From the NCBI GenBank assembly GCA_943329845.2, contig CALQFM020000012.1, positions 1 to 64,000 on the forward strand: a stretch of 64,000 bases of DNA, in the 5' to 3' direction. The notes beneath the pieces were generated by a model. It was not told the DNA's origin and ran no database searches. It saw only the letters and a program-made list of their open reading frames with translations. The translations under genes and the position numbers were made by a program. Shown here piece by piece: positions 1 through 64,000 of this stretch (within the stretch, counting starts at the first letter, position 1; the number at the start of each line of letters is the position of its first letter). The stretch comes from Candidatus Kuenenia stuttgartensis (GTDB taxonomy: Bacteria > Pseudomonadota > Alphaproteobacteria > SMXS01).

Positions 1-159
1 GCAGCCGGCCAGACGCCCGGCGATCCCCATCGCGCGCTCCGCCTGCGCCAGCAACAGCACGCCACCGTCCGATGTCAGCCGCCCGCCATCGAACGCCGCG
101 GTCACTCTCTTGCGGCAAATAGCTGGGAAGCCAAAACCAGCAACGCTATCGTCGACCAT
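1..159 (-). CDS. IS1380-family transposase, N-terminal fragment (cut by window edge)
   Basis: The minus strand from an ATG at 159 reads MVDDSVAGFGFPAICRKRV and continues, without a stop, to the window edge (53 codons). The segment FDGGRLTSDGGVLLLAQAER is the typical start of the IS1380/IS1380-like DDE transposases, which cut and paste their own insertion sequence. Catalytic DDE residues lie outside the window, so activity cannot be judged. The left or right end of the element should lie within roughly the next 200 bases, before the pilin gene; I could not fix its terminal repeat because only one end is visible. Identification rests on remembered family sequence; moderately sure. Confidence 0.72.
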   Translation of the reverse strand, partial: MVDDSVAGFGFPAICRKRVTAAFDGGRLTSDGGVLLLAQAERAMGIAGRLAGC

Positions 160-340
160 GGCGGGCGTGACACTTTCTGTCCGGTGTTCGAGAGTGGTCT
201 AAGCACCTATTCTCTACACCAAATCAGTAGGTTAAGCTACGTTCGCCGACCCGGAATAGCCCGGCTGATGAATAATTCGGGTTAGCTATAGGTCGCGGAG
301 GCGAAACACGCGCCGCCGGCAGGTCGCTTAGAGGTTCAAC

Positions 341-502
341 ATGCGTCAGTCCATCAGGGACTTCGTTACCGACGATTCAGGTGTGACCATCATCGAATAT
401 GGTTTGATCGCCGTGCTCATCGGCGTCTGCTTCATCGCAACCATGAGCACGCTCGGCTCAAACTTGTCCACGATCTTCACGACGGTCAGCAAACAGATCT
501 GA
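341..502 (+). CDS. Flp family type IVb pilin
   Basis: A 53-residue protein too short for many gene callers. It has a short polar leader (MRQSIRDFVTDDSG), then VTIIEYGLIAVLIGVCFIAT, which matches the Flp/Fap pilin signature: a hydrophobic alpha-helix starting with a conserved Glu-Tyr after the prepilin peptidase site (here expected after the Gly at residue 14). Flp pilins are processed by TadV/CpaA and assembled by the Tad machinery into adhesive pili. An AGAGG ribosome-binding site lies seven bases upstream of the ATG. No tad/cpa genes are next to it; an IS1380-type transposase lies just upstream, so this may be an orphan or displaced copy. Confidence 0.88.
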   Translation: MRQSIRDFVTDDSGVTIIEYGLIAVLIGVCFIATMSTLGSNLSTIFTTVSKQI

Positions 503-597
503 CGGGACAGGTTCGCAACGAAGCTTCGGTCCAAGCCTTCGAGCGGTCAAGGCTCTGCCGCTTTGCTTTGATGGCCGCGCCGGCCGGCCCCTGAACG

Positions 598-1089
598 TCA
601 GCGCGTGGGCATCGTATGCCGGGCGGATGACCAGAAACCCTCCAGCTTGAGAAGGGATTCGCGGGTCTGCATCAATTCGGCTTCCATTTGCATGCCTTCG
701 AACAACTGGGTCGAGTGCCATTCGAACAGCTTTTCCAGTCGGCCGCAGATTTCCCGGCCGCGCTCGGAACTCCGCACGTGGAACGAGCGCCGGTCATAGG
801 GTGACCGCGTCTGCACCACATAGCCGTTTTCGACCATCTTCTTGATGTTGTAGGACACGTTCGAGCCCAGGTAATAACCGCGCTCGATCAGCTCGCCCAT
901 CGGCAGTTCGCGGTCGCCGATGTTGAACAGGATCATTGCCTGGGCGGCATTCAGGTCGCGAATTTCGTGCCGGTCGATTTCCGCCTTGATGACATCGAGG
1001 CATCGACGATGCAGGCGTTCGATCAGCCCGATCAGATCAGCATAGGCGTCAGTCACGAAAGCTATCCCCAATTGGCCCCGCAAAGGCAT
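598..1089 (-). CDS. ldtR: MarR-family winged-helix regulator, LdtR-like
   Basis: A 163-residue winged-helix DNA-binding protein. The segment GYYLGSNVSYNIKKMVENGY is the recognition-helix region as I remember it from LdtR of Liberibacter and Sinorhizobium, a MarR protein that controls an L,D-transpeptidase and stress tolerance. Residues 45-65 form the dimer-to-HTH linker (LNAAQAMILFNIGD) and YDRRSFHVR is the wing with its conserved DRR. The ATG at 1089 has no Shine-Dalgarno; a GTG at 1056 (protein starting at TDAYADL) has GGGGA nine bases upstream and may be the true start. No ldtP is adjacent, so regulatory targets are not evident here. The gene name is by resemblance. Confidence 0.8.
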   Translation of the reverse strand: MPLRGQLGIAFVTDAYADLIGLIERLHRRCLDVIKAEIDRHEIRDLNAAQAMILFNIGDRELPMGELIERGYYLGSNVSYNIKKMVENGYVVQTRSPYDRRSFHVRSSERGREICGRLEKLFEWHSTQLFEGMQMEAELMQTRESLLKLEGFWSSARHTMPTR

Positions 1090-1188
1090 AAAGACAATGC
1101 AGTTTTTTGCACGTTCCGAGCAACTCTACAAGAGTCACGATCCGGGCCCCCGGCGCTCCATGCGGCATCGTGCCGGGGCAGGGCGCAA

Positions 1189-2115
1189 TCAGGAGGATAT
1201 CCGCTTGCGCGCATCGCCCGTGAAGGCCTCGACGCGGCTGGTTCCGGCTCTTTTGGCCTGGTAGAGCAGCTTGTCCGCCGAACGCAGGATTTCGCGAAGA
1301 TCCAGGTCGGGCATGATCGCCGAGACGCCGCTGCTGAACGTCAGGCAGATGGTCAGGTTTTCGCGCTCGATGGCCAGCGACCGGCTCAGCGCGGCGATGC
1401 GCTGGAGCGGAATGGCAGCCTCCTGCGCGCTGGTTTCGGGCATCAGGATGGCGAATTCGTCGCCGCCGATGCGGGCGACGACGTCCACCTCCCGCAGCGT
1501 CTGGATCATGGTCTTGACGAACTTCCGCAGCACCTCGTCGCCGACGAGGTGGCCAAAGGTGTCGTTGATGTCCTTGAAGTTGTCGATGTCGATGATCGCC
1601 AGCGCCGCCTCCTTGCCGAAGCGCGCCGTGCGCCGCAGTTCCGCGTGGGCGATGGATTCAAATCGCCGCACGTTGACGGCGCCCGTCAGCGGATCGGTTT
1701 CGGCCAGCCGGCGCAGCTTGTTCTCGGTGCGCTTGAAGTCGGTGATGTCGATCAGGACGCCGAGAACGTCCACCGCCGCGCCGTCACCGCCGGGAAAGGG
1801 CCGGCCCGCCATCTGGACATAGCGGATGCTCCCGTCGGCGCGGACGATGCGCGCGTCCATCTGGAATTCTTCCCGGACCTCGGCCGCGGCGCGCAGGCTT
1901 TCCTCCGCCATGGCGCGGTCATCGGCGTGCAGGAAGGCAAGCGCCTCGCGCCGCGGGACGGTGCCGCCGTCCGGGCGCCGTCCGTGGATGCGGTACACTT
2001 GCTGTGACCAGCTGAAGCTGTCGGATGCCGCGTGGAACTGCCAATAGCCCACCTGACCGGTTTCCTCGATCATCGCGATCAAATCGGAAAGCTTGTCAGG
2101 GCTCAACTCGATCAC
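1189..2115 (-). CDS. PAS-GGDEF diguanylate cyclase
   Basis: 308 residues, GTG start with a GAGAGGA ribosome-binding site. Residues about 10-125 form a PAS fold of the PAS_3 type (GYWQFHAASDSFSWS... and VQMAGRPFPGG). Residues about 140-300 form a GGDEF domain with an intact active-site loop (ARIGGDEFAILMP), so it should make cyclic di-GMP from two GTP. The sequence REVD followed by five residues and GGDEF is an RxxD inhibitory site, so product feedback inhibition is expected. There is no membrane segment, so this is a cytoplasmic sensor with unknown ligand. A c-di-GMP phosphodiesterase is encoded divergently nearby, giving an opposing pair. Confidence 0.93.
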   Translation of the reverse strand: MIELSPDKLSDLIAMIEETGQVGYWQFHAASDSFSWSQQVYRIHGRRPDGGTVPRREALAFLHADDRAMAEESLRAAAEVREEFQMDARIVRADGSIRYVQMAGRPFPGGDGAAVDVLGVLIDITDFKRTENKLRRLAETDPLTGAVNVRRFESIAHAELRRTARFGKEAALAIIDIDNFKDINDTFGHLVGDEVLRKFVKTMIQTLREVDVVARIGGDEFAILMPETSAQEAAIPLQRIAALSRSLAIERENLTICLTFSSGVSAIMPDLDLREILRSADKLLYQAKRAGTSRVEAFTGDARKRISS

Positions 2116-2625
2116 TGCGGTCCTCTCATCGGCGTCGGGCGCCAGAAACCGGCGCCGCTTCTTATAAGTAAGGCGCCACAGGGCGCATCAACAAAGGGTC
2201 GCGACCAGTATCGCGATAGTCATCTAAACGCGTCGGAGCCCCCCAGCTTCTTGGGTCCAGTGTACTATCGATGGAGCGGAAATCGAATATCTTTCCTTCC
2301 GCCGGCGTCCATGCGGCACGGTCGCCGGGACAATCCCGCCAGCGGCAGGCAATCGTACAGTTTTCGTTCGCCCGACAACTCAAGTCGTTTGAGTGAAATC
2401 CGCGCTGCCCGGGGCTTTGCAACGCCGGCAGCAAGTAATACTGAAGATTTGAAATATTCTCTGGACCGCGAGGCAAGTAGCGGTAACGGCAGGCCCCGCC
2501 GATGGGAATTTCATGTTTTGAAATACCGGACGCAGCGGGTACGATGGCCCGTCAGTAACACGCTTGCCGAAATTTCTGACGCAAGTTGGGGCCGGTAGAA
2601 CAATTGGCAAGGGGGGGCCGTCCGA
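2116..2625. other. 510-base intergenic region between cyclase and phosphodiesterase genes
   Basis: Divergent regulatory space between the GGDEF gene (minus) and the EAL gene (plus). The open frames inside it lack plausible ribosome-binding sites and resemble no family I know. The composition is a little more AT-rich near 2380-2470. It must hold both promoters, but I found no convincing -35/-10 pair, riboswitch fold or clear operator by eye. Confidence 0.4.
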
Positions 2626-3855
2626 GTGGGCGATAAAACGCTCGTGGTTATCGATGACGATGATCTTGTAGGCCAACTCGTGGTCGAGGCGGCGCAGCAG
2701 GTCGGTTTTTCCGCGCTCGCGGTCCAGGATTTCGAGGCCCTCAAGGTGCAGGTGGATGCGGCCGAGCCCGACGTGATGGTGCTTGATCTGGTGCTGCCGA
2801 ACGTGGATGGCATCCAGGTGCTTCGGTTTCTCGCGGATCGTGGCTGCAAGGCGAAGATCTGGCTGCTCAGCGGGTTCGACCCCAAGGTGGTGCAGACTGC
2901 CGAACGCCTCGGCGTATCGCTGGGTCTCAATATCGTCGGCGCGCTCAATAAGCCGGTTTCGGTTACCACGCTGAAGGAAGAGCTGCGCAAGCAGCTACGC
3001 GAATCCGGCGACTTCAGCGTCCACGACCTCGAGCAGGCGATTTCAGACGACCACCTCTTCGTGCACTACCAGCCCAAGGTCCGGCTGGCCGGGGAACGCA
3101 CCGCCGAGACGGCCGCCGACATCCTCACCCTGACCGTCGACGACACGCCGTTCGAGGTGGTGGGCTTCGAGGCGCTCGCCCGCTGGCGAAACCCGCACGG
3201 CGCCATGGTGTCGCCGGTCAAGTTCATTCCGGTGGCCGAGCATTCGCGGATGATCGAACCACTGACCCAGTCCGTCTTCCGGCAGGTTATCGAGGCGCTG
3301 GCCCAGTGGAAGGCCCGCGGCGTGCGGCTCAACGTCGCCGTAAACATCTCGCCGTCGACGCTCGCCGATCTGGACCTGCCCGATCGCCTGGCGGAGAAGG
3401 CCTACGCGGTCGGCGTGTCGCCTGACCAGATGATCCTGGAGATCACCGAGAATTCGGCGGTTACCGAAGACCCGCATTTCATGGACGTGCTGAGCCGCTT
3501 CCGGTTGAAGGGTTTTGGCCTCTCGCTGGACGATTTTGGCACCGGCTTCTCGTCGCTGATCCAGATCTACCGTATGCCGTTTACCGAGTTGAAGATCGAT
3601 CGCTCCTTCGTCAGCGAGATGGACCAGAACGAGGAGGCTTTCACCATCGTCCAGTCGATCGTCGACCTAGGGCACAATCTGGGCATGAAGGTCTGCGCCG
3701 AGGGCGTCGAGACCCGCGCGTCGGCCAACACGCTGATGACCCTGGGCTGTGATTATGCGCAGGGCTTCTATTTCAGCCGTCCGGTGGCATTGCCCGACAT
3801 CATGCGTCGGATCGGCAGCGCCTCGGCGCTGGATGCTTCCCGCCGGATATCGTAG
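2626..3855 (+). CDS. Response regulator with EAL domain, c-di-GMP phosphodiesterase
   Basis: 409 residues from a GTG start preceded by a G-rich stretch. Residues 1-120 are a receiver domain with the acidic cluster IDDDD, a phospho-acceptor Asp in VMVLDLVLP, and a conserved Lys in LNKPV. Residues about 135-395 are an EAL domain whose catalytic set looks complete: EALARW, Asn in VAVNIS, LEITEN, DDFGTGFSS, LKIDRSFV, and AEGVE. It should hydrolyse c-di-GMP to pGpG under control of phosphorylation. The neighbouring multi-PAS hybrid kinase, 51 bases downstream and on the same strand, is a candidate phosphodonor; that link is inferred. Confidence 0.93.
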   Translation: MGDKTLVVIDDDDLVGQLVVEAAQQVGFSALAVQDFEALKVQVDAAEPDVMVLDLVLPNVDGIQVLRFLADRGCKAKIWLLSGFDPKVVQTAERLGVSLGLNIVGALNKPVSVTTLKEELRKQLRESGDFSVHDLEQAISDDHLFVHYQPKVRLAGERTAETAADILTLTVDDTPFEVVGFEALARWRNPHGAMVSPVKFIPVAEHSRMIEPLTQSVFRQVIEALAQWKARGVRLNVAVNISPSTLADLDLPDRLAEKAYAVGVSPDQMILEITENSAVTEDPHFMDVLSRFRLKGFGLSLDDFGTGFSSLIQIYRMPFTELKIDRSFVSEMDQNEEAFTIVQSIVDLGHNLGMKVCAEGVETRASANTLMTLGCDYAQGFYFSRPVALPDIMRRIGSASALDASRRIS

Positions 3856-3906
3856 CAGCCGCCCGGGCAATTTGGACATGAACATGGGCGCTTGGGGGCG
3901 GAAACC

Positions 3907-6663
3907 ATGAAACGGCGGGGCCTTTTGGAAAAGGTGCTGCCCCCGGTCGCGGCCTATTGGAACCTGGCCGAGGAGGCATCCAGCCTGCGCCAGCTGAGCC
4001 AGGCGCTGGTCAGCCATACGCCCGCCGCCATCGCCGTCGTCGACCGCGACATGAGGTTCCTCGGGCTCAGCGACCGCTGGCGCCGGGAATACGGCCTGGG
4101 CGATCGCGATGTGATCGGCGAAAGGCTCTACGACGTTATGCCGGACACCGAAACGCTATGGGCGGACGTGCATGTGCGCTGCCTTGCCGGCGAGACCCTT
4201 GAATCCGAAGATGTATTCCTGCGCGCTGACGGCAGGCGCGAGCGCCTGCGCTGGGAAGTCCAGCCGCTGCGCGCCCCGAACGGGGACGTCGTCGGGCTGG
4301 TGATGATCACCGAGATCGTTACCCAGCAGCGCAACATCGAGGAGGAGGCGCGCATCCGCCACGCCGCCATGGACTCGGCGCTCAGCCCGCTTGCCATGTT
4401 CGATCTGCAAGGCGTCGCCACCTATGCCAACGCCGCCTTCGCCGACATGCTCGGCTATGGCGATCCCGAGAACCTGACCGGCCAGCGCACCGAGGCGCTG
4501 TGGGGAAAGCCGGGCGAGGCGGCGCGCATCTGGCAGACGCTGATCGATACGGGACGCTGGATCGGCGTCACCAACGCGGCCCGGCTCGACCGATCCGTGC
4601 GGGTGGTGCAGGTCTCGGCCAGCCTGGTGCGCGCGGCCGACGGCACGCCAATCGGCGCCATCGCGTCCTGCGTCGACATCACCGCCCAGCGCGAGGCCGA
4701 GAAAGCTCTCGGCGAAAGCCAGCGGCGCCTGGTCACGCTGATGGACAACCTGCCCGGCGGGTTCGCGTTCCGCTGCCGGCACGATCCGTTCTGGACCATG
4801 GAGATCATCTCCAAGGGCTGCTTCGAGGTGCTCGGCTATCCGCCCGAGGCGCTGATCGACAACCGGATGGTGGCCTTCGCCACCATGATGCATCCCGAGG
4901 ACGAGAAGCGGGTCCGCCGCGAGATCCTCGAGGCGATCAACCTGGGCCGGCCGTTCCAGGTCAGCTTCCGCGTCATCACCCGCAAGGGCGACGTCAAATG
5001 GCTGATGCAGCAGGGCACGCCGCAGATCACCGGCAAGTCCGAGGTGCAGGCGCTGGAAGGCGTGGTCATCGACATCACCGACCGGGTCGTCGCCACCGAG
5101 GACCTGCACCGCGAGAAGGCCCGCGCCGAGCAGTATCTCGACGTCGCCGCATCGGTCATCCTCGCCATGGACCGGCAGGGCAAGGTCACGAGGTTCAACC
5201 GCAAGGGCACCGAAGTCACCGGTTTCTCCGAGGAGGAGCTGGTCGGCCAGAACTGGTTCGACACGCTGGTCGATCCGGTCGACCGGCAGGAGGCCAAGCG
5301 CGCCTTCGCCGAGATCGTCGCCGGCGACGGCGAGGAGAAGCCCTATTTCGAGAACACCATCCGTGGCCAGAACGGCCAGCGCCGGGTGATCGGCTGGAGC
5401 CTGGCGCGCATCCGCGACCAGAGCGGCTATGTGGTTGGCGTGCTCGGCTCGGGCGAGGACCTGACCGAGCAGCGCGAGATCGAGCGCCAGCTGCTGCAGG
5501 CACAGAAGATGCAGGCGGTCGGCGAACTGACCGGCGGTCTGGCCCACGACTTCAACAACCTGCTGATGGCCGTGCAGGGCAATATCGAGTTCCTGCGCGA
5601 GGTGGTGGCTCACGATCCGGCGGTCGATCGCTATGTGGCGGCCGCGCTCAAGGCGGTCGGACGCGGCGCTGAGCTGACCCAGCGGCTGCTGGCGTTCTCG
5701 CGCAAGCAGTTGCTGCGCCCCGAATCCACCTCCATCAACCGGCTCGTCGCCGACATGACCGAACTGCTCACCCGCACGCTCGGTCCCCACATCCGCATCG
5801 ACAACGACCTGGCGACCGACGTCTGGGACGCGCTGGTCGATCCCGCCCAGCTCGAGAACGCGCTGCTCAACCTGGCGATCAACGCCCGCGACGCCATGAA
5901 GGAAGGCGGCACGCTGTCGATCATGACGTCGAACGAGACGCTGCACGACATCGCCGCCATGCGGCATCCGACGCTGTCCCCCGGCGACTACGTTGTCATT
6001 ACCGTGCGCGACACGGGGACGGGCATGGCGCCCGAGGTGCTCGACCGCGCGTTCGAACCATTCTTCACCACCAAGGATTCCACCCGGGGCAGCGGCCTCG
6101 GCCTGTCCATGGTGTACGGCTTCGTCAAGCAGTCGGGCGGCCATATCGAGATCAAGAGCGAGATCGGGCAGGGCACGTCCGTGCTGCTGCACCTGCCGCG
6201 GGCGATCCATGCGGTGTCGCGTGCGCTGGAGGACGAGGATTCGTCATCCACGGTGATCCAGGGTGACGGCGAAACCATCCTCGTCGTCGAGGATGACGAG
6301 GAGGTGCGCATCGTCATCGTCGGGACGCTGAAAGCGCTGGGCTACGTGGTCCGCCAGGCGCCGAGCGCCGGCGAGGCGCAGACCATGCTGGACGAAGGCC
6401 TGCGCCCGCACCTGCTGCTGACCGACGTGCTGCAGCCCCACGGCAAGGACGGCATCCAGTTCGCCCAGGAAGTGCACGAGGCCTTCCCGCAATGCGCGAT
6501 CCTGCTGATGTCCGGCTATACCGAGGACGCCATGGAGCGGAACAAGAAGCTGGAGAAGCCCTTCGCCCTGCTGCGCAAGCCGTTCGGCAAGGCCGAACTG
6601 TCGCGCCAGCTCCGCATCCAGCTCGACGCGCGGGTCGAGAACATCCACCGCGTCACGGTCTGA
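3907..6663 (+). CDS. Multi-PAS hybrid sensor histidine kinase
   Basis: 918 residues from ATG 3907 (GGGGGCGG upstream); a TTG at 3892 would add five residues. It has about four PAS domains in series (roughly residues 35-155, 160-280, 285-400 and 410-520), then a HisKA helix with the phospho-acceptor His in [11 protein letters not shown]. The HATPase is complete, with [20 protein letters not shown] and [13 protein letters not shown]-terminal receiver carries LVVEDDEEV, the Asp in LLLTDVL and LLRKPF. There is no transmembrane segment, so cytosolic signals are expected. The domain order resembles kinases that pass phosphate internally to a receiver. It probably forms a signalling unit with the upstream REC-EAL gene. 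Signal unknown. Confidence 0.92.
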
Positions 6664-6670
6664 CGTCCCA

Positions 6671-7912
6671 TCAGTTGCGCTTGATGTCGCGGAACGGCCC
6701 GGTGTCGAAGCGGGCCTCCTTCGGCATGTCGAGCAGCCGCTCGGCTAGGATGTTGCGCTGGATTTCGTCGGTGCCGCCGGCGATCGAGACCGCGGGCACC
6801 GACACCAGGATTTCGGCGATTATCCCGCCATGCGGGCTGTCCGGCCCCGTCAGCATGGCGTCGATGCCGCTGATCGCCGTGTGCACGTCCGACGCCAACC
6901 GGGCAATCTGGCTGGCGGCCAGCTTGCTGATCGAGCCTTCCGCGCCGCGGGTCCTGCGCGCCTTCTGCGCCTCCCGGAAGCGGGCGGCATACCATTGCGC
7001 GGACTGATCGAGGATGAGCAGCCGGGCGATCTCCTGGCGGATTGCCGGATCGTGGATGGCGCCGGTTTCCTTCGCCCGCTCGATCACCAGGTCGACACGG
7101 CCGGCCCGTTGCGGATACCAGCTGTACGGCTCGTTGGCGACGGCGACCTCTTGACGGTATTCGTCGTAGATCCTGCCGGCCCGCCCGCCATCCTCGCGCG
7201 CCTCTCGCGACCGGGCGAAGCCGCTGCGTTCGTGCGCCAGCGTGGTGACGGCGACCGACCAGCCGCCGCCTTCCGAGCCGATCAGGTTTTCGGGCTTCAC
7301 CACCGCATCGGTGAAGAACACCTCGTTGAACGACGCGTGACCGTTCATCTGCTTCAACTGGCGGACCTCGACGCCGGGCTGGTGCATTTCGATGACGAAA
7401 TAGCTCAGGCCCTCGTGCTTGGGCAGGTCCCAGTCGGTCCGTGCCAGCAGCAGACCGTAATTGGCGTGGTGCGCGCTAGTGTTCCACACCTTCTGCCCGT
7501 TGACGATCCACTGGTTGCCGCGGCGCTCGGCGCGGGTGGTCGCGCCCGCCAGGTCCGATCCGCTGCCCGGTTCGCTGAACAGCTGGCACCACGCATCCTC
7601 GCCCGTCAGCACGCCCCGCAGGAACCGTCGCTTCTGGTCGTCATTGCCGTGCTCCAGCAGGGTCGCCGCCGCCAACGCCCGCACCCCGGCCTGCGCCGCG
7701 CCGATGGCGCCGGCCGCGGCAAGCTCTTCCGACACTGCCCGTACGGCCGCGGGGGGCAGGTTCCGGCCGTGGAACGCCTCGGGCCAGTCGGGCGCCGCCC
7801 AGCCGGCATCGACCAGCATGCCGCGCCATTCGACCAGCGAACGGTTCGGATCCCAGGTCGTGGCGAGCCAGGCCCGCACTTCGGCGCGAACGTCATCGAT
7901 CATGTTCGCCAT
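6671..7912 (-). CDS. Acyl-CoA dehydrogenase family protein, large subunit of a likely heteromer
   Basis: 413 residues starting MANMIDDVRAEV, one base after the stop of the partner gene, so the two are translationally coupled. It has the ACAD alpha-beta-alpha fold: FSEPGSGSDLAGATTRA (FAD/substrate loop), VNGQKVWNTSAHHANY, and the C-terminal AGGTDEIQRNILAERLL. At the position where canonical ACADs carry the catalytic Glu (YEGT), this protein has Gly (AGGT). That is usual for one subunit of heterotetrameric dehydrogenases such as the mycobacterial steroid side-chain enzymes. It probably oxidises a bulky acyl-CoA together with the upstream gene product. Substrate is inference. Confidence 0.87.
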   Translation of the reverse strand: MANMIDDVRAEVRAWLATTWDPNRSLVEWRGMLVDAGWAAPDWPEAFHGRNLPPAAVRAVSEELAAAGAIGAAQAGVRALAAATLLEHGNDDQKRRFLRGVLTGEDAWCQLFSEPGSGSDLAGATTRAERRGNQWIVNGQKVWNTSAHHANYGLLLARTDWDLPKHEGLSYFVIEMHQPGVEVRQLKQMNGHASFNEVFFTDAVVKPENLIGSEGGGWSVAVTTLAHERSGFARSREAREDGGRAGRIYDEYRQEVAVANEPYSWYPQRAGRVDLVIERAKETGAIHDPAIRQEIARLLILDQSAQWYAARFREAQKARRTRGAEGSISKLAASQIARLASDVHTAISGIDAMLTGPDSPHGGIIAEILVSVPAVSIAGGTDEIQRNILAERLLDMPKEARFDTGPFRDIKRN

Positions 7913-7913
7913 C

Positions 7914-9020
7914 TCAGACCCCCATCGCCTGCAGCATGCGTTCCCGGTGCTCGCCGGGCGTGCCCAGGAACACTTCCGAACTCTTGGCGCGCTTGAACCA
8001 CAGGTGCGTGTCGTTCTCCCATGTGAAGCCGATCCCGCCATGCAGCTGGATGCATTCCCGGGCGGCGCGCATGTAGACCTCGCTGGCCGCGGCTTTCGCG
8101 AGGCTCGCCGATGCCGTGGCGCTGTCGCCGTCGGCCAGTTGCTGCGCGGCCTGGTACGCGGCGGCTTTGGCCAGTTCGACATCGACCAGCAGATCCGCGA
8201 GGCGGTGCTTGATCGCCTGGAACGAGGCGATCGTCCGGCCGAACTGAACGCGGAGCTTGGTGTACTCGACCGCCGAGTCCAGCATCGCCTGCGCGCCACC
8301 GACGATCTCGTTGGCGAAGGACACGAGGACGGCGTCGAATATCCTGTCCAGAGGCGCCTGTCCCTCGATGCCCAGCAATTGCGCCGGCGCCGCGTCGAAA
8401 TCGATGTCGGCCAGCTTGCGGGTCGGGTCCATGACATTGGCGGCCGACCGGTGGACGCCGTCCGCGCGGGCGTCGACAATGAACAGGGAAACGCCGGCCG
8501 CCGAGCGGGCGGCGACGATGAGCTGGTCCGCGGTCTGGCCATCGACGACGAATCGCTTGCGGCCGTCGAGCTGCCAGCCATCGCCGGCCCGCGTGGCCGC
8601 GACGGTGATGTCGCTCTCGCTCCACAGGCCTGCGCGTTCGCAGATCGCCACGGTCGCGATGGTCGATCCGTCGGCGATGCCCGGCAGCAGCGCGTGCCTC
8701 TGATCCTCGCTCCCGGCCAGCAGGACCGCGTAGCCGGCCATGACCGCGCTCGCCAGGAACGGTGCGCAAAACAGCGTGCGGCCCTGTTCCTCCATGGCGA
8801 TGCCGAGCTCGACAGGTCCGTATCCGGCGCCGCCATAGGCTTCGGGCAGGTGCAGCCCCGCAAGGCCCATTTCGCCGCAGGCCTGGCGCCAGACGTCGGC
8901 GTCGAAGCCTTCGGCGGTCGCCATCAGCCTGCGCACGGCGCGCGGCGGCGACTTGTCCTTCAGGAAACGCGCCAGAATGTCCCTGAACTGCTCCTGTTCC
9001 GCTGAAAAGGCGAATTCCAT
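7914..9020 (-). CDS. Acyl-CoA dehydrogenase family protein, partner subunit
   Basis: 368 residues, first gene of a two-gene minus-strand unit. N-terminal ACAD helix bundle (FSAEQEQFRDILARFLKD), LHLPEAYGGAGYGPVELGI, and YTKLRVQFGRTIASFQAIKH, the RxQFGxxIxxFQ motif that contacts FAD across subunits. The C-terminal ECIQLHGGIGFTWENDTHLW corresponds to the usual Gly-Gly-x-Gly segment before the end helix. It is somewhat short for a complete homotetrameric ACAD, as expected for a heteromer. It is divergent from the HMG-CoA-synthase-like/thiolase pair, with 155 bases between starts; shared regulation is likely. FAD cofactor and an electron-transfer flavoprotein acceptor follow from the family. Confidence 0.87.
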   Translation of the reverse strand: MEFAFSAEQEQFRDILARFLKDKSPPRAVRRLMATAEGFDADVWRQACGEMGLAGLHLPEAYGGAGYGPVELGIAMEEQGRTLFCAPFLASAVMAGYAVLLAGSEDQRHALLPGIADGSTIATVAICERAGLWSESDITVAATRAGDGWQLDGRKRFVVDGQTADQLIVAARSAAGVSLFIVDARADGVHRSAANVMDPTRKLADIDFDAAPAQLLGIEGQAPLDRIFDAVLVSFANEIVGGAQAMLDSAVEYTKLRVQFGRTIASFQAIKHRLADLLVDVELAKAAAYQAAQQLADGDSATASASLAKAAASEVYMRAARECIQLHGGIGFTWENDTHLWFKRAKSSEVFLGTPGEHRERMLQAMGV

Positions 9021-9175
9021 CCCGTATCCCCGTTGCCGATGCGGCCAGGCGCGAGCCTACCCCCTGGCGGAGCGGTTGTTCCAGCCCTTAGCGCTGCCGC
9101 TTTTTGATTTGAAGCACACACATGCGCCGTTAAGCTGCCCGTACCGATCGGAAACAAAATGGGGAGATGGGCTCG

Positions 9176-10636
9176 GTGACTAGTGCGGGGATTACTGCGT
9201 TCGGCGCCTATATTCCGCGGCTGCGCCTCAACCGCGCCAGCATCGCGGCCGCGCACAAATGGGCCATGCCCGGCCTGCGCGGCATGGCCAAGGGCGAACG
9301 CTCCATGTGCAACTGGGACGAGGACGCCATCACCATGGCGGTCGAAGCCGCGCGCGACTGCCTGACCGGCCGCGAGCGGTCGGACATCGGCGGCGTGTAC
9401 TTCGCCTCGACGACCCTGCCGTTCCTCGACCGGCAGAACGCCGGCGTCATCAGCGCTGCCCTCAACCTGGAGCACGGCATTTCGTCGCTCGACATCGCCG
9501 GCTCGCAGCGGGCCGGTACGTCGGCGCTGATCGCGGCGCTCAGAGGCGCAGACACGGGCGACACGTTGCTGGCCGCCGCCGACGCGCGCAAGGCCCGGCC
9601 GGCCAGCTCGGGCGAGATGCAGTTCGGCCACGGCGCCGCGGCCCTGACGATCGGCACCGGCAACATCATCGCCAGGCTCGTCGGCAGCTACACGGTCACC
9701 ACCGACTTCGTCGACCACTTCCGCGGCGAGGGCCAGGAATTCGACTATGGCTGGGAAGAGCGGTGGATCCGCGAGGAAGGCTATTCGAAGATCGTCCCGC
9801 AGGCGGTGAAGGCGGTGCTCGACAAGTCGGGCATCGCGGGCAGCAAGATCTCGCGCTTTGTCATGCCCTGCACCATGAAGGGCATCCCCGAAAAGATCGC
9901 CAAGGACTTCGGCATTCCGGCCGAGGCCGTCGCCGACACCATGGGCGAGGTCTGCGGCGACACCGGCGCGGCGCACGCGCTGCTCATGCTGGTGGCCGCG
10001 CTGGAGAAGGCCAAGCCTGGCGACCTGATCCTGGTCGCTTCGTTCGGGCAGGGCGCCGACGCCATCCTGCTCGAGGTGACCGACGCGATCACGAAGCTGC
10101 CAAAGCGCGAAGGCGTGTCCGGCGCGCTGGCGCGGGGCCGCAGGGAAGAGGACTACATGAAGTTCCTCTCCTTCCAGGACAATGTGAAGCTGGACTGGGG
10201 CATGCGCGGCGAGGTCGACAACAAGACCGCGCTGTCGAGCGAGTACCGCAACAAGGACATGGTCACCGGCTTCACCGGCGGCAAGTGCACGGTCTGCGGT
10301 ACGGTGCAGTTCCCGCGTACACACTACTGCGTCAACCCGAACTGCCAGGCGCTCGACTCTCAGGAGCCCTATTCGTTTGCCGACAGTCCGGCGCGGGTTA
10401 TGTCATTCACGGCGGACTGGCTGTCCTACAATCCCAGCCCGCCGTTCTTCTACGGCCAGGTACAGTTCGAAACCGGCGGCAGGGTGCTGATGGGTTTCAC
10501 CGACACGGACGCGGGGCAGATCGAGGTGGGTTCATCCCTCAAGATGATGTTCCGCATCAAGGACTTCGATCACGACAGGGGTTACCGCCGCTATTTCTGG
10601 AAGGCGGCACCGGTTTCAACAGGCAAGGAGGCCTGA
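9176..10636 (+). CDS. HMG-CoA-synthase-like protein fused to a DUF35 zinc-ribbon/OB-fold domain
   Basis: 486 residues from GTG 9176, chosen because GGGGAG lies nine bases upstream; ATG 9167 has that motif directly abutting it. Residues about 1-320 follow the HMG-CoA-synthase/thiolase fold (GAYIPRLRLNR, RQNAGVISAALNL, SQRAGTSALIAAL, ASFGQGADAILLEV). Compared with HMG-CoA synthases, the Glu, Cys and His of the catalytic triad appear as Thr, Gln and Val. Residues about 370-486 form a DUF35 unit: a rubredoxin-like zinc knuckle (CTVCGTVQFPRTHYC followed by VNPNC) and an OB-fold, usually an acyl-CoA-binding scaffold. The next gene is a thiolase three bases away. It may chaperone or channel CoA substrate for that thiolase; reaction unknown. 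Confidence 0.85.
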   Translation: MTSAGITAFGAYIPRLRLNRASIAAAHKWAMPGLRGMAKGERSMCNWDEDAITMAVEAARDCLTGRERSDIGGVYFASTTLPFLDRQNAGVISAALNLEHGISSLDIAGSQRAGTSALIAALRGADTGDTLLAAADARKARPASSGEMQFGHGAAALTIGTGNIIARLVGSYTVTTDFVDHFRGEGQEFDYGWEERWIREEGYSKIVPQAVKAVLDKSGIAGSKISRFVMPCTMKGIPEKIAKDFGIPAEAVADTMGEVCGDTGAAHALLMLVAALEKAKPGDLILVASFGQGADAILLEVTDAITKLPKREGVSGALARGRREEDYMKFLSFQDNVKLDWGMRGEVDNKTALSSEYRNKDMVTGFTGGKCTVCGTVQFPRTHYCVNPNCQALDSQEPYSFADSPARVMSFTADWLSYNPSPPFFYGQVQFETGGRVLMGFTDTDAGQIEVGSSLKMMFRIKDFDHDRGYRRYFWKAAPVSTGKEA

Positions 10637-10638
10637 AC

Positions 10639-11838
10639 ATGGCACGGGGAATTCGCGACAAGGTCGCCATCATCGGCATGGGTTGCAGCAAGTTCGGCGA
10701 GCGCTGGGACGCGAACGCCGAGGATCTGATCGTCGAGGCGTTCAACGAGGCGCTCACCGACGCCGGCATCGAGAAGAACCAGATCGAGGCGGCCTGGTTC
10801 GGCACCGCCTTCGACCGGGTGCATGTGGGCGCCTCGGCGCTGCCGCTGTCGACGGCGCTGCGGCTGTCCAGCATCCCGGTGACCCGCGTCGAGAACATGT
10901 GCGCGACGGGCACCGAGGCGCTGCGCGGCGCCACCTACGCGGTCGCCTCGGGCGCCTGCGACATCGCGCTGGCATTGGGCGTCGAGAAGCTGAAGGACAC
11001 CGGCTATGGCGGCCTTCCGGCCGGCTCGCGCGGCCCGCTGCCCGATCTGTGGGTGCCGAACGGCTCGGCGCCGGGTAACTTCGCCCAGCTGGCCACGGCG
11101 TACTCGGCCAAGCACGGCGTCTCGGCCAAGGACCTGAAGGAGGCCATCGGCCACGTCTCGTGGAAGAGCCACCAGAACGGCGCCAAGAACGCCAAGGCAC
11201 ACCTGCAGAAGCCGGTGCCCATGGAAACCATCCTGGGCGCGCAGATGATCGCCGAGCCGCTTGGCCTGTTCGATTGCTGCGGCGTCAGCGACGGCTCGGC
11301 CTGCGCGATCGTCACCACGCCTGAGATCGCCAAGGCGCTGGGCAAGCACGACATCGTCTCCATCAAGGCGCTGCAATTGTGCCTGTCCGACGGCGTCGAG
11401 AGCACCTTCAACACCTGGGACGGCAGCCATTTCGCCACCACCCGCGTGGCGGCGAAGAAGGCCTATGAGGAAGCCGGCATCAAGGATCCGCGCAAGGAAC
11501 TCAGCATGATCGAGGTGCATGACTGCTTCTCGATCACCGAGCTGGTGACCATGGAGGACCTCTACATCTCGGCCGAAGGCCAGGCGGTGAAGGACGTCAT
11601 GGACGGCTTCTACGATGCCGACGGCCCGGTGCCGTGCCAGATCGACGGCGGCCTGAAATGCTTCGGCCACCCGATCGGCGCCTCGGGCCTGCGCATGGTC
11701 TACGAAGTCTATCTCCAGCTGCTGGGCCGCGCCGGCCCCCGCCAGCTGAAGAACCCGACCTTCGGCCTGACCCACAATCTGGGCGGCGCGCCGCACTCGA
11801 ACGTCTCGGCGATCTCGGTGATCGGCCGGTATAACTGA
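10639..11838 (+). CDS. SCP2/SCPx-type thiolase (acetyl-CoA acetyltransferase family)
   Basis: 399 residues; the ATG lies two bases after the previous stop, and AGGAGG lies within the end of the previous gene. Thiolase residues are present: nucleophilic Cys in ENMCATGTEALRGA, His in EVHDCFSITEL (the HDCF form found in SCP2-type thiolases instead of NEAF), and CFGHPIGASGLRM. The lack of the usual C-terminal CxG Cys and the NLGGAPHSNVSA ending also fit SCP2-type enzymes, which cleave 3-oxoacyl-CoAs or act as retro-aldolases in steroid side-chain breakdown. Working with the DUF35-bearing neighbour is an inference from the operon and from known thiolase/DUF35 complexes. Confidence 0.88.
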   Translation: MARGIRDKVAIIGMGCSKFGERWDANAEDLIVEAFNEALTDAGIEKNQIEAAWFGTAFDRVHVGASALPLSTALRLSSIPVTRVENMCATGTEALRGATYAVASGACDIALALGVEKLKDTGYGGLPAGSRGPLPDLWVPNGSAPGNFAQLATAYSAKHGVSAKDLKEAIGHVSWKSHQNGAKNAKAHLQKPVPMETILGAQMIAEPLGLFDCCGVSDGSACAIVTTPEIAKALGKHDIVSIKALQLCLSDGVESTFNTWDGSHFATTRVAAKKAYEEAGIKDPRKELSMIEVHDCFSITELVTMEDLYISAEGQAVKDVMDGFYDADGPVPCQIDGGLKCFGHPIGASGLRMVYEVYLQLLGRAGPRQLKNPTFGLTHNLGGAPHSNVSAISVIGRYN

Positions 11839-11846
11839 ACGGCAAC

Positions 11847-11874
11847 GGGGCTGTTGCGATAACGCGGCAGCCCC
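11847..11874 (+). terminator. Possible hairpin terminator after thiolase gene
   Basis: GGGGCTG pairs with CAGCCCC seven bases apart from a small inner GCG/CGC stem, nine bases after the thiolase stop. There is no T-run, so it may only stabilise the transcript end. Confidence 0.35.
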
Positions 11875-11889
11875 AAAGCGTTCACCCAT

Positions 11890-12243
11890 ATGTCGTTCTG
11901 GGTCTACATCTTGAGGTGCAGCGACGGCTCGTATTACACCGGGCAGACGGACGATATCGAGAATCGGTTCGCTGAACATCAGAACGGTATCAAGTGCATC
12001 TATACGAAAAGGCGCCGGCCGGTAGGACTCGTCTTCTCCGAGTATTTCGCGACGCGTGACGAAGCCCGTGACGCGGAGCGGCAAATCAAGGGCTGGACCC
12101 GTCGGAAAAAGGAAGCGTTGATAAAACGCGACTGGGACGAACTGGTCAGGTTATCGAACCTCAAGGCAGAGTCGCTTCCCCGGTTCGCGCAACCTGTTGA
12201 AGACGATGGCTTGCGCGATACTCAAATTTCACCGTGTCCCTGA
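11890..12243 (+). CDS. GIY-YIG nuclease superfamily protein (UPF0213-like)
   Basis: 117 residues. The start FWVYILRCSDGSYYTGQTDD holds the VYIL (GIY) and YYTG (YIG) strands, followed by the conserved Arg in IENRFAEHQNG and the Glu in the helix AERQIKGW. These single-domain proteins are common, have a fold able to cut DNA, and mostly lack a known role. The last eight codons and the stop are supplied by a 29-bp intergenic repeat arm (from 12230), so the original C-terminus may have been altered by the repeat. No strong ribosome-binding site precedes the ATG. Confidence 0.9.
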   Translation: MSFWVYILRCSDGSYYTGQTDDIENRFAEHQNGIKCIYTKRRRPVGLVFSEYFATRDEARDAERQIKGWTRRKKEALIKRDWDELVRLSNLKAESLPRFAQPVEDDGLRDTQISPCP

Positions 12244-12306
12244 GCTTGTCGAAGGGCCTTGCACGAAAGCTGAAGCAGGCCCTTCGACAAGCTCAGGGAC
12301 ACGGTG
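12230..12306. repeat. Perfect 29-bp inverted repeat (dispersed hairpin element)
   Basis: Arms at 12230-12258 and 12278-12306 are exact reverse complements, built around CCCTGAGCTTGTCGAAGGG, with a 19-base spacer. This core is a dispersed repeat seen in many GC-rich proteobacterial genomes, from memory. It sits between two convergent genes and includes the end of the GIY-YIG frame. It could act as a bidirectional terminator or mRNA stabiliser. Confidence 0.9.
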
Positions 12307-12337
12307 AGGGCGTGTTCTCGCACTGCCACAAAGTGGC

Positions 12338-14434
12338 TTACCCCTTCCCATCTTTCGTCTCATGCGCCCGCCTGATCACATAGGCGCGGATCGCCTCCGC
12401 ATCCTCGGCGTTGAGCTGCTCGCCGAAGTCGGCCATGCCGTTTTCCTTCAGGGCGCCGTCGATGACCACCGCGTGCCAGGCGTCCTTTGTCTTCATGCTG
12501 GCCGACCAGCGCAGGTCGGGCACCACGCCCGAGCCGATGGCCGCGCCGCCGTGGCAGACCTGGCAGAAGCGGTGGAACAGGGCGCGGCCATGGGCGACAG
12601 TGTCGTCGCTGGCGGTCTGCGGCGGCGGGTCGGGCGGTGGCGGCGGCGTCATGTCGAGCGGCGGCAGCTTGGCCGTTCCGCCCAGCTTGAAGGTCAGCAC
12701 CCTTGCCTTGCGGAACCGTGTGGACTCGGGTGTGAAATAGCCGGCGCCGATGCCGAAGGCGCCGCCCCAGCCGGCCATGACGCTGACATACTGCTCGCCA
12801 TTCACCTCGTAGGTGATCGGCGCGGCCATCACGCCGGTCTGCGCGGCGGCCTCCCATACCTTGTTTCCGCTGTCGGCCTTGTAGGCGACCAGCCGGCCGT
12901 CGGCGGTGCCCTGGAACAGCAGGCCGCCGGCGGTGGCGAGGACGCCGCCGTTCCATGGCCCGTCATATTGGACGTTCCATACCTCCGTCTGGGTCACCGG
13001 GTTCCAGGCCGAGAGCTTGCCCTTGACCATCGCCCTTGCTGCCTTGCGCTGGGCCTCGTCGTCGGGCAGCGAGGCGATGACCATGTCGGTGCCCGTGTTG
13101 TAGCGGCCGGGATACACATTGAACGGGTCGTCGGTCTTGTAGAGCGACGCCATCTCCAGCGCCGGGATGTAGACCAGCCCGGTCTTCGGGCTGTAGGCCA
13201 TGGGCTGCCAGTTGTGGGCGCCCAGCGGCGACGGCGCCACCAGCGCCGGCTTCAGCCTGTAGCGCGCCGCCTCGTTCTCGATCGGCCGGCCGGAATGGGG
13301 GTCGATCCCCTTCGCCCAGGTCACCGGCACGAAGTTCCGCGCCGAGATGAACGCGCCCGTTGCCCGGTCCAGCACGTAGAAGAAGCCGTTCTTCGGCGCC
13401 TGCATGATCACCTTGCGCACCTGGCCGTCGATGGTCAGGTCGGCCAGGATCATGTGCTGGGTGGCGGTATAGTCCCAGGTCTCGCCCGGCGTGGTCTGGT
13501 AATGCCAGACATAGGCGCCGGTATCCGGGTTGAGCGCGACGATCGAGGCCAGGAACAGATTGTCGCCGCCCGCCGGGCTGCGGATCTGCTGGTTCCATGG
13601 CGACCCGTTGCCGACGCCGATATACAGCAGGTTCAGCTCGGGATCGTAGGCCATGGAGTCGTAGACGGTGCCGCCGCCGCCCATGGTCCACCATTCGCCG
13701 TCCCAGGTCTGGGCGGCCTCCTTCAGGACGTCGGACTCGAACACGTCGGCCGGATGCCCCGGCACGGTGTAGAACCGCCAGTCCAGCGCGCCGGTATCGG
13801 CGTCGTAGGCACTGACATAGCCGCGCACGCCGTACTCGGCGCCGCCATTGCCGATGATCACCTTGTCCTTTACCACGCGCGGCGCGCCGGTGATGGTATA
13901 GGGCTTGGTCCTGTCGATGGTGCTGACGTCCCAGACCGGCTTGCCGGTCGCCGCGTCGAGCGCCACCAGCCGACCGTCGATGGTGCCGACGAACACCTTG
14001 CCCTTCCAGACAGCCGCGCCGCGGTTGACCACGTCGCAGCAGGCGTGGACGCCCCATTCCTTCGGCACCTTCGGGTCGTAGGACCACAGCAGCGTGCCGG
14101 TGGCGGCATCGAGCGCGTAGACCAGGCTCCACGCGCTGGTGGTGTACATCACGCCGTCGACGACGATGGCGGTCGCCTCGATGCCGCGGGTGGTGTCGAG
14201 GTCGTGGTACCAGGCGAGACCCAGCTTCGGGACCGTCGCTGCGTTGACCGCTTCGAGCGGGCTGTAGCGCTGCTCGGAATAGGTCCGGCCCGTGCTCATC
14301 CAGTTGCCGGGCTCCAGGTCGGCATTGGCCAGGCGCGTCTCGTCGACCGCGGCGGGACCCGAGGGTTTTTCCTCCTGCTTGCCGCACGCGAGCAGCATTG
14401 CCGCGACCAGCACCGCAGGCAGTACGCGCATCAT
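12338..14434 (-). CDS. PQQ-dependent quinohemoprotein dehydrogenase with C-terminal cytochrome c, predicted lipoprotein
   Basis: About 698 residues from ATG 14434 (ATG 14431 is equally possible). It starts with a lipoprotein signal ([17 protein letters not shown], lipobox LLAC), so it is probably tethered in the periplasm. The beta-propeller has the vicinal cysteines of PQQ alcohol dehydrogenases (VHACCDVV), [10 protein letters not shown], the catalytic Asp in ETWDYTATQ, and repeated AxDxxTG blade motifs. After a proline-rich linker (residues about 590-605) comes a c-type heme domain, FCQVCHGG, with a Met ligand likely in GMADFGEQL. It oxidises alcohols and passes electrons to heme. No PQQ biosynthesis genes or partner cytochrome are nearby. 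Confidence 0.92.
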
Positions 14435-14604
14435 CGCCCTCACGGCATGAACCCCGTTTCCCGTGTTCCCCGTCAGGACGCTAGCGCACGGGCGCACCGC
14501 TGACATCCTGATTCTTGTGGAGAACGCCGCGTCGGGCATCCCGCCCGCGTTCGGGGCCCGTACGCGGGGTTGTATTTCCCGCCCGGCGTCCCATTATCAG
14601 AGTC

Positions 14605-14670
14605 ATGGGGAAGAATTGTGCGTTGATGACGAGCAATTTAACCACCGCGCGGCGGAGCACCGCCGCATGA
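14605..14670 (+). CDS. Possible 21-codon upstream ORF overlapping the E1-alpha start
   Basis: An ATG frame (MGKNCALMTSNLTTARRSTAA) ends in a TGA that overlaps the E1-alpha ATG as ATGA. It could couple translation or be a leader peptide, but there is no good ribosome-binding site and no evident regulatory codon run. Weakly supported. Confidence 0.2.
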   Translation: MGKNCALMTSNLTTARRSTAA

Positions 14671-15758
14671 GGGCCGAGAGCGATATCAGCCCGCCCGAAC
14701 TGGACCCCAACCGCTACTGGCCGGTGCTGCGTTACCTGGACAAGGCGGGCATCGCCATCGCGCCGATTCCCCAAGATCTCGACGACCGCGACCTGCTGGC
14801 GTCGCTCTACCGCGCCATGGTGCTGACCCGCACCTTCGACCAGAAGGCGGTGTCGCTGCAGCGGACAGGGCGCCTGGGTACCTATGCATCTTCGCTCGGG
14901 CAGGAGGCGGTTTCGGTCGGCGTCGGTGCATCCATGCACAAAGACGACGTACTGCTGCCCGCCTTCCGCGATCACGGCACCATGCTGTGGCGCGGCGTCA
15001 CCATGGTCGAGATCCTCCAATACTGGAGTGGTGACGAACGCGGCTGCGACTTCGCCGGCCCGCGCGAGGATTTCCCCGTCGCCATCCCGGTCGCCAGCCA
15101 GGCGCCGCACGCGGTCGGCGTCGCCATGGCGTTCCAGCTTCGCAAGGAGCCGAGGGTCGCCGTCTGCATCCTCGGCGACGGCGCCACCTCGAAGGGCGAT
15201 TTCTACGAGGCGATCAACGCCTGCGGCGTCTGGAACTTGCCGGCCGTATTCGTCATCAACAACAACCAGTGGGCGATCTCCGAGCCGACCCGGATGCAGA
15301 CCGCCGCCCCGACCCTGGCGCAGAAGGCGGTGGCCGCCGGCATCAGCGGATCGCGCGTCGACGGCAACGACGTCATCGCTGTCCATGACGCTGTATCCCG
15401 CGCCATCGACGAGGCGCGCCAGGGCAGGCCGCAACTGGTCGAGGCGCTCACCTACCGGCTGGGCGACCACACCACCGCCGACGACGCCCGCCGTTACCGC
15501 GATGACGCCGAGGTCAGCGCCCGCTGGCAGGAGGAGCCCATCCTGCGGCTGCGCAACTACCTGGTCGGCCGCGGCTGGTGGACCAAGGCCGACGAGGAGG
15601 CGCTGATCAAGGAAATCCGCGCCCAGGTCGACGCCGCCGTCGAGGATTACCTGGCCATGCCGCCGCAGGAACCGACCGCGATGTTTGATCACCTCTACGA
15701 GACGCTGCCGCAGGCGCTGTCGGAGCAGCGCCGCATGGTGGAGGACGGCGATGGCTGA
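14667..15758 (+). CDS. pdhA: 2-oxoacid (pyruvate-type) dehydrogenase E1 component, alpha subunit
   Basis: 363 residues from ATG 14667. The thiamine diphosphate motif runs from GDGATSKGDFYEAIN to INNNQWAIS. SLQRTGRLGTYASSLGQEA and YRLGDHTTADDARRYR match the E1-alpha of Gram-positive-type pyruvate dehydrogenases and branched-chain 2-oxoacid dehydrogenases. With the beta subunit it decarboxylates a 2-oxoacid and reductively acylates the E2 lipoyl group. It is first of three overlapping genes. Pyruvate versus branched-chain specificity cannot be decided from sequence alone; I lean to the PdhA type because of the SLxRxGRLG block. The frame is open further upstream, but the better-known homologues begin near here. 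Confidence 0.85.
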   Translation: MRAESDISPPELDPNRYWPVLRYLDKAGIAIAPIPQDLDDRDLLASLYRAMVLTRTFDQKAVSLQRTGRLGTYASSLGQEAVSVGVGASMHKDDVLLPAFRDHGTMLWRGVTMVEILQYWSGDERGCDFAGPREDFPVAIPVASQAPHAVGVAMAFQLRKEPRVAVCILGDGATSKGDFYEAINACGVWNLPAVFVINNNQWAISEPTRMQTAAPTLAQKAVAAGISGSRVDGNDVIAVHDAVSRAIDEARQGRPQLVEALTYRLGDHTTADDARRYRDDAEVSARWQEEPILRLRNYLVGRGWWTKADEEALIKEIRAQVDAAVEDYLAMPPQEPTAMFDHLYETLPQALSEQRRMVEDGDG

Positions 15759-16731
15759 GATCACCTTGGTCGAGGCCGTGGCCATGGCCCAGGCGCGCGC
15801 CATGCAGGACGATCCCTCCGTGCTGGTGCTCGGCGAGGACGTGGGCAAAGACGGCGGCGTGTTCCGCGCCACCGACGGCCTGCTCGCCCGCTTCGGCCCC
15901 GAGCGGGTGCGCGACACGCCGCTCGCCGAAGGGCTGATCGCCGGCATGTCCGTCGGGCTCGCCGCACAGGGCTTCCGGCCCGTCGCCGAGATCCAGTTCA
16001 TGGGCTTCGTCTATCCGGCCGTCGACCAGATCGTGAACCACGCCTCGCGGCTCAGGAACCGCACGCGCGGCCGGCTGAGCTGCCCCATGGTGCTGCGCAT
16101 GCCCACCGGCACCGGAATCAAGGCGCCCGAGCACCACTCCGAGAGCATGGAGGCCATGTTCGCGCATATGCCGGGTCTTCGGGTGGTGATCCCGTCGTCG
16201 CCGTCGAAGGCCTATGGCCTGCTGCTCGCCGCGATCCGCGACCCGGACCCCGTCATCTTCCTCGAGCCCACGCGCATCTACCGCGCGGTGCGGGAAGAGG
16301 TGGAGGACGACGGCGAGGCCGCCGAACTCGACCGCTGCTTCATCCTGCGCGAGGGCACAGACATCACCCTGATCACCTGGGGCGCCATGACCCGCGAGAC
16401 GCTGGCCGCCGCCGATACGCTGGCAGAGGACGGCATCCATGCGGAGGTGATCGACGTCGCCACCATCAAGCCGCTCGACGAGGAAACCATCCTCCGCTCG
16501 GTCGGCAAGACCGGGCGCTGCGTCATCGTCCACGAGGCGGCGCTGACCGGCGGGTTCGGCGGCGAGATCGCCGCGCGGCTCGCCGACAAGGGTCTGCTGT
16601 CGCTCACCGCTCCGGTCAGGCGCGTCGCCGGCTGGGACACGGTGATGCCGCTGCCGCGCATGGAGGATCTGTACCTGCCCAGCGTCGCCCGCATCCTGAA
16701 GGCGGCCCGAGAAACGGTGAATTACCAATGA
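15751..16731 (+). CDS. pdhB: 2-oxoacid dehydrogenase E1 component, beta subunit
   Basis: 326 residues; its ATG overlaps the alpha gene by eight bases. It is a transketolase-like pyrimidine-binding domain with VLGEDVGKDGGVFRAT, where the Glu should activate the thiamine ring, then TPLAEGLIAGMSVGLA, EIQFMGFVYPAVDQI and HHSESMEAMFAH. The C-terminal half is a transketolase C domain (GRCVIVHEAALTGGFGGEIA). It forms the alpha2-beta2 E1 heterotetramer. The length fits the family. It overlaps the E2 start by ATGA, so all three are made together. Confidence 0.9.
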   Translation: MAEITLVEAVAMAQARAMQDDPSVLVLGEDVGKDGGVFRATDGLLARFGPERVRDTPLAEGLIAGMSVGLAAQGFRPVAEIQFMGFVYPAVDQIVNHASRLRNRTRGRLSCPMVLRMPTGTGIKAPEHHSESMEAMFAHMPGLRVVIPSSPSKAYGLLLAAIRDPDPVIFLEPTRIYRAVREEVEDDGEAAELDRCFILREGTDITLITWGAMTRETLAAADTLAEDGIHAEVIDVATIKPLDEETILRSVGKTGRCVIVHEAALTGGFGGEIAARLADKGLLSLTAPVRRVAGWDTVMPLPRMEDLYLPSVARILKAARETVNYQ

Positions 16732-17855
16732 GCCTGTTCAAGCTGCCCGATCTGGGCGAGGGCCTGCAGGAGGCCGAAATCGTCACCTGGCATGTGGGCG
16801 AGGGCGACCATGTCGTCGCCGACCAGCCGCTGGTGTCGGTGGAAACCGAAAAGGCCGTTGTCGAGGTGCCGTCGCCCTGGTCGGGACGGATCAGGACCCT
16901 GTTCGCCCAGACCGGCGACACGGTTGCCGTGGGCGCCGACCTGGTCGACATCGAACGGGAAATCGGCGCCGATACGGGAACGGTCGTCGGCAGCGTGTCG
17001 CCCGCCGCGCCGGCCGCGGCGAAGCCGGCGCAGCCGCAGGCAAACGTCGCTCGCGGCGAGGTGATCAAATGCACGCCCGCCGTCCGCGCGCTGGCCCGCG
17101 ACCTGGGCGTCGATCTGGCGGCGGTCGCGCCGACCGGCGAGCACGGCCAGGTGACCCGTGAGGACGTCGAGGCCGCCGCGTCGGGCAGTCCCGCCGGGCA
17201 GGGTCCCGCGAAACCCGACCTGGAATGGCAACCCGTGCGCGGCGTGCGCCGGGCCATGGCGCGCAACATGACGGCCTCGGGCCGCTCGGTGGTGCCCGCG
17301 ACGATCATGGACGAGGCCGACATCCACGGCTGGGCCGAGGGGACGGACGTGACCATGCGGCTGGTGCGCGCCATCGGCGCCGGCGTCGCCGCGTCGCCCG
17401 GCCTCAACGCCTGGTACGACGCGTCGGGCGAGCGGCTGCTGATCCATCCGGAGGTACATCTGGGCATCGCCGTCGACACCGAGGGCGGCTTGTTCGTGCC
17501 GGTGCTCAACGACATCGCCAACCGGTCCGTCGAAGACCTCAAGCGTGGCCTGGAAGCGCTGAAGGCCGCCGTGCGTTCGCGGCAGATTCCGCTCGAGCAC
17601 CTGAAGGGCCAGACCATCACGCTGTCGAATTTTGGCACCCTCGGCGGGCGCCACGCCCATCTGGCGATCGTGCCGCCGCAGGTCGCCATCGCCGGCGCGG
17701 GCCGGATCGTCCGTAAGGTGGTGCCCGACGGCGAGAATGCCGTGGTCCATCCGGTGCTGCCCATGTCGCTGACCTTCGACCACCGCGTGGTGACGGGCGG
17801 CGAGGCGGCCAGGTTCCTTATGGCGCTGATTCTCGATTTGGAGAAGGGCGCGTAG
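16728..17855 (+). CDS. Dihydrolipoamide acyltransferase E2 component
   Basis: 375 residues. Residues 1-78 are a lipoyl domain with the modified Lys in VETEKAVVEVPSP. Residues about 110-150 are a peripheral subunit-binding domain (CTPAVRALARDLGVDL, then GEHGQVTREDV). Residues about 165-375 are the acyltransferase domain. The usual HxxxDG catalytic motif reads FDHRVVTGGEAARF here, with Thr where the Asp is expected. The catalytic domain is slightly short. E3 (lipoamide dehydrogenase) is not in the window and must come from elsewhere. The E2 links E1 output to CoA. Substrate is not decided. Confidence 0.87.
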   Translation: MSLFKLPDLGEGLQEAEIVTWHVGEGDHVVADQPLVSVETEKAVVEVPSPWSGRIRTLFAQTGDTVAVGADLVDIEREIGADTGTVVGSVSPAAPAAAKPAQPQANVARGEVIKCTPAVRALARDLGVDLAAVAPTGEHGQVTREDVEAAASGSPAGQGPAKPDLEWQPVRGVRRAMARNMTASGRSVVPATIMDEADIHGWAEGTDVTMRLVRAIGAGVAASPGLNAWYDASGERLLIHPEVHLGIAVDTEGGLFVPVLNDIANRSVEDLKRGLEALKAAVRSRQIPLEHLKGQTITLSNFGTLGGRHAHLAIVPPQVAIAGAGRIVRKVVPDGENAVVHPVLPMSLTFDHRVVTGGEAARFLMALILDLEKGA

Positions 17856-17954
17856 GAGGCGCATGATCATAAGTCCGGCGCCGGGAACGAACGGCGCCGC
17901 GGGAGGCCCGAAGGGATAGAGAGTTTTGTAAGTACGGAAGAAGGAGAGTGCGTC

Positions 17955-18521
17955 ATGGAGATACCGCTGGAGATCGCCTTTGAAGGTCTGGAACCTTCTG
18001 AAACCGTGGCGGCCCGCGTTCGACAGGAAGCCTCCAAGCTGGAGCACTTCTACCACCGGATCACCTCGTGCCGCGTGGTCATCGACAAACCTCATCAGCA
18101 TCACCAGAAAGGCAACGCCTATTACGTCCGCATCCATGTGACCCTGCCTGGCGGCGGCGACGTGGTCGTCAGCAAGGAGCCGGGACACCGGCGGTCGCAC
18201 TCGGACGTCTACAACGCCATCCACGACGCCTTCGCGGCGGCCAAGCGCCAGCTGCAGGACGCCATGCGCAAGCGCCAGCTGCGCACCAAGCACCGCGAGG
18301 CGCTGCCTCCCGGCATCATCGCCAAGATCTATCCCTATGAGGGCTACGGCCTGATCGCCGGGCCGGGCGGCCGAGACCTGTACTTCGACCGCGACAGCGT
18401 GGCCGAGGGCGGGTTCGAAAACCTGGAAGCGGGCCAGGAAGTGATGTTCTCCGAGGTCGTCGGCGAGCACGGCGCCCAGGCCGTGGCGGTCCGCGCCATT
18501 GCCCGCCGGCGCATGCACTGA
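17955..18521 (+). CDS. HPF/RaiA-type ribosome-associated domain fused to a cold-shock domain
   Basis: 188 residues, with AAGGAG upstream of the ATG. Residues 1-105 resemble hibernation-promoting factor/RaiA (IAFEGLEPSETVAARVRQEA, SCRVVIDKP, VYNAIHDAFAAAKRQL), which binds the decoding region of idle ribosomes. Residues about 118-185 are a cold-shock-like OB fold: GIIAKIYPYEGYGLIAG carries a degenerate RNP1 and DLYFDRDSV the RNP2. RNA binding by both parts is expected. It stands alone downstream of the E2 gene by 99 bases, with its own ribosome-binding site. A role in ribosome protection under stress is inferred. Confidence 0.87.
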   Translation: MEIPLEIAFEGLEPSETVAARVRQEASKLEHFYHRITSCRVVIDKPHQHHQKGNAYYVRIHVTLPGGGDVVVSKEPGHRRSHSDVYNAIHDAFAAAKRQLQDAMRKRQLRTKHREALPPGIIAKIYPYEGYGLIAGPGGRDLYFDRDSVAEGGFENLEAGQEVMFSEVVGEHGAQAVAVRAIARRRMH

Positions 18522-18604
18522 CCGGCTGACGGCCGCCATTTCCCCATGGCCATCCGCCCGCGAAAACACTAGTTTCGCGAGCGGGAAACGGATGGAGTGG
18601 GGAC

Positions 18605-19606
18605 ATGGCGCTCAAGCAACGCATCGCGGTCACATTGCCCGGCGGGCCGAAGGTTCAGGACACCGTCGAGCGGGTCAAATGGGCCGAGGACAACGGCTAT
18701 GACGACGCCTGGTTCGGCGACGGCGGCGCGCCGGATTCGCTGACCACCACGGCGGCCATCGCCCATCACACGAGCCGCCTGCGCCTCGGCGTCGCCGTGA
18801 CACCGGTGTTTACCCGCACGCCCGCCGTGCTCGCCGCCACCGCGAACGTGCTGGGGCAGATCCTGCCGGGGCGATTCGTCATGGGCCTGGGCGCTTCGAG
18901 CCAGAACATGATGGATGGCTGGCACGGCGTGCCGCTGGAGAAGCCGGTCACCCGCGTCAAGGAAACAGCGATCATGGTGAAGTCCATGCTGGCGGGCGAG
19001 AAGTCCAACTTCGACCTGGAGACCCTGCGCAGCCACGGCTACATCCAGCAGAAGCTCGACGTGCCGGTGCCTGTCTACATGGCGGCGCTACGCTCGGGCA
19101 TGATCGAGACGGCGGCCGAATTCAGCGACGGTGTGATCTTCAACCTGTGGCCCAAGCGGGCCCTGCCGAAAATGATCGAGCACGTGAAGATCGGCGCCCG
19201 CCGCGCCGGCAAGGATCCGGAATCGGTCGAGGTGGTGAATCGTCACATGGTGCTGGTGACCGACGACAAGGACAGCGCCCGCGCCCGCTTCCGCGCCGCC
19301 TTCGCGCCCTATTACGCCACGCCGGTCTACAACAATTTCCTGGCCTGGGCCGGCTACGAGGACGCCGCCGCGGTGATCCGCGAGGGCTGGGCCCAAAAGG
19401 ACCGCAACAAGACCACCGGCGCCATATCCAACGAGATGGTGGACGAGATCGCCATCATCGGCAGCGAGGCCGAATGCCGCGAGCGGCTGCAATGGTGCGC
19501 CGAGACCGGCATCCATACCCACATCATCGCGCCGCTCGGCGGCGCCACGCCGGACGAGATCGCGCGCACTTTCGCAGCGTTCACGCCGGACAACCTTAAA
19601 TTGTAA
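18605..19606 (+). CDS. LLM-class (luciferase-like) flavin-dependent oxidoreductase
   Basis: 333 residues of the bacterial luciferase-like TIM barrel. Visible blocks are VKWAEDNGYDDAWFGDGG, TSRLRLGVAVTPVFTRTP, PGRFVMGLGASSQNMMDGW and, near the end, the GSEAECRERLQWCAETG helix typical of F420/FMN-dependent members. It reduces or oxygenates an organic substrate with a reduced flavin or F420. A GGGGAC ribosome-binding site precedes the ATG. Neighbours do not reveal the substrate. F420 versus FMN use cannot be told from sequence. Confidence 0.87.
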   Translation: MALKQRIAVTLPGGPKVQDTVERVKWAEDNGYDDAWFGDGGAPDSLTTTAAIAHHTSRLRLGVAVTPVFTRTPAVLAATANVLGQILPGRFVMGLGASSQNMMDGWHGVPLEKPVTRVKETAIMVKSMLAGEKSNFDLETLRSHGYIQQKLDVPVPVYMAALRSGMIETAAEFSDGVIFNLWPKRALPKMIEHVKIGARRAGKDPESVEVVNRHMVLVTDDKDSARARFRAAFAPYYATPVYNNFLAWAGYEDAAAVIREGWAQKDRNKTTGAISNEMVDEIAIIGSEAECRERLQWCAETGIHTHIIAPLGGATPDEIARTFAAFTPDNLKL

Positions 19607-19736
19607 TTCCCGGCAAATAGGTACTCGTTCACGGCGAATTTAGTTCCAATTGTGGTGTAATTGTGTTGGACTCCCCAGTGAGATTCGGTATTTTGTTTAA
19701 AATTTGAAACGAATGTCGCGTTTCACAAGGGGGTCC

Positions 19737-20519
19737 ATGAGTCCGATCGCTGCCATCCTGCACCTTGCAAGAGGCGTCGCCACCGCAGCGGCGATGGCGG
19801 TCTGCATGGCGCCGGGCGTGGCATCGGCGGCCTACTATTTCGAAACCGATTTCGAATCGGGCCTTCCCTCCGAGATCACCGGCGTCGGCAATGTCGAGGG
19901 CACCCAGGGCTACGGCGCGTATGGCTTCGGCCAGCAGTTCCTGCGCAGCGCCGCGGCCTCCAACCAGCCAATCACGCTGATCTTGACGGGCCTGCCCGCC
20001 CACGCGGCGCTCTCGCTGGACTTCTTCCTGGCGATCATCGATTCGTGGGATGGCAACGACCTCGGCCAGACTCATCCGGTCGTGCCGGACTACCTGAACA
20101 TCACGGTCGACGGCACGCCGATCTTCAGCGAGACCTTCGAGAACTCGTCCAATGGTGGGTTAGCCACCACCCAGTCCTACGTTCCGCCGTCGGGCGTCAC
20201 CCTGGCGCGCTACGCCGACCTGGGCTTCGGGGGTGGAACACCGCCCTATTGGGTGGATTCGGCCTACGACATGGGTCTCGATACCCAGTTCGACAGCATC
20301 GCGCACACCGCGTCGACGCTGACGATCCAGTGGTTCGCCAACGGCGCCGGCTGGCAGGGTCAGGAACCTGGCGACGAGAGCTTCGCCATCGACAATCTGA
20401 AGATCACGCTGCTCGACCAGTTCGGCAATGCGGTGCCGGAGCCGACGACGACGGCGCTCTTCCTCGGCCTCGCGGCCATGCTGCCTTTCATGAATCGACG
20501 CCGCCGGCCAGTAGGCTAG
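19737..20519 (+). CDS. PEP-CTERM sorted secreted protein
   Basis: 260 residues from ATG 19737, preceded by AAGGGGG; in-frame ATG 19713 and TTG 19704 would lengthen the leader. It has a Sec signal peptide with cleavage near GVASA/AYYF. The body is a beta-rich, Gly/Asn-rich domain with acidic loops (FETDFESGLPSEITG, SFAIDNLKITLLD), like the jelly-roll carbohydrate or extracellular-matrix proteins of this class. The C-terminus has the tripartite sorting signal: VPEPTT, a hydrophobic helix, then MNRRRRP. Exosortase should process it; none is in the window. It is likely exported in an exopolysaccharide setting. A terminator follows. Confidence 0.88.
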   Translation: MSPIAAILHLARGVATAAAMAVCMAPGVASAAYYFETDFESGLPSEITGVGNVEGTQGYGAYGFGQQFLRSAAASNQPITLILTGLPAHAALSLDFFLAIIDSWDGNDLGQTHPVVPDYLNITVDGTPIFSETFENSSNGGLATTQSYVPPSGVTLARYADLGFGGGTPPYWVDSAYDMGLDTQFDSIAHTASTLTIQWFANGAGWQGQEPGDESFAIDNLKITLLDQFGNAVPEPTTTALFLGLAAMLPFMNRRRRPVG

Positions 20520-20570
20520 CGGCAGATGGGGGCGCGGGACCCGGCCCGCCTCGTTAAAATCCGGAGAGAA

Positions 20571-20597
20571 AGAGGCGCCTCACGGCGCCTCTTTTTT
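20571..20597. terminator. Rho-independent terminator
   Basis: A nine-base perfect stem (AGAGGCGCC with GGCGCCTCT), loop TCAC, then a run of T's. It ends the PEP-CTERM transcript and lies six bases before the stop of the convergent phosphodiesterase gene. Confidence 0.9.
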
Positions 20598-20602
20598 CTG
20601 TG

Positions 20603-22138
20603 TCACCTGACAGGGACGAGTTGCTCCAGCGGGGTTCCCTGGAAGGACGCCTGCCGAACGCCGACCAGGGCCGCGAGCGACGGCGCCAGATCGATCACCG
20701 GGACATCGTCGTTGAGCCGGCGTGGCGAAAAACCCGGGCCGGACAGCATGAATAGGCCGCCGGGCCTGTGGTCGGCGACACGGTTCGTCGCGTGCGGATG
20801 GCGGAGCCGGCCGATTGTCGGCGACGACACCGATACGATGGGTGCGTCGCGGTTCCAGACGACGAGCAGATCGGGGAGTATGCCGGCCAGCGGCCCATGG
20901 AAATCGTCCCGAGTGCGGGTGATCTCGGACACCAGCGGTTCGCCGGTGTCATCGTTGCGCACGGCGAGGAGTTCCGCGATCAGCCAGTCGCAATACGCTT
21001 CGTAGTCCTCCGGTCGCACCTTGCCGCCGGGATCCCGGCCCGCCAGGCTGATGCGGACGCCGCTGCTGCGGTCGGCGCAATAGACCTCGTGGCACCGGCG
21101 CGTCGCGGCGCCCGGCAGCAGGTCGCGCTCGGCATAGAGCCTGTCCCTTGCCGGCAGGTGCAGGGGCTGCAGCGCGTGCCGCACCGGCGTCGGCAGCATC
21201 CGCCACACGCGCCGCGCCTGGGTGAGGACGGCATTGCGCGTCTCGTTAAGTTCGCCGTTCAACCGCGCCAGGATGCGGTCGAGCAGCCGGGAACCCGTGT
21301 GGGCGTGCTCCATGCCGTGGCTCAGATACACCATTACGTCGGCGCCGCCGGCCTCGGCCGTCAGCGCACCCACGGCATCGTCGATCGCCGTGTAGATCGC
21401 GAGCAGCGGGTTGCCGACGCTGGCGGCCAGCCCGGCGTCGAAGTCGTGGCCCGAGCCCTCCTGCAGGTGCCAGCAATAGTGGCCGCCGCAGTGGCTGTCC
21501 TCGAAATTGACCAGGCAGAAATCCCACGCCTCCTGGCGCATCAGGTCGACGGAAAGAGCCGTCTTGGCGCGCACCCGCTGCACCAGGGCGTCGCGGAACC
21601 ACGCGATCTCCTCGGCCGTGCTGGGCTGGTAGTAGTCGCAGGGCCGTCCGTCCAGCGGATCCTCGCCATAGTCCCGCACGATGCGGTCGCGCAGTTCCGG
21701 CGGATGGGTTCGCAGGACTAGCCGGCTCCTGCCCTCCTGCGGATGGTGCGAGAACCAGTTGATCACCCGGATGCCCTTCGCGTCGGCGCCCTCTGGGACG
21801 ACCGGCACCTCGATAACCATGGTGCGCTTGCCTGCATCCTCCAGGACCGACCAGATCGGGCGCACTTCCGGCATGGCGCCGCGGCGTTCGGCGACCGTGG
21901 CGAGGTCGCGGGAGCCGTCGAAGATGCCGTGGACGCTGGGATCGGCGCCATAGCAGAAGCTGGGCCAGACGGACCCGGCGTCGAGGTTGCGGGGGTTGCG
22001 GACGCGGCCGCTCACCGAGGCCGACATATGCCGCGCCAGATTCGGCAGCCAGCCCTCGGCCATCCATGCCTCGGCGCGGCTCGGATCGAATGAATCCAGT
22101 CCGATTACCAAAATCCTGGCCTGGTCGCGCTGAGTCAT
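20603..22138 (-). CDS. Alkaline-phosphatase-superfamily phosphodiesterase, paralogue 1
   Basis: 511 residues from ATG 22138 (GAGGGG upstream). It matches the type I phosphodiesterase/nucleotide pyrophosphatase branch: VIGLDSFDPSRAEAWM (first metal-site strand), SVWPSFCYGADPSVHGIFDG (nucleophile region with conserved Ser and the HG), EDSHCGGHYCWHL, YLSHGMEHAHTGSRL, DHRPGGLFMLSGPGF and VIDLAPSLAALVG. These are the metal and catalytic segments. There is no signal peptide, so a cytosolic enzyme acting on a phosphodiester or phospho-substrate is expected; the true substrate is unknown. It is the first of three paralogues in this region (next at 22207 and 24669). Confidence 0.82.
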   Translation of the reverse strand: MTQRDQARILVIGLDSFDPSRAEAWMAEGWLPNLARHMSASVSGRVRNPRNLDAGSVWPSFCYGADPSVHGIFDGSRDLATVAERRGAMPEVRPIWSVLEDAGKRTMVIEVPVVPEGADAKGIRVINWFSHHPQEGRSRLVLRTHPPELRDRIVRDYGEDPLDGRPCDYYQPSTAEEIAWFRDALVQRVRAKTALSVDLMRQEAWDFCLVNFEDSHCGGHYCWHLQEGSGHDFDAGLAASVGNPLLAIYTAIDDAVGALTAEAGGADVMVYLSHGMEHAHTGSRLLDRILARLNGELNETRNAVLTQARRVWRMLPTPVRHALQPLHLPARDRLYAERDLLPGAATRRCHEVYCADRSSGVRISLAGRDPGGKVRPEDYEAYCDWLIAELLAVRNDDTGEPLVSEITRTRDDFHGPLAGILPDLLVVWNRDAPIVSVSSPTIGRLRHPHATNRVADHRPGGLFMLSGPGFSPRRLNDDVPVIDLAPSLAALVGVRQASFQGTPLEQLVPVR

Positions 22139-22206
22139 CTGCGAGCCCCTCGCAGCAAGGCTAGCAAGACGCCGGGGCGCAGGCAATGCGGCCGCCGCGG
22201 CCTGCG

Positions 22207-23745
22207 TCACCTGACGGGCGCGAGCTGCTCCAGCGCGTGCCCCTGGAAGGCCGCCGACCGCACGCCGAACAGCGCCGTGAGCGACGGCGCCAGATCGATC
22301 ACCGGGACATCTTCGTTGAGGCGGCGCGGCGTGAAGCCGGGCCCGGCCAGCAGGAAAAAGCCATCGGGGCTGTGATCACCGGTCCGGATCGACGGATGCG
22401 GATGCCGGATGCGGCCGATGGACGGCGACGAGACGGACGGGATTGGCGCGTGCCGGTTCCAGGTCACCAGCAGATCCGGCAGCGTGTCGGACATCGGGCC
22501 GGTGTAATGGTCGCGGATGCGGATGATCTCGCGGGCCAGCTTTTCACCGGTACCGTCGTTGCGCACCGAGCCGATCTCCCCGATCAGCCACTCGCAGAAA
22601 GCGTCATACTCGGCGCCTGGCTGAATCACGCCGTGCGGGTCGCGCCCCGCGAGATTGATCCTGATGCCGCTGCCGCGTTCCCCGGTATAGACCTCGTGGC
22701 ACTTGCGGCCTGCGGACGCAGGCAAAAACCCGTCGCCGTAAAGCGGCTGCTTGATCGCGCTATGCAATGGGCGAAGAATTCTCCACAGAGGCGCCGGGAG
22801 CGCTCGCCAGGCGTCACGCGCCCGGGTGAGCGTATCATTGCGGGCTTCGTCCAGTTCGCCGTTCAGTTTCGCCAGAATGCGGTCGAGCAGGCGCAGGCCG
22901 GTATGGGCGGGCTCGATACCGTGGCTCATGAAGACCAGCACGGTCGCCTCGCCGCCGGCCTCGCGGACGAGGGCGCCGACCGCCTCGTCCATGGCCATGT
23001 AGAGTGTCTGGAGCGGGTTGCCGATCTGGGCGGCGATCCGCGCGTCCTCGCCCGAAGGCGCGACGAGGTGGGCGCTGTGATGCGCGGCGCAATGGGAGTC
23101 CTCAAAGACGACGAGGAAGAAATCCCAGGGCTCCCGGTGCATCAGGTCGATGGCAAGCGCCGTCTTCGTCCGCACCCGCAGGATCAAGGCGTCGCGGAAC
23201 CAACCCTGTTCGGCGGCGGTGCGGGGCTGGTGGAAATCGCACATCCGCCCATCCAGCGGGTCGCCCGCATAGTCGCGTGCGATGATGTCGCGCAGTTCGG
23301 GAGGATGGGTCGTCAGGGCGAGCCTTGAGCTGCCTTCCGGCGGCAGGTGGGAGAACCAGTTGACGACGCGGATACCCGTCGGCGCGGCGCCGTCGGGCAC
23401 GACTGGAACCTCGATGACGATCGAGCGGCGCCCGGCATCCTCCAGGATCGACCAGAGCGGTCGGACGACGGGGGCGCCGGCGCAATCCTTTCCGGCGAGA
23501 ACCTTCCCGCGGTCGCGGCTGCCGTCGGCCATGCCGTGGACACCGGGATCGGCGCCGTAGGAAAAGCTCGACCAGACGGAGGCCGCTTCCAGTCCGTGGG
23601 GATTCTGGACGCGGCCGGTGACCGACGCCGTCATCAGTGCCGCGAGATGCGGCAGCTTGCCCTCGTCCATCCATGTCTGTGCCAGCACGGGATCGAAAGA
23701 ATCGAGGCCAATCACCAGAACCTTGGTGTCGTCGGACGTTGTCAT
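22207..23745 (-). CDS. Alkaline-phosphatase-superfamily phosphodiesterase, paralogue 2
   Basis: 512 residues from ATG 23745 with AGGGGGG upstream. It aligns with paralogue 1 along its whole length: VIGLDSFDPVLAQTWM, SVWSSFSYGADPGVHGMADG, EDSHCAAHHSAHL, FMSHGIEPAHTGLRL, DHSPDGFFLLAGPGF and VIDLAPSLTALFG. All conserved histidines seen in copy 1 are kept. The shared ending (VPVIDLAPSL...LEQL.PVR) shows a tandem duplication. The 68-base gap between copies 1 and 2 is short, so one transcript is possible. Substrate unknown; no signal peptide. Confidence 0.82.
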   Translation of the reverse strand: MTTSDDTKVLVIGLDSFDPVLAQTWMDEGKLPHLAALMTASVTGRVQNPHGLEAASVWSSFSYGADPGVHGMADGSRDRGKVLAGKDCAGAPVVRPLWSILEDAGRRSIVIEVPVVPDGAAPTGIRVVNWFSHLPPEGSSRLALTTHPPELRDIIARDYAGDPLDGRMCDFHQPRTAAEQGWFRDALILRVRTKTALAIDLMHREPWDFFLVVFEDSHCAAHHSAHLVAPSGEDARIAAQIGNPLQTLYMAMDEAVGALVREAGGEATVLVFMSHGIEPAHTGLRLLDRILAKLNGELDEARNDTLTRARDAWRALPAPLWRILRPLHSAIKQPLYGDGFLPASAGRKCHEVYTGERGSGIRINLAGRDPHGVIQPGAEYDAFCEWLIGEIGSVRNDGTGEKLAREIIRIRDHYTGPMSDTLPDLLVTWNRHAPIPSVSSPSIGRIRHPHPSIRTGDHSPDGFFLLAGPGFTPRRLNEDVPVIDLAPSLTALFGVRSAAFQGHALEQLAPVR

Positions 23746-23954
23746 GAAACCCCCTAGCCACCACACGCTAGCAACCTGGCGTGCGGGAGGCAACTCGGCC
23801 AGCCGCCCACGCCCAAGCCGCCCGCCGCGGGAGCATGCCTTGCGGGTTTTGTCCGGATAGTCCTGACGGAGCCAGCACGCCGGTGTTATGCTACCGCGCG
23901 CCTGGAACCAGGGCCTCGGGGGAGGCGGGCCGGGCTCGGAAAAAGGGGACTGGC

Positions 23955-24641
23955 ATGCTCAAGAAATTAAGCGCGGAATTCATCGGAACGTTCTGGCTCG
24001 TGTTCGGGGGCTGCGGCTCGGCGATCCTGGCCGCCGTATTCAACGACGTTGGCATCGAGCTGGCGGGCGTTTCGCTTGCCTTCGGCCTCACCGTGCTGAC
24101 CATGGCCTATGCTCTGGGCCACGTCTCCGGCGGCCACTTCAATCCTGCGGTGACCATCGGCCTGTGGGTGGGCGGCCGCTGCCCCGCGGGCGACGTTGTC
24201 CCCTACATCGTGGTTCAGACCGTCGGCGCCATCGCCGCGGCGGGCGTCCTCTACGTCATCGCCAGCGGCGCGCCCGGCTTCGAGGTCGGCGGCTTTGCGG
24301 CCAACGGCTTCGGCGAGCATTCGCCAGGCGGCTATAGCCTGGTCGCCTGCCTGGTCGCCGAGGCGGTACTGACCGCGGGCTTCCTGATCGTCATCATGGG
24401 CGCCACCGACAGCCGCGCGCCGGCCGGCTTCGCGCCGCTGGCCATCGGCCTGGCGCTGACTCTGATTCATCTGATCAGCATTCCCGTCACCAACACCTCG
24501 GTTAACCCGGCACGCAGCACCGGGCCGGCGATCATTGTCGGCGGCTGGGCGTTGCATCAGTTATGGCTGTTCTGGGTGGCTCCGATCGTCGGCGGCGTCA
24601 TCGGCGCGGGCGCCTATCGGACCGTGTTCGGCAGCAAGTAG
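23955..24641 (+). CDS. aqpZ: Aquaporin Z (MIP family water channel)
   Basis: 228 residues, six transmembrane helices. The two half-helix NPA motifs are present: [17 protein letters not shown] and [14 protein letters not shown]. Phe-like aromatic, His (LTLIHLI), Thr and Arg (NPARS) at the selectivity positions resemble the water-selective AqpZ. Length is normal for the family, and AAAGGGG precedes the ATG. It lies on the opposite strand between two paralogous phosphodiesterase genes. Whether that has meaning is unclear; the insertion breaks the otherwise collinear array. Confidence 0.92.
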
Positions 24642-24668
24642 GCGGTCATCGGGCTGCGTCGGACGGGG

Positions 24669-26216
24669 TCACGCTCCGCCCGGCGCAAGTCCCGCATGGA
24701 TCTGACCCTGGAATCCAGCGGTCGGCAGGCCCATCAGCGCGGTCAGCGACGGCGCCAGGTCGATGATGTCGATGTCGTCGTTGAGCCGGCGAGGCGCAAC
24801 GCCCGGTCCGTTCAGCAGCAGCATCGCGTGCGGGCGGTGATCGCCCGTGCGGATGGTCGGATGCGGGTGAACCAGACGTCCGATGGCAGGCGAAGATACC
24901 ACCCGGATAGGCCGGCCGCGGTTCCAGGTGACCAGCAGGTCCGGGAGGGTATGGGTCCTGGGTCCGTCATAGAGATCGCGGGTGCGGACGATATGCGCAA
25001 CCAGCGGTTCGCCCGTTTCGTCGTTGCGCACCTCGCCGAGCTGGACGATCAGCCTGTCGCACAGCGCCTCGTATTCCGCGCCGGGCTGGACGGTGCCTCG
25101 AGATTCCCGGCCCACCAGGTTGATCCTGATGCCGCTGGTCCGCTCGTTGCAGTAGGTCTCGAAACACAGGCGCGTTTCGGGAGCAGGCAGGAAGCCGTCG
25201 CGGTAGAATGAGTCCCGCGCGGCATTGTGCAGCGGGCGCAGGCGGTGGCGCAGCGGCAGGGGCAGCGTGCGCCACGCCCTGCGCAGGCCGGTGATCATCC
25301 TGTTGCGGCCTTCGGACATCTCGCCATTGAGGCGCGCCAGAACCCGGTCGAGCAGCCGCAGACCGGTGTAGCCGGTGCCAATGCCCTGGCTCATCAGCGT
25401 CAGGACCGTCACGTCCGATCCGGCCGCGCGCACGATCTCGCCGAGGGCGTCGTCGATGGCGATGTAGATGGTCTTCAGCGGGTTGCCGACAGCGGCGGCC
25501 ACCGCAGGATCGTATTCCTCGTGCGATGGGTCGTTCAGGTGCCAGCAATGGTGCCCCGCGCAATGGGCGTCGGTGAACGTGACCATGAAGAAATTCCATT
25601 CCTCCCGTGCCACCAGGTCCAGCGTCAGCCGGCGCTTGATCCGCACGCGCTGGAGCAGGGCGTCGGTGAAGCAGCGCAGCTGGGCGGCGGTGCGCGGCTG
25701 ATGGAAGTCGCACATGTGTCCGCCGAGTGGGTCGCGGCCGTATTCCTCTTCGATAACCTCCTTCAACTCGGGCGGGAAGGTCCGCAGCCGCATCGTGGCG
25801 CCGCTTTCGGCCGGCACGTGGGCGAACCAGTCGGTGACCTGCATGCCGCGCCTGGCGCCGATGTCGGGCGGTGTCACCGCATCGATCACGATCGATCTGC
25901 CGCCGGCCTCGTCGACACGCGACCAGAAGGGCCGAAAGGCGACGTCCCCGGCGCGGAGGGCGCCGATTTCGTAGGTCTCGGGGTCGAGATGGCGCATGCC
26001 GTCATAGAGCCCATGGTGGCTGGGATCGCAGCCATAGGCGAAACTCGGCCACAGCGAGCCGGATTCCATGCCGACAGGATTGCGTAAGCCGGCGGCGATA
26101 CCGGTGGTGATCTGCGCCGCCAGATTGGGCAGCGCGCCTTCGTCCATCCAGCGTTGCGCCAGGCCCCTGTCGAAGGAATCGAGGCCGATAACGAGAAGTT
26201 TTCCGTGGCGTGTCAT
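24669..26216 (-). CDS. Alkaline-phosphatase-superfamily phosphodiesterase, paralogue 3 (two conserved His lost)
   Basis: 515 residues from ATG 26216 (GGAGGGG upstream; a GTG at 26231 would add five). It matches paralogues 1 and 2: VIGLDSFDRGLAQRWM, SLWPSFAYGCDPSHHGLYDG, TDAHCAGHHCWHL, DHRPHAMLLLNGPG and IIDLAPSLTALMG. However, the block that reads SHGMEHAHTG and SHGIEPAHTG in copies 1 and 2 reads SQGIGTGYTG here. The first His (residue about 277) is Gln and the second is Tyr. If these bind metal, this copy has changed activity or is a non-catalytic partner. Otherwise the fold looks intact. Confidence 0.82.
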   Translation of the reverse strand: MTRHGKLLVIGLDSFDRGLAQRWMDEGALPNLAAQITTGIAAGLRNPVGMESGSLWPSFAYGCDPSHHGLYDGMRHLDPETYEIGALRAGDVAFRPFWSRVDEAGGRSIVIDAVTPPDIGARRGMQVTDWFAHVPAESGATMRLRTFPPELKEVIEEEYGRDPLGGHMCDFHQPRTAAQLRCFTDALLQRVRIKRRLTLDLVAREEWNFFMVTFTDAHCAGHHCWHLNDPSHEEYDPAVAAAVGNPLKTIYIAIDDALGEIVRAAGSDVTVLTLMSQGIGTGYTGLRLLDRVLARLNGEMSEGRNRMITGLRRAWRTLPLPLRHRLRPLHNAARDSFYRDGFLPAPETRLCFETYCNERTSGIRINLVGRESRGTVQPGAEYEALCDRLIVQLGEVRNDETGEPLVAHIVRTRDLYDGPRTHTLPDLLVTWNRGRPIRVVSSPAIGRLVHPHPTIRTGDHRPHAMLLLNGPGVAPRRLNDDIDIIDLAPSLTALMGLPTAGFQGQIHAGLAPGGA

Positions 26217-26293
26217 GGGCCCCTCCGCCACAGCCTAGGACTTCGGTCGCCGGGCGGCAACCTGGGCAAAAGGGATCGGCGGGAAGGGAGGGG

Positions 26294-26947
26294 TCAGAAC
26301 TCGACGTCGAGTTCTTCCAGTTCCTCGGGCTCGGCCTTGGCGGCCTCGGTCCACTCGACCATGAGCGGCCAGGCCAGGATGCGCTGGGCATAGGCGGCGC
26401 ATTCCTTGTCCAGCTTGACGTCGTAGGTCTTGAAGCGGGTGCAGACCGGCGCGTACATGGCGTCGGCCATGGACAGCTCGCCATAGAGATACGGGCCGCC
26501 ATTGCCCAGCAGGCATTCGCGCCAGATGGTGACGATCCGGTCGATGTCCGCCTGGGCGCCGGCCCAGATCTTGAAGCCGGGGAACCGCGCCTTCAGGTTC
26601 ATCGGCAAGGCCGAGCGCAGATTGGCGAAGCCCGAATGCATCTCGCCGGCAATGGAGCGGCAATGGGCGCGGTCGACCGGATCGGACGGGAACAGTCCCG
26701 CCTCGGGGCTGATTTCGTTAAGGTATTCGGCGATGGCAAGGGTGTCCCACACCGAGATGCCCTTGTGGGTGAGGCGCGGCACCTGGAACGAGGGCGACAG
26801 CAACAGCAGTTCGGCGCGGGTCGAGGGATCGTCCGCGGGAAGGATCTCCTCCTTGAAATCCAGCCCCGCCATCTTGGTCAGCAACCAGCCGCGCAGCGAC
26901 CACGAGGAGTAGTTCTTGCTGCTGATCGTCAGTGTTGCCTTGGCCAT
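26294..26947 (-). CDS. Glutathione S-transferase family protein
   Basis: 217 residues. The N-terminal thioredoxin-like half has YSSWSLRGWLLTKMAGLDF and, at residues about 55-75, SFQVPRLTHKG with VWDTLAIAEYLNE, i.e. the cis-Pro and Ser/Asp glutathione-binding segment. The C-terminal half is helical. The first block places Ser (SSWS) at the usual catalytic Ser/Tyr site. It should conjugate or reduce with glutathione. It ends in an acidic tail (EPEELEELDVEF). An AGAAGGAAG ribosome-binding site precedes the ATG. The substrate is unknown. Confidence 0.88.
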   Translation of the reverse strand: MAKATLTISSKNYSSWSLRGWLLTKMAGLDFKEEILPADDPSTRAELLLLSPSFQVPRLTHKGISVWDTLAIAEYLNEISPEAGLFPSDPVDRAHCRSIAGEMHSGFANLRSALPMNLKARFPGFKIWAGAQADIDRIVTIWRECLLGNGGPYLYGELSMADAMYAPVCTRFKTYDVKLDKECAAYAQRILAWPLMVEWTEAAKAEPEELEELDVEF

Positions 26948-27218
26948 CTTCCTTCTCCGCCGGCGCCGCCGTGCGATACGTCGTTGCAGTGTCCGATTCT
27001 GAGCGGTTCCGGGCTCGTGTGCAAGTGCGAAAAGATATTAGGGGAAAAGACTAAATATTAAGCTTTTATGCACACAATTGAGGCAAAGTAACGAGTGTCG
27101 CCCCATGCAGAAGTCTCTCGCAGTGCAGCAAAAAATACATTAGCCTGATGCTCCGGGTGGCTTCGGCGCATGGCGCGACGGGCTGTCCTCACGTCTGACC
27201 GGATCGGCTTCTGAACGC

Positions 27219-28430
27219 ATGATCTACCTCGCCTATCAATCCACGACCGACTTCATGGAGCCGTTCCGCGCGGCTGCCCAGGTCGCCGCATCCATGCTTG
27301 GCGCCAGCGGCTTCGGCGACAACTACTTCGTCCGCACCATGTCGGCGTCGTTCGAGCTGCTCAGCCGCACCAAGCTGACTCACGGCCGACCGTCGTACCA
27401 GCTCGATAAGGTGATGGTGGGCAACAGCGAGGTCGAGGTGGTCGAGGAAGCCGCCTTCGTGACGCCGTTCGGCACGCTGCTGCACTTCAAGAAGGATGTC
27501 GAATCGGCACAGCCCCGGGTTCTGGTCGTGGCGCCGCTGTCGGGCCATTTCGCCACATTGCTCCGCAATACAGTTGAGACCCTGCTGCCGGAAAATGACG
27601 TGTACATCACCGACTGGCACAACGCCCGCGACGTTCCGAAAGACGCCGGCGTGTTCGGCTTCGACGAGTATGTGGACCATGTCATCCAGTTTCTCGAGCA
27701 TATGGGGCCCGGCTCGCACGTCATCGCCGTCTGCCAGCCCTGCGTCCAGGTGCTCGCGGCCGCGTCGGTGATGGCGCAAACCGAGAACCCCGCCCAGCCG
27801 CTCAGCATGACGCTGATGGCCGGCCCCATCGACACGCGGATCAATCCCACCAAGGTCAACGAACTCGCGACCACCCACTCGATCAAGTGGTTCGAGAAGA
27901 ACCTGATTTCGCGGGTGCCGATGGGTTTCGCGGGTGCCGGGCGGAAGGTCTATCCGGGCTTTGTGCAGCTCACCGCGTTCATGAGCATGAACCTGGACCG
28001 GCACATCAAGGCGCACACCGACCTGTTCGACCACCTGGTGAACGGCGATGTCGAGAAGGCGGACGCGACCAAGGACTTCTACGACGAATATTTCGCCGTG
28101 CTCGACTTGTCGGCCGAGTTCTATCTTGAGACCGTCCAGCGCGTGTTCCAGGAAGCGCGGCTGGCCCAGGGCACACTCGAATGGCGCGGCATGAAGGTGG
28201 ATCCCTCGGCGATTCGCCGCACATCGCTGCTGACCGTCGAGGGCGAGCGCGACGACATCTGTGCTGTTGGCCAGACCATGGCTGCGCAGGATCTGTGCAG
28301 CAAGCTCCGTCCATACCGGAAGCGCCATCACATGCAGGCGGGCGTGGGCCACTACGGCGTGTTCAGCGGTCGCCGCTGGCAGAACCAGATCTATCCGCTG
28401 GTCCGCAACATGATGCTGGCCAGCGAATAG
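27219..28430 (+). CDS. phaZ: Intracellular polyhydroxyalkanoate depolymerase
   Basis: 403 residues. An alpha/beta hydrolase with a Cys nucleophile instead of Ser: VIAVCQPCVQVLAAASVM, as in the intracellular PHB depolymerases of Ralstonia type. Late Asp and His candidates are in TVEGERDDICAVGQ and GVGHYGVFSGRRW. It cleaves stored poly-3-hydroxybutyrate to shorter units for re-entry into acyl-CoA metabolism. It starts 272 bases after the divergent GST gene. No Shine-Dalgarno is close to the ATG, so translation may be weak or the start may differ. The leader region is AT-rich. Confidence 0.92.
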   Translation: MIYLAYQSTTDFMEPFRAAAQVAASMLGASGFGDNYFVRTMSASFELLSRTKLTHGRPSYQLDKVMVGNSEVEVVEEAAFVTPFGTLLHFKKDVESAQPRVLVVAPLSGHFATLLRNTVETLLPENDVYITDWHNARDVPKDAGVFGFDEYVDHVIQFLEHMGPGSHVIAVCQPCVQVLAAASVMAQTENPAQPLSMTLMAGPIDTRINPTKVNELATTHSIKWFEKNLISRVPMGFAGAGRKVYPGFVQLTAFMSMNLDRHIKAHTDLFDHLVNGDVEKADATKDFYDEYFAVLDLSAEFYLETVQRVFQEARLAQGTLEWRGMKVDPSAIRRTSLLTVEGERDDICAVGQTMAAQDLCSKLRPYRKRHHMQAGVGHYGVFSGRRWQNQIYPLVRNMMLASE

Positions 28431-28493
28431 GCGTCATCGATTTCTGATAAGTGATTTGTCGAACGGATGACGCGACAGGGGCGCGTTCAGCGG

Positions 28494-28527
28494 TTTGACA
28501 GTGTCTGGAGTTTGACGGTGTCTGGCG
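28494..28527. repeat. 17-bp direct tandem repeat, two units
   Basis: TTTGACAGTGTCTGGAG is followed at once by TTTGACGGTGTCTGGCG, differing at two positions. The next bases restart as TTT. Function unknown; it may be a duplication or an operator pair. Confidence 0.7.
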
Positions 28528-28560
28528 TTTAAAGACGCCTGGGATGGTCCGGAAATAAGT

Positions 28561-28596
28561 GGGGCGGTACAGCTAGAAAATTAACTGTGCCGCCCC
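28561..28596. other. Imperfect 12-bp hairpin with AT-rich loop
   Basis: GGGGCGGTACAG pairs with CTGTGCCGCCCC (one G-T pair) across a 12-base loop. It lies 130 bases after phaZ and lacks a T-run, so it is not a classical terminator. Confidence 0.5.
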
Positions 28597-29074
28597 GCAA
28601 CCCCAGTATTGGATCCGGCTATGGGCCGATAGCTCTCCGGATCCTCACCGCAATAGTGCTTGGGCCGGCAAAACGGCGGTGCGCGTACAGGGGCTGACCA
28701 AATTCGCAAATAGTTAAACGTTGAACCCCGTCAGTGTGCGTTCGCTCCGGTCGCCAGCGCCTTGCGCCTGGCTTTGCCTTCGGGATCTCCAATCATGACA
28801 ACAGGAGTTCCGTTAGCGTCGTATTACCGGAGGGACCGCACTTCACGTGGCTCCCACACGGTTCAAACATGCCGCGAAATGTCCCCAATCGCAAGAGGAT
28901 TCACGCGATCCGTCTTCAAAAAACGGCAAAGATTGGGCAAAGCCATGTCTGCCGTCGTGCTTTTACGGCGCCTCGAGGGCCCCTTAACCGAAATCCGTAA
29001 AATTCTAAGGGTCTGGATTACCGAATCCGGCGACCGGCAAATGCCGATTCGCGGCGCACCGCCAGCGGGCCTCG

Positions 29075-29221
29075 TCAAGGGACGGGGTTGCTGCCGAGAT
29101 GGGCCGTGGCGGGGCTGTATTCGGGCGGCGGATCCTCATGCATCATCTGGGCGAACGGCATGGCGCTAAAGCCGAGCAGGAAGCCGGCGAGCAGGATGAT
29201 TCCAATTGATTTGAATGGCAT
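29075..29221 (-). CDS. Small predicted membrane or secreted protein (48 aa)
   Basis: 48 residues with AGGGGG upstream of the ATG. It has a basic start (MPFKS), one hydrophobic helix (IGIILLAGFLLGFSAMPFA) and a short tail rich in Pro and acidic residues (MHEDPPPEYSP). This is either a signal peptide followed by a short secreted peptide or a single-pass membrane protein. I do not recognise it. It lies alone between an intergenic stretch and the dienoyl-CoA isomerase gene. Confidence 0.6.
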   Translation of the reverse strand: MPFKSIGIILLAGFLLGFSAMPFAQMMHEDPPPEYSPATAHLGSNPVP

Positions 29222-29382
29222 CCGAGACCCCCTAGCCCACGAATCGCCGCATTGACCGCAGTCATGCTGACTCGAAGAAAGCGCGCCGATCAACCGAAAA
29301 GAATCGGCCTTAGGATGCGTCTGCCAAGGCGTTGGGCCGGCGCGTGCAATGTCTCGCACCGGCGGCAATCCGCGAGTCGCGG

Positions 29383-30231
29383 TCAGTCGTCGTGGGGCCT
29401 GCGGTTGGGGGCAACGGGGTACAGGTTGGCGAAGCTGGCGTCGCGCTTCTCGCGGAACGCGGTGACGCCCTCGCGCAGATCACGACCGCCGACAAGCGTC
29501 GCCGCGGTCCAGATCGCCACATAGTTGAGGCTGTCGGCGACGCTGTGGTCGCGGGCGTAGTTCATCAGTTCCTTGGAGCCGTGGACGGCGAGCGGCGATT
29601 TCCCGGCAATTCCCCGGGCGATCTCCATGACCGCCGCAATCATGTCCTCATGTGTGTCATAGACCTTGTTGACGTACCCCACGTCCCTCGCTTCGTCGCC
29701 ATACATGCGGCGGCCGGTGAACGCCAGTTCGCGGGCGATCCCGGCGGGAATCAGGCGCGGCAGGCGCTGCAGCGTGCCCAGGTCCGGCGCCATGCCGATA
29801 TTCACTTCCTGAACCACGAAGAACGCATCCTTCGTGCAATAGCGCATGTCGGCGCAGACGGTCATGTCGAGGCCGCCGCCGACGCACGCGCCCTGGATGG
29901 CGGCGAGCACCGGATAGCGGCATCTTTCGATTCGGCTCAGCCGGTCGTGCAGATCGAGCAGATGGCGGCGGAACGCCTCGCGCTTGCGTCCCTCGTCCTC
30001 GTCGCTGAGCGCGTTGAGGCTCTTGAACGAGTTGAGGTCGAGGCCGGCGCAGAAGTGCTTGCCGGTCGACGACAGCACCACCACGCGCACGTCGTCGCGC
30101 GCCTCGATGGCCTCGAACGCGGCGGGAAACTCCACCCAGAAGTCCGGGTTGAGGCTGTTGAACGCGTCGGGACGGTTCAGGATCACGTGAGCGATCTGGT
30201 CCTTCACCTCTAGCTTGACGGCTTTGGGCAT
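29383..30231 (-). CDS. Crotonase-family enzyme, delta(3,5)-delta(2,4)-dienoyl-CoA isomerase-like
   Basis: 282 residues of the crotonase fold. KHFCAGLDLNSFKSL forms the oxyanion-hole region and AIQGACVGGGLDM the second Gly-rich segment. VQEVNIGMAPDLGTLQRLP carries Glu and Asp at the spacing of the two catalytic acids of ECH1-type dienoyl-CoA isomerases. These move the double bonds of odd-position unsaturated acyl-CoA so beta-oxidation can continue. It sits downstream of the beta-oxidation genes and is separated from them by a hairpin repeat. The call over plain enoyl-CoA hydratase rests on the Glu/Asp pattern. Confidence 0.85.
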   Translation of the reverse strand: MPKAVKLEVKDQIAHVILNRPDAFNSLNPDFWVEFPAAFEAIEARDDVRVVVLSSTGKHFCAGLDLNSFKSLNALSDEDEGRKREAFRRHLLDLHDRLSRIERCRYPVLAAIQGACVGGGLDMTVCADMRYCTKDAFFVVQEVNIGMAPDLGTLQRLPRLIPAGIARELAFTGRRMYGDEARDVGYVNKVYDTHEDMIAAVMEIARGIAGKSPLAVHGSKELMNYARDHSVADSLNYVAIWTAATLVGGRDLREGVTAFREKRDASFANLYPVAPNRRPHDD

Positions 30232-30268
30232 AGTGCTTTCCTGTCAGTGATTTACGCTCACGGCGATT

Positions 30269-30360
30269 GCCCCTCACCCTACCCTCTCCCAGAGGGAGAG
30301 GGAAAGAAATGGCACACTCCATAGAACCCTCTCCCATTGGGAGAGGGTAGGGTGAGGGGC
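30269..30360. repeat. Paired-hairpin inverted repeat (REP/BIME-like)
   Basis: A 23-bp perfect inverted repeat with arms 30269-30291 and 30338-30360 (GCCCCTCACCCTACCCTCTC pattern). Each arm is also followed by its own short stem (CCCTCTCCC with GGGAGAGGG). So two small hairpins lie head to head, 46 bases apart. This sort of element is common between proteobacterial genes. Here it lies between two co-directional minus-strand genes and may stabilise or attenuate the mRNA. Confidence 0.88.
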
Positions 30361-30371
30361 GTTGTCTCCGC

Positions 30372-32534
30372 TTACTCCGCCGCTGCCTTCGCCTTCCGCC
30401 CGTAGAAGGTTTCGCCCCTGGCCGCCATGTCGCGCAGCAGCTTGGGCGGGGCGAATCGGGCGCCGTATTGCTGGGCGAGGCGGTCGCACTCGCGCACGAA
30501 CGCCTCGACACCTACCGCGTCGATCAGGCTGAACGGCCCGCCGGTGAACGGCGCGAAGCCCCAGCCGAAGATCGCGCCGATATCGCCGTCGGCGGGATCG
30601 GTCAGCACGTTCTCCTCGAGGCAGCGGGCGGCTTCCACCGCCTGCCGGTAGAGGAAGCGCTTCTTCACCTCGGCCACGTCGGGCTGGTCGGCGGCGGACG
30701 GCCAGTTTTCGGTCAGGCCGGGCCACAGGAACTTCTTCCCGCCTTCCGGATACTCGTAATAGCCCTTGCCGGCCTTCTTCCCGAGGCGGCCCAGTTCCAT
30801 CAGCTTGTCGACGATGTGGTCACCCGGTGCGGGCTTGTAAGCGTCACCGAGATCCTTCTTGGTCTGCTCGCGGACCTTGTAGCCCAGCTCGATCGACACC
30901 GCGTCGCCCACGTCGAGCGGCCCGACCGGCATGCCGGCCTGCTTGCCGCCATTTTCGATCAGCGCCGGGACCAGCCCGTCCGCCAGCATGGCGAGGCCTT
31001 CGGCCACATAGGTGCCGAAGCAGCGCGAGGTGTAGAAGCCGCGGCTGTCGTTGACCACGATCGGCGTCTTGCGGATCTGGCCCACATAGTCCATGGCGCG
31101 GGCCAGCGTCTCCTGCGAGGTTTCCTTGCCCATGATGATCTCGACCAGCGGCATGCGGTCGACGGGCGAGAAGAAGTGCAGGCCGATGAAGTCCTGCGGA
31201 CGCGAGAAGCTCTTGGCCAGCCCGGTGATCGGCAGGGTCGAGGTGTTGGAGGCGAACACCGGCAGGTTGGGGATCGCAGCCTCGGTCTTGCGGGTGACGC
31301 CGTCCTTGATCTCGCGGTTCTCGAACACCGCCTCGATCACCAGGTCGCAGCCCTTCAGGTCGTCATAGGACGTGGTCGGCTTGATGCGGTCGAGCAAGGC
31401 CTGGCCCTTCTCGGCGTTGACCTTGCCGCGCTGTACGCCCTTGTCGACCAGGCCCTGCGAATAGGCCTTGCCCTTCTCGGCGGCCTCGATGGTGGTGTCG
31501 AGCAGGATCACGTCCATGCCGGCCTGGGCGGACACATAGGCGATGCCCGCGCCCATCATGCCGGCGCCCAGCACGCCCAGCGTCTTCACCTGGAACTTGT
31601 CGACGCCCTTCGGCCGGCGGGCCAGCTTGTCGGCCGCCTGCTTGTTGAGGAACAGTGAGCGGATCATGGCCTTCGATGACGGATCCATCATCAGCTTGGT
31701 GAAGTAGCGGCTCTCGATCCTGAGCGCGGCGTCCATCGGCACCTGATGGCCTTCATAGACACAGGACAGGATCGCCTGGACCGCCGGATAGTTGCCCAGC
31801 GTCTCCTTCTGCACCATGGCGTTGCCGCCGGTGAAGGTCTGGACGATGCCCGGGTTGAAGGCGCCTTCGCCGCCCGGCACCTTGAAGCCTTTCTTGTCCC
31901 AGGGCTGGACCGGATCGCCCTTTTCCCTGATCCACGCCTTGGCGCGGGCGACGATCTCGGAAAGCGGCGCCAGCTCGTGGACCACGTTGCCGGCCTTGGC
32001 TTGCTGGGGCGAGATGGAGTCGCCCTTAACCAGCAGCATTAACGATGCCTGCACGCCCATCAGGCGGGGCAGGCGCTGGGTGCCGCCGCCGCCGGGGAGC
32101 AGGCCTACCTTCACCTCGGGCAGGGCGAGCTGGATCTTCGGATCGTCGGCGCAGACCCGGTAGTGGCAGGCGAGCGTGATCTCGAGGCCGCCGCCCATGG
32201 CGAGGCCGTTGATCGCCGCGGCGAACGGCTTGCCGCAGGTCTCCATGCGGCGCATCTGGCCGTTCATGGCATAGGCGGCCTTGAACATATCGGCGACCGA
32301 GGCGCTGCCGGCCTGCGAGCCCAGCATGTCGAGGTCGGCGCCAGCGAGGAACGCGGGCTTGCCGGAGGTGATGACCGCGCCCTTGATGGCCGGGTCGGTG
32401 GCGACCTTCTCGATCAGTTCGGACAGGTCGCGCGAGACCGCGGCGTTGATCACGTTCATGGACCGGCCGGGCAGGTCGATGGTGAGGAGGGCGATGCCGT
32501 CGCTATCGACCTCGAACTTGATGGTTACGGTCAT
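30372..32534 (-). CDS. fadB: Fatty-acid oxidation multifunctional protein: enoyl-CoA hydratase/3-hydroxyacyl-CoA dehydrogenase
   Basis: 720 residues. Residues 1-190 form a crotonase domain with [18 protein letters not shown] and [20 protein letters not shown], where the two catalytic Glu are kept. Residues about 310-490 form the NAD-binding domain ([20 protein letters not shown]), then [16 protein letters not shown] with the catalytic His, and [19 protein letters not shown]-terminal dehydrogenase helical domain completes it. It hydrates trans-2-enoyl-CoA and oxidises the L-3-hydroxy product. It lies between the thiolase and the isomerase-like gene in one operon, in the expected order. Annotated as FadB or FadJ type. 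Confidence 0.93.
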
Positions 32535-32556
32535 TGTCTTGCTCCCGATTCGGCGC

Positions 32557-33762
32557 TCAGACGCGCTCGATGATGGTGGCGGTGCCCATGCCGGCGCCGA
32601 TGCACAAGGTGATGAGCGCGGTGTTCAGGTCGCGCCGCTCCAACTCGTCCAGCACGGTGCCCAGGATCATGGCGCCGGTGGCGCCCAGCGGATGGCCCAT
32701 TGCGATGGCGCCGCCATTGACGTTGATCTGGTCGTGCGGGATGTCGAGCGCCTGCATGAAGCGCAGCACCACCGAGGCGAACGCCTCGTTCAGCTCCCAC
32801 AAATCGATGTCGTCCTTGCTCATGCCGGCGCGCTTCAGCGCCTTTTCTGCGGCGAAGGACGGGCCGGTCAGCATGATCGTGGGTTCGGATCCCACGTCGG
32901 CGAAGGCGCGGATGCGGGCGCGCGGCTTCCTGCCGATGGTGGCGCCGATTTCCCTGGTGCCGACCAATACGGCGGCCGAGCCGTCGACGATGCCAGAGCT
33001 GTTGCCGCCGTGATGCACATGGTTGAGCTTCTCGATCTCCGGGTAGCGGAGCTGGGCGACGGTGTTGAAGCCCAGCTCGCCCATGTCGACGAAGGACGGC
33101 TTCAGCGAGGCCAGCGACTGCATGGTGGTGTCGGGCCGCATGTGCTCGTCGTGGTCGAGCACGGTGAGGCCGAGGATGTCCTTCACCGGCATGATCGAGT
33201 GCTTGAAGTAGCCCTGCTCCCACGCATGGGCGGCGCGCTTCTGGCTTTCCACCGCATAGGCGTCCACGTCGTCGCGGCTGAAGCCGTACTTCGTTGCGAT
33301 AAGATCCGCGCCGATGCCCTGAGGCGCAAAGTGCGTCTTGATCGCCACCGACGGGTCCATGCTCCAGGCGCCGCCCGACGAGCCCATCGGCACGCGCGAC
33401 ATGCATTCCGTGCCGCCGCCGACCACCAGGTCCGACTGGCCGGACATGACCTTGGCCGCGGCAAGGTTGGTGGCGACGAGGCCCGAGGCGCAGAACCGGT
33501 TGACCTGCACGCCCGCCACATCCTCGGAATAGTCGGCGTTCAGCGCGGCGACGCGGGGCAGCACGGCGCCCTGCTCGGCGACCGGATCGACCACGCCCCA
33601 GATCACGTCGTCGACCAGCGAAGTGTCCAGGTTGCTGCGGTCACGCACCGCCTGGAGCACCTGCGTCGTCAGGCTGATCGGCGTGATCTCATGCAGGCTG
33701 CCGTCCTTCTTGCCGCGGCCTCGCGGGGTGCGGACGGTGTCGTAGATGAATGCATCTGCCAT
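32557..33762 (-). CDS. fadA: Acetyl-CoA C-acyltransferase (thiolase), beta-oxidation type
   Basis: 401 residues with the classical thiolase signature: [20 protein letters not shown] carries the nucleophilic Cys, ELNEAFASV the NEAF motif, [16 protein letters not shown] the His, and [15 protein letters not shown] the second Cys loop. It cleaves 3-oxoacyl-CoA to acetyl-CoA. It is 22 bases from the FadB-like gene and 26 from the FadE gene. Chain-length preference is not visible. The naming as FadA follows the operon. Confidence 0.93.
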
Positions 33763-33788
33763 GGGTCTGGTCCTTTGGGTGCGAATTG

Positions 33789-35579
33789 TCAGAAAGCGTC
33801 GGCGGGCAGGGCCATCAGGGACTCGCTGCCGGATTCGATCTTCTTCAGCAGGCTCCCGGTGTCCGGCAGCATGCGCTCGAAGAAGAAGCGGGCGGTGATC
33901 AGCTTGTGCTCGTAGAAGGCGGGATTTTCAGCGCCGCTCGCCAATTTGGACTGGGCGGCCTTGGCCATCATGCCCCAGACATGGCCCATGACGACCAGCG
34001 CCATCAGCCGCAGATAGTCGGACGCGGCGGCGCCCGCATTGTCGGGCTTGGTCAAGCCGTTCTGCATCAGCCACATGGTGGCCTGCTGCTGGCGGCCCAG
34101 CGCCTTTTCCAGCTCGCCGACCAGCGGGCCGAGCACGGCGTCGGCCTTGTTTTCCTTGATGAACGCGCCGACCTCGGCGAAGAACGCCTGGATGGCGCGC
34201 CCGCCGTTCATGCCCAGCTTGCGGCCGACAAGATCCATGGCCTGGACGCCGTTGGTGCCCTCGTAGATCGGGGCGATCCGGCTGTCGCGCAGGAACTGCT
34301 CGATGCCATTGTCCTGGATGAAGCCGTGTCCGCCCCAGGTCTGCACCGCAAGGCTGGCCACATCGACGCCCATGTCGGTGAAGTAGGCCTTGATGACAGG
34401 GGTCATCAGCGCCATGAAGTCGTCCGCCTTCTGGCGCACGGCCTCGTCGGGGTGGTGATGCAGCAGGTCCACCTGGAGACCGGCGATGGCGGCCAGCGCT
34501 CGGGCGCCCTCGGTGAAGGCGCGGCCGGTCATCAGCATGCGGCGGACGTCCGGGTGCACGATGATCGGATCGGCAGGACCGTCGGCGTTCTTCGGGCCGC
34601 TCAGGGCGCGGCCCTGGAGCCGGTCGCGGGCATAGGCGACGGCGTTCTGGTGCGCCACCTCGGCGATGCCCAGACCCTGGATGCCAACCCATAGCCGGGC
34701 CTCGTTCATCATGGTGAACATGGCGGGCATGCCCTTGTTGACCTCGCCGACCAGATAGCCGGTGGCGCCGTCATAGTTCATCACGCAGGTTGCGTTGGAA
34801 TGGATGCCCATCTTGTGCTCGATGGAGCCGCAGGCGACGCCGTTGCGGGCGCCGACGGAGCCGTCCGGGTTCACCAGGAACTTGGGCACGATGAACAGGC
34901 TGATGCCCTTGGTGCCGGCGGGTCCGCCGGGGATCTTGGCCAGCACAAGGTGGATGATGTTCTCCGACAGGTCATGCTCGCCCGCAGAGATGAAAATCTT
35001 GGTGCCGCTGATTTTATAGGTACCGTCGGCCTGCGGCTCGGCCTTGGTGCGGATCAGGCCCAGGTCGGTGCCGCAATGAGGCTCGGTCAGGTTCATGGTG
35101 CCGGTCCACTTGCCGGCGACCATGTTCGGCAGGTAGCGCTGCTTCAGCTCATCCGATGCGTGGGCGTCGATGGCCTCGACCGCGCTCTTGGTGAGGCCCG
35201 GATACATGGTGAAGCCCCAGTTGGCGGCGATCATCATCTCCGAGACCATGATGGCCAGCGTCTGTGGCAGGCCTTGGCCGCCATGCTCGGTCTTTGCCGT
35301 GAGGCTGCCCCAGCCGCTTTCCACATAGAGGTCGTAGGCCTCCTTGAAGCCCTTGGGCGTGGTGACCACGCCGTTGTCCCAATGGCAGCCTTCCGCGTCG
35401 CCGCTCTGGTTGATCGGGTGCAATACCTCGGACGCGACCTTGCCGGCTTCCTCCAGGATGGCGTCGACCAGGTCGGGGGAAACCTCCTCGAAGCAGGGCA
35501 GGTTGGCGTATTTGTCGAGGCCCAGGAGATCGTTGAGCACGAATTTGAAGTCGGCGATCGGCGCGTTGTAGACGGTCAT
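33789..35579 (-). CDS. Acyl-CoA dehydrogenase with C-terminal extension (FadE-like)
   Basis: 596 residues. It is longer than the usual 380-residue ACADs because of a C-terminal helical domain. It has [65 protein letters not shown] and [20 protein letters not shown]. The YEGT Glu, the catalytic base in this class, is kept. It makes trans-2-enoyl-CoA with electron-transfer flavoprotein as acceptor. The start overlaps the MerR regulator by ATGA, so the regulator is co-translated with the enzyme it probably controls. Confidence 0.92.
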
Positions 35580-36004
35580 TCCGCGACACTCCTCAGCTTG
35601 GCGTTATGTTTGCGCCGGATCTCGTCCAGCGGCGTGCCGGCCTTCCAGTCTTCCAGGAGGCGGCAGAAATTTGCGAGTTCGTCGATGGTGGCGTCCAGGT
35701 CGGCACGCTGGCTTTCCAGCGCGGTCAGCCGGTCACGGCACTTTTCCAGGGTCACGACCCGTTGGGTCTCACGGCCGTCGCCCAGGTCGTACAGGTTGAG
35801 CATCTCGGTGATGTCGGCGAGCGTGAAACCGACGCGGCGGCCGCGGAGAATCCAGGCGAGGCGAGCCCGGTCGCGGCTGTCGTAGATGCGGTTCTGGCCA
35901 TCGCGCTGCGGGGTCACCAGACCCTCGTCCTCGTAGAAGCGGATCGTCCGGGGCGTCACCCCGAACTCCTTGGCGAGCTCCGATATGGTCCAGGTCTGCG
36001 ACAC
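35576..36004 (-). CDS. MerR-family transcriptional regulator of the beta-oxidation operon
   Basis: 142 residues, first gene of the beta-oxidation operon. The MerR winged helix is plain (ISELAKEFGVTPRTIRFYED, EGLVTPQRDGQNRIY, RLAWILRGRRVGFTLADI), followed by a coiled coil (LEKCRDRLTALESQRADLDA). There are no metal-binding Cys clusters, so it senses an organic ligand. It resembles LiuR-type regulators of branched-chain and fatty-acid catabolism. A palindrome GTTTAC-N6-GTAAAC lies at 36050-36067 between -35 and -10 boxes, as expected for MerR-type promoters. Autoregulation is likely. Confidence 0.9.
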   Translation of the reverse strand: MSQTWTISELAKEFGVTPRTIRFYEDEGLVTPQRDGQNRIYDSRDRARLAWILRGRRVGFTLADITEMLNLYDLGDGRETQRVVTLEKCRDRLTALESQRADLDATIDELANFCRLLEDWKAGTPLDEIRRKHNAKLRSVAE

Positions 36005-36043
36005 GAAGGAATTTCCCGTTTCGATTCGGCCGGTGCGAAGGAA

Positions 36044-36072
36044 GATTTAGTTTACCTTTACGTAAACGTCAA
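36044..36072 (-). promoter_or_regulatory. MerR-operon promoter with operator between -35 and -10
   Basis: On the minus strand, TTGACG (36072-36067) is followed by 17 bases and TAAATC (36049-36044). The spacer holds the palindrome GTTTAC-N6-GTAAAC, with a 10-bp core TTTACGTAAA. This is the usual MerR arrangement. The MerR ATG is 40 bases downstream of the -10 box. Confidence 0.6.
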
Positions 36073-36164
36073 TACCTGGTTTCCGTGTTACTCGGTCCAC
36101 CATCGTGGTCTTGTCGCCGTGCGGTGTCTCGCTCATGCTCCGACGGCGCCATTGGGCTGACGGA

Positions 36165-37017
36165 ATGACAGCATACGACATCAGCGTCGCGATCTTCTCG
36201 GCCCGTGAAGCGCCGGACGTCCTTTATGGGACCGTCCGCGCCGCGGTCGAGGCAAGCCGCGGCTTCGCGGCCTGTTGCGACGTGATCGTGAACGGTCCGT
36301 CTGTCGTGCTGTCCAATAGCCTTCGAGACAGACTCGCGCAGGCTGGCAACGTGCTGCCGCCGGGCGTCGTGCTGAGGATCTTCCATGTCCCGGTGGCCGA
36401 CAAGGCCCATGCATGGAACGCCTATGTTCATTCGCTCTGGCCTGGCTCGGCGCTCGCCTTCTTCATCGACGGCTATGCCCGGGTGATGCCGGACGCGCTC
36501 ACCTCCATCAGCCGCGGCATGGGGGACGATCCCGATATCCTCGGAGGCACGGGCGTTCCGACCCACGGCCGGTCGGCCCTGCGGCTGCGCGAGCAGATGC
36601 TTCGGCAGCGCGGTGAAGTTTCGGATGGACCCGGCGCTCCACGACTGGAACGAGCGGCGCATATTCGTCGATGCGGGCGCGACCTGGACCGTCGCCGGGG
36701 CGACAGGCTCGCCGCTCGATGCCCTCACGGGCCAGTTCCGGCGGATGCTGCGCCAGGCCCAGGGCATGTTGGAGAACCGCGCCGTCCGGCAGCACCTCGC
36801 CATCGAGCATCGCAAGCCCGAAACACTGCCGGCAACCGCCCGGGCCATGGTCTCGGATTGGGTCGAGCGGCATGGCGACGAGGCGCGCGCGCTGTTCCGG
36901 CGGCATCCGCTCGCCTACCTGGCCTACCGGCGGTTTCCGTCCTGGCCGGCCGCGTCGGACGCGCCGCAGCCCGTGATGATAAGCCGGCTTCCGGCCGATG
37001 ACGGCGAGGGCGCATGA
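36165..37017 (+). pseudogene. Glycosyltransferase-like gene, disrupted by internal deletion/frameshift
   Basis: The first reading frame (MTAYDISVAIFSAREAPDVL through GTGVPTHGRSALRLREQML, about residues 1-147) reads like a GT-A glycosyltransferase N-terminal half with the DGYARV loop. At about 36600-36612 the homology jumps to another frame (VKFRMDPALHDWNERRIFVD and onward to the stop at 37017). The segment normally linking these (a GLHG/donor-binding region of tens of residues) is missing. So a deletion of some 90-120 bases, not a multiple of three, or a sequencing error, has broken the gene. The tail overlaps the next glycosyltransferase by ATGA, so the two were once coupled. Confidence 0.65.
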
Positions 37018-38003
37018 GCCCGACCACACCGTCCATCAGTATCGCCATGAGCGTGTTCAACAACGCGCCCTACCTGGCCCAGGCTATCGGCGCCATGCTG
37101 GCGCAGACCCATGCCGACTTCGAGTTCCTGATCGTCAATGACGGCTCGACTGACGAGTCCGCCGCGATCATCGACGGGTTCGCGGGCCGGGACGCGCGGA
37201 TCCGCCCCATCCACCAGGAAAATCGCGGGCTTGTGGCCAGCCTGAACCGGATGCTCCACGCGGCGCGCGCGCCGCTGGTCGCCCGCATGGACGGCGACGA
37301 CGACTGTCACCCGGAGCGGCTTGCCCGGCAGGTCGCGTTCTTGGACGCGAACCCCGATCACGGCGTCGTCGGCACCCAGTCCATCTCGTTCGACGACGCC
37401 GGCAACAGGTGGGCCTCGCCGGCGTTCCCGACCAGCGATGCCGAATTGCGGACGCAAATCGCGACCCGTAACGTGATGTGCCACCCCAGCGTGGTGATGC
37501 GGCGCGACCTGGTGGTGGCAGCGGGCGGCTACCGGCGCCAGTTCATCCATTGCGAGGACCGCGACCTGTGGCTACGCCTGTCGGAGCGCTCCAGGCTCGC
37601 GAGCCTGCCGGAGGCGCTGACCTATTACCGGCGCACGCCGGGGCAGGTGAGCAACCGCCATATTGTCGCCCAGGCGCTCGGTGCCGCCATGGCGTGGCTG
37701 GCGCATACGGAACGCGAGGCGGGACGGCCCGATCCGTTCGAAGGCATGGACACGCTGCCGCCGCTGGACGATCTCGACCGGCTGCTCGGCCGCGCCGGCG
37801 TGGCCGCGTCGGTGCGCGAACGGGCGCTGCCGCAACTGATCTACACGCCGCTCGGCCTGTCGTCCGAAGCATTCCGGATGGTGCTCGATCAGGTGAGCGA
37901 GGGCGGCTCGCTTCCGCGGCCCTGGCGGCTTGTGGCGCGGCTGGTGAAGTTCGGCCAGCCGGGCAGGGCGCTCACGTTGGCGGCGGCGCTGCTGCGCGCC
38001 TGA
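37014..38003 (+). CDS. Family 2 glycosyltransferase
   Basis: 329 residues. The GT2 start is SIAMSVFNNAPYLAQAIGAM, VNDGSTDESAAIIDGF follows, and the DxD-like metal motif is in VARMDGDDDCHPER. The middle CHPSVVMRRDLVVAAGGYRR and CEDRDLWLRLSE are the usual acceptor-side segments (ED catalytic base). It transfers a sugar from a nucleotide donor to an unknown acceptor, in cell-wall or exopolysaccharide synthesis. It is coupled to the broken glycosyltransferase just upstream, so the pair may once have worked together. Its stop abuts the stop of tusA on the other strand. Confidence 0.92.
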   Translation: MSPTTPSISIAMSVFNNAPYLAQAIGAMLAQTHADFEFLIVNDGSTDESAAIIDGFAGRDARIRPIHQENRGLVASLNRMLHAARAPLVARMDGDDDCHPERLARQVAFLDANPDHGVVGTQSISFDDAGNRWASPAFPTSDAELRTQIATRNVMCHPSVVMRRDLVVAAGGYRRQFIHCEDRDLWLRLSERSRLASLPEALTYYRRTPGQVSNRHIVAQALGAAMAWLAHTEREAGRPDPFEGMDTLPPLDDLDRLLGRAGVAASVRERALPQLIYTPLGLSSEAFRMVLDQVSEGGSLPRPWRLVARLVKFGQPGRALTLAAALLRA

Positions 38004-38222
38004 TCAGGCTTTTCTCAGCCTGAACCGGAACTGCCCGCCGGTCTGCTCCCATTCCAGCAGCTCGTGACCGGTCTGCCGGCAGAAGGCGGGGAACTCGTTG
38101 ACCGAGGCGGTGTCGGTGGCCAGCACGTCGATGACGTCGCCCGCCGCCATGTCCCGCAGCGCCTTCTGCGCCCGCAGGACGGGCAGGGGGCACAGCAGGC
38201 CGGTGGCGTCGAGCACCTTCAC
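38004..38222 (-). CDS. TusA-family sulfur carrier/sulfurtransferase
   Basis: 72 residues. VLDATGLLCPLPVLRAQKAL carries the family CPxP motif, whose Cys receives persulfide sulfur. Length and the ending match TusA/SirA-like proteins, used in sulfur relay to tRNA thiouridine, molybdenum cofactor and related pathways. It is the second of a two-gene minus unit with flavin reductase; the meaning of that pairing is not clear. Confidence 0.9.
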   Translation of the reverse strand: MKVLDATGLLCPLPVLRAQKALRDMAAGDVIDVLATDTASVNEFPAFCRQTGHELLEWEQTGGQFRFRLRKA

Positions 38223-38234
38223 GCGCCGCCGGGC

Positions 38235-38738
38235 CTAGGCATCGGCGGCCGGCTGCAGGCGCACATAGGAACTGCGATGGAACAGCAGCGGGGCGGCCTC
38301 GGACACCACGTCGGTGTGCAACACGCGGCAGATGAACAGGATATGGTCGCCGGCGTCGACCCGCTGATCGATCCGGCAGTCGAAGGCGGCGAGAGCGCCG
38401 GGAATGATCGGCGCGCTGGTCTTCCACAGCTCGAACGGGATGTCGCCGAAGCTCTTGTCGCCGGGCGTCGAGAACCGCCCGGACAGGCCAACCTGCTCCT
38501 CGCACAATACGTTCACGCCGAATTCGCCGGCGGCCATGAAGTCCTCGTACTGCTCGGACTTCTTGCCCAGGCTGAACAGGATCAGGGGCGGGTCGAGCGA
38601 CACCGACGTGAACGAGTTCATGGTCAGGCCGATGGGCCCGCCGGCGCGGTTGCGCGTGGTGACGACCGTGACGCCGGTCGCGAAACACGAGAAGGCGCGG
38701 CGCAGGGCCTTTGGGTCGATGCTGTCGCTGTCTTCCAT
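38235..38738 (-). CDS. Flavin reductase family protein
   Basis: 167 residues from ATG 38738 (GGACGG upstream; ATG 38771 would add 11 residues but lacks a ribosome-binding site). FATGVTVVTTRN, GLTMNSFTSVSLDPPLILFS and FGVNVLCEEQ are the conserved flavin-binding pieces of the HpaC/NTAB-like split-barrel. It uses NAD(P)H to reduce free FMN or FAD for a two-component monooxygenase. A partner could be the ACAD-like hydroxylase at 57706, which belongs to a class needing reduced flavin; they are far apart here, so this is only a suggestion. Confidence 0.88.
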   Translation of the reverse strand: MEDSDSIDPKALRRAFSCFATGVTVVTTRNRAGGPIGLTMNSFTSVSLDPPLILFSLGKKSEQYEDFMAAGEFGVNVLCEEQVGLSGRFSTPGDKSFGDIPFELWKTSAPIIPGALAAFDCRIDQRVDAGDHILFICRVLHTDVVSEAAPLLFHRSSYVRLQPAADA

Positions 38739-38862
38739 CGTGATTCCGTCCGCGATCCAATCCGCCGCCATTGATTTCAGAAGTCGGCGGCAAGTGCAAG
38801 GTTCGCGGCGGTTGCGCCGCCGGGCCGGCCTGCGCATATTGCGCTGCAAGAGCAGGAGCAAC

Positions 38863-39432
38863 ATGATGCCGCTTTCAGAGCCGCAGCCCGGGCGCAAGCC
38901 GCTGCACACCCGCACCATCGTGATGGACGCCTTCTATCGAGAGGACGGGCTGTGGGACATCGAGGGCAGGGTCACCGACGTCAAGAACTATGCCTATGAC
39001 AGCCATGTGCGCGGCCAGGTCGACTCCGGCGACCGGGTGCACGACATGTTCATCCGCATGACGCTGGACGACCATTTCACCGTGCAGGGTATCGAGGTGA
39101 AGATGGACGTCTTCCCGTTCTCGATCTGCAACGAGGTGGAGCCCAATTTCCAGGAGTTGGTCGGGCTGAAGGTCGGCTCCGGCTGGATGAAGAACGTGCG
39201 CGAGCGGGTCGGCGGCAAGCATGGCTGTACCCATGTGGTCGAATTGTTCGGCCCGATGGCGACGGTGGCGTTCCAGTCGATCCCCAGCTATTCCCGCATC
39301 CGCGATGCCGACAAGCCGAAGGACCCGAACGCGCCCAAGCGCAAGCCGTTCTCCATCGGCGGCTGCCATTCCTGGGCCTATGACAGCCCGATCACGAAAA
39401 AGCTGGCACCGGACTGGTACCGCGAGGATTAG
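38863..39432 (+). CDS. DUF2889 domain-containing protein
   Basis: 189 residues. HTRTIVMDAFYREDGLWDIE, VHDMFIRMTLDDHFTVQGIE, EVEPNFQELVGLKVGSGW, and GCTHVVELFGPMATVAFQS are the conserved blocks of the DUF2889 family. There is no known enzymatic role; members often lie near aromatic or steroid catabolism genes in alphaproteobacteria, from memory. AGGAG precedes two consecutive ATGs (38863, 38866). Its stop overlaps that of the convergent ccdB gene. I see no signal peptide. Confidence 0.85.
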   Translation: MMPLSEPQPGRKPLHTRTIVMDAFYREDGLWDIEGRVTDVKNYAYDSHVRGQVDSGDRVHDMFIRMTLDDHFTVQGIEVKMDVFPFSICNEVEPNFQELVGLKVGSGWMKNVRERVGGKHGCTHVVELFGPMATVAFQSIPSYSRIRDADKPKDPNAPKRKPFSIGGCHSWAYDSPITKKLAPDWYRED

Positions 39433-39743
39433 AAGCCGACGATCAGGAAATCCATCGCGGCAATGAATACGTCCCGTTGGTGACCGAGAGACGTGACTTT
39501 AGCGCCCAGCCTCGACTTGGGAATGCCGGCCATTTGCGGCATGGCGACCAGATAGTCTCTGTCTCCAAGGGTGACCACAGGTGCGAGCTTTGCTGGCAGG
39601 TTTCCGAGAGCGCCCAGGCTGTAGAGCGGCGCGACCAGCCGCGTCGCCAGATAGTCGACGAAGTCGCTTTGCAGGATGATAAAGAAGGCAGGCTGATTGG
39701 GTTGCGAAGCGTTCGGATTTTGATGGACGTCGAATTGCGCCAT
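39429..39743 (-). CDS. ccdB: CcdB-family toxin
   Basis: 104 residues. MAQFDVHQNPN, FFIILQSDFVDYLATRLVAPL and LAPVVTLGDRDYLVAMPQMAGIP align with CcdB. In F-plasmid CcdB, the last residues Trp-Gly-Ile contact DNA gyrase; here the end is MDFLIVGF, with Val and Phe at those spots. So gyrase poisoning is likely but not certain. It is second in the ccdA-ccdB operon, six bases after the antitoxin stop. It should be neutralised by CcdA. Confidence 0.88.
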   Translation of the reverse strand: MAQFDVHQNPNASQPNQPAFFIILQSDFVDYLATRLVAPLYSLGALGNLPAKLAPVVTLGDRDYLVAMPQMAGIPKSRLGAKVTSLGHQRDVFIAAMDFLIVGF

Positions 39744-39749
39744 GGCTGA

Positions 39750-39992
39750 TCAGAACGAACGCAGGCCATCGCTGAAGACGCCATTTTCCTCGACGAAACG
39801 ATTGTATTGGTCGAGCGCTTCTCGATTCTCATCTTCCCATTGCCGCTTCCTCTCGTCCCAGACAGCCTTCTTTAGGCCATCCTCGAAAACCTGGGAAAGG
39901 TTGAGGCCCATGGACCTTGCAAGTTCAACCAATTCAATATCAGCGGTCAAATTGACGGCCTTGCGCTTGGAGACATTTTCGACGCGATTCAT
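39750..39992 (-). CDS. ccdA: CcdA-family antitoxin
   Basis: 80 residues from ATG 39992, with AAGGAG eight bases upstream (a GTG at 40001 would overlap that site). The N-terminal ribbon-helix-helix half (VSKRKAVNLTADIELVELAR, LNLSQVFEDGLKKAV) binds the operator. The C-terminal half (WEDENREALDQYNRFVEENG, ending GVFSDGLRSF) is the disordered CcdB-binding tail. The gene lies just downstream of three phased ATGCGCA repeats that are likely its operator. Confidence 0.9.
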   Translation of the reverse strand: MNRVENVSKRKAVNLTADIELVELARSMGLNLSQVFEDGLKKAVWDERKRQWEDENREALDQYNRFVEENGVFSDGLRSF

Positions 39993-39993
39993 G

Positions 39994-40027
39994 ATGCGCA
40001 CTCCTTATGCGCATAAGCTATGCGCAT
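39994..40027 (-). promoter_or_regulatory. Phased operator upstream of ccdA
   Basis: Three copies of ATGCGCAY sit at 39994-40001, 40007-40014 and 40020-40027, exactly 13 bases apart. The last two are perfect ATGCGCAT palindromes and the middle one extends to the 12-bp palindrome TTATGCGCATAA. It covers the ribosome-binding site and the stretch just upstream, as expected for CcdA/CcdB autorepression. A ribbon-helix-helix dimer per site is inferred. Confidence 0.65.
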
Positions 40028-40040
40028 CAATTCGGTGTGT

Positions 40041-40703
40041 CTAGCCAACAAGTCCGGTCAAGTCGATCGCTTCCTGCCATGAACTGATGCGCGGCAGGCA
40101 GGCGATCTCCACCGTGCCCACGAAGCGGCCAAGGGAAGCCTGTGTTTCCGCCAGCGGAACCGGGCTGTCCGGTGACTCGGAGATGATGATGCCGGTGACC
40201 CTGACACGCCGGTTGTTGAGTGCTTCAAGCGTCGCGATTGTGTGGCTCAGCGTGCCCAAATATGAGCCGCAGACCAGCAGGGCCGGGATCGACAGTTCGG
40301 CGATCCAGTCGGCGACCGTGTGGTTATCGGTGAGCGGCACGAAGGCGCCGCCGACACCTTCGATCAGCGTATGATCCGTCTGCTCGGGGCCGTCGGAAAA
40401 CTCGATCAGCTTCAGGAAGTCGATGGTGCGGCCCTCACGAATCGCCGCCATGTCGGGCGAGATCGGCTCGGCGAAGCGCCAGGGCGAGATGTCCGCGATC
40501 GTTTCCGGCGTCACCGGCCGGTCCATCGCCCGCAGCAACTCGGCGGTGTCACTTTCGGCCAGGGTTTCGTCGGTGAAGCCGCTGATAACCGGTTTCAGCG
40601 CGCGTACCGTCTTGCCCCTCGCCCGCAGCTGCCGGGTCAGCACGCTGGTCACCAGCGTCTTGCCGATGCCGGTGCCCGTCGCGGTGATGAAGGTGCTGGT
40701 CAT
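40041..40703 (-). CDS. bioD: Dethiobiotin synthetase
   Basis: 220 residues. The P-loop is TATGTGIGKTLVTSVL, followed by KPVISGF and EGVGGAFVPLTDNHTVADW, which bind diaminopelargonate and phosphate. It uses ATP and CO2 to close the ureido ring of dethiobiotin. It overlaps bioF by ATGA, so bioF-bioD is one unit. It closes the biotin block here; bioC and bioH are not in the window. Confidence 0.93.
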   Translation of the reverse strand: MTSTFITATGTGIGKTLVTSVLTRQLRARGKTVRALKPVISGFTDETLAESDTAELLRAMDRPVTPETIADISPWRFAEPISPDMAAIREGRTIDFLKLIEFSDGPEQTDHTLIEGVGGAFVPLTDNHTVADWIAELSIPALLVCGSYLGTLSHTIATLEALNNRRVRVTGIIISESPDSPVPLAETQASLGRFVGTVEIACLPRISSWQEAIDLTGLVG

Positions 40704-41854
40704 CCGGCCAGTCCCAGCTCGCGCATGGACGACACCAGTCCGTCGATTTCGGATTCAGTATGGGCCGAAGAGAACGTCACGCGCAGCCGCGCCGTGCCGT
40801 CGGGCACGGTCGGCGGGCGGATGCCGGTCACCAGGTAGCCGCGCTCCTGCAGCGCGGCCGAAGCCTCCATCACCCGCCGCGCCTCGCCGAGGATGACGGG
40901 CACGATGGGGCTCACCGGCGCAGGCAGGTTGAGCGCGGTGCAGAACCGGGCGGCGTTCCTCACCGGCCGCGCGCACATCTCCGGATCACGCTCGATGATC
41001 TCCAGCGCCTTGATGGCGGCGGCGATGGTGCCCGGCGGCAGGCCGGTCGAATAGACGAAGCTGCGGCCCCGGTTGCGGATCAGGTCGGCGACCGGCTGGC
41101 TCGCACAGAGATAGCCGCCATAGGCGCCGATGGCCTTCGACAGCGTGCCCATCTGCAGCGGGACGTCGGATTTAGTCGCGCCAAGGAAGCTGCTGCCGCG
41201 GCCGCCGCCGACGACGCCCAGGCCGTGCGCGTCGTCGGTCATCAGCCAGGCGTCGTATTCGCGGGCGAGATCGGCGAGGCCGTCGATGGGTGCGAGGTCA
41301 CCGTCCATGCTGAACACGCCATCGACGGCGATCAGGCAGGCGCCGTGCGCGGCGCGGTGCTCGCGCAGCAGGGCGCGGGCATGGTCCAGGTCGTTGTGGC
41401 GGAACACGTGCGCGGCCGCGCCGCTCATCCGGCCGCCGGCGAACAGGCAGGAATGGTTCAGTTCGTCCTGCAGGATCAGGTCGCCGTCGCCGACAAGGCA
41501 GGGAATCACGCCGACATTGGTCAGGTAGCCGCTGCCGAATACCAGGCAGTCTGAGGTCTGCTTCCAGCGGGCCAGCCGTGCTTCCAGCGCATCGTAGAGC
41601 GGCGTGTTGCCCGAGATCAGCCGCGAGCCGCCGGAGCCCGCGCCGTAGCGGGATGTCGCCTCGCGCGCCGCCTCGATCACCTCGGGATGGTGCGACAGGC
41701 TGAGATAATCGTTGCAGCAGAACGAGATGAGGTCGCGGCCGCCGCGCCGCGCGCCGGTCTCGCCGAAACGGTCGGTCGGGATCATCCGGCGGCGCAGGCC
41801 CTGGGCCTCCAGCCGCTCCAGTTTTTCGCGGGCAAAGTCATCGAGCGATGTCAT
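40700..41854 (-). CDS. bioF: 8-amino-7-oxononanoate synthase
   Basis: 384 residues, a PLP alpha-oxoamine synthase. LISFCCNDYLSLSHHPEV, SGSGYLTNVGVIPCLVGDGD, DDAHGLGVVG and QMGTLSKAIGAYGGYL (PLP-Lys in TLSKA) are all present. It condenses pimeloyl-CoA or pimeloyl-ACP with alanine. It is divergent from bioB by 116 bases, so one control region serves all four genes. Confidence 0.93.
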   Translation of the reverse strand: MTSLDDFAREKLERLEAQGLRRRMIPTDRFGETGARRGGRDLISFCCNDYLSLSHHPEVIEAAREATSRYGAGSGGSRLISGNTPLYDALEARLARWKQTSDCLVFGSGYLTNVGVIPCLVGDGDLILQDELNHSCLFAGGRMSGAAAHVFRHNDLDHARALLREHRAAHGACLIAVDGVFSMDGDLAPIDGLADLAREYDAWLMTDDAHGLGVVGGGRGSSFLGATKSDVPLQMGTLSKAIGAYGGYLCASQPVADLIRNRGRSFVYSTGLPPGTIAAAIKALEIIERDPEMCARPVRNAARFCTALNLPAPVSPIVPVILGEARRVMEASAALQERGYLVTGIRPPTVPDGTARLRVTFSSAHTESEIDGLVSSMRELGLAG

Positions 41855-41970
41855 GGCGCGTCATGTATCATAGTCGCCCAGAAGTGGACAGGCGCGGCGA
41901 TATCGTTGCCGCGTGGCTTGACAGATGAGGCGGTCGCGGCAAGGGTAGCCGCGAATTCCGGAGGATGCCG
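41855..41970. promoter_or_regulatory. bioF/bioB divergent control region
   Basis: 116 bases between starts. It holds an imperfect inverted repeat CGCGGC-N9-GCCGCG (41893-41913). I did not see an alphaproteobacterial BioR box (TTATMKATAA) or a BirA box. It must contain both promoters; their positions cannot be fixed by eye. Confidence 0.4.
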
Positions 41971-42954
41971 ATGACCGATACAATCCGCCACGACTGGACG
42001 CTCGGGGAAATCACGGCGCTATTCGATCTGCCGTTCAGCGACCTGATGTTCCGCGCCCAGGGCGTGCACCGGCGGAACTTCGATCCGAACAAGGTCCAGC
42101 TCAGCACCCTGCTGTCGATCAAGACCGGTGGCTGCGCCGAGGATTGCGCCTATTGCCCGCAGGCGGCGCGTTACGACACTGGCGTCGACGCAGGCAAGCT
42201 GCTGCCGCTCGAAGAGGTGCTGGCCGACGCGAGCCGCGCTCGAGACGCGGGCGCGTCACGTTATTGCATGGGCGCGGCATGGCGCTCGCCCAAGGACAAG
42301 GACCTGGACAAGGTGATCGAGATGGTGCGCGGTGTGCGCGCCATGGGCCTCGAGACCTGCGTCACGCTCGGCATGCTCAAGGCCGAGCAGGCGAAGCGGC
42401 TGAAGGACGCCGGCCTCGACTACTACAACCACAACATCGACACCTCGGAAGAGTTCTACGGCGAGATCATCACCACCCGCTGCTACGAGGACCGGCTGGA
42501 GACGCTGGAGCACGTGCGCGACGCCGGGCTCAGCGTCTGCTGCGGCGGCATCGTCGGCATGGGCGAATCGCGCGACGACCGCGCCGGCATGCTGATGACG
42601 CTGGCCAACCTGCCGAAGCACCCCGAAAGCGTGCCGATCAACATGCTGGTGCAGGTCGAGGGTACGCCGCTGTTCGGCGCCGAGGCGCTCGATCATTTCG
42701 AGTTCGTCCGCACCATCGCCGTCGCCCGCATCATGATGCCCGAGAGCTTCGTGCGCCTGTCCGCCGGCCGCGAGACCATGGACGACGCGGTACAGGCGCT
42801 GTGCTTCCTGGCCGGCGCCAACTCGATCTTCTATGGCGAGAAGCTGCTGACCACGCCGAACCCGGAGAACGACCGCGACGCCCGCCTGTTCGACCGGCTG
42901 GGCATCGCGCCGCTGGCCATGGAAGACCTCGCGGCGCGCCACGCGGCGGAATGA
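41971..42954 (+). CDS. bioB: Biotin synthase
   Basis: 327 residues from ATG 41971 (GGAGG six bases upstream; ATG 41965 would lie within it). The radical SAM motif [19 protein letters not shown] has the CxxxCxxC cluster. [16 protein letters not shown] and [14 protein letters not shown]-like segments, ending [17 protein letters not shown], complete the TIM barrel. It inserts sulfur into dethiobiotin using a [2Fe-2S] cluster (Arg in RLSAGRETM). The stop overlaps bioA by ATGA. Confidence 0.95.
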
Positions 42955-44249
42955 CGTCATCCACCACCCCAAGGCTGCCCAACGCGGCGCCGGAATGGCT
43001 CCGCGACGGCTACCAGCACATCTGGATGCCGTACACCCAGATGCAGACCACGCCGCCGCCGGTGGCGGTGACGAGGACCGACGGCGTCCGGCTGACGCTG
43101 GCCGACGGGCGCGAACTGATCGATGGCACCGCGTCGTGGTGGACAGCCTGCCACGGCTACAACCACCCGCACATCGTCGCCGCCATGCAGAAGCAGGTCG
43201 CCGAGATGCCGCACGTCATGTTCGGCGGGCTGGCGCATGAGCCGGCGTTCCGGCTGGCGTCGCGCCTCGCCGCGCTGACGCCGGGCGACCTGGACCGGGT
43301 GTTCTTCGCCGAGGGCGGCTCGGTCGCCGTCGAGGTCGCCATGAAGATGGCGCTGCAATACTTCATCAACCGGAGACAGGCCGAGCGGAGCAAATTCGTC
43401 AGCTTCTTCGGCGGCTATCACGGCGACACCTTCGCGGCCATGTCGGTGTGCGATCCCGAGGACGGCATGCACGCGCTGTTCAGGGACGCCATGCCGCAGA
43501 ACTATGTCACCGCGCTGCCGGAGACGCCGGAGCAGCAGGACGCATTCAACCTGTTCATGGACGAAAACGTCCACCGTATCGCCGCGGTCATCGTCGAGCC
43601 GCTGGTGCAGGGCGCCGGCGGCATGCAGTTCCACGGCGCCGAGGTGCTGCGCTGTCTGCGCGAGGCCTGCGACCGGACCGGCGCGCTGCTGATCTTCGAC
43701 GAAATCTTCACCGGTTTCGGCCGGACCGGGGCGATGTTCGCCGCCGAGGCCGCCGGTGTGATTCCGGACATCATGTGTATCGGCAAGGCGCTTACCGGCG
43801 GCACCACCCCGCTATCGGCGGCCATCGCCCGCGAGCATGTATTCGAGGCGTTCCTCAGCGATGATCCGCAGGCGGCGCTGATGCACGGCCCCACCTTCAT
43901 GGCCAATCCGCTGGCCTGCGCGGCCGCCAACGCGGCACTCGACCTGTTCGAGCGGGATCCCTGGCGCGAGAACGTGGCGCGGATCGAGGCCCAGATGCGG
44001 CGCGAGCTGGAGCCCTGCCGGGCGTTGCCGGGCGTTGTCGACGTGCGGGTGATGGGCGCCGTCGCGGCGGTCCAGCTCGAAGACCTGAGCGACAAGGAAG
44101 CGCTGAAGGCCCGGTTCATGGACGAGGGCGTCTGGCTGCGGCCGTTCGGCGACATCGTCTACCTGACGCCGCCCTTCATTATCGGCGAGGAGGATCTTCG
44201 ACGGTTGACCGGCGCCATAGTCGGCGTACTTTCGGCGCGGGGCTGCTGA
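42951..44249 (+). CDS. bioA: Adenosylmethionine-8-amino-7-oxononanoate aminotransferase
   Basis: 432 residues. A class III PLP transaminase, with [13 protein letters not shown] and [13 protein letters not shown] at the start, [18 protein letters not shown]-Lys in [14 protein letters not shown] and [19 protein letters not shown]. It transfers an amino group from S-adenosylmethionine to make 7,8-diaminopelargonate. It follows bioB directly and completes the four biotin ring-assembly enzymes, but the pimelate-forming genes are elsewhere. Confidence 0.94.
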
Positions 44250-44323
44250 TACCGCGCGCGGAAAACTCTTTTCCGTTGCGCCTTCGAACCAATATAAAAT
44301 GCGCAAGATCGGAAAGCGCCCCA

Positions 44324-46306
44324 ATGGACATTCGAGTCGATACGCAGCCTGAAGCTGACCTGCCCGCCGACGTGCTGGAGCGGGCGAATGCAGTCGCGGC
44401 GGCGCCGGTGAGCCTGGTCACCGGCATCGACGTGGCGCTGATCGCGGGCGAGGGTGCGCCGCTGACGGCCGGGGACGTGGTCTACTACGTCGAGCGGGCC
44501 GCCAACGGCTTCGCCGGGCAGATCCAGGCGGAGAAGGGCGCCGAACGGGTCGCCGCGCTGCGCGCCGAGTTGGCGCGCCGTGGCCTTGACGGCTTCGTTG
44601 TGCCGATGGCCGACGAGTACCAGAACGAATTCGTGCCGCGTCACGCCCAGCGGCTCGCCTGGCTCAGCGGCTTCCTGGGCTCGGCCGGGAGCATCATCGT
44701 GCTCGCCGACAAGGCGGCGGTATTCGTCGATGGCCGCTACACCCTCCAGGTGCGGGACCAGGTGGACCTCGAGGTATTCGAGACAAAGTCCTATCTCGAC
44801 GTGCCCAAGTGGGTCGGCGAGAACATGAAGGCCGGCCAGAAGCTGGGCTACGATCCTTGGCTGCATACCGAGACCGGCGTCAAGGCGCTGCTCGAGGCCT
44901 GCGAGAAGCCCGGGGCCGAGTTGGTCGCCGTCGACGGCAATCCCATCGACGCGGTCTGGACCGAACAGCCGCCGCGCCCGCTGGCGCGCATCGTGCCGCA
45001 CGACCTGCGTTATACCGGCGAGCCTGCCGCCGACAAGCGGGCGCGCATGGCCGAGGCGGTCAAGAACGCGGGCGCCAGCGCCCTCGCCCTGTCGGCCACC
45101 GATTCCATCGCCTGGCTGCTGAATATCCGCGGCGCCGATGTGGCGCGCACGCCGCTCGCGCTGTCCTACGCGCTGCTGCACGACGATGCGTCGGTCGATC
45201 TGTTCGTCGACGAACGCAAGGTTGACGCGGCCCTGCGCACCCATCTGGGCAACCAGGTGCGGGTCGAGCCGGAAGCCGCGTTGGCGATGGCGCTCGCCGG
45301 CTTCAAGGACAAGTCGGTGATGGTTGATCCGGCGTCCGCGCCGGCCTGGATCGTCGAACGCCTGCAACAGGGCGGCGCGACGATCGTACGCAAGACCGAT
45401 CCGATCCAGAAGGCCAAGGCGCTCAAGAATCCGACCGAGCTGAACGGTACCCGCGCTGCCCACAAGCGAGACGGCGTCGCCCTTGCCAAGTTCTTTTGCT
45501 GGCTGGCCGCGAACGCGCCGAAGGGCACGGTGGACGAGCTGTCGGCGGTGGCGCAGCTGCAGGCGTTCCGCCAGCAGGGCGACCTGTTCCGCGATCTCAG
45601 TTTCGACACCATCTCGGGCGCCGGTCCCAACGGCGCGATCGTGCATTATCGGTCCACCGACAAGACCAATCGCACCCTCGGGCTCGGCGAACTCTACCTC
45701 GTGGATTCAGGCGCCCAGTACCTGGATGGCACCACGGATGTTACCCGTGCCATTGCCATCGGCACGCCGTCGGCCGAACATCGCGACCGGTTCACCCGGG
45801 TGCTGCGCGGCCATATCGCGTTGGCCATGGCGCGCTTCCCGAAGGGCACGACCGGCCACCAGCTCGACGTGCTCGCGCGCATGCCGCTGTGGCAGGGCGG
45901 GTTCAACTTCAACCATGGCACGGGCCACGGAGTCGGGTCCTATCTGGGCGTCCATGAAGGGCCTCACAGTATTTCGCCGCGCGCCACCGGCATCGCGCTG
46001 GAGCCGGGCATGATCGTGTCGAACGAGCCTGGTTACTACAAGGAAGGCGCCTACGGCATCCGCATGGAGAACCTGGTCGCCGTGGTGCCGTCGGAGCCGG
46101 GCGAGGACGATTCGCCGTTCTACGAGCTGGAGACGCTGACGCTCGCGCCCATCGACCGGTCGCTGATCGACCCGGCGATGATGACGGGGCCCGAGCTCGA
46201 CTGGCTGAACACCTATCACCGCCGCGTGCGCGACGAGATCGGGCCCAGGCTGGACGACCAGACCCGCGCATGGCTTGAAACCGCCACCGCGCCGATCACG
46301 GCGTAG
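44324..46306 (+). CDS. Aminopeptidase P family protein (M24) with unusual N-terminal extension
   Basis: 660 residues. From about residue 72 on it is a full Xaa-Pro aminopeptidase: ALRAELARRGLDGFVVPMAD, then the creatinase N-domains. The catalytic domain has VDSGAQYLDGTTDVTRA, GTGHGVGSYLGVHEGPHS, VSNEPGYY and GIRMENL, giving the metal ligands Asp, Asp, His, Glu, Glu. Two metals cut the first residue from X-Pro peptides. Family members are usually close to 600 residues; the first 70 (MDIRVDTQPEADLPADVLER and on) are not part of the fold I know. The start may lie further downstream, but no better ribosome-binding site is obvious. It overlaps the next gene by 11 bases at convergent ends. Confidence 0.88.
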   Translation: MDIRVDTQPEADLPADVLERANAVAAAPVSLVTGIDVALIAGEGAPLTAGDVVYYVERAANGFAGQIQAEKGAERVAALRAELARRGLDGFVVPMADEYQNEFVPRHAQRLAWLSGFLGSAGSIIVLADKAAVFVDGRYTLQVRDQVDLEVFETKSYLDVPKWVGENMKAGQKLGYDPWLHTETGVKALLEACEKPGAELVAVDGNPIDAVWTEQPPRPLARIVPHDLRYTGEPAADKRARMAEAVKNAGASALALSATDSIAWLLNIRGADVARTPLALSYALLHDDASVDLFVDERKVDAALRTHLGNQVRVEPEAALAMALAGFKDKSVMVDPASAPAWIVERLQQGGATIVRKTDPIQKAKALKNPTELNGTRAAHKRDGVALAKFFCWLAANAPKGTVDELSAVAQLQAFRQQGDLFRDLSFDTISGAGPNGAIVHYRSTDKTNRTLGLGELYLVDSGAQYLDGTTDVTRAIAIGTPSAEHRDRFTRVLRGHIALAMARFPKGTTGHQLDVLARMPLWQGGFNFNHGTGHGVGSYLGVHEGPHSISPRATGIALEPGMIVSNEPGYYKEGAYGIRMENLVAVVPSEPGEDDSPFYELETLTLAPIDRSLIDPAMMTGPELDWLNTYHRRVRDEIGPRLDDQTRAWLETATAPITA

Positions 46307-47048
46307 CGGCCGCCAGCTTCCTGCCTTTCACCACCATCGCCACCGCGATCGCCAGGCCCAGCGCCGCGGCGCCCGCGAGGAACGGCATGGTCGTCCGCCA
46401 CGGCCACAGCACGTCCAGATAGGCGGTCATCAGACCCAGCCACAGGAACGCCAGCCCCCAGCCCAAGATGGCGCCGGCGTGCAGGACCAGCCCAAGGCGG
46501 ACGATCCAGAGCGCCGCCAGGCAGAACACCACGCGGTAGAGCGCCGCCAGCGCGCCCCATGGCAGCAGCGCCGTCATCGCAAGCAGCTGCAACACGATCA
46601 GGGCGACGAACAGGCCCAGGCCCAGGTTGGTGAAGCCGGGCATGCCGGCCAGCGCCTCGCCGTCCTTCGACCGGCCGGACCGCAGCAGCAGCATGCTGGC
46701 CAGCACCACGATGGCACCCGGCAGCATGCCGAACCACCTGCCGCCAGCCGGATAGGCCCTGGATGCCTGTTCCAGGACATAGGCATCCGACGCGATGTAG
46801 ACGGCGGCGAGCCCGGCCACAATGGCGTAGGTCTTGCCCGTCCGGGCGAACAGGCGGCTGCCGCGCCGCCTGCCCATCCGTCCAAGAACCTCGTACACGA
46901 GCGTCGCACCAACCAGATAGATGCCCATCAGTGCGCACACATTCGGATAGGAGGTTCGCCATGCGTGCCAGGCAGCAAGTGCCAGCAGCGGCGCGAAGAT
47001 CAGGTGCGCCGCGAACTGGGCGCCGCTGAAGCCCCGCGCGCCCCTCAT
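46296..47048 (-). CDS. Multi-pass membrane protein, unknown function
   Basis: 250 residues with about seven or eight hydrophobic helices (AHLIFAPLLALAAWHAW, ALMGIYLVGATLVYEVL, GLFVALIVLQLLAMTALLPW and others) and few charges. I do not recognise a family. It is the last gene of a small minus-strand unit whose upstream neighbour overlaps its start by ATGA. It may be a channel, a sensor or simply an unannotated membrane protein. The name is only descriptive. Confidence 0.7.
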   Translation of the reverse strand: MRGARGFSGAQFAAHLIFAPLLALAAWHAWRTSYPNVCALMGIYLVGATLVYEVLGRMGRRRGSRLFARTGKTYAIVAGLAAVYIASDAYVLEQASRAYPAGGRWFGMLPGAIVVLASMLLLRSGRSKDGEALAGMPGFTNLGLGLFVALIVLQLLAMTALLPWGALAALYRVVFCLAALWIVRLGLVLHAGAILGWGLAFLWLGLMTAYLDVLWPWRTTMPFLAGAAALGLAIAVAMVVKGRKLAAATP

Positions 47049-47800
47049 CGCAGCATTACCAGTGCATTGATCGGGGCGTTCGAGTAGCGCAGGCCGGGAT
47101 CGTAGGAGAACGCTGCTTCGTAGACGGTGCCGTCATCAAGCGTGGCGCGGATCAGGTAGGGCTTGCCTTCGTTGATCAGCGGCGCCTCATGCGGATAAAG
47201 CGCGGCGTTGCCGTAAACCGGTGCGGACCATATTTCGATGGGCTTGCCGGTCGCCAGGTCCATCAGGCTCACGCGGGCCGACCCGTCGGCCCGCGACGGC
47301 CAAAGGAACAGCGGCTCGGATGCGTTGACGGCTACGGCCTGCTGCGCCGCCGCACGGCGGCCGGGCAGAATCTGCTCGAGCGGCTGGCAGGAGAGAACCC
47401 GGCTGGCCGACGCGGGCGCACCGCTCACCCGCGGACCGGCCGGCGTCACCGTCACGACGCCGCCCGTGATGCTTTCTTCACGGCAGGGCGACAGCCAGGT
47501 CAGGGTAATGTCGCCCTGGGAGCCCAGGTCGATGCGCGTGCCCGCCACGACGTAGCCATAGAGCACGGCAGCCGGGTCACCCACATTGCGCAGCGCGCTG
47601 ACCCATGCGACGGGTCGGTTGGGATATGCCCGTTCCGCCGGCCTGGCGACGGCCGCGGCGGCCGCTGGCATCGACGTATCCGGCTCGTCGGCGAACAGGC
47701 CCAGCACGCCTCGCGCGTGCGCACCAGCCGCCGGCGACAGGCAAAGGCCCGCCGTCACCGCCATGCGCATGAGCTGCCCCCGGAGCCTCGTGCGCGCCAT
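47045..47800 (-). CDS. Predicted secreted protein, unknown function
   Basis: 251 residues from ATG 47800; ATG 47770 has a better ribosome-binding site and the same mature protein. A signal peptide ends near PAAGAHA. The mature part is beta-rich with an internal pair of Cys (WLSPCREE and VLSCQPL), likely a disulfide, and repeats of small and aromatic residues. It is coupled to the neighbours (ATGA with the membrane protein, TGATCATG with the small gene upstream). No family recognised. Confidence 0.65.
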   Translation of the reverse strand: MARTRLRGQLMRMAVTAGLCLSPAAGAHARGVLGLFADEPDTSMPAAAAAVARPAERAYPNRPVAWVSALRNVGDPAAVLYGYVVAGTRIDLGSQGDITLTWLSPCREESITGGVVTVTPAGPRVSGAPASASRVLSCQPLEQILPGRRAAAQQAVAVNASEPLFLWPSRADGSARVSLMDLATGKPIEIWSAPVYGNAALYPHEAPLINEGKPYLIRATLDDGTVYEAAFSYDPGLRYSNAPINALVMLR

Positions 47801-47802
47801 GA

Positions 47803-48063
47803 TCACTGACGGGAGATGGTGACCGACTCGTAGGGCTCGCCCAGCTTCATCAGGTCGTCGCTTGTGTAGCATTCGGCCTTCATGCTTTCCCCCTCCGCCA
47901 GCCCCTTGCGGACACTCTCGATGAAATCCTTGTTGCCGATGGCGGCCTCGCAGGGCCGGGCGGCATCGATATGCGCCTCCCGCTGGAATGCGCCGTATTC
48001 GCTGACGGTGTAGCTGACCAAGTTTCCGTTCAGCAGGTAGAACAGGACGATGAGTGTTTTCAT
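47803..48063 (-). CDS. Small predicted secreted protein (86 aa)
   Basis: 86 residues. A short hydrophobic start (MKTLIVLFYLLNGNLVSYTV) looks like a weak signal or anchor. The rest has two Cys (ARPCEAAIG and KAECYTSDD). It is the first gene of a three-gene minus unit and is coupled to the next. It is not one I recognise. Reading frame, overlaps and codon use look real. Confidence 0.6.
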   Translation of the reverse strand: MKTLIVLFYLLNGNLVSYTVSEYGAFQREAHIDAARPCEAAIGNKDFIESVRKGLAEGESMKAECYTSDDLMKLGEPYESVTISRQ

Positions 48064-48107
48064 GACGCGGGATTATGCAGCCCGGAGAGGCTTGATGCCA
48101 GCGGCCT

Positions 48108-48278
48108 TCAAGCGCCCTTGGCTGCGTCGCGGCGGCCCGGAAGCTGGGCCAGCACGGCGCGCTTCTCCTCGTCGCTGTAGCTCGACCAGCCGCCGATCTC
48201 GCGGATGGTGCGGAAGCATCCGAGGCAGTGGCGGTCGCCGATGCGGCACACGCCGATACAGGGGGATTCGATGGACAT
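48108..48278 (-). CDS. DUF1289 small cysteine-rich protein
   Basis: 56 residues from ATG 48278. SIESPCIGVCRIGDRHCLGC and FRTIREIGGW carry the four Cys pattern of the DUF1289 proteins, thought to bind iron-sulfur or zinc; role unknown. GGGG-rich bases precede the ATG weakly. It stands alone. Confidence 0.88.
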   Translation of the reverse strand: MSIESPCIGVCRIGDRHCLGCFRTIREIGGWSSYSDEEKRAVLAQLPGRRDAAKGA

Positions 48279-48472
48279 TGCTGCTCGCTCAGGTTGGCTG
48301 TCACTTACCCACACGCGCGCGCCAAAGCAAGCCGGATGCCGAGTCGATGCCTACCAGCCACACTCCGGCCGGCAGCGGCAAATCAGAAAAAGCATATAGT
48401 CTCCCGCCAATTGACCTATTATGGCCGGGATTGTTCATTTGAGGTTTAGGTCGGGGCAGGTACAATCGCTGC

Positions 48473-48775
48473 ATGCGATGGACGACGATCATACTGGGGG
48501 CTTCACTGCTGGCGGGCGGCGCCGGTCAGGCTCTGGCCTATAGCGAACAGGAAAACGCCCGTGACGCCTATCAGCGCGGCGAGATCATGTCTCTAGAAGA
48601 CATCAGGCGCAATGTGCAGCGTGATTTCGACGGTCAGATCATCGGCACCCAGCTGAAGTCCAACAACGCCGACTATGTCTATAAATTCCGTGTGTTGTCG
48701 CCTGACGGCAACATGATGACCATCGACGTGGATGCGAGAACCTCGCGGGTGATCGACGTCAGGGGCCGGCGCTAG
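48473..48775 (+). CDS. PepSY-domain periplasmic protein
   Basis: 100 residues. A signal peptide ends near GQALA. The rest is one PepSY-like domain (SLEDIRRNVQRDFDGQIIGT, YVYKFRVLSPDGNMMTIDVD, TSRVIDVRGRR). PepSY domains often inhibit peptidases or sense signals next to two-component systems. The stop overlaps the response regulator start (TAGTG), so it is made with it. Confidence 0.88.
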   Translation: MRWTTIILGASLLAGGAGQALAYSEQENARDAYQRGEIMSLEDIRRNVQRDFDGQIIGTQLKSNNADYVYKFRVLSPDGNMMTIDVDARTSRVIDVRGRR

Positions 48776-49446
48776 TGCGCGCCCTGGTGGTCGAGGACGA
48801 TCCCGACCTGATCCGTCAGCTCTCGGAAACCCTGCGCACCGAAGGCTATGCCGTCGACCAGGCGACCGACGGCGAGGAAGCCATGTATCTGGGCGAGGTC
48901 GAACCCTATGACGTGGTCGTGCTCGACCTTGGCCTGCCGGTCATGGACGGTGTTTCGGTGCTCAAGTCGTGGCGCGCCAAGGGCCGCACCATGCCCGTGC
49001 TGATCCTGACCGCGCGCGGTCAATGGAGCGAGAAGGTCTCGGGCTTCGACGCCGGCGCCGACGACTACCTGACCAAGCCTTTCCAGATGGAGGAACTGCT
49101 GGCGCGCATCCGGGCGCTGATCCGTCGGGCGGCGGGACACGCGTCCCCGGTCATGCGCTGCGGACCGGTCGAGGTCGACACCAACAGCGCGACAGTGACG
49201 GTGAACGGCGAGTCCATCAAGCTGACCGGGCACGAGTACAAGCTGCTGTCCTACATGATCCACCACATGAACAAGATCGTGTCCCGCACCGAGCTGACCG
49301 AACACATCTACGACCAGGATTTCGACCGTGATTCCAACACCATCGAGGTCTTTGTCGGCCGGCTGCGCAAGAAGCTGGGCGTCGATGTGATCAAGACCGT
49401 GCGGGGCCTGGGCTACCGCATGGAGCCGGACGGTGAGGCGTCCTAG
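48775..49446 (+). CDS. OmpR-family response regulator
   Basis: 223 residues from a GTG start. Receiver: VVEDDPDLI acidic pair, phospho-acceptor in VVLDLGLP, and DDYLTKPF Lys. The C-terminal winged helix (TGHEYKLLSYMIHHMNKIVS, NTIEVFVGRLRKKLG, IKTVRGLGYRMEP) is the OmpR/PhoB type. It should bind DNA when phosphorylated by the next gene product. The domain arrangement matches PhoP-like regulators. The kinase start overlaps its end. Confidence 0.94.
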   Translation: MRALVVEDDPDLIRQLSETLRTEGYAVDQATDGEEAMYLGEVEPYDVVVLDLGLPVMDGVSVLKSWRAKGRTMPVLILTARGQWSEKVSGFDAGADDYLTKPFQMEELLARIRALIRRAAGHASPVMRCGPVEVDTNSATVTVNGESIKLTGHEYKLLSYMIHHMNKIVSRTELTEHIYDQDFDRDSNTIEVFVGRLRKKLGVDVIKTVRGLGYRMEPDGEAS

Positions 49447-50788
49447 CTCCCTAACCCTTCGTCTCATCCTCGGCGCCGGCCTGTGGACCCTGTTCGCGCT
49501 GATCATCGTCGGCGTGGTGCTGTCTTTCCTGTTCCGGCAATCCGTCGAGCGCAGCTTCGATGCCCGGCTCAACGTGCTGCTGGAAAGCCTGATCGTCTCG
49601 GCCGAGTACGACCGCAAGCAGGGCGTCTATCTCAGCGGCTCGTTGCCCGATCCGCGCTTCGAGCAGCCCTATTCCGGCTGGTACTGGCAGATCACGCCGC
49701 GCACGGGGCCGGTGATGATCTCGCGTTCGCTGTGGGATCGCGAGATGGCGCAGGATCTGACCCAGCCGGCGCCCCAGCCGCGCCAGTACTATGCCATTGG
49801 TCCCGATGACCAGGAGATCCGGGTCATCGAACGCGACATCATCTTCCCCGACGCCGATGCCAGCGTGCGCTTCGCCGTGGCGGCGGTCACCACCGAGAAC
49901 AAGCAGCAGGTCGCCCGTTTCGTCGGCGCCATCGTGATCGCACTGGGCCTGATGGGGCTCGGTCTGCTGGGTGCCGTCGTGATCCAGGTCCGCTACGGCC
50001 TCAGGCCGCTGCGCAGCCTGCGGCGCGAGCTCGAACGGGTGCGCTCGGGCACCGTCGACCAGCTCGAGGGCCAGTATCCCGCCGAGATCTCGCCCGTGGT
50101 CGGCGAGCTCAACCAGCTCATCGAGCACAACGCCGAGGTGCTGGCGCGCGCCCGCACCCATGTGGGCAACCTGGCCCACGCCCTGAAGACGCCGCTGTCG
50201 GTGCTGGTGAACGAGACCGACGCCGATTCCAGCGCGCTCAGCGTCTCGATCCGCCGGCAGCTCGAGGTCATGCGCCGTCTCGTCGACCACTATCTGGTGC
50301 GGGCCCGGACGGCGGCGGCCGGGCAGGTGATCGGTACAAGGACACCGGTCGCGCCCGCCATGCACAGCCTGAAGACGACACTGGAGAAGATCTACGCCAG
50401 CCGCGACCTTTCCATCGTCGTCGATGGCGGCGAGAAGCTCAGCTTTCGGGGCGAGCGGCAGGATTTCGACGAGATGCTGGGCAATCTGATGGACAACGCC
50501 TGCAAATGGGCGCGGTCGGTTGTCCACGTGACCAGCGAGCGGCGCGACAACCAGCTGGTCTTCCTGGTGGAGGACGACGGACCCGGCATCGGCGACGCGC
50601 AGCGCGAGGCCGTGTTCAGCCGCGGCCAGCGGCTCGACGAGGCGACGCCGGGCAGCGGCCTGGGCCTCAGCATCGTCCGGGACATCTCCGGCCTCTATGG
50701 CGGCGGCATCGCCCTCGACCGTTCGGAGCTCGGCGGCCTCAAGGCTGTGCTGACCCTGCCGGCGGCCGCGGACTCCGGCACCGCCTGA
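49433..50788 (+). CDS. Sensor histidine kinase (PhoQ-like)
   Basis: 451 residues from GTG 49433, in the end of the regulator gene. TM1 is about residues 9-30; a periplasmic domain runs to about 155; TM2 is VGAIVIALGLMGLGLLGAVV. Then come a HAMP-like linker (LRRELERVRSG), HisKA with NLAHALKTPLSVLVNE, and HATPase parts (NLMDNACKWA, EDDGPGIGD, GSGLGLSIV). With the PepSY protein and regulator it forms one operon. The signal is unknown. Confidence 0.93.
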   Translation: MRRPSSLTLRLILGAGLWTLFALIIVGVVLSFLFRQSVERSFDARLNVLLESLIVSAEYDRKQGVYLSGSLPDPRFEQPYSGWYWQITPRTGPVMISRSLWDREMAQDLTQPAPQPRQYYAIGPDDQEIRVIERDIIFPDADASVRFAVAAVTTENKQQVARFVGAIVIALGLMGLGLLGAVVIQVRYGLRPLRSLRRELERVRSGTVDQLEGQYPAEISPVVGELNQLIEHNAEVLARARTHVGNLAHALKTPLSVLVNETDADSSALSVSIRRQLEVMRRLVDHYLVRARTAAAGQVIGTRTPVAPAMHSLKTTLEKIYASRDLSIVVDGGEKLSFRGERQDFDEMLGNLMDNACKWARSVVHVTSERRDNQLVFLVEDDGPGIGDAQREAVFSRGQRLDEATPGSGLGLSIVRDISGLYGGGIALDRSELGGLKAVLTLPAAADSGTA

Positions 50789-50901
50789 TTCCGGAACATC
50801 GCGCCGCCCCATTCGTTCAGGGACTGTTCAGCTAATCGGCTCCATTCTTGCTTCAACGGGGCCGACGGGACTCCTGACGGTTCAAAACGAGGTTCAAAAT
50901 T

Positions 50902-51375
50902 GTGAAGAAAGTACTTGCTGTCATGCTTTGCGCGGGTCTGCTTGCAGCGTGTGAAAGCGACGGCTACGGCAACGACAATCAGGTTGCGGGCACCATCATC
51001 GGCGCCGGCCTGGGCGTGGCGCTCGGCTCCGCGGTGCATGGCGACGGCGGCGCGGCCATGGTGATGGGCGGCCTGCTCGGCGGCGCCATCGGCAACAGCA
51101 TCGGCAGCCGCATGGACGAGCAGGATCGCAGGCGGCACGAGCAGGCCTATTACGAGGCCATGAACAACAACCGCGACTACGACACCGCCGGGTGGTACGA
51201 CGCCGAAACCGGCGCGCGCGGGTCGGTCACGCCGCGACGCACTTACGAGGATCGCCGCGGATACCAGTGCCGCGAATACCAGCAGGAAATCTGGATCGGC
51301 GGCCGCCGCGAGGAAGGCTACGGCACCGCGTGCCGCATGCCCGACGGCAGCTGGAAGATCATGAACAATTCATAG
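50902..51375 (+). CDS. Glycine-zipper outer-membrane lipoprotein (17-kDa antigen-like)
   Basis: 157 residues from a GTG start. The lipobox LLAAC ends the signal, so the mature protein starts at Cys 16. A glycine zipper (AGTIIGAGLGVALGSAV, GGLLGGAIGNSIGSRM) follows, then DEQDRRRHEQAYYEAM. The C-terminal part (EYQQEIWIGGRREEGYGTAC) is the surface-antigen domain found in RT0821/rickettsial 17-kDa type proteins. It is probably in the outer membrane. A hairpin follows. Confidence 0.88.
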   Translation: MKKVLAVMLCAGLLAACESDGYGNDNQVAGTIIGAGLGVALGSAVHGDGGAAMVMGGLLGGAIGNSIGSRMDEQDRRRHEQAYYEAMNNNRDYDTAGWYDAETGARGSVTPRRTYEDRRGYQCREYQQEIWIGGRREEGYGTACRMPDGSWKIMNNS

Positions 51376-51430
51376 GGATATCCGCCGGACCTTCGTGTCC
51401 TCGTCAGACTGATTTCCGGCGGATCAAAGT

Positions 51431-51463
51431 GAGGCGCGGCTGATATCCCCCCAGCCGCGCCTC
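51431..51463 (+). terminator. Hairpin terminator after lipoprotein gene
   Basis: GAGGCGCGGCTG pairs with CAGCCGCGCCTC (12 bp) across a nine-base loop, followed by ATTCATTTTA. It is the likely end of the lipoprotein mRNA. Confidence 0.65.
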
Positions 51464-51543
51464 ATTCATTTTACCTTGTTGAGTTTTGACCGGCCTGAGG
51501 TGGATACTGGCCGCCATCGCAACTGGATCGAAGGGAGGATGTC

Positions 51544-51846
51544 ATGATCGCCAGCGTATTCGCTGACGTCTCCCGTTTGACCGATGTCTGTCGGCGTCGC
51601 AATATCATACGGCTTGCGTTGTTCGGCTCTACCTTGCGGGGAATGGCTCGCCCCGATAGCGATATCGATCTGCTCGTTGAGTTCGAGCCCGGTAAGGAAC
51701 CGGGTTTGCTGCGCCTCGCGTCTATCGAAGCGGAACTATCCGCGCTCGCAGGTGGTCGGCGAGTTGATCTCAGGACAGCCCAGGACCTGAGCCGTCACTT
51801 CCGTGACGACGTGATCCGCACCGCGCAAGTGCAGTATGCGGCCTGA
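51544..51846 (+). CDS. mntA: MntA-like nucleotidyltransferase antitoxin
   Basis: 100 residues. The minimal nucleotidyltransferase motif is [22 protein letters not shown]-x10-DxD. In HepT/MntA modules such proteins add AMP to the Tyr of the HEPN toxin and block it. The next gene is HepT-like and overlaps by 11 bases, so this is a complete pair. AAGGGAGG precedes the ATG. Confidence 0.9.
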
Positions 51847-52174
51847 CGACGTCATCCGAATTCGACATATGATCGAGGCAGCCGAAGCTGTATCGAATTT
51901 CATCTCGGGGCGCAGGCGTACGGCGCTTGATGATGATCGAATGCTGCTGTTTGCGCTGACCAGGGCCATCGAAATCATCGGCGAAGCGGCATCGAAGGTT
52001 TCTCCAGAAACTCGATCGACAACTCCTTCGGTCCCGTGGGCCGAAATCATCGCAATGCGCAATCGCCTAGTTCACGCGTACTTCGATATCGATCGAGACA
52101 TTCTCTGGAAAACGGCGGAACAGGAAATCCCCGAACTTCTTGGGGTGCTGCGGACACTTTCGCCTGGCGCATAG
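51836..52174 (+). CDS. hepT: HepT-like HEPN ribonuclease toxin
   Basis: 112 residues. The HEPN/DUF86 motif [13 protein letters not shown] has Arg-x4-His-x-Tyr. Arg and His should form the ribonuclease active site, and Tyr the target for modification by Mnt[21 protein letters not shown] fills the helical bundle. It overlaps the antitoxin gene. It would cut RNA when free. The stop is three bases from the convergent small gene. Confidence 0.9.
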
Positions 52175-52177
52175 ATA

Positions 52178-52384
52178 TCACGCCTCGAACTCCCCCTCCG
52201 GCGCGCGGCGCTTGAACTTGATCGTCACCAGCCAGCTGTCCTTGCCGAACTGTCCGGAAACGTCCTCGGCCTCGCTGCTGGTCAGGTCGGCGCCTTTCGG
52301 CAGGGCTTCGGCGGCGATGTCGATGGCGCTTTGCGCGTCCGACGCGCTGACGATCGATTCGAAGGTGCCGCGCAGCCGCGACAT
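52178..52384 (-). CDS. Small conserved protein, unknown function (68 aa)
   Basis: 68 residues, MSRLRGTFESIVSASDAQSA start and an acidic end. It looks like a soluble alpha-beta protein, with the blocks AIDIAAEALPKGADLTSSEA and SWLVTIKFKRRAPEGE. It is coupled to the DUF423 gene (TGATG). I do not recognise a named family. It ends three bases from hepT. Confidence 0.55.
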   Translation of the reverse strand: MSRLRGTFESIVSASDAQSAIDIAAEALPKGADLTSSEAEDVSGQFGKDSWLVTIKFKRRAPEGEFEA

Positions 52385-52752
52385 CAGGCGCGCCTTTTCC
52401 CGAGGAACACCGCGACCGCCAGCAGCAGCCAGCCCAGCATCAGCGCCATGCCGCCCGTCGGCGCCATGAAGCCGGGTGTCATGGTGCCGAACGCGCGCAG
52501 GTAGAGCGAGCCGCAGAACAGTACCGTGCCGAACAGAAACGCCATGCCGGCGCCGTGCGCGATTCCGGCGCGCGCGTGGCCGATGGACAGGCCGACGGCG
52601 ATCAACGCGAAGGCATGGTAGAAATGATACCGGCTCGCCGTCTCGAACAGCGAACGGGCGTGATCGTCCATGGGCACGGCGTGGCTGCCGGCTGCGCCGA
52701 GGGCGACGGCGGAGAGTGCCAGCACGGCACCGGTGGGAGTCCAGAGTTTCAT
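52384..52752 (-). CDS. DUF423 membrane protein
   Basis: 122 residues with four membrane helices. ALSAVALGAAGSHAV, SRYHFYHAFALIAVGL, GTVLFCGSLYLRAFG and PTGGMALMLGWLLLAVAVFL match the DUF423 family (YwdK/YgdD-like). Role unknown. It overlaps the luciferase-like gene by ATGA and the next small gene by TGATG, so these are one operon. Confidence 0.9.
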   Translation of the reverse strand: MKLWTPTGAVLALSAVALGAAGSHAVPMDDHARSLFETASRYHFYHAFALIAVGLSIGHARAGIAHGAGMAFLFGTVLFCGSLYLRAFGTMTPGFMAPTGGMALMLGWLLLAVAVFLGKRRA

Positions 52753-53765
52753 CGGCGCCTCGGCAGCTCGAACAGCTCGGACAGCAGCTCGTAGGAACGC
52801 AGCCGGGCCTTGAAATCATAGCAGATGGTGAGGATGACCAGTTCGCCAACGCCATAGCTGTCGGCGAATTCGGTCAGTTGCTGCTTCACCTGCTCGGGCG
52901 CGCCGATGATCGAATGGGTCTTGCGCCGGTTGATCATGGCGCGTTCTTCATCGGTGTAGGGATAGGCGAGCGAGTCTTCGGGCGACGGATAGGGGCCGAG
53001 CCTTCCCTGCTCGAAACGCAGTCGCCAAAGGTCGCGGCTGGAGGCGGCGTGCAGCGCCTCCTGTTCGGTGTCGGCGCACAGCACGAACACGCCGACGCTC
53101 GCCTTGGGCACGCCGTAGAACCGGGACGGCCTGAAATAGGTGCGGTACTGCTCGACGATCTCGCGGCCGCCCTCGGGCGCGATGAAATGGGCGTAGGAGA
53201 ACGCCAGTCCGAACTGGGCGGCGAGCGCGGCGCTCTGGTCGCTCGATCCCAGCATCCAGACCTGCGGCACCGTGCCGGGGCGCGGCGTCGCCTTGACCTG
53301 GGCGAGCGCCTGGGTCGCCGGCGGCGTATCTGTCAGGAAAGCCAGCGTGTCGGCCACGCGCGTGCCGAAGAACGCCATGCCGACCTGCGAGCCATAGGCC
53401 AGCGCGGCGGCGGTGAGCTGGTCGCTCCCCGGCGCACGGCCGATGCCCAGGTCGATGCGGTTCGGCGACATGGTCTCCAGGATGCGGAAGTTCTCGGCCA
53501 CCTTCAGCGGGCTGTAGTGGCTGAGCATGACGCCGCCCGATCCGACCCGCATGCTCGACGTCTCGGCGGCGATACGGCTGATCAGGATCTCGGGCGAGGA
53601 CCCGGCGAAGCCGCTGGTGCTGTGGTGCTCGGCCACCCAGAACCTGGTGTAGCCCCAGCGTTCGGTCGCCTTGGCCAGCGCGATGGTTTCGTGGATGGCG
53701 TCGGCTGCGGTGCCGCCCTCGCGGATGGGCGACTGGTCGACGACGCTGAGCTTGAGGTCCGGCAT
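52749..53765 (-). CDS. LLM-class flavin-dependent oxidoreductase
   Basis: 338 residues from ATG 53765. LSVVDQSPIREGGTAADAI, RFWVAEHHSTSGFAGSSPEI, VGSGGVMLSHYSPLKVAENF, RIDLGIGRAPGSDQ and, later, GAPEQVKQQLTEFADSYGV are the LLM signature of the MsnO8/YhbW-like group. It uses reduced flavin. The operon link to DUF423 does not reveal its substrate. A second, unlike LLM enzyme is at 18605. Confidence 0.9.
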   Translation of the reverse strand: MPDLKLSVVDQSPIREGGTAADAIHETIALAKATERWGYTRFWVAEHHSTSGFAGSSPEILISRIAAETSSMRVGSGGVMLSHYSPLKVAENFRILETMSPNRIDLGIGRAPGSDQLTAAALAYGSQVGMAFFGTRVADTLAFLTDTPPATQALAQVKATPRPGTVPQVWMLGSSDQSAALAAQFGLAFSYAHFIAPEGGREIVEQYRTYFRPSRFYGVPKASVGVFVLCADTEQEALHAASSRDLWRLRFEQGRLGPYPSPEDSLAYPYTDEERAMINRRKTHSIIGAPEQVKQQLTEFADSYGVGELVILTICYDFKARLRSYELLSELFELPRRR

Positions 53766-53917
53766 GGCGTAAGCACTATGTGGCTTCACGCCGGAACACA
53801 AGCCTTGCCCGAGCGGGGCGCCGACTCGCGATGAAGATCATGCGGTGCGGGGCCGCTCGCGCTCCGGACTGGTCGTCCCTTCTACCGCAATCCGGCGTCC
53901 CCGCCGGACCAACGTGG

Positions 53918-54052
53918 TCAAATCGCCATGCCGAGAAGGATGCCGCCGATGAAGACCAGCGCGATGAAGGCGTCAGCCGCCACGATCGTCAGCGCTTCGA
54001 CGGCGTCGGCCACGTGGCCGGTATCGGGGTGATGCAACTTGAAGGCACGCAT
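53918..54052 (-). CDS. Small single-pass membrane protein (44 aa)
   Basis: 44 residues. AAGGAG lies seven bases before the ATG. A polar start (MRAFKLHHPDTGHVADAVEA) leads to one long hydrophobic helix (LTIVAADAFIALVFIGGILL). It is not one I recognise. The perfect ribosome-binding site and the second small gene of similar design nearby (54255) support it being real. Confidence 0.7.
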   Translation of the reverse strand: MRAFKLHHPDTGHVADAVEALTIVAADAFIALVFIGGILLGMAI

Positions 54053-54193
54053 GGGTCTGCTCCTTGAGCATGAGTCGCGTCGGCCTCACGCATCAAGATT
54101 ACCACCAAAGGCGCTGTGGGAAAATGAACAGATTGGTTGCCTTCATCGTGCGTATCAGCACGAAGAGCCGTTTGCCGGCGCGGCCGGGAATGA

Positions 54194-54229
54194 GAAAGGC
54201 CGCTCCAGCGCTAGGCGGAGCGGCCTTTC
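54194..54229 (-). terminator. 13-bp perfect hairpin, likely terminator
   Basis: GAAAGGCCGCTCC pairs with GGAGCGGCCTTTC across a 10-base loop. On the minus strand it ends in CCTTTCTCATT, 25 bases after the 35-residue gene. Confidence 0.65.
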
Positions 54230-54254
54230 CTGAGGTCCCGGGAGAGGGAACTCA

Positions 54255-54362
54255 TCAGCCGACGAAGGCCGTGAACAGGCCGGCGCAGGTCAGGAGCGCG
54301 ATCAGGGCGCCGGTGGCGACGTTCAGCGTGCTGTCGATGTCGATGTGACGGGTCGTATTCAT
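54255..54362 (-). CDS. Small single-pass membrane protein (35 aa)
   Basis: 35 residues (MNTTRHIDIDSTLNVATGAL, then one hydrophobic helix ending AFVG). CGAGGA lies about nine bases before the ATG. The polar start then hydrophobic helix resembles the 44-residue gene downstream. Followed by a strong hairpin. Not recognised; possibly a small regulatory membrane protein. Confidence 0.62.
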   Translation of the reverse strand: MNTTRHIDIDSTLNVATGALIALLTCAGLFTAFVG

Positions 54363-54707
54363 GGTCGTTTTCCTCGTGTCCTATCTCGGGGCGGGAATGC
54401 CCTGTCGATGAGAGGAATATATTGCAGGTGCTTCCGTGTGAAAATGATCCGATTTCGCATATTTGGTGTGCATTTATGATCTTGATATGCGTTTTATGAG
54501 ATATTCTGGAATTAGAAATATCCCCAAAAATCGCCGCTTAATCATATATAAACAGTCAGATATGAACGAATTGATGATTCATAAGATATGCATAAATGCA
54601 ATGACATAGCGGTATGGATGCTGCGTCGCAACACAAAGTCCGGCCGGAATATGCCGTCGGTGCGAGCGTGCTTCCACGCTCGACTCATGCAGGGGAGCCG
54701 TGCATTA
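54363..54707. other. AT-rich intergenic region upstream of LysR gene
   Basis: About 200 bases (54415-54620) are much more AT-rich than the rest of the window, with many TATA-like strings and an inverted pair TGCATTTAT / ATAAATGCA. It separates the small minus-strand gene from a LysR gene. It probably holds both promoters and could bind H-NS-like proteins. No gene is evident in it. Confidence 0.45.
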
Positions 54708-55694
54708 ATGCGGTTCATGATCGATTGGGACGACATCCGCTATTTCCTCGCCGTCGCCCGCCGCGGTTCCATCACCTCGGCCGCGCGCGACCTGGGCGTG
54801 AACCATTCGACGGTGTCGCGCCGCATCGCCGCGTTCGAGGACAATCTGGGCGTCCGGTTGTTCGACCGCATCGCCACCGGCTACAACCTGACGCCGGCCG
54901 GCCAGGAGATGGTGCCGTCCGCCCAGCGCATGGAAGAAGAGGCGCTGGGCCTGGACCGCCGGCTTTACGGCCGCGACACCGAGCTGAGCGGCGTGCTGCG
55001 GGTGACGACGGCGGGCACCTTCGTCAATCCGTTCCTGATGGAGCAGATCGGCCGTTTCCTCACCGAATATCCCGGCATCGACATCGAGCTGGTGGTGTCT
55101 ACCGATCTGGCCAACCTGCACGCCCGCGAGGTGGACGTGGCGATCCGCGCCACGATGAATCCGCCGGACACTTTGGTCGGCCGCCGCATCGGCCGTCTCA
55201 CCGCCATGCTCTATGGCCGCAGCGACTTCATCGCGCCCGGCGAGCCCGGCGCGCCCAACTCGGCGGGATCGCCCGATGTGATCGCCTTCGACGGCGCCCG
55301 CGATTACACCGGGGCGAGCTGGTTCCGGGACACCTATCCGAATGCGCGCGCCCGCGTGCGGTTGAACAGCGTCGAGGCGGCGTTCCACGCGATCATCGCC
55401 GGCGTCGGCATCGGTATGCTGCCCTGCCATATCGGCGACACCAACCCGGAGCTGCGGCGCCTGCCGCCCTATCACCTGGAGCCGGTGTTCGACCTGTGGC
55501 TGCTGACCCATGCCGATCTGCGGCGCACCGCCAAGGTCCGGGCGTTCATCAACTTCATGGCCAACGCCATCATGCCGCACAAGGACCTGATCGAGGGCCG
55601 GCGTCCGCCGGGCTTCTCTTCCGGCGACCGGTTGGCCGTCGAGAGCAGTTACGCGGCCGCGACGAACAACGTCTCCGAGGACGTCTCGGCCTAG
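54708..55694 (+). CDS. LysR-family transcriptional regulator
   Basis: 328 residues from ATG 54708, with AGGGGAG ten bases upstream (54717 and 54687 are other in-frame ATGs). The HTH is YFLAVARRGSITSAARDLGV with NHSTVSRRIAAFEDNLGVRL. The effector domain carries VLRVTTAGTFVNPFLM, DVAIRATMNPP and GVGIGMLPCHIGD. The target is unknown; the convergent thioesterase and the Rieske gene are neighbours. Its stop overlaps that of the thioesterase (CTAG). Confidence 0.93.
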   Translation: MRFMIDWDDIRYFLAVARRGSITSAARDLGVNHSTVSRRIAAFEDNLGVRLFDRIATGYNLTPAGQEMVPSAQRMEEEALGLDRRLYGRDTELSGVLRVTTAGTFVNPFLMEQIGRFLTEYPGIDIELVVSTDLANLHAREVDVAIRATMNPPDTLVGRRIGRLTAMLYGRSDFIAPGEPGAPNSAGSPDVIAFDGARDYTGASWFRDTYPNARARVRLNSVEAAFHAIIAGVGIGMLPCHIGDTNPELRRLPPYHLEPVFDLWLLTHADLRRTAKVRAFINFMANAIMPHKDLIEGRRPPGFSSGDRLAVESSYAAATNNVSEDVSA

Positions 55695-56101
55695 TTCTTG
55701 CGGGTTCCCAGCTTGGCGGTCGAGGACGAGGTGACCAGCAGATCCCCGGCCTCGCTGAAGAGTCGGCCCTCGAGGAACACGATCGAACGGCCCTGGCGCA
55801 CAACCTGGCCTTCGCCGATCACCGGCCCGATGGGCGCGGGTCCGATGAAGGTCGTCTTCATCTCGAGGGTCTGGATGATCTGGCCGTCGTCCAGCCGCTG
55901 GCCAACAGCGCGGGACATGACATTGTCCAGCATGGCCGCGAGAATGCCGCCCTGGATCAGCCCGCTGCTGTTGTCGAACGCCTCGGTGCCCATGTAGCGG
56001 ATGCGGATCCAGCCCTGCTCGGCATTGCCGTCGAGGAAGGTCGCGCCCAGCGTGTCGTTGATGGCGGCGCGGCGGCGCCCTGTCGGATTCTCGTCGGTCA
56101 C
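55691..56101 (-). CDS. PaaI-family hotdog thioesterase
   Basis: 136 residues from GTG 56101, chosen for GGGAGG upstream; a TTG at 56152 gives a longer frame. The hotdog core is IQGGILAAMLDNVMSRAVG, IQTLEMKTTFIGPAPIG and GRSIVFLEGRLFSE, with the usual GG...D(N) active site of PaaI-type acyl-CoA thioesterases. It frees CoA from dead-end or aromatic acyl-CoAs. It converges on the LysR gene. Start uncertain. Confidence 0.85.
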   Translation of the reverse strand: MTDENPTGRRRAAINDTLGATFLDGNAEQGWIRIRYMGTEAFDNSSGLIQGGILAAMLDNVMSRAVGQRLDDGQIIQTLEMKTTFIGPAPIGPVIGEGQVVRQGRSIVFLEGRLFSEAGDLLVTSSSTAKLGTRKN

Positions 56102-56249
56102 CCCAGCCTCCCATTGTTTCCCGCGTTTTAACCGCGTGGCGGGCGGCGTCAACGGCGCAGCGGCCTATCAGAATCGATAGTTCGCCGCCCCGTGGCTTTT
56201 CTGCTACGCTGCCGCTCGCTGGAAGCAGACTGTCTCAAGGGGAATAACC

Positions 56250-57605
56250 ATGGCAACCAAACTCAAGGATGTGAACGACTGGCGCGCGCAACCGTCGCCC
56301 AAGTGGCCGGAGCCGGAGCTGCGTGGTCATCGCATCCCGGGCTATCGCTACCATTCCGAGGATTTCTGGAAGAAGGAATGGGAGACCATGTGGACCAAGG
56401 TCTGGCTGTTGCTGGGCCGCGCGTCCGACATTCCCGAGACTGGCGACTACCAGATGGAAGAGATCGGACCCGAGTCGTTCCTCATGGTCCGTCAGCAGGA
56501 TGGATCCATCCGCTCGTTCTACAATGTGTGCCAGCATCGCGGCGCCCGTCTGATCTTCAATGATCTCGGCACGGTCGATGCATTCACCTGCCCCTATCAC
56601 GGCTGGCGCTGGGAAATCGATGGCAGCCTCACCTTCGCACTCGATCCCGAGGATTTCCCCGATGGAGACCCGTGCGGCAAGCTGACGCTGGAAGAGGTGA
56701 AGACCGAGGTGTTCGCCGGCTTCATCTGGATCAACATGGATCCGGAAAGCGTCACCCTGAAGGAATATCTTGGCCCGATCTGGGACGAGTGGTCGGCCTA
56801 CGGCTTCGACACGTGGAAGCGCTACCTGGCGCTGAGCGCGCGTTCGCCGGTCAACTGGAAGGTCATCCTGGACAACTTCAACGAGTCGTACCATCTGCCG
56901 GCGGTTCATCCGGAGTCGGACACCTCGATCGAAGAGAACTACAAGTGGACCCAGTTCGACCTGTCGGAAGAGGGCCACAACCGCATGATCATGAAGGCGG
57001 GCATGCCGTCGCGCTCGCTGATCGGCAAGAACGTGCCGCTGCTCCGCGAGCCGTTGCTGTCGACCCTGAAGGCCTGGAACCTGGACCCGAAGGATTTCGA
57101 GGGCCGCGAGTTCGAGACCCGCGAGGCCATCCAGAAGGCCAAGCGCCAGCGCGGCAAGGAGAAGGGCTACGCGCACTACGACAACCTGCGTGACGACCAG
57201 CTCACCGACGCCTACCACTACACGATCTTCCCGAACTTCGCCGTGACGGCCTGGTCGGACGGCTTCCACTTCCTGCGCGCGACGCCGCACCCGACCGACC
57301 CGACCAAGTGCGTGTTCGACAACTGGTGGTACGCCAGCCAGCCGGAAGGCGAGACCGCGCCGGTGTTCACCGCCGCCGGCCCCGTCGATCGCGACGCCGA
57401 GGTGGAGCATGAGGTGTTCGACTATGGTGAGAAGAGCCTCGGCTTTGCCATCGATCAGGACATGGGCGTGACCGCGGGCCAGCAGCTCGGCTTCCGCAGC
57501 CGCGGCTTCAACGGCGTGTATCTCTCCGGCCAGGAGCGCCGCATCCGCCGTTATCACGAAGTGATCGACGACTATATGGAAGGCCGCCGCCCGCTGAAGG
57601 GCTGA
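56250..57605 (+). CDS. Rieske non-heme iron oxygenase, alpha subunit
   Basis: 451 residues, with AAGGGG upstream. The Rieske [2Fe-2S] motif is NVCQHRGARLIFNDLG, then FTCPYHGWRW (CxH...CxxH). The catalytic domain has VILDNFNESYHLPAVHPE, giving the Asp/Asn, His, His iron site. It belongs with dioxygenases and demethylases that attack aromatic rings or quaternary amines. It needs a reductase, none is adjacent. It is followed by a terminator, so it is made alone. Substrate unknown. Confidence 0.92.
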   Translation: MATKLKDVNDWRAQPSPKWPEPELRGHRIPGYRYHSEDFWKKEWETMWTKVWLLLGRASDIPETGDYQMEEIGPESFLMVRQQDGSIRSFYNVCQHRGARLIFNDLGTVDAFTCPYHGWRWEIDGSLTFALDPEDFPDGDPCGKLTLEEVKTEVFAGFIWINMDPESVTLKEYLGPIWDEWSAYGFDTWKRYLALSARSPVNWKVILDNFNESYHLPAVHPESDTSIEENYKWTQFDLSEEGHNRMIMKAGMPSRSLIGKNVPLLREPLLSTLKAWNLDPKDFEGREFETREAIQKAKRQRGKEKGYAHYDNLRDDQLTDAYHYTIFPNFAVTAWSDGFHFLRATPHPTDPTKCVFDNWWYASQPEGETAPVFTAAGPVDRDAEVEHEVFDYGEKSLGFAIDQDMGVTAGQQLGFRSRGFNGVYLSGQERRIRRYHEVIDDYMEGRRPLKG

Positions 57606-57625
57606 TCGCCTCACAGGCCAACGGA

Positions 57626-57656
57626 AGGGCGGCGCGAGAGATCGCGTCGCCCTTTT
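57626..57656 (+). terminator. Terminator after Rieske oxygenase gene
   Basis: AGGGCGGCGCG pairs with CGCGTCGCCCT (11 bp, one G-T) across a six-base loop, followed by TTTCCTT. Confidence 0.75.
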
Positions 57657-57705
57657 CCTTGGTGGCTACATCATTTGCGAGCTCTCGGCTTCGCAGAAGG
57701 TCCCC

Positions 57706-58941
57706 TCAAACCGGCTCGCAGAGCGCGAGGTAATTAGCCGAGGGCGGGTGGCCGAGGAACGTCGCTCCCAGGGTTTCATAGTGCCGGTACGAGATCAGCG
57801 CATGGTTCGCTGCCTGCTGCGCGTCGCGTAGCTGGCGTTCCAGCGGGCTGTCCATCCGGCACCCGGTCGTCGCCGCCGTGTTGTTGATCATGCTGACGAC
57901 CTCCCGGCAGGTCTGCGCGGCATGGGCGCAAGCGAGCAGCGCCGGCCAGAAATATGCCCACTCCGGCATCAGCCGCCCGCCCTTCGACGGCAGCGGCCCG
58001 AGATGGGCCTCCAGCCGGTCCTGGGTGTCCATGATGAAGGCGCGCACCGCCATCAGCTTGGCCTGCGCCTCGCCGACGCGGTACTGCACCACGGCCTGGT
58101 CTTTCAGCGTCGTGCTGAGGCCCCACGGCACCTTGCCCATGGCCAGCTGGATGAAGTTGTCGATGGCGCCGTGGCACACGCCCAACGCCACCGCCGCCTT
58201 GTTGTAGATGGCATGGGTGGGGTTCCGGTAGGTCGGGTTGTCCCACAGCTCGCTGGGCGCCAGCGACCGTTCCGGCAGAAGATGCTCGGGCCGCACGTAG
58301 CAGTCCACCATGCGCACGTCATGGCTGCCCGAGCCGCGCATGCCGGACGTGTCCCAGGTGTCGACGATCTCGAACTCTCCCTTGGGTATCATGAATGACG
58401 CCTGGGCGGTTTCCCCGGTCGCCTCGTCGACGACCATGGGTCCCATGAGGTAGTTCCATGTGGCGTTCTGGCAGCCGCTGGCAAAGCTGCCCTGGTAGTT
58501 CAGCCGCCAGCCATCCCCATCCCGCCTGGCCTTGCGCCCCGGGTTGGGTCCGTTTGCCGGTCCGTGACCGGAGCACACCAGCGCATACCAGTCGTCGAAT
58601 ATCTTCGTCGCCAGCTCGGGCTGCATCTGGCGGATGACCAGGGCGTTGATTTCCGAAGAGATCTGGACGCACCAGCCCACCGACCCGTCGATGGCGGAGC
58701 ATGCCTCGATGATCTCGATCTGCTCGCGCGCCCTCAGGTTCTCACCGCCGAGCTCGGGCGGCAGCGCATAGCGGTAGATGCCGATGTCGGCCATCTCCTT
58801 CGACGCCCAGGCCGGCAGATGCCGAAGCCGTTGCGCCTCGTCGCCCGCCGCGACCAGCTGTTCCCGGATGGAGGCGATGCGCTCCAGCATGGGCGTTTTC
58901 TGGAGCGCCTTCTGGCGCTCGATGATTTCGGCTCTAACCAT
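57706..58941 (-). CDS. Acyl-CoA-dehydrogenase-like flavin monooxygenase (HsaA/HpaH type)
   Basis: 411 residues from ATG 58941 (GGGGAG upstream). It has the ACAD fold without the acyl-CoA Glu. IEIIEACSAIDGSVGWCVQI, VCSGHGPANGPNPGRKARR, DTWDTSGMRGSGSHDVRM and the end NNTAATTGCRMDSPLERQLR are typical of the two-component hydroxylases that take reduced flavin from a reductase and oxygenate phenols or steroids. A flavin reductase is at 38235. It converges on the Rieske gene. Substrate unknown. Confidence 0.87.
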   Translation of the reverse strand: MVRAEIIERQKALQKTPMLERIASIREQLVAAGDEAQRLRHLPAWASKEMADIGIYRYALPPELGGENLRAREQIEIIEACSAIDGSVGWCVQISSEINALVIRQMQPELATKIFDDWYALVCSGHGPANGPNPGRKARRDGDGWRLNYQGSFASGCQNATWNYLMGPMVVDEATGETAQASFMIPKGEFEIVDTWDTSGMRGSGSHDVRMVDCYVRPEHLLPERSLAPSELWDNPTYRNPTHAIYNKAAVALGVCHGAIDNFIQLAMGKVPWGLSTTLKDQAVVQYRVGEAQAKLMAVRAFIMDTQDRLEAHLGPLPSKGGRLMPEWAYFWPALLACAHAAQTCREVVSMINNTAATTGCRMDSPLERQLRDAQQAANHALISYRHYETLGATFLGHPPSANYLALCEPV

Positions 58942-59047
58942 GTCGTTGTTGTCTCCCCGGTGAAGTGATCCGCCCCCTGTTCGGTGGTTCGGATGGAATG
59001 CTAGTTCATGAACGGCCGTCAATCCAATGGCGGCGCGCCTCTTGTGG

Positions 59048-60286
59048 TCAGGCGATCAGCCCCGCGATGGCCGCCGTCATGCAGGTCGCGATGGTGCCGG
59101 CGACGATCGATTTGAAGCCCAGGCTGAGGATGTCGCTGCGGCGTTCCGGCGCCATGGCGCCCATGCCGCCGATCATGATGCCCAGGCTGCCGAAATTGGC
59201 GAAGCCGCACAGCGCATAGGTCATGATCAGCCGGGAATGCTCGGACAGCGCGCCCTCGGGCAGCGCGGCCAGCTCCACATAGGCCAGCAGCTCGTTCAGG
59301 ATGACCTTGGTGCCGAGCAGGCCACCGGCAATCTGGGCCTCGCGCCACGGGATGCCCATCAGCCAGGCGACGGGCGATAGCAGCCAGCCGGTCATGCGCT
59401 GCAGGGTCAGCGGCTTACCGCCCACGTCGGGGAACAGGCCGATGACGCCGTTGATCAACGTCACCAGCGCCACCAGTACGATCAGCATGGCGACGATGTT
59501 GAGCAGCAGGGTGATGCCGCTGGTGGTGCCGCGGGTGATCGCATCCATGGCATTTTCGGCCTCGGAGCGCGGCACCGACAGGGTCTGCTCCTGCGGCCGA
59601 TTGGATGGCGGCACCATCAGCGCCGCCACCATGATCGCGGCCGGCGCGGTGATCACCGACGAGGTGATCAGGTGCCCCGCCGCATGCGGCACGATAGGCG
59701 CCAGCATGGTGGCGTAAAGCACCAGCATGGTGCCGGCGATGCCGGCCATGCCGCCCACCATCACCAGGAACAGGTCGCCCCGGTCCATGCGCGCCAGGTA
59801 GGGCCGGATCAGCAACGGCGCCTCGACCATGCCGACGAACACGTTGGCGGCCGTGCTCAGGCCGACCGGCCCGCTGACGCCCAGCGTCCGGTTCAGCGCC
59901 CAGGCGAAGCCTTTCACGATCACCGGCAGGATGCGCCAGTAATAGAGCAGGGCGCTGATGGCGCTGACCACCAGCACCAGCGGCAGCGAGTTGAACGCCA
60001 GGATGAAGGTGCTGCCCGCGCCGCTCGACGCCCAGGGCGAGGTCGCGCCGCCCAGGTAACCGAACACGAAGCCGGTCCCCGCCGCGGTCGCCTGCTGCAG
60101 CGCGACGACCATGTGGTTGGTGGCGGCGAACGCCTCCTTCGACCCGGGCAGCCGCAGGAAAAGCAGTGCGAGGATGATCTGCAGGGCCAGCGAGCCCAGC
60201 ACCATCTTGGCGCGGAACGCCCTGCGGTTCTCGCTCAGCAGCCAGGCCAGAGCGGTCAACGCCACGACGCCGAATATCGCCTGCAC
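59048..60286 (-). CDS. Concentrative nucleoside transporter (CNT/NupC family)
   Basis: 412 residues with eight or more helices and re-entrant loops. LFLRLPGSKEAFAATNHMVV starts the fold, then the substrate loop GYLGGATSPWASSGAGSTFI, MVEAPLLIRPYLARMDRGDL, and KVILNELLAYVELAALPEG with CGFANFGSLGIMIGGMG. These are the conserved CNT motifs. It brings in nucleosides with Na+ or H+. It is divergent from the tyrosine phosphatase gene, with 139 bases between starts. Confidence 0.92.
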   Translation of the reverse strand: MQAIFGVVALTALAWLLSENRRAFRAKMVLGSLALQIILALLFLRLPGSKEAFAATNHMVVALQQATAAGTGFVFGYLGGATSPWASSGAGSTFILAFNSLPLVLVVSAISALLYYWRILPVIVKGFAWALNRTLGVSGPVGLSTAANVFVGMVEAPLLIRPYLARMDRGDLFLVMVGGMAGIAGTMLVLYATMLAPIVPHAAGHLITSSVITAPAAIMVAALMVPPSNRPQEQTLSVPRSEAENAMDAITRGTTSGITLLLNIVAMLIVLVALVTLINGVIGLFPDVGGKPLTLQRMTGWLLSPVAWLMGIPWREAQIAGGLLGTKVILNELLAYVELAALPEGALSEHSRLIMTYALCGFANFGSLGIMIGGMGAMAPERRSDILSLGFKSIVAGTIATCMTAAIAGLIA

Positions 60287-60425
60287 GGATTTCCCCCTCG
60301 TTTGCCGGCCTCACGGTATTTGGCGGCGAAGCGGCGGACGGGCGCAAAGGTTTTCTCGCCTCCGCACTTACTTTGTCATTCGCCTGCGCTATAAACCGAC
60401 ACGGACGAACGCAGGAAGAGATGAC

Positions 60426-61196
60426 ATGAGCACGACCGGAGCGGCCCCGCAACGACGCATGGACCTTCAGGGCGCGAGCAATTTCCGCGACCTGGGCGGC
60501 TACGAGGCCGCTGACGGCCGCACGGTGAAGTGGCGCCAGCTCTACCGCTCCAACTCTCTGGCGGCGCTGACCGACGCGGACCTGGAGCATGTCGCCGGCC
60601 TCGAGATCAAGCTGATCTGCGACCTGCGCCGCGAGGAGGAGAGCGTCGAGGCGCCGACCCGGCTGCCCGCCACCAACGCGCCGGTGATCCTGCAGCTGCC
60701 GATCGGGCCGGAGCGCAAGGACTCCAAACTCTACGAGTATCTGTGGAGCGGCGAGGCCACCGAGGCGCAGATGCGCCAGGTGATGCAGGACATCTACGCG
60801 GAATTCGCCATCCGCTTCGCGCCGCAATATGCCGAGTTCATGCGCCGGGTGTCGCGCGCCGACCAGTTGCCGCTGTTGTTCCACTGCGCGGCCGGCAAGG
60901 ACCGCACCGGTTTCGCCGCCGCGCTGGTGCTGGAGACTCTGGGCGTCTCGCGCGAGACCATCCTCGAGGACTATGCGCTCACCAACCATTACGTGAAGCG
61001 CAACCTGCTCGAAAAGTATCCCGACCTGAAGTCGCCGGAACTGTTCCACACCATGATGGCCGCCAACCCGGACTATCTGCTGGCGTCCTACGCGGCGGTG
61101 GACGAAGCGTTCGGCAGCTTCGAGGGCTATCTGACCGACGGTCTGGGCTTCACGGCCGCGGACCGCGACAACCTGCGGGCCCTGCTGCTGGAGTAG
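60426..61196 (+). CDS. Tyrosine-protein phosphatase (IphP-like)
   Basis: 256 residues from ATG 60426, with AGGAAGAG upstream. The P-loop FHCAAGKDRTGFAAALVL holds Cys-x5-Arg. ASNFRDLGGYEAADGRTVKW and LICDLRREEES are typical of the IphP/LipA-type dual-specificity phosphatases, which act on phosphotyrosine or phosphoinositides. No signal peptide. It ends 23 bases before a hairpin. Confidence 0.92.
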   Translation: MSTTGAAPQRRMDLQGASNFRDLGGYEAADGRTVKWRQLYRSNSLAALTDADLEHVAGLEIKLICDLRREEESVEAPTRLPATNAPVILQLPIGPERKDSKLYEYLWSGEATEAQMRQVMQDIYAEFAIRFAPQYAEFMRRVSRADQLPLLFHCAAGKDRTGFAAALVLETLGVSRETILEDYALTNHYVKRNLLEKYPDLKSPELFHTMMAANPDYLLASYAAVDEAFGSFEGYLTDGLGFTAADRDNLRALLLE

Positions 61197-61219
61197 GTGT
61201 CGCCTTTACCGGAACCTGA

Positions 61220-61252
61220 AAAGGCCCTCGCGGTGTTTCCGCGAGGGCCTTT
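61220..61252. terminator. 14-bp hairpin between convergent genes
   Basis: AAAGGCCCTCGCGG pairs with CCGCGAGGGCCTTT across a five-base loop, between phosphatase (plus) and pirin (minus). It ends in CCTTT on either strand, so it is a likely two-way terminator. Confidence 0.75.
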
Positions 61253-61263
61253 CCGTTCCGGAA

Positions 61264-61974
61264 CTAGGCGTCGTAGCCGGTATCGACCAGCACGACTTCG
61301 GCGTCGTCGAGGGCAGTGACGCGGACAACATCCACATCCTTGATCGCCGCGCCGTCGCGGGCGTCCACGCGCACGCCGTTGATCTCCACTGCGCCGGTCG
61401 CCGGCACCAGATAGCCGTAGCGCGCGCTGCCCAGCGTGTACTCCACGGTTTCTCCGGCCTTCAGCGTGGCGCCCAGCACGCGGGCGTCGGTACGGATCGG
61501 CAGTGCGTCGGCGTCGGCTTCGAAGCCGCTCGCCAGCGCGGTGAAGCGGCCGGAACGGTCGCCCTTGGGGAAGGGCTTCGCGCCCCAGGACGGCGCCTTC
61601 CGGTCGGCCTCGCTGGGAATGATCCAGATCTGGAAAATCTGGGTCGGCTCGTCCTCCATGTTGTATTCGGAGTGCGAGATGCCGGTGCCCGCCGACATCA
61701 CCTGCACGTCGCCCGCCTCGGTGCGGCCCTGGTTGCCCAGGCTGTCCTTGTGGGTGATGGCGCCCTTGCGGACATAGGTGATGATTTCCATGTCGGCGTG
61801 CGGGTGCGGCGGAAAGCCGCTGTGCGCGGCGATGGTGTCGTCGTTCCACACCCGCAGATTGCCCCAGTGTACCCGGTCCGGGTCTTGGTAGCCGGCGAAC
61901 GAGAAATGATGCTTGGCGTCGAGCCAGCCATGGTTGGCGCCGCCGAGGGTCTTGAAGGGACGAAGTTCAATCAT
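61264..61974 (-). CDS. Pirin-family bicupin protein
   Basis: 236 residues from ATG 61974, with AGGAG upstream. The metal-binding cupin motif is GFPPHPHADMEIITYV, followed by the pair SAGTGISHSEYNME (His, His, His, Glu). GNQGRTEAGDVQVMSAGTG is typical. Pirins are iron proteins, some with quercetinase activity. It is divergent from a LysR gene, which probably controls it. Confidence 0.92.
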   Translation of the reverse strand: MIELRPFKTLGGANHGWLDAKHHFSFAGYQDPDRVHWGNLRVWNDDTIAAHSGFPPHPHADMEIITYVRKGAITHKDSLGNQGRTEAGDVQVMSAGTGISHSEYNMEDEPTQIFQIWIIPSEADRKAPSWGAKPFPKGDRSGRFTALASGFEADADALPIRTDARVLGATLKAGETVEYTLGSARYGYLVPATGAVEINGVRVDARDGAAIKDVDVVRVTALDDAEVVLVDTGYDA

Positions 61975-62081
61975 CTGAGGTCTCCTGTTTCGCGGCATGG
62001 CCGCTTGCATGGACACAAAATGGGTGCTTTTCTAAGTTTACAAAATAGACATGATCGAAACTCATCGTTTCAGGAAATGCC

Positions 62082-63005
62082 ATGCTGCCTGACTTCGAAG
62101 CGTGGGCCATCTTCGCCAAGGTCGCCGAGCTGGGATCGTTCTCGGCGACGGCCGCCGACCTCGGCTTGTCCAAGGCGACGGTCTCCAAGGCGGTGAGCCG
62201 GCTGGAACTGCGCCTCGGCGCGCCGCTGCTGCACCGGACATCGCGAAAGCTGTCGCTGACGGACAGCGGCCGCGTCGCTATCGAGCGTGCGGCGCGCATC
62301 CTGGCCGAGGGCGAGGCGGTCGAGCTGGAGGCGACCGAAACCGCTGCCGTGCCGCGCGGCACGGTGAAGCTGGCCGCGCCCATGTCGTTCGGCATCGAGC
62401 ATCTGGGCGAGGCGCTGCCCGACTTCCTCGCGCTCTATCCCGACGTGTCCGTCGACCTGCATCTGAGCGACTATGCGGTCGATCTGGTGGGGCAGGGCTT
62501 CGACGTGGCGCTGCGGATCGGCGCGCTGGCCGATTCGTCGCTGCGCGCCCGCCGGCTGTGCGCGGTGCGCCGGCCGCTGGTCGCCTCGCCCGCCTATTGG
62601 GAGAGCCATGGCAGGCCGAAGCATCCGCGCGACCTCGAGCGTTACCCGGCAATTCTCTATTCGCATCTGGCCTCGCCCGGCCTGTGGACCTTCCAGCATC
62701 CGCTGGACGGTGACGTCGCCGTGAAGGTGCGCGGCCAGCTGATCACCAACAATGGCGACGTGGTGGTCCCGGCGCTGCTTGCCGGCGTTGGCATGGCGCT
62801 GCAGCCCGAGTTCCTGGTCTGGCGCGAATTGCACGACGGCCGGCTGGAGGAGGCGTTGCCGGGCTGGTCCACGCCATCCATCGCGCTCCACATCGTTACG
62901 CCGCCGGGAGCTGTGCGCCCCGCACGGGTCACCGCGCTGATCGATTTCCTCGCGGCGCGGTTCGTGAAGGCGCCGTGGGCTCACGGCATGGGCGAGCAAA
63001 TGTAA
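62082..63005 (+). CDS. LysR-family transcriptional regulator, likely regulator of pirin
   Basis: 307 residues. [43 protein letters not shown]. The effector domain reads [40 protein letters not shown] and [20 protein letters not shown]. It is divergent from the pirin gene by 107 bases, the usual position for a LysR target. It could also act on the Rieske gene that follows. Confidence 0.93.
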
Positions 63006-63029
63006 CGGGCGTTTCGGATCGCCTTTATT

Positions 63030-63058
63030 TTGACTGAACAAACGTTTAAAAATAGATC
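63030..63058 (+). promoter_or_regulatory. Candidate promoter of second Rieske gene
   Basis: TTGACT, 17 bases, TAGATC, with the eight-base palindrome AAACGTTT (63040-63047) in the spacer. The ATG lies 38 bases after the -10 box. The palindrome may be an operator. Confidence 0.45.
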
Positions 63059-63095
63059 GGCCTGGGGAGGCAAAACGGGGATTTCAGGAGTCGTC

Positions 63096-64000
63096 ATGGA
63101 CAGGAATCAGCTCGTCGAGATGGCGAAGGACAACATCGCCCACGCCAGGACCGGGACGCTCCGGCAGGCGCCTGAAGTGTTCAAGGTCAAGGCCGACATC
63201 TACACCGATCCGGAGCGGTTCGAGCGCGAGAAGAAGCTTATCTTCCGGCGCATGCCCCTGATGCTGGCGCCGTCGGCCGAACTGCCGAACCCGGGCGACT
63301 ACAAGGCGATGGACGCGGTTGGCGTGCCGGTGCTGCTGACCCGCGGCAAGGATGGCAAGGTTCGCGCGTTCCTGAATTCGTGCACTCACCGCGGCACCGC
63401 CGTGGCGCTCGGTTCGGGCAACACGTCGCGCTTCATCTGCGGCTATCACGGCTGGACATTCAACCGCGAGGGCGAGCTGATCGGCGTCGCCTCGCGCGAG
63501 GATTTCGGCGAGGTGAACACCGACGAGCTTGGGCTCAAGCCGTTCCCGGTGCTGGAGAGAGCCGGCCTGATCTGGGCGATCCTCGACCCGAACTCGGACC
63601 TGGACATCGACGCCTTCCTGTCGGGCTATGACGACCTGTTGGAAGGCTTCGGGTTCGAGAACTGGCACTTCCTGGAAAGCCGGACGCTGGTCGGCCCGAA
63701 CTGGAAGATCGCCTATGACGGCTACCTGGACTTCTATCACCTGCCGATCCTGCACGGAGAGACGTTCCCCAACGTCTCCAACAAGGCCCAGTATTATGCT
63801 TGGGGTCCGCACCAGCGGGTGACCACGCCAGCGATCAATGACGGCAGGCCGCCAGAGCACAGCATGATCAACCTGGAGGGCACGCCGGAGGACGCCTGGC
63901 CGCTGGAGACGCTGATGGGCGGCATCTGGACCATCTTCCCGCACATCTCGATCGCCTCGTTCTACGGCAGCGGCCGCGAGGTGATGATCTCGCAGCTTTT
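63096..64000 (+). CDS. Rieske non-heme iron oxygenase, alpha subunit (runs off the window)
   Basis: The frame from ATG 63096 (AGGAG six bases upstream) stays open to the window edge, about 301 codons. The Rieske motif is LNSCTHRGTAVALGSGN and, later, FICGYHGWTF. Catalytic-domain pieces are AYDGYLDFYHLPILHGET with Asp, His, His. It differs from the enzyme at 56250, so the two are separate oxygenases. The C-terminus is missing. Likely acts on an aromatic or related substrate. Start residues MDRNQLVEMAKDNIAHARTG. Confidence 0.9.
   Translation, partial: MDRNQLVEMAKDNIAHARTGTLRQAPEVFKVKADIYTDPERFEREKKLIFRRMPLMLAPSAELPNPGDYKAMDAVGVPVLLTRGKDGKVRAFLNSCTHRGTAVALGSGNTSRFICGYHGWTFNREGELIGVASREDFGEVNTDELGLKPFPVLERAGLIWAILDPNSDLDIDAFLSGYDDLLEGFGFENWHFLESRTLVGPNWKIAYDGYLDFYHLPILHGETFPNVSNKAQYYAWGPHQRVTTPAINDGRPPEHSMINLEGTPEDAWPLETLMGGIWTIFPHISIASFYGSGREVMISQL

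Follow-up and report, generated by a model that had tools for sequence, protein, structure and literature searches.

The type of complex with which the present locus can be compared is already known, as is the presence within it of an A subunit that has lost its catalytic triad. In the archaeal complex of thiolase, HMG-CoA synthase (HMGS) and a DUF35 protein, CoA is bound at an interface formed by all three proteins, and the Methanothermococcus HMGS uses Glu82 and Cys114 as catalytic residues (PMC6392133). In PhlACB (5M3K), the HMGS-fold PhlA lacks both the Cys and the Glu, the catalytic residues come from the thiolase-like PhlC only, the DUF35 protein PhlB acts as a bridge, and A, B and C together line one common cavity (PMC6392133). 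CsATase (9SKH) and MucABC (9VBO) likewise consist of separate subunits and, like PhlACB, carry out biosynthetic C-acylation.

Related partnerships are found in degradation. The benzoylsuccinyl-CoA thiolase BbsAB (7PXP) places a DUF35 protein on an SCP2-type thiolase for degradative thiolysis, but has no HMGS-like subunit. In the steroid side-chain aldolases ChsH2-Ltp2 and Shy-Sal, a DUF35-bearing protein binds a thiolase-fold enzyme in steroid catabolism. In Shy, DUF35 forms one chain with a MaoC domain, and Sal, an aldolase like Ltp2, carries a Gly where the nucleophilic Cys would be and shares with Ltp2 the motif YD(H/C)(F/Y) (PMC12329534).

The window analysed here is a 64,000-nucleotide stretch (positions 1 to 64,000 of contig CALQFM020000012.1). 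It contains the same three parts as the archaeal complex and PhlACB, encoded together in two neighbouring genes, with A and B fused and C adjacent. The features are as follows.

9167..10636, plus strand: coding sequence of the fusion protein, 489 aa, an HMGS-like (thiolase superfamily) domain plus DUF35 (open reading frame, homology, model)
9185..10201, plus strand: HMGS-like domain, residues 7-345 (alignment, profiles, Foldseek)
9410..9412, plus strand: Thr82 codon, at the position of the archaeal HMGS catalytic Glu82 (alignment)
9506..9508, plus strand: Gln114 codon, at the position of the archaeal HMGS catalytic Cys114 (alignment)
9866..9868, plus strand: Pro234 codon, at the position of HMGS His238 (alignment)
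10259..10615, plus strand: DUF35, a rubredoxin-like zinc ribbon plus OB fold, residues 365-483 (6esq_E match, Pfam, model)
10286..10345, plus strand: zinc-ribbon Cys374, Cys377, Cys388 and Cys393 (each in 72/73 sequences)
10639..11838, plus strand: thiolase coding sequence, 399 aa, SCP2-type (PRK06157), the presumed catalytic partner (profile match)
10900..10902, plus strand: thiolase nucleophile Cys88 (66/66)
11518..11526, plus strand: thiolase His294-Asp295-Cys296, HDCF motif (66/66)
11668..11670, plus strand: thiolase His344, GHP motif (66/66)

The original prediction placed the thiolase three bases away; a complete thiolase is indeed next door, but its ATG at 10639 leaves a gap of 2 bp. 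An in-frame GTG at 9176 is an alternative start for the fusion gene and was the one used in that prediction. An 859-aa open reading frame (9259-11838) was considered as a larger thiolase and rejected, since the thiolase frame is merely open through the upstream gene.

The N-terminal part of the fusion protein is recognizably an HMGS relative. Residues from about 7 to 341 match the archaeal HMGS profile PRK04262 (NCBIfam) at 187.5 bits, below its cutoff of 244, and TIGR00748 scores 138 bits, below its cutoff of 353. Foldseek detects the HMGS thiolase-superfamily fold (6esq_I, 6et9_I, 1tvz), with the HMGS of the archaeal thiolase/HMGS/DUF35 complex ranked first (6esq/6et9, TM 0.88-0.90 by target length), followed by CsATase A, PhlA and MucA; by sequence search, the A subunit of CsATase is the closest (1e-31).

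The active site is another matter. The triad was mapped by alignment to the Methanothermococcus enzyme, with the numbering checked against the published Cys114 and Glu82 (PMC6392133). This comparison with an HMGS of known structure, which the original prediction had proposed as a check, agrees with its reading by eye that Glu has become Thr (Thr82, in ASTTLP) and Cys has become Gln (Gln114, in SQRAGTSA). The third residue was misplaced by eye: the Val of FVMPCT, Val232, is two residues off, and the residue that aligns is Pro234. Its counterpart, His238, was positioned by the same alignment, and we take it, from what is generally held for the family, to be the catalytic His. All three members of the triad are thus replaced.

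A genuine HMGS with an unusual active site would account for the profile matches and the HMGS-like fold. However, it would have to work with all three catalytic residues missing, its scores lie under the family cutoffs, and a search of the host genome (100% complete by the tool's figure) found neither an HMG-CoA reductase nor an archaeal-type HMGS above cutoff. The triad, the scores and the missing reductase lead us to reject HMGS activity, which we regard as scarcely credible for this protein.

The replacements extend well beyond the window. In the close family (n=73), Thr82 is found in 72, Gln114 in 68 and Pro234 in 71 of the sequences, and because the same replacements recur in 73 homologues the triad loss is no accident or sequencing error; judged by these alignments, it is fixed in the family. 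In a wider sample of 18 fused proteins from Proteobacteria, Actinobacteria and haloarchaea, neither Cys114 nor Glu82 occurs (0/18 each), and a His at position 234 is seen in a single protein, from Sphingopyxis. Position 114 in this wider clade is occupied by Q, L, P, R, A, T or a gap. Since it varies so widely, Gln114 is a trait of the close family and not of the whole clade.

The original prediction had allowed for a different chemistry, and the HMGS-like domain could be an enzyme of another kind, such as a decarboxylase resembling KSQ domains or an acyl-CoA hydrolase, acting through Gln114 or through Cys48, His184, Glu197 and Arg199. KSQ domains likewise carry Gln in place of Cys, and besides Gln114 the close family keeps Cys48, Asp183-His184, Glu197 and Arg199 invariant or nearly so, which could mean a retained activity. 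Against this, KSQ decarboxylation is thought to require the His, here replaced by Pro, and the Glu has become Thr; Cys48 and His184 are not conserved in the wider fused clade, and the variability of position 114 there rules out a universal KSQ-like role for Gln114. The close family's own conserved residues leave some room for another chemistry, but we consider it unlikely, and less probable than a scaffold role.

The C-terminal part of the fusion protein has the features expected of DUF35, a four-Cys zinc ribbon followed by an OB fold. Matches to the ChsH2 zinc ribbon (residues 369-394) and to the OB fold (residues 409-463) each fall just under the Pfam cutoff when taken alone; the OB-fold cutoff is exceeded by a desulfobacterial relative, and the DUF35 protein of the archaeal complex (6esq_E) aligns with residues 368-484. 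Profiles, this alignment and the structure match thus bear out the joining of an HMGS fold and DUF35 in one polypeptide. An AlphaFold2 model of the whole chain, made with 73 homologues in the alignment, has a pLDDT of 91.6 and a pTM of 0.93, suggesting a defined packing of the two domains.

In contrast to the HMGS-like site, that of the neighbouring thiolase is intact. The protein passes the cutoff for PRK06157 (NCBIfam) comfortably (681 bits, cutoff 403), and all 66 thiolases compared carry Cys88, His294-Asp295-Cys296, Cys341 and His344. In a family-profile search, the archaeal complex's thiolase (6esq_A) ranks first among solved structures, ahead of the SCP2 thiolases and BbsB, so that the archaeal complex supplies the best match for both the thiolase and the HMGS-like chain. 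The features of the steroid aldolases are lacking: Cys88 is kept and the motif is HDCF. With Cys88 and its motifs intact, the protein fits a thiolase rather than a Sal-like aldolase.

The fusion and the thiolase travel together. Scanning species genomes turned up 76 loci, spread over Alpha-, Beta-, Gamma- and Deltaproteobacteria; adjacency was counted in 81 loci with at least 2.5 kb of downstream DNA. The original prediction had proposed a search for the same fusion and neighbourhood in other genomes, and in 80 of these 81 loci a thiolase adjoins the fusion gene. In 77 it lies downstream on the same strand within 1.9 kb, and in three haloarchaeal loci directly upstream; the sole locus without one comes from an assembly with runs of N (L040). 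The thiolase is also adjacent in all 21 loci from a set of related genomes (L109-L129). The thiolase is the better conserved of the two proteins (mean distance 0.28 against 0.48 for the fusion), and their distance matrices correlate at 0.91, a value reached in 0 of 2000 permutations though partly due to shared ancestry.

Within the genus, homologues are found in all seven sampled genomes, with two copies in six and one in an incomplete assembly (G004). The second unit of the host, on another contig (C21), is 54% and 71% identical to the window unit, and both units are retained in nearly all genomes of the window's family. Across the phylum, a strong match is found in about 2.5% of 398 genomes drawn from it. 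The faster divergence of the fusion might be expected if its gene were a decaying fossil kept only through operon membership. This is very unlikely, since the frame is open, the gene is co-inherited, two old paralogues are kept in nearly all sampled genomes of the family, residues are invariant across 73 sequences, and further domains have been fused to it.

A maximum likelihood tree of the HMGS-like domain, which is unrooted, includes some long rows and uses reference rows transcribed from printed search alignments, separates all fused proteins, whether from Proteobacteria, Actinobacteria or haloarchaea, by a branch supported at 100/98 from archaeal HMGS, PhlA, CsATase A, MucA and an unfused protein of Priestia. 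The simplest reading of these sequences would be one fusion event accompanied by triad loss.

The tree also bears on whether the unit could be a biosynthetic C-acyltransferase of the PhlACB type, working in the Friedel-Crafts or Claisen direction to make a natural product. PhlA, CsATase A and MucA are among its closest solved relatives, but they are unfused and lie across the split, so the HMGS-like domain does not group with PhlA. The thiolase is a member of PRK06157 and is nearer to 6esq_A than to PhlC. The neighbours of the fused units are acyl-CoA dehydrogenases, SDRs, MaoC hydratases, CoA transferases and CoA ligases, with no NRPS or PKS genes. The (A2C2)2B4 assembly and CoA-independent C-acyl transfer are traits of PhlACB itself. 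Such a biosynthetic role is quite improbable. The unfused Priestia relative has NRPS genes alongside.

The fusion is most likely a subunit without catalysis of its own that, with the thiolase, makes up a two-gene complex for the breakdown of bulky acyl compounds. This is the non-condensing scaffold serving the thiolase that the original prediction put forward, and it is favoured by the absence of the HMGS triad from every fused protein compared, the conserved thiolase site, the near-invariable adjacency and the precedent of PhlA. By analogy with the described complexes, an HMGS fold without its catalytic Cys, His and Glu, covalently tied to DUF35, would be an inactive subunit that supplies A and B in one chain and assembles with the thiolase as in the archaeal complex or PhlACB. 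All C-C bond chemistry would take place on the thiolase, at Cys88, Cys296, His294 and His344. The DUF35 part would bridge the HMGS-like domain and the thiolase, and the vacated HMGS-like pocket would help to form a cavity for the acyl chain and CoA, with the fusion shaping the cavity and holding the CoA. Probably the unit thiolyses bulky or branched 3-ketoacyl-CoAs in a catabolic, peroxisome-like beta-oxidation of the MFE-2/SCPx type. It differs from the archaeal complex, with its catalytic HMGS (Cys114, Glu82) and separate DUF35 protein, in its lost triad, its fusion and its catabolic context.

The precedent of PhlACB, which the original prediction did not cite, makes the idea of a scaffold less new, and the contexts of MFE-2 and the estradiol cluster, absent from it, make it more specific. 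A literature search that covered few subscription journals found no description of the fused triad-less clade as such, and a paper on a tomato Sphingobium contained no information about this gene. The A-B fusion, its catabolic setting, its connection with beta-oxidation of the MFE-2 type and the account it gives of an edc gene appear to be new. If this reading is right, the fusion/thiolase pair would provide a testable case of an enzyme turned scaffold.

The link with MFE-2 is clearest in Desulfobacteria. Here the homologues are 788-938 aa long, the fusion being extended by an SDR domain and, in most cases, by SCP2 as well. The SDR is of the MFE-2 kind, matching a fungal (3R)-hydroxyacyl-CoA dehydrogenase that carries two SDR units (2et6) at 1.7e-132 and 17beta-HSD4 (1gz6) at 2e-91, whereas the best chain bearing the name 3-oxoacyl-ACP reductase gives 2e-41. 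In Desulfatibacillum alkenivorans and one other member, the upstream gene encodes hydratase 2, SDR and SCP2 in one protein, which is the domain set of peroxisomal MFE-2. The reactions of the desulfobacterial operon (hydratase 2, (3R)-hydroxyacyl-CoA dehydrogenase, SCP2 and SCP2-type thiolase) are those of peroxisomal MFE-2 plus SCPx, so that a one-operon bacterial relative of peroxisomal beta-oxidation would be at hand if this reading is right. We know of no HMGS-like or DUF35 part in the eukaryotic MFE-2 and SCPx.

Units on plasmids of Sphingomonas, Variovorax, Azoarcus, Sphingopyxis and Novosphingobium have, in varying mixes, an MFE-2-like SDR, a MaoC or MFE-2 hydratase-2 protein, an acyl-CoA dehydrogenase, a CoA transferase and a CoA ligase as neighbours. 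The window unit has no MFE-2 genes alongside. An MFE-2-like SDR and a hydratase 2 are present in the host genome, unlinked, on other contigs, and in the genus an SDR follows the second unit. The MFE-2 link is thus strong in relatives and indirect in the window's genome. A divergent pair of acyl-CoA dehydrogenase genes near the window unit was considered as part of it and rejected, as the pair is not beside the unit in relatives.

A further, tentative possibility is that the clade is the bacterial and archaeal counterpart of peroxisomal MFE-2/SCPx, in which the emptied HMGS-like pocket might pass the 3-ketoacyl-CoA from the (3R)-hydroxyacyl-CoA dehydrogenase, part of the same polypeptide in Desulfobacteria, to the thiolase. 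What was once a second active site would then act as a chamber that channels steroids and other bulky acyl-CoAs.

In the estradiol edc cluster of Novosphingobium tardaugens, operon OpA includes EGO55_13555, called an HMG-CoA synthase and one of two genes left unassigned by the authors, who judged a condensation by it senseless; deletion of the whole of OpA abolishes growth on estrogens (PMC7793797). In Novosphingobium sp. ES2-1 (L099), the unit is flanked on one side by an SDR and an acyl-CoA dehydrogenase and on the other by enoyl-CoA hydratases, a lipid-transfer protein, a DUF35 protein and a P450, the same gene order as reported for OpA (PMC7793797). The ES2-1 protein is a triad-less fusion of this clade, with Thr, Leu and Ser at the triad positions, and is 32% identical to the window protein. 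By synteny, EGO55_13555 may be a member of the same fused family and, if our reading is right, a partner of the neighbouring thiolase in estradiol breakdown.

The same correction to annotation would then apply to catabolic clusters in Proteobacteria, Actinobacteria and haloarchaea. The database names HMG-CoA synthase, 3-oxoacyl-ACP synthase III and OB-fold protein imply a biosynthetic step that makes no sense in these contexts. Relatives of the fusion protein are annotated as 'OB-fold domain-containing protein' or '3-oxoacyl-ACP synthase III C-terminal domain-containing protein'.

Standard beta-oxidation seems, from the gene content, to be encoded separately from the unit formed by the fusion gene (the triad-less HMG-CoA-synthase-like protein joined to DUF35) and its SCP2-type thiolase, because an apparently ordinary fad operon lies elsewhere in the window. 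This operon and other features noted in the window, in the rest of its genome and at related loci are:

Window 6671-9020 (-): a pair of neighbouring genes for acyl-CoA dehydrogenases of 368 and 413 aa, oriented divergently to the fusion gene
Window 12338-14539 (-): PQQ-dependent dehydrogenase of the methanol/ethanol type (TIGR03075, 668 bits against a cutoff of 480)
Window 29383-36004 (-): fad-like operon, assigned by eye
L014 8506-12092: the window genome's other copy of the unit, on contig C21
L089 3805-5916 and L052 3825-5933 (Desulfobacteria): the full set of MFE-2 domains, with hydratase 2, SDR and SCP2 permuted in their order

By eye, the fad-like operon carries an enoyl-CoA hydratase, a 720-aa FadJ-like protein, a 401-aa thiolase, a 596-aa acyl-CoA dehydrogenase and a MerR regulator. 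The acyl-CoA dehydrogenase pair beside the fusion gene resembles the two-gene enzymes of steroid catabolism; its adjacency to the unit is not conserved in the relatives. The PQQ-dependent dehydrogenase has a C-terminal cytochrome-like part, and its place 3' of the unit is conserved in three relatives (L015, L016 and L018). Directly 3' of the thiolase, a 117-aa protein (11890-12243, +) reads as having a GIY-YIG nuclease-like domain.

At L089 and L052, the pseudo-HMGS is fused to a second SDR-SCP2 adjoining the permuted set. The zinc-ribbon cysteines are lost in the fusion proteins L091 10007-11452 and L097 4980-6410, and thus zinc seems to be dispensable in some members. L040 is the sole locus with ample DNA to have no adjoining thiolase (DNA after 8737), in an assembly that contains N runs.

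The C21 copy is followed by an SDR gene that is conserved in the genus. Further SDR genes and a Rieske oxygenase lie nearby, the latter sharing ~35% identity with a protein encoded in the window (56250-57605, +). Also in the window, three neighbouring proteins of 520-535 aa (20603-26231, -) are apparent tandem paralogues with a common 'VLVIGLDSFD'-like stretch near the start.
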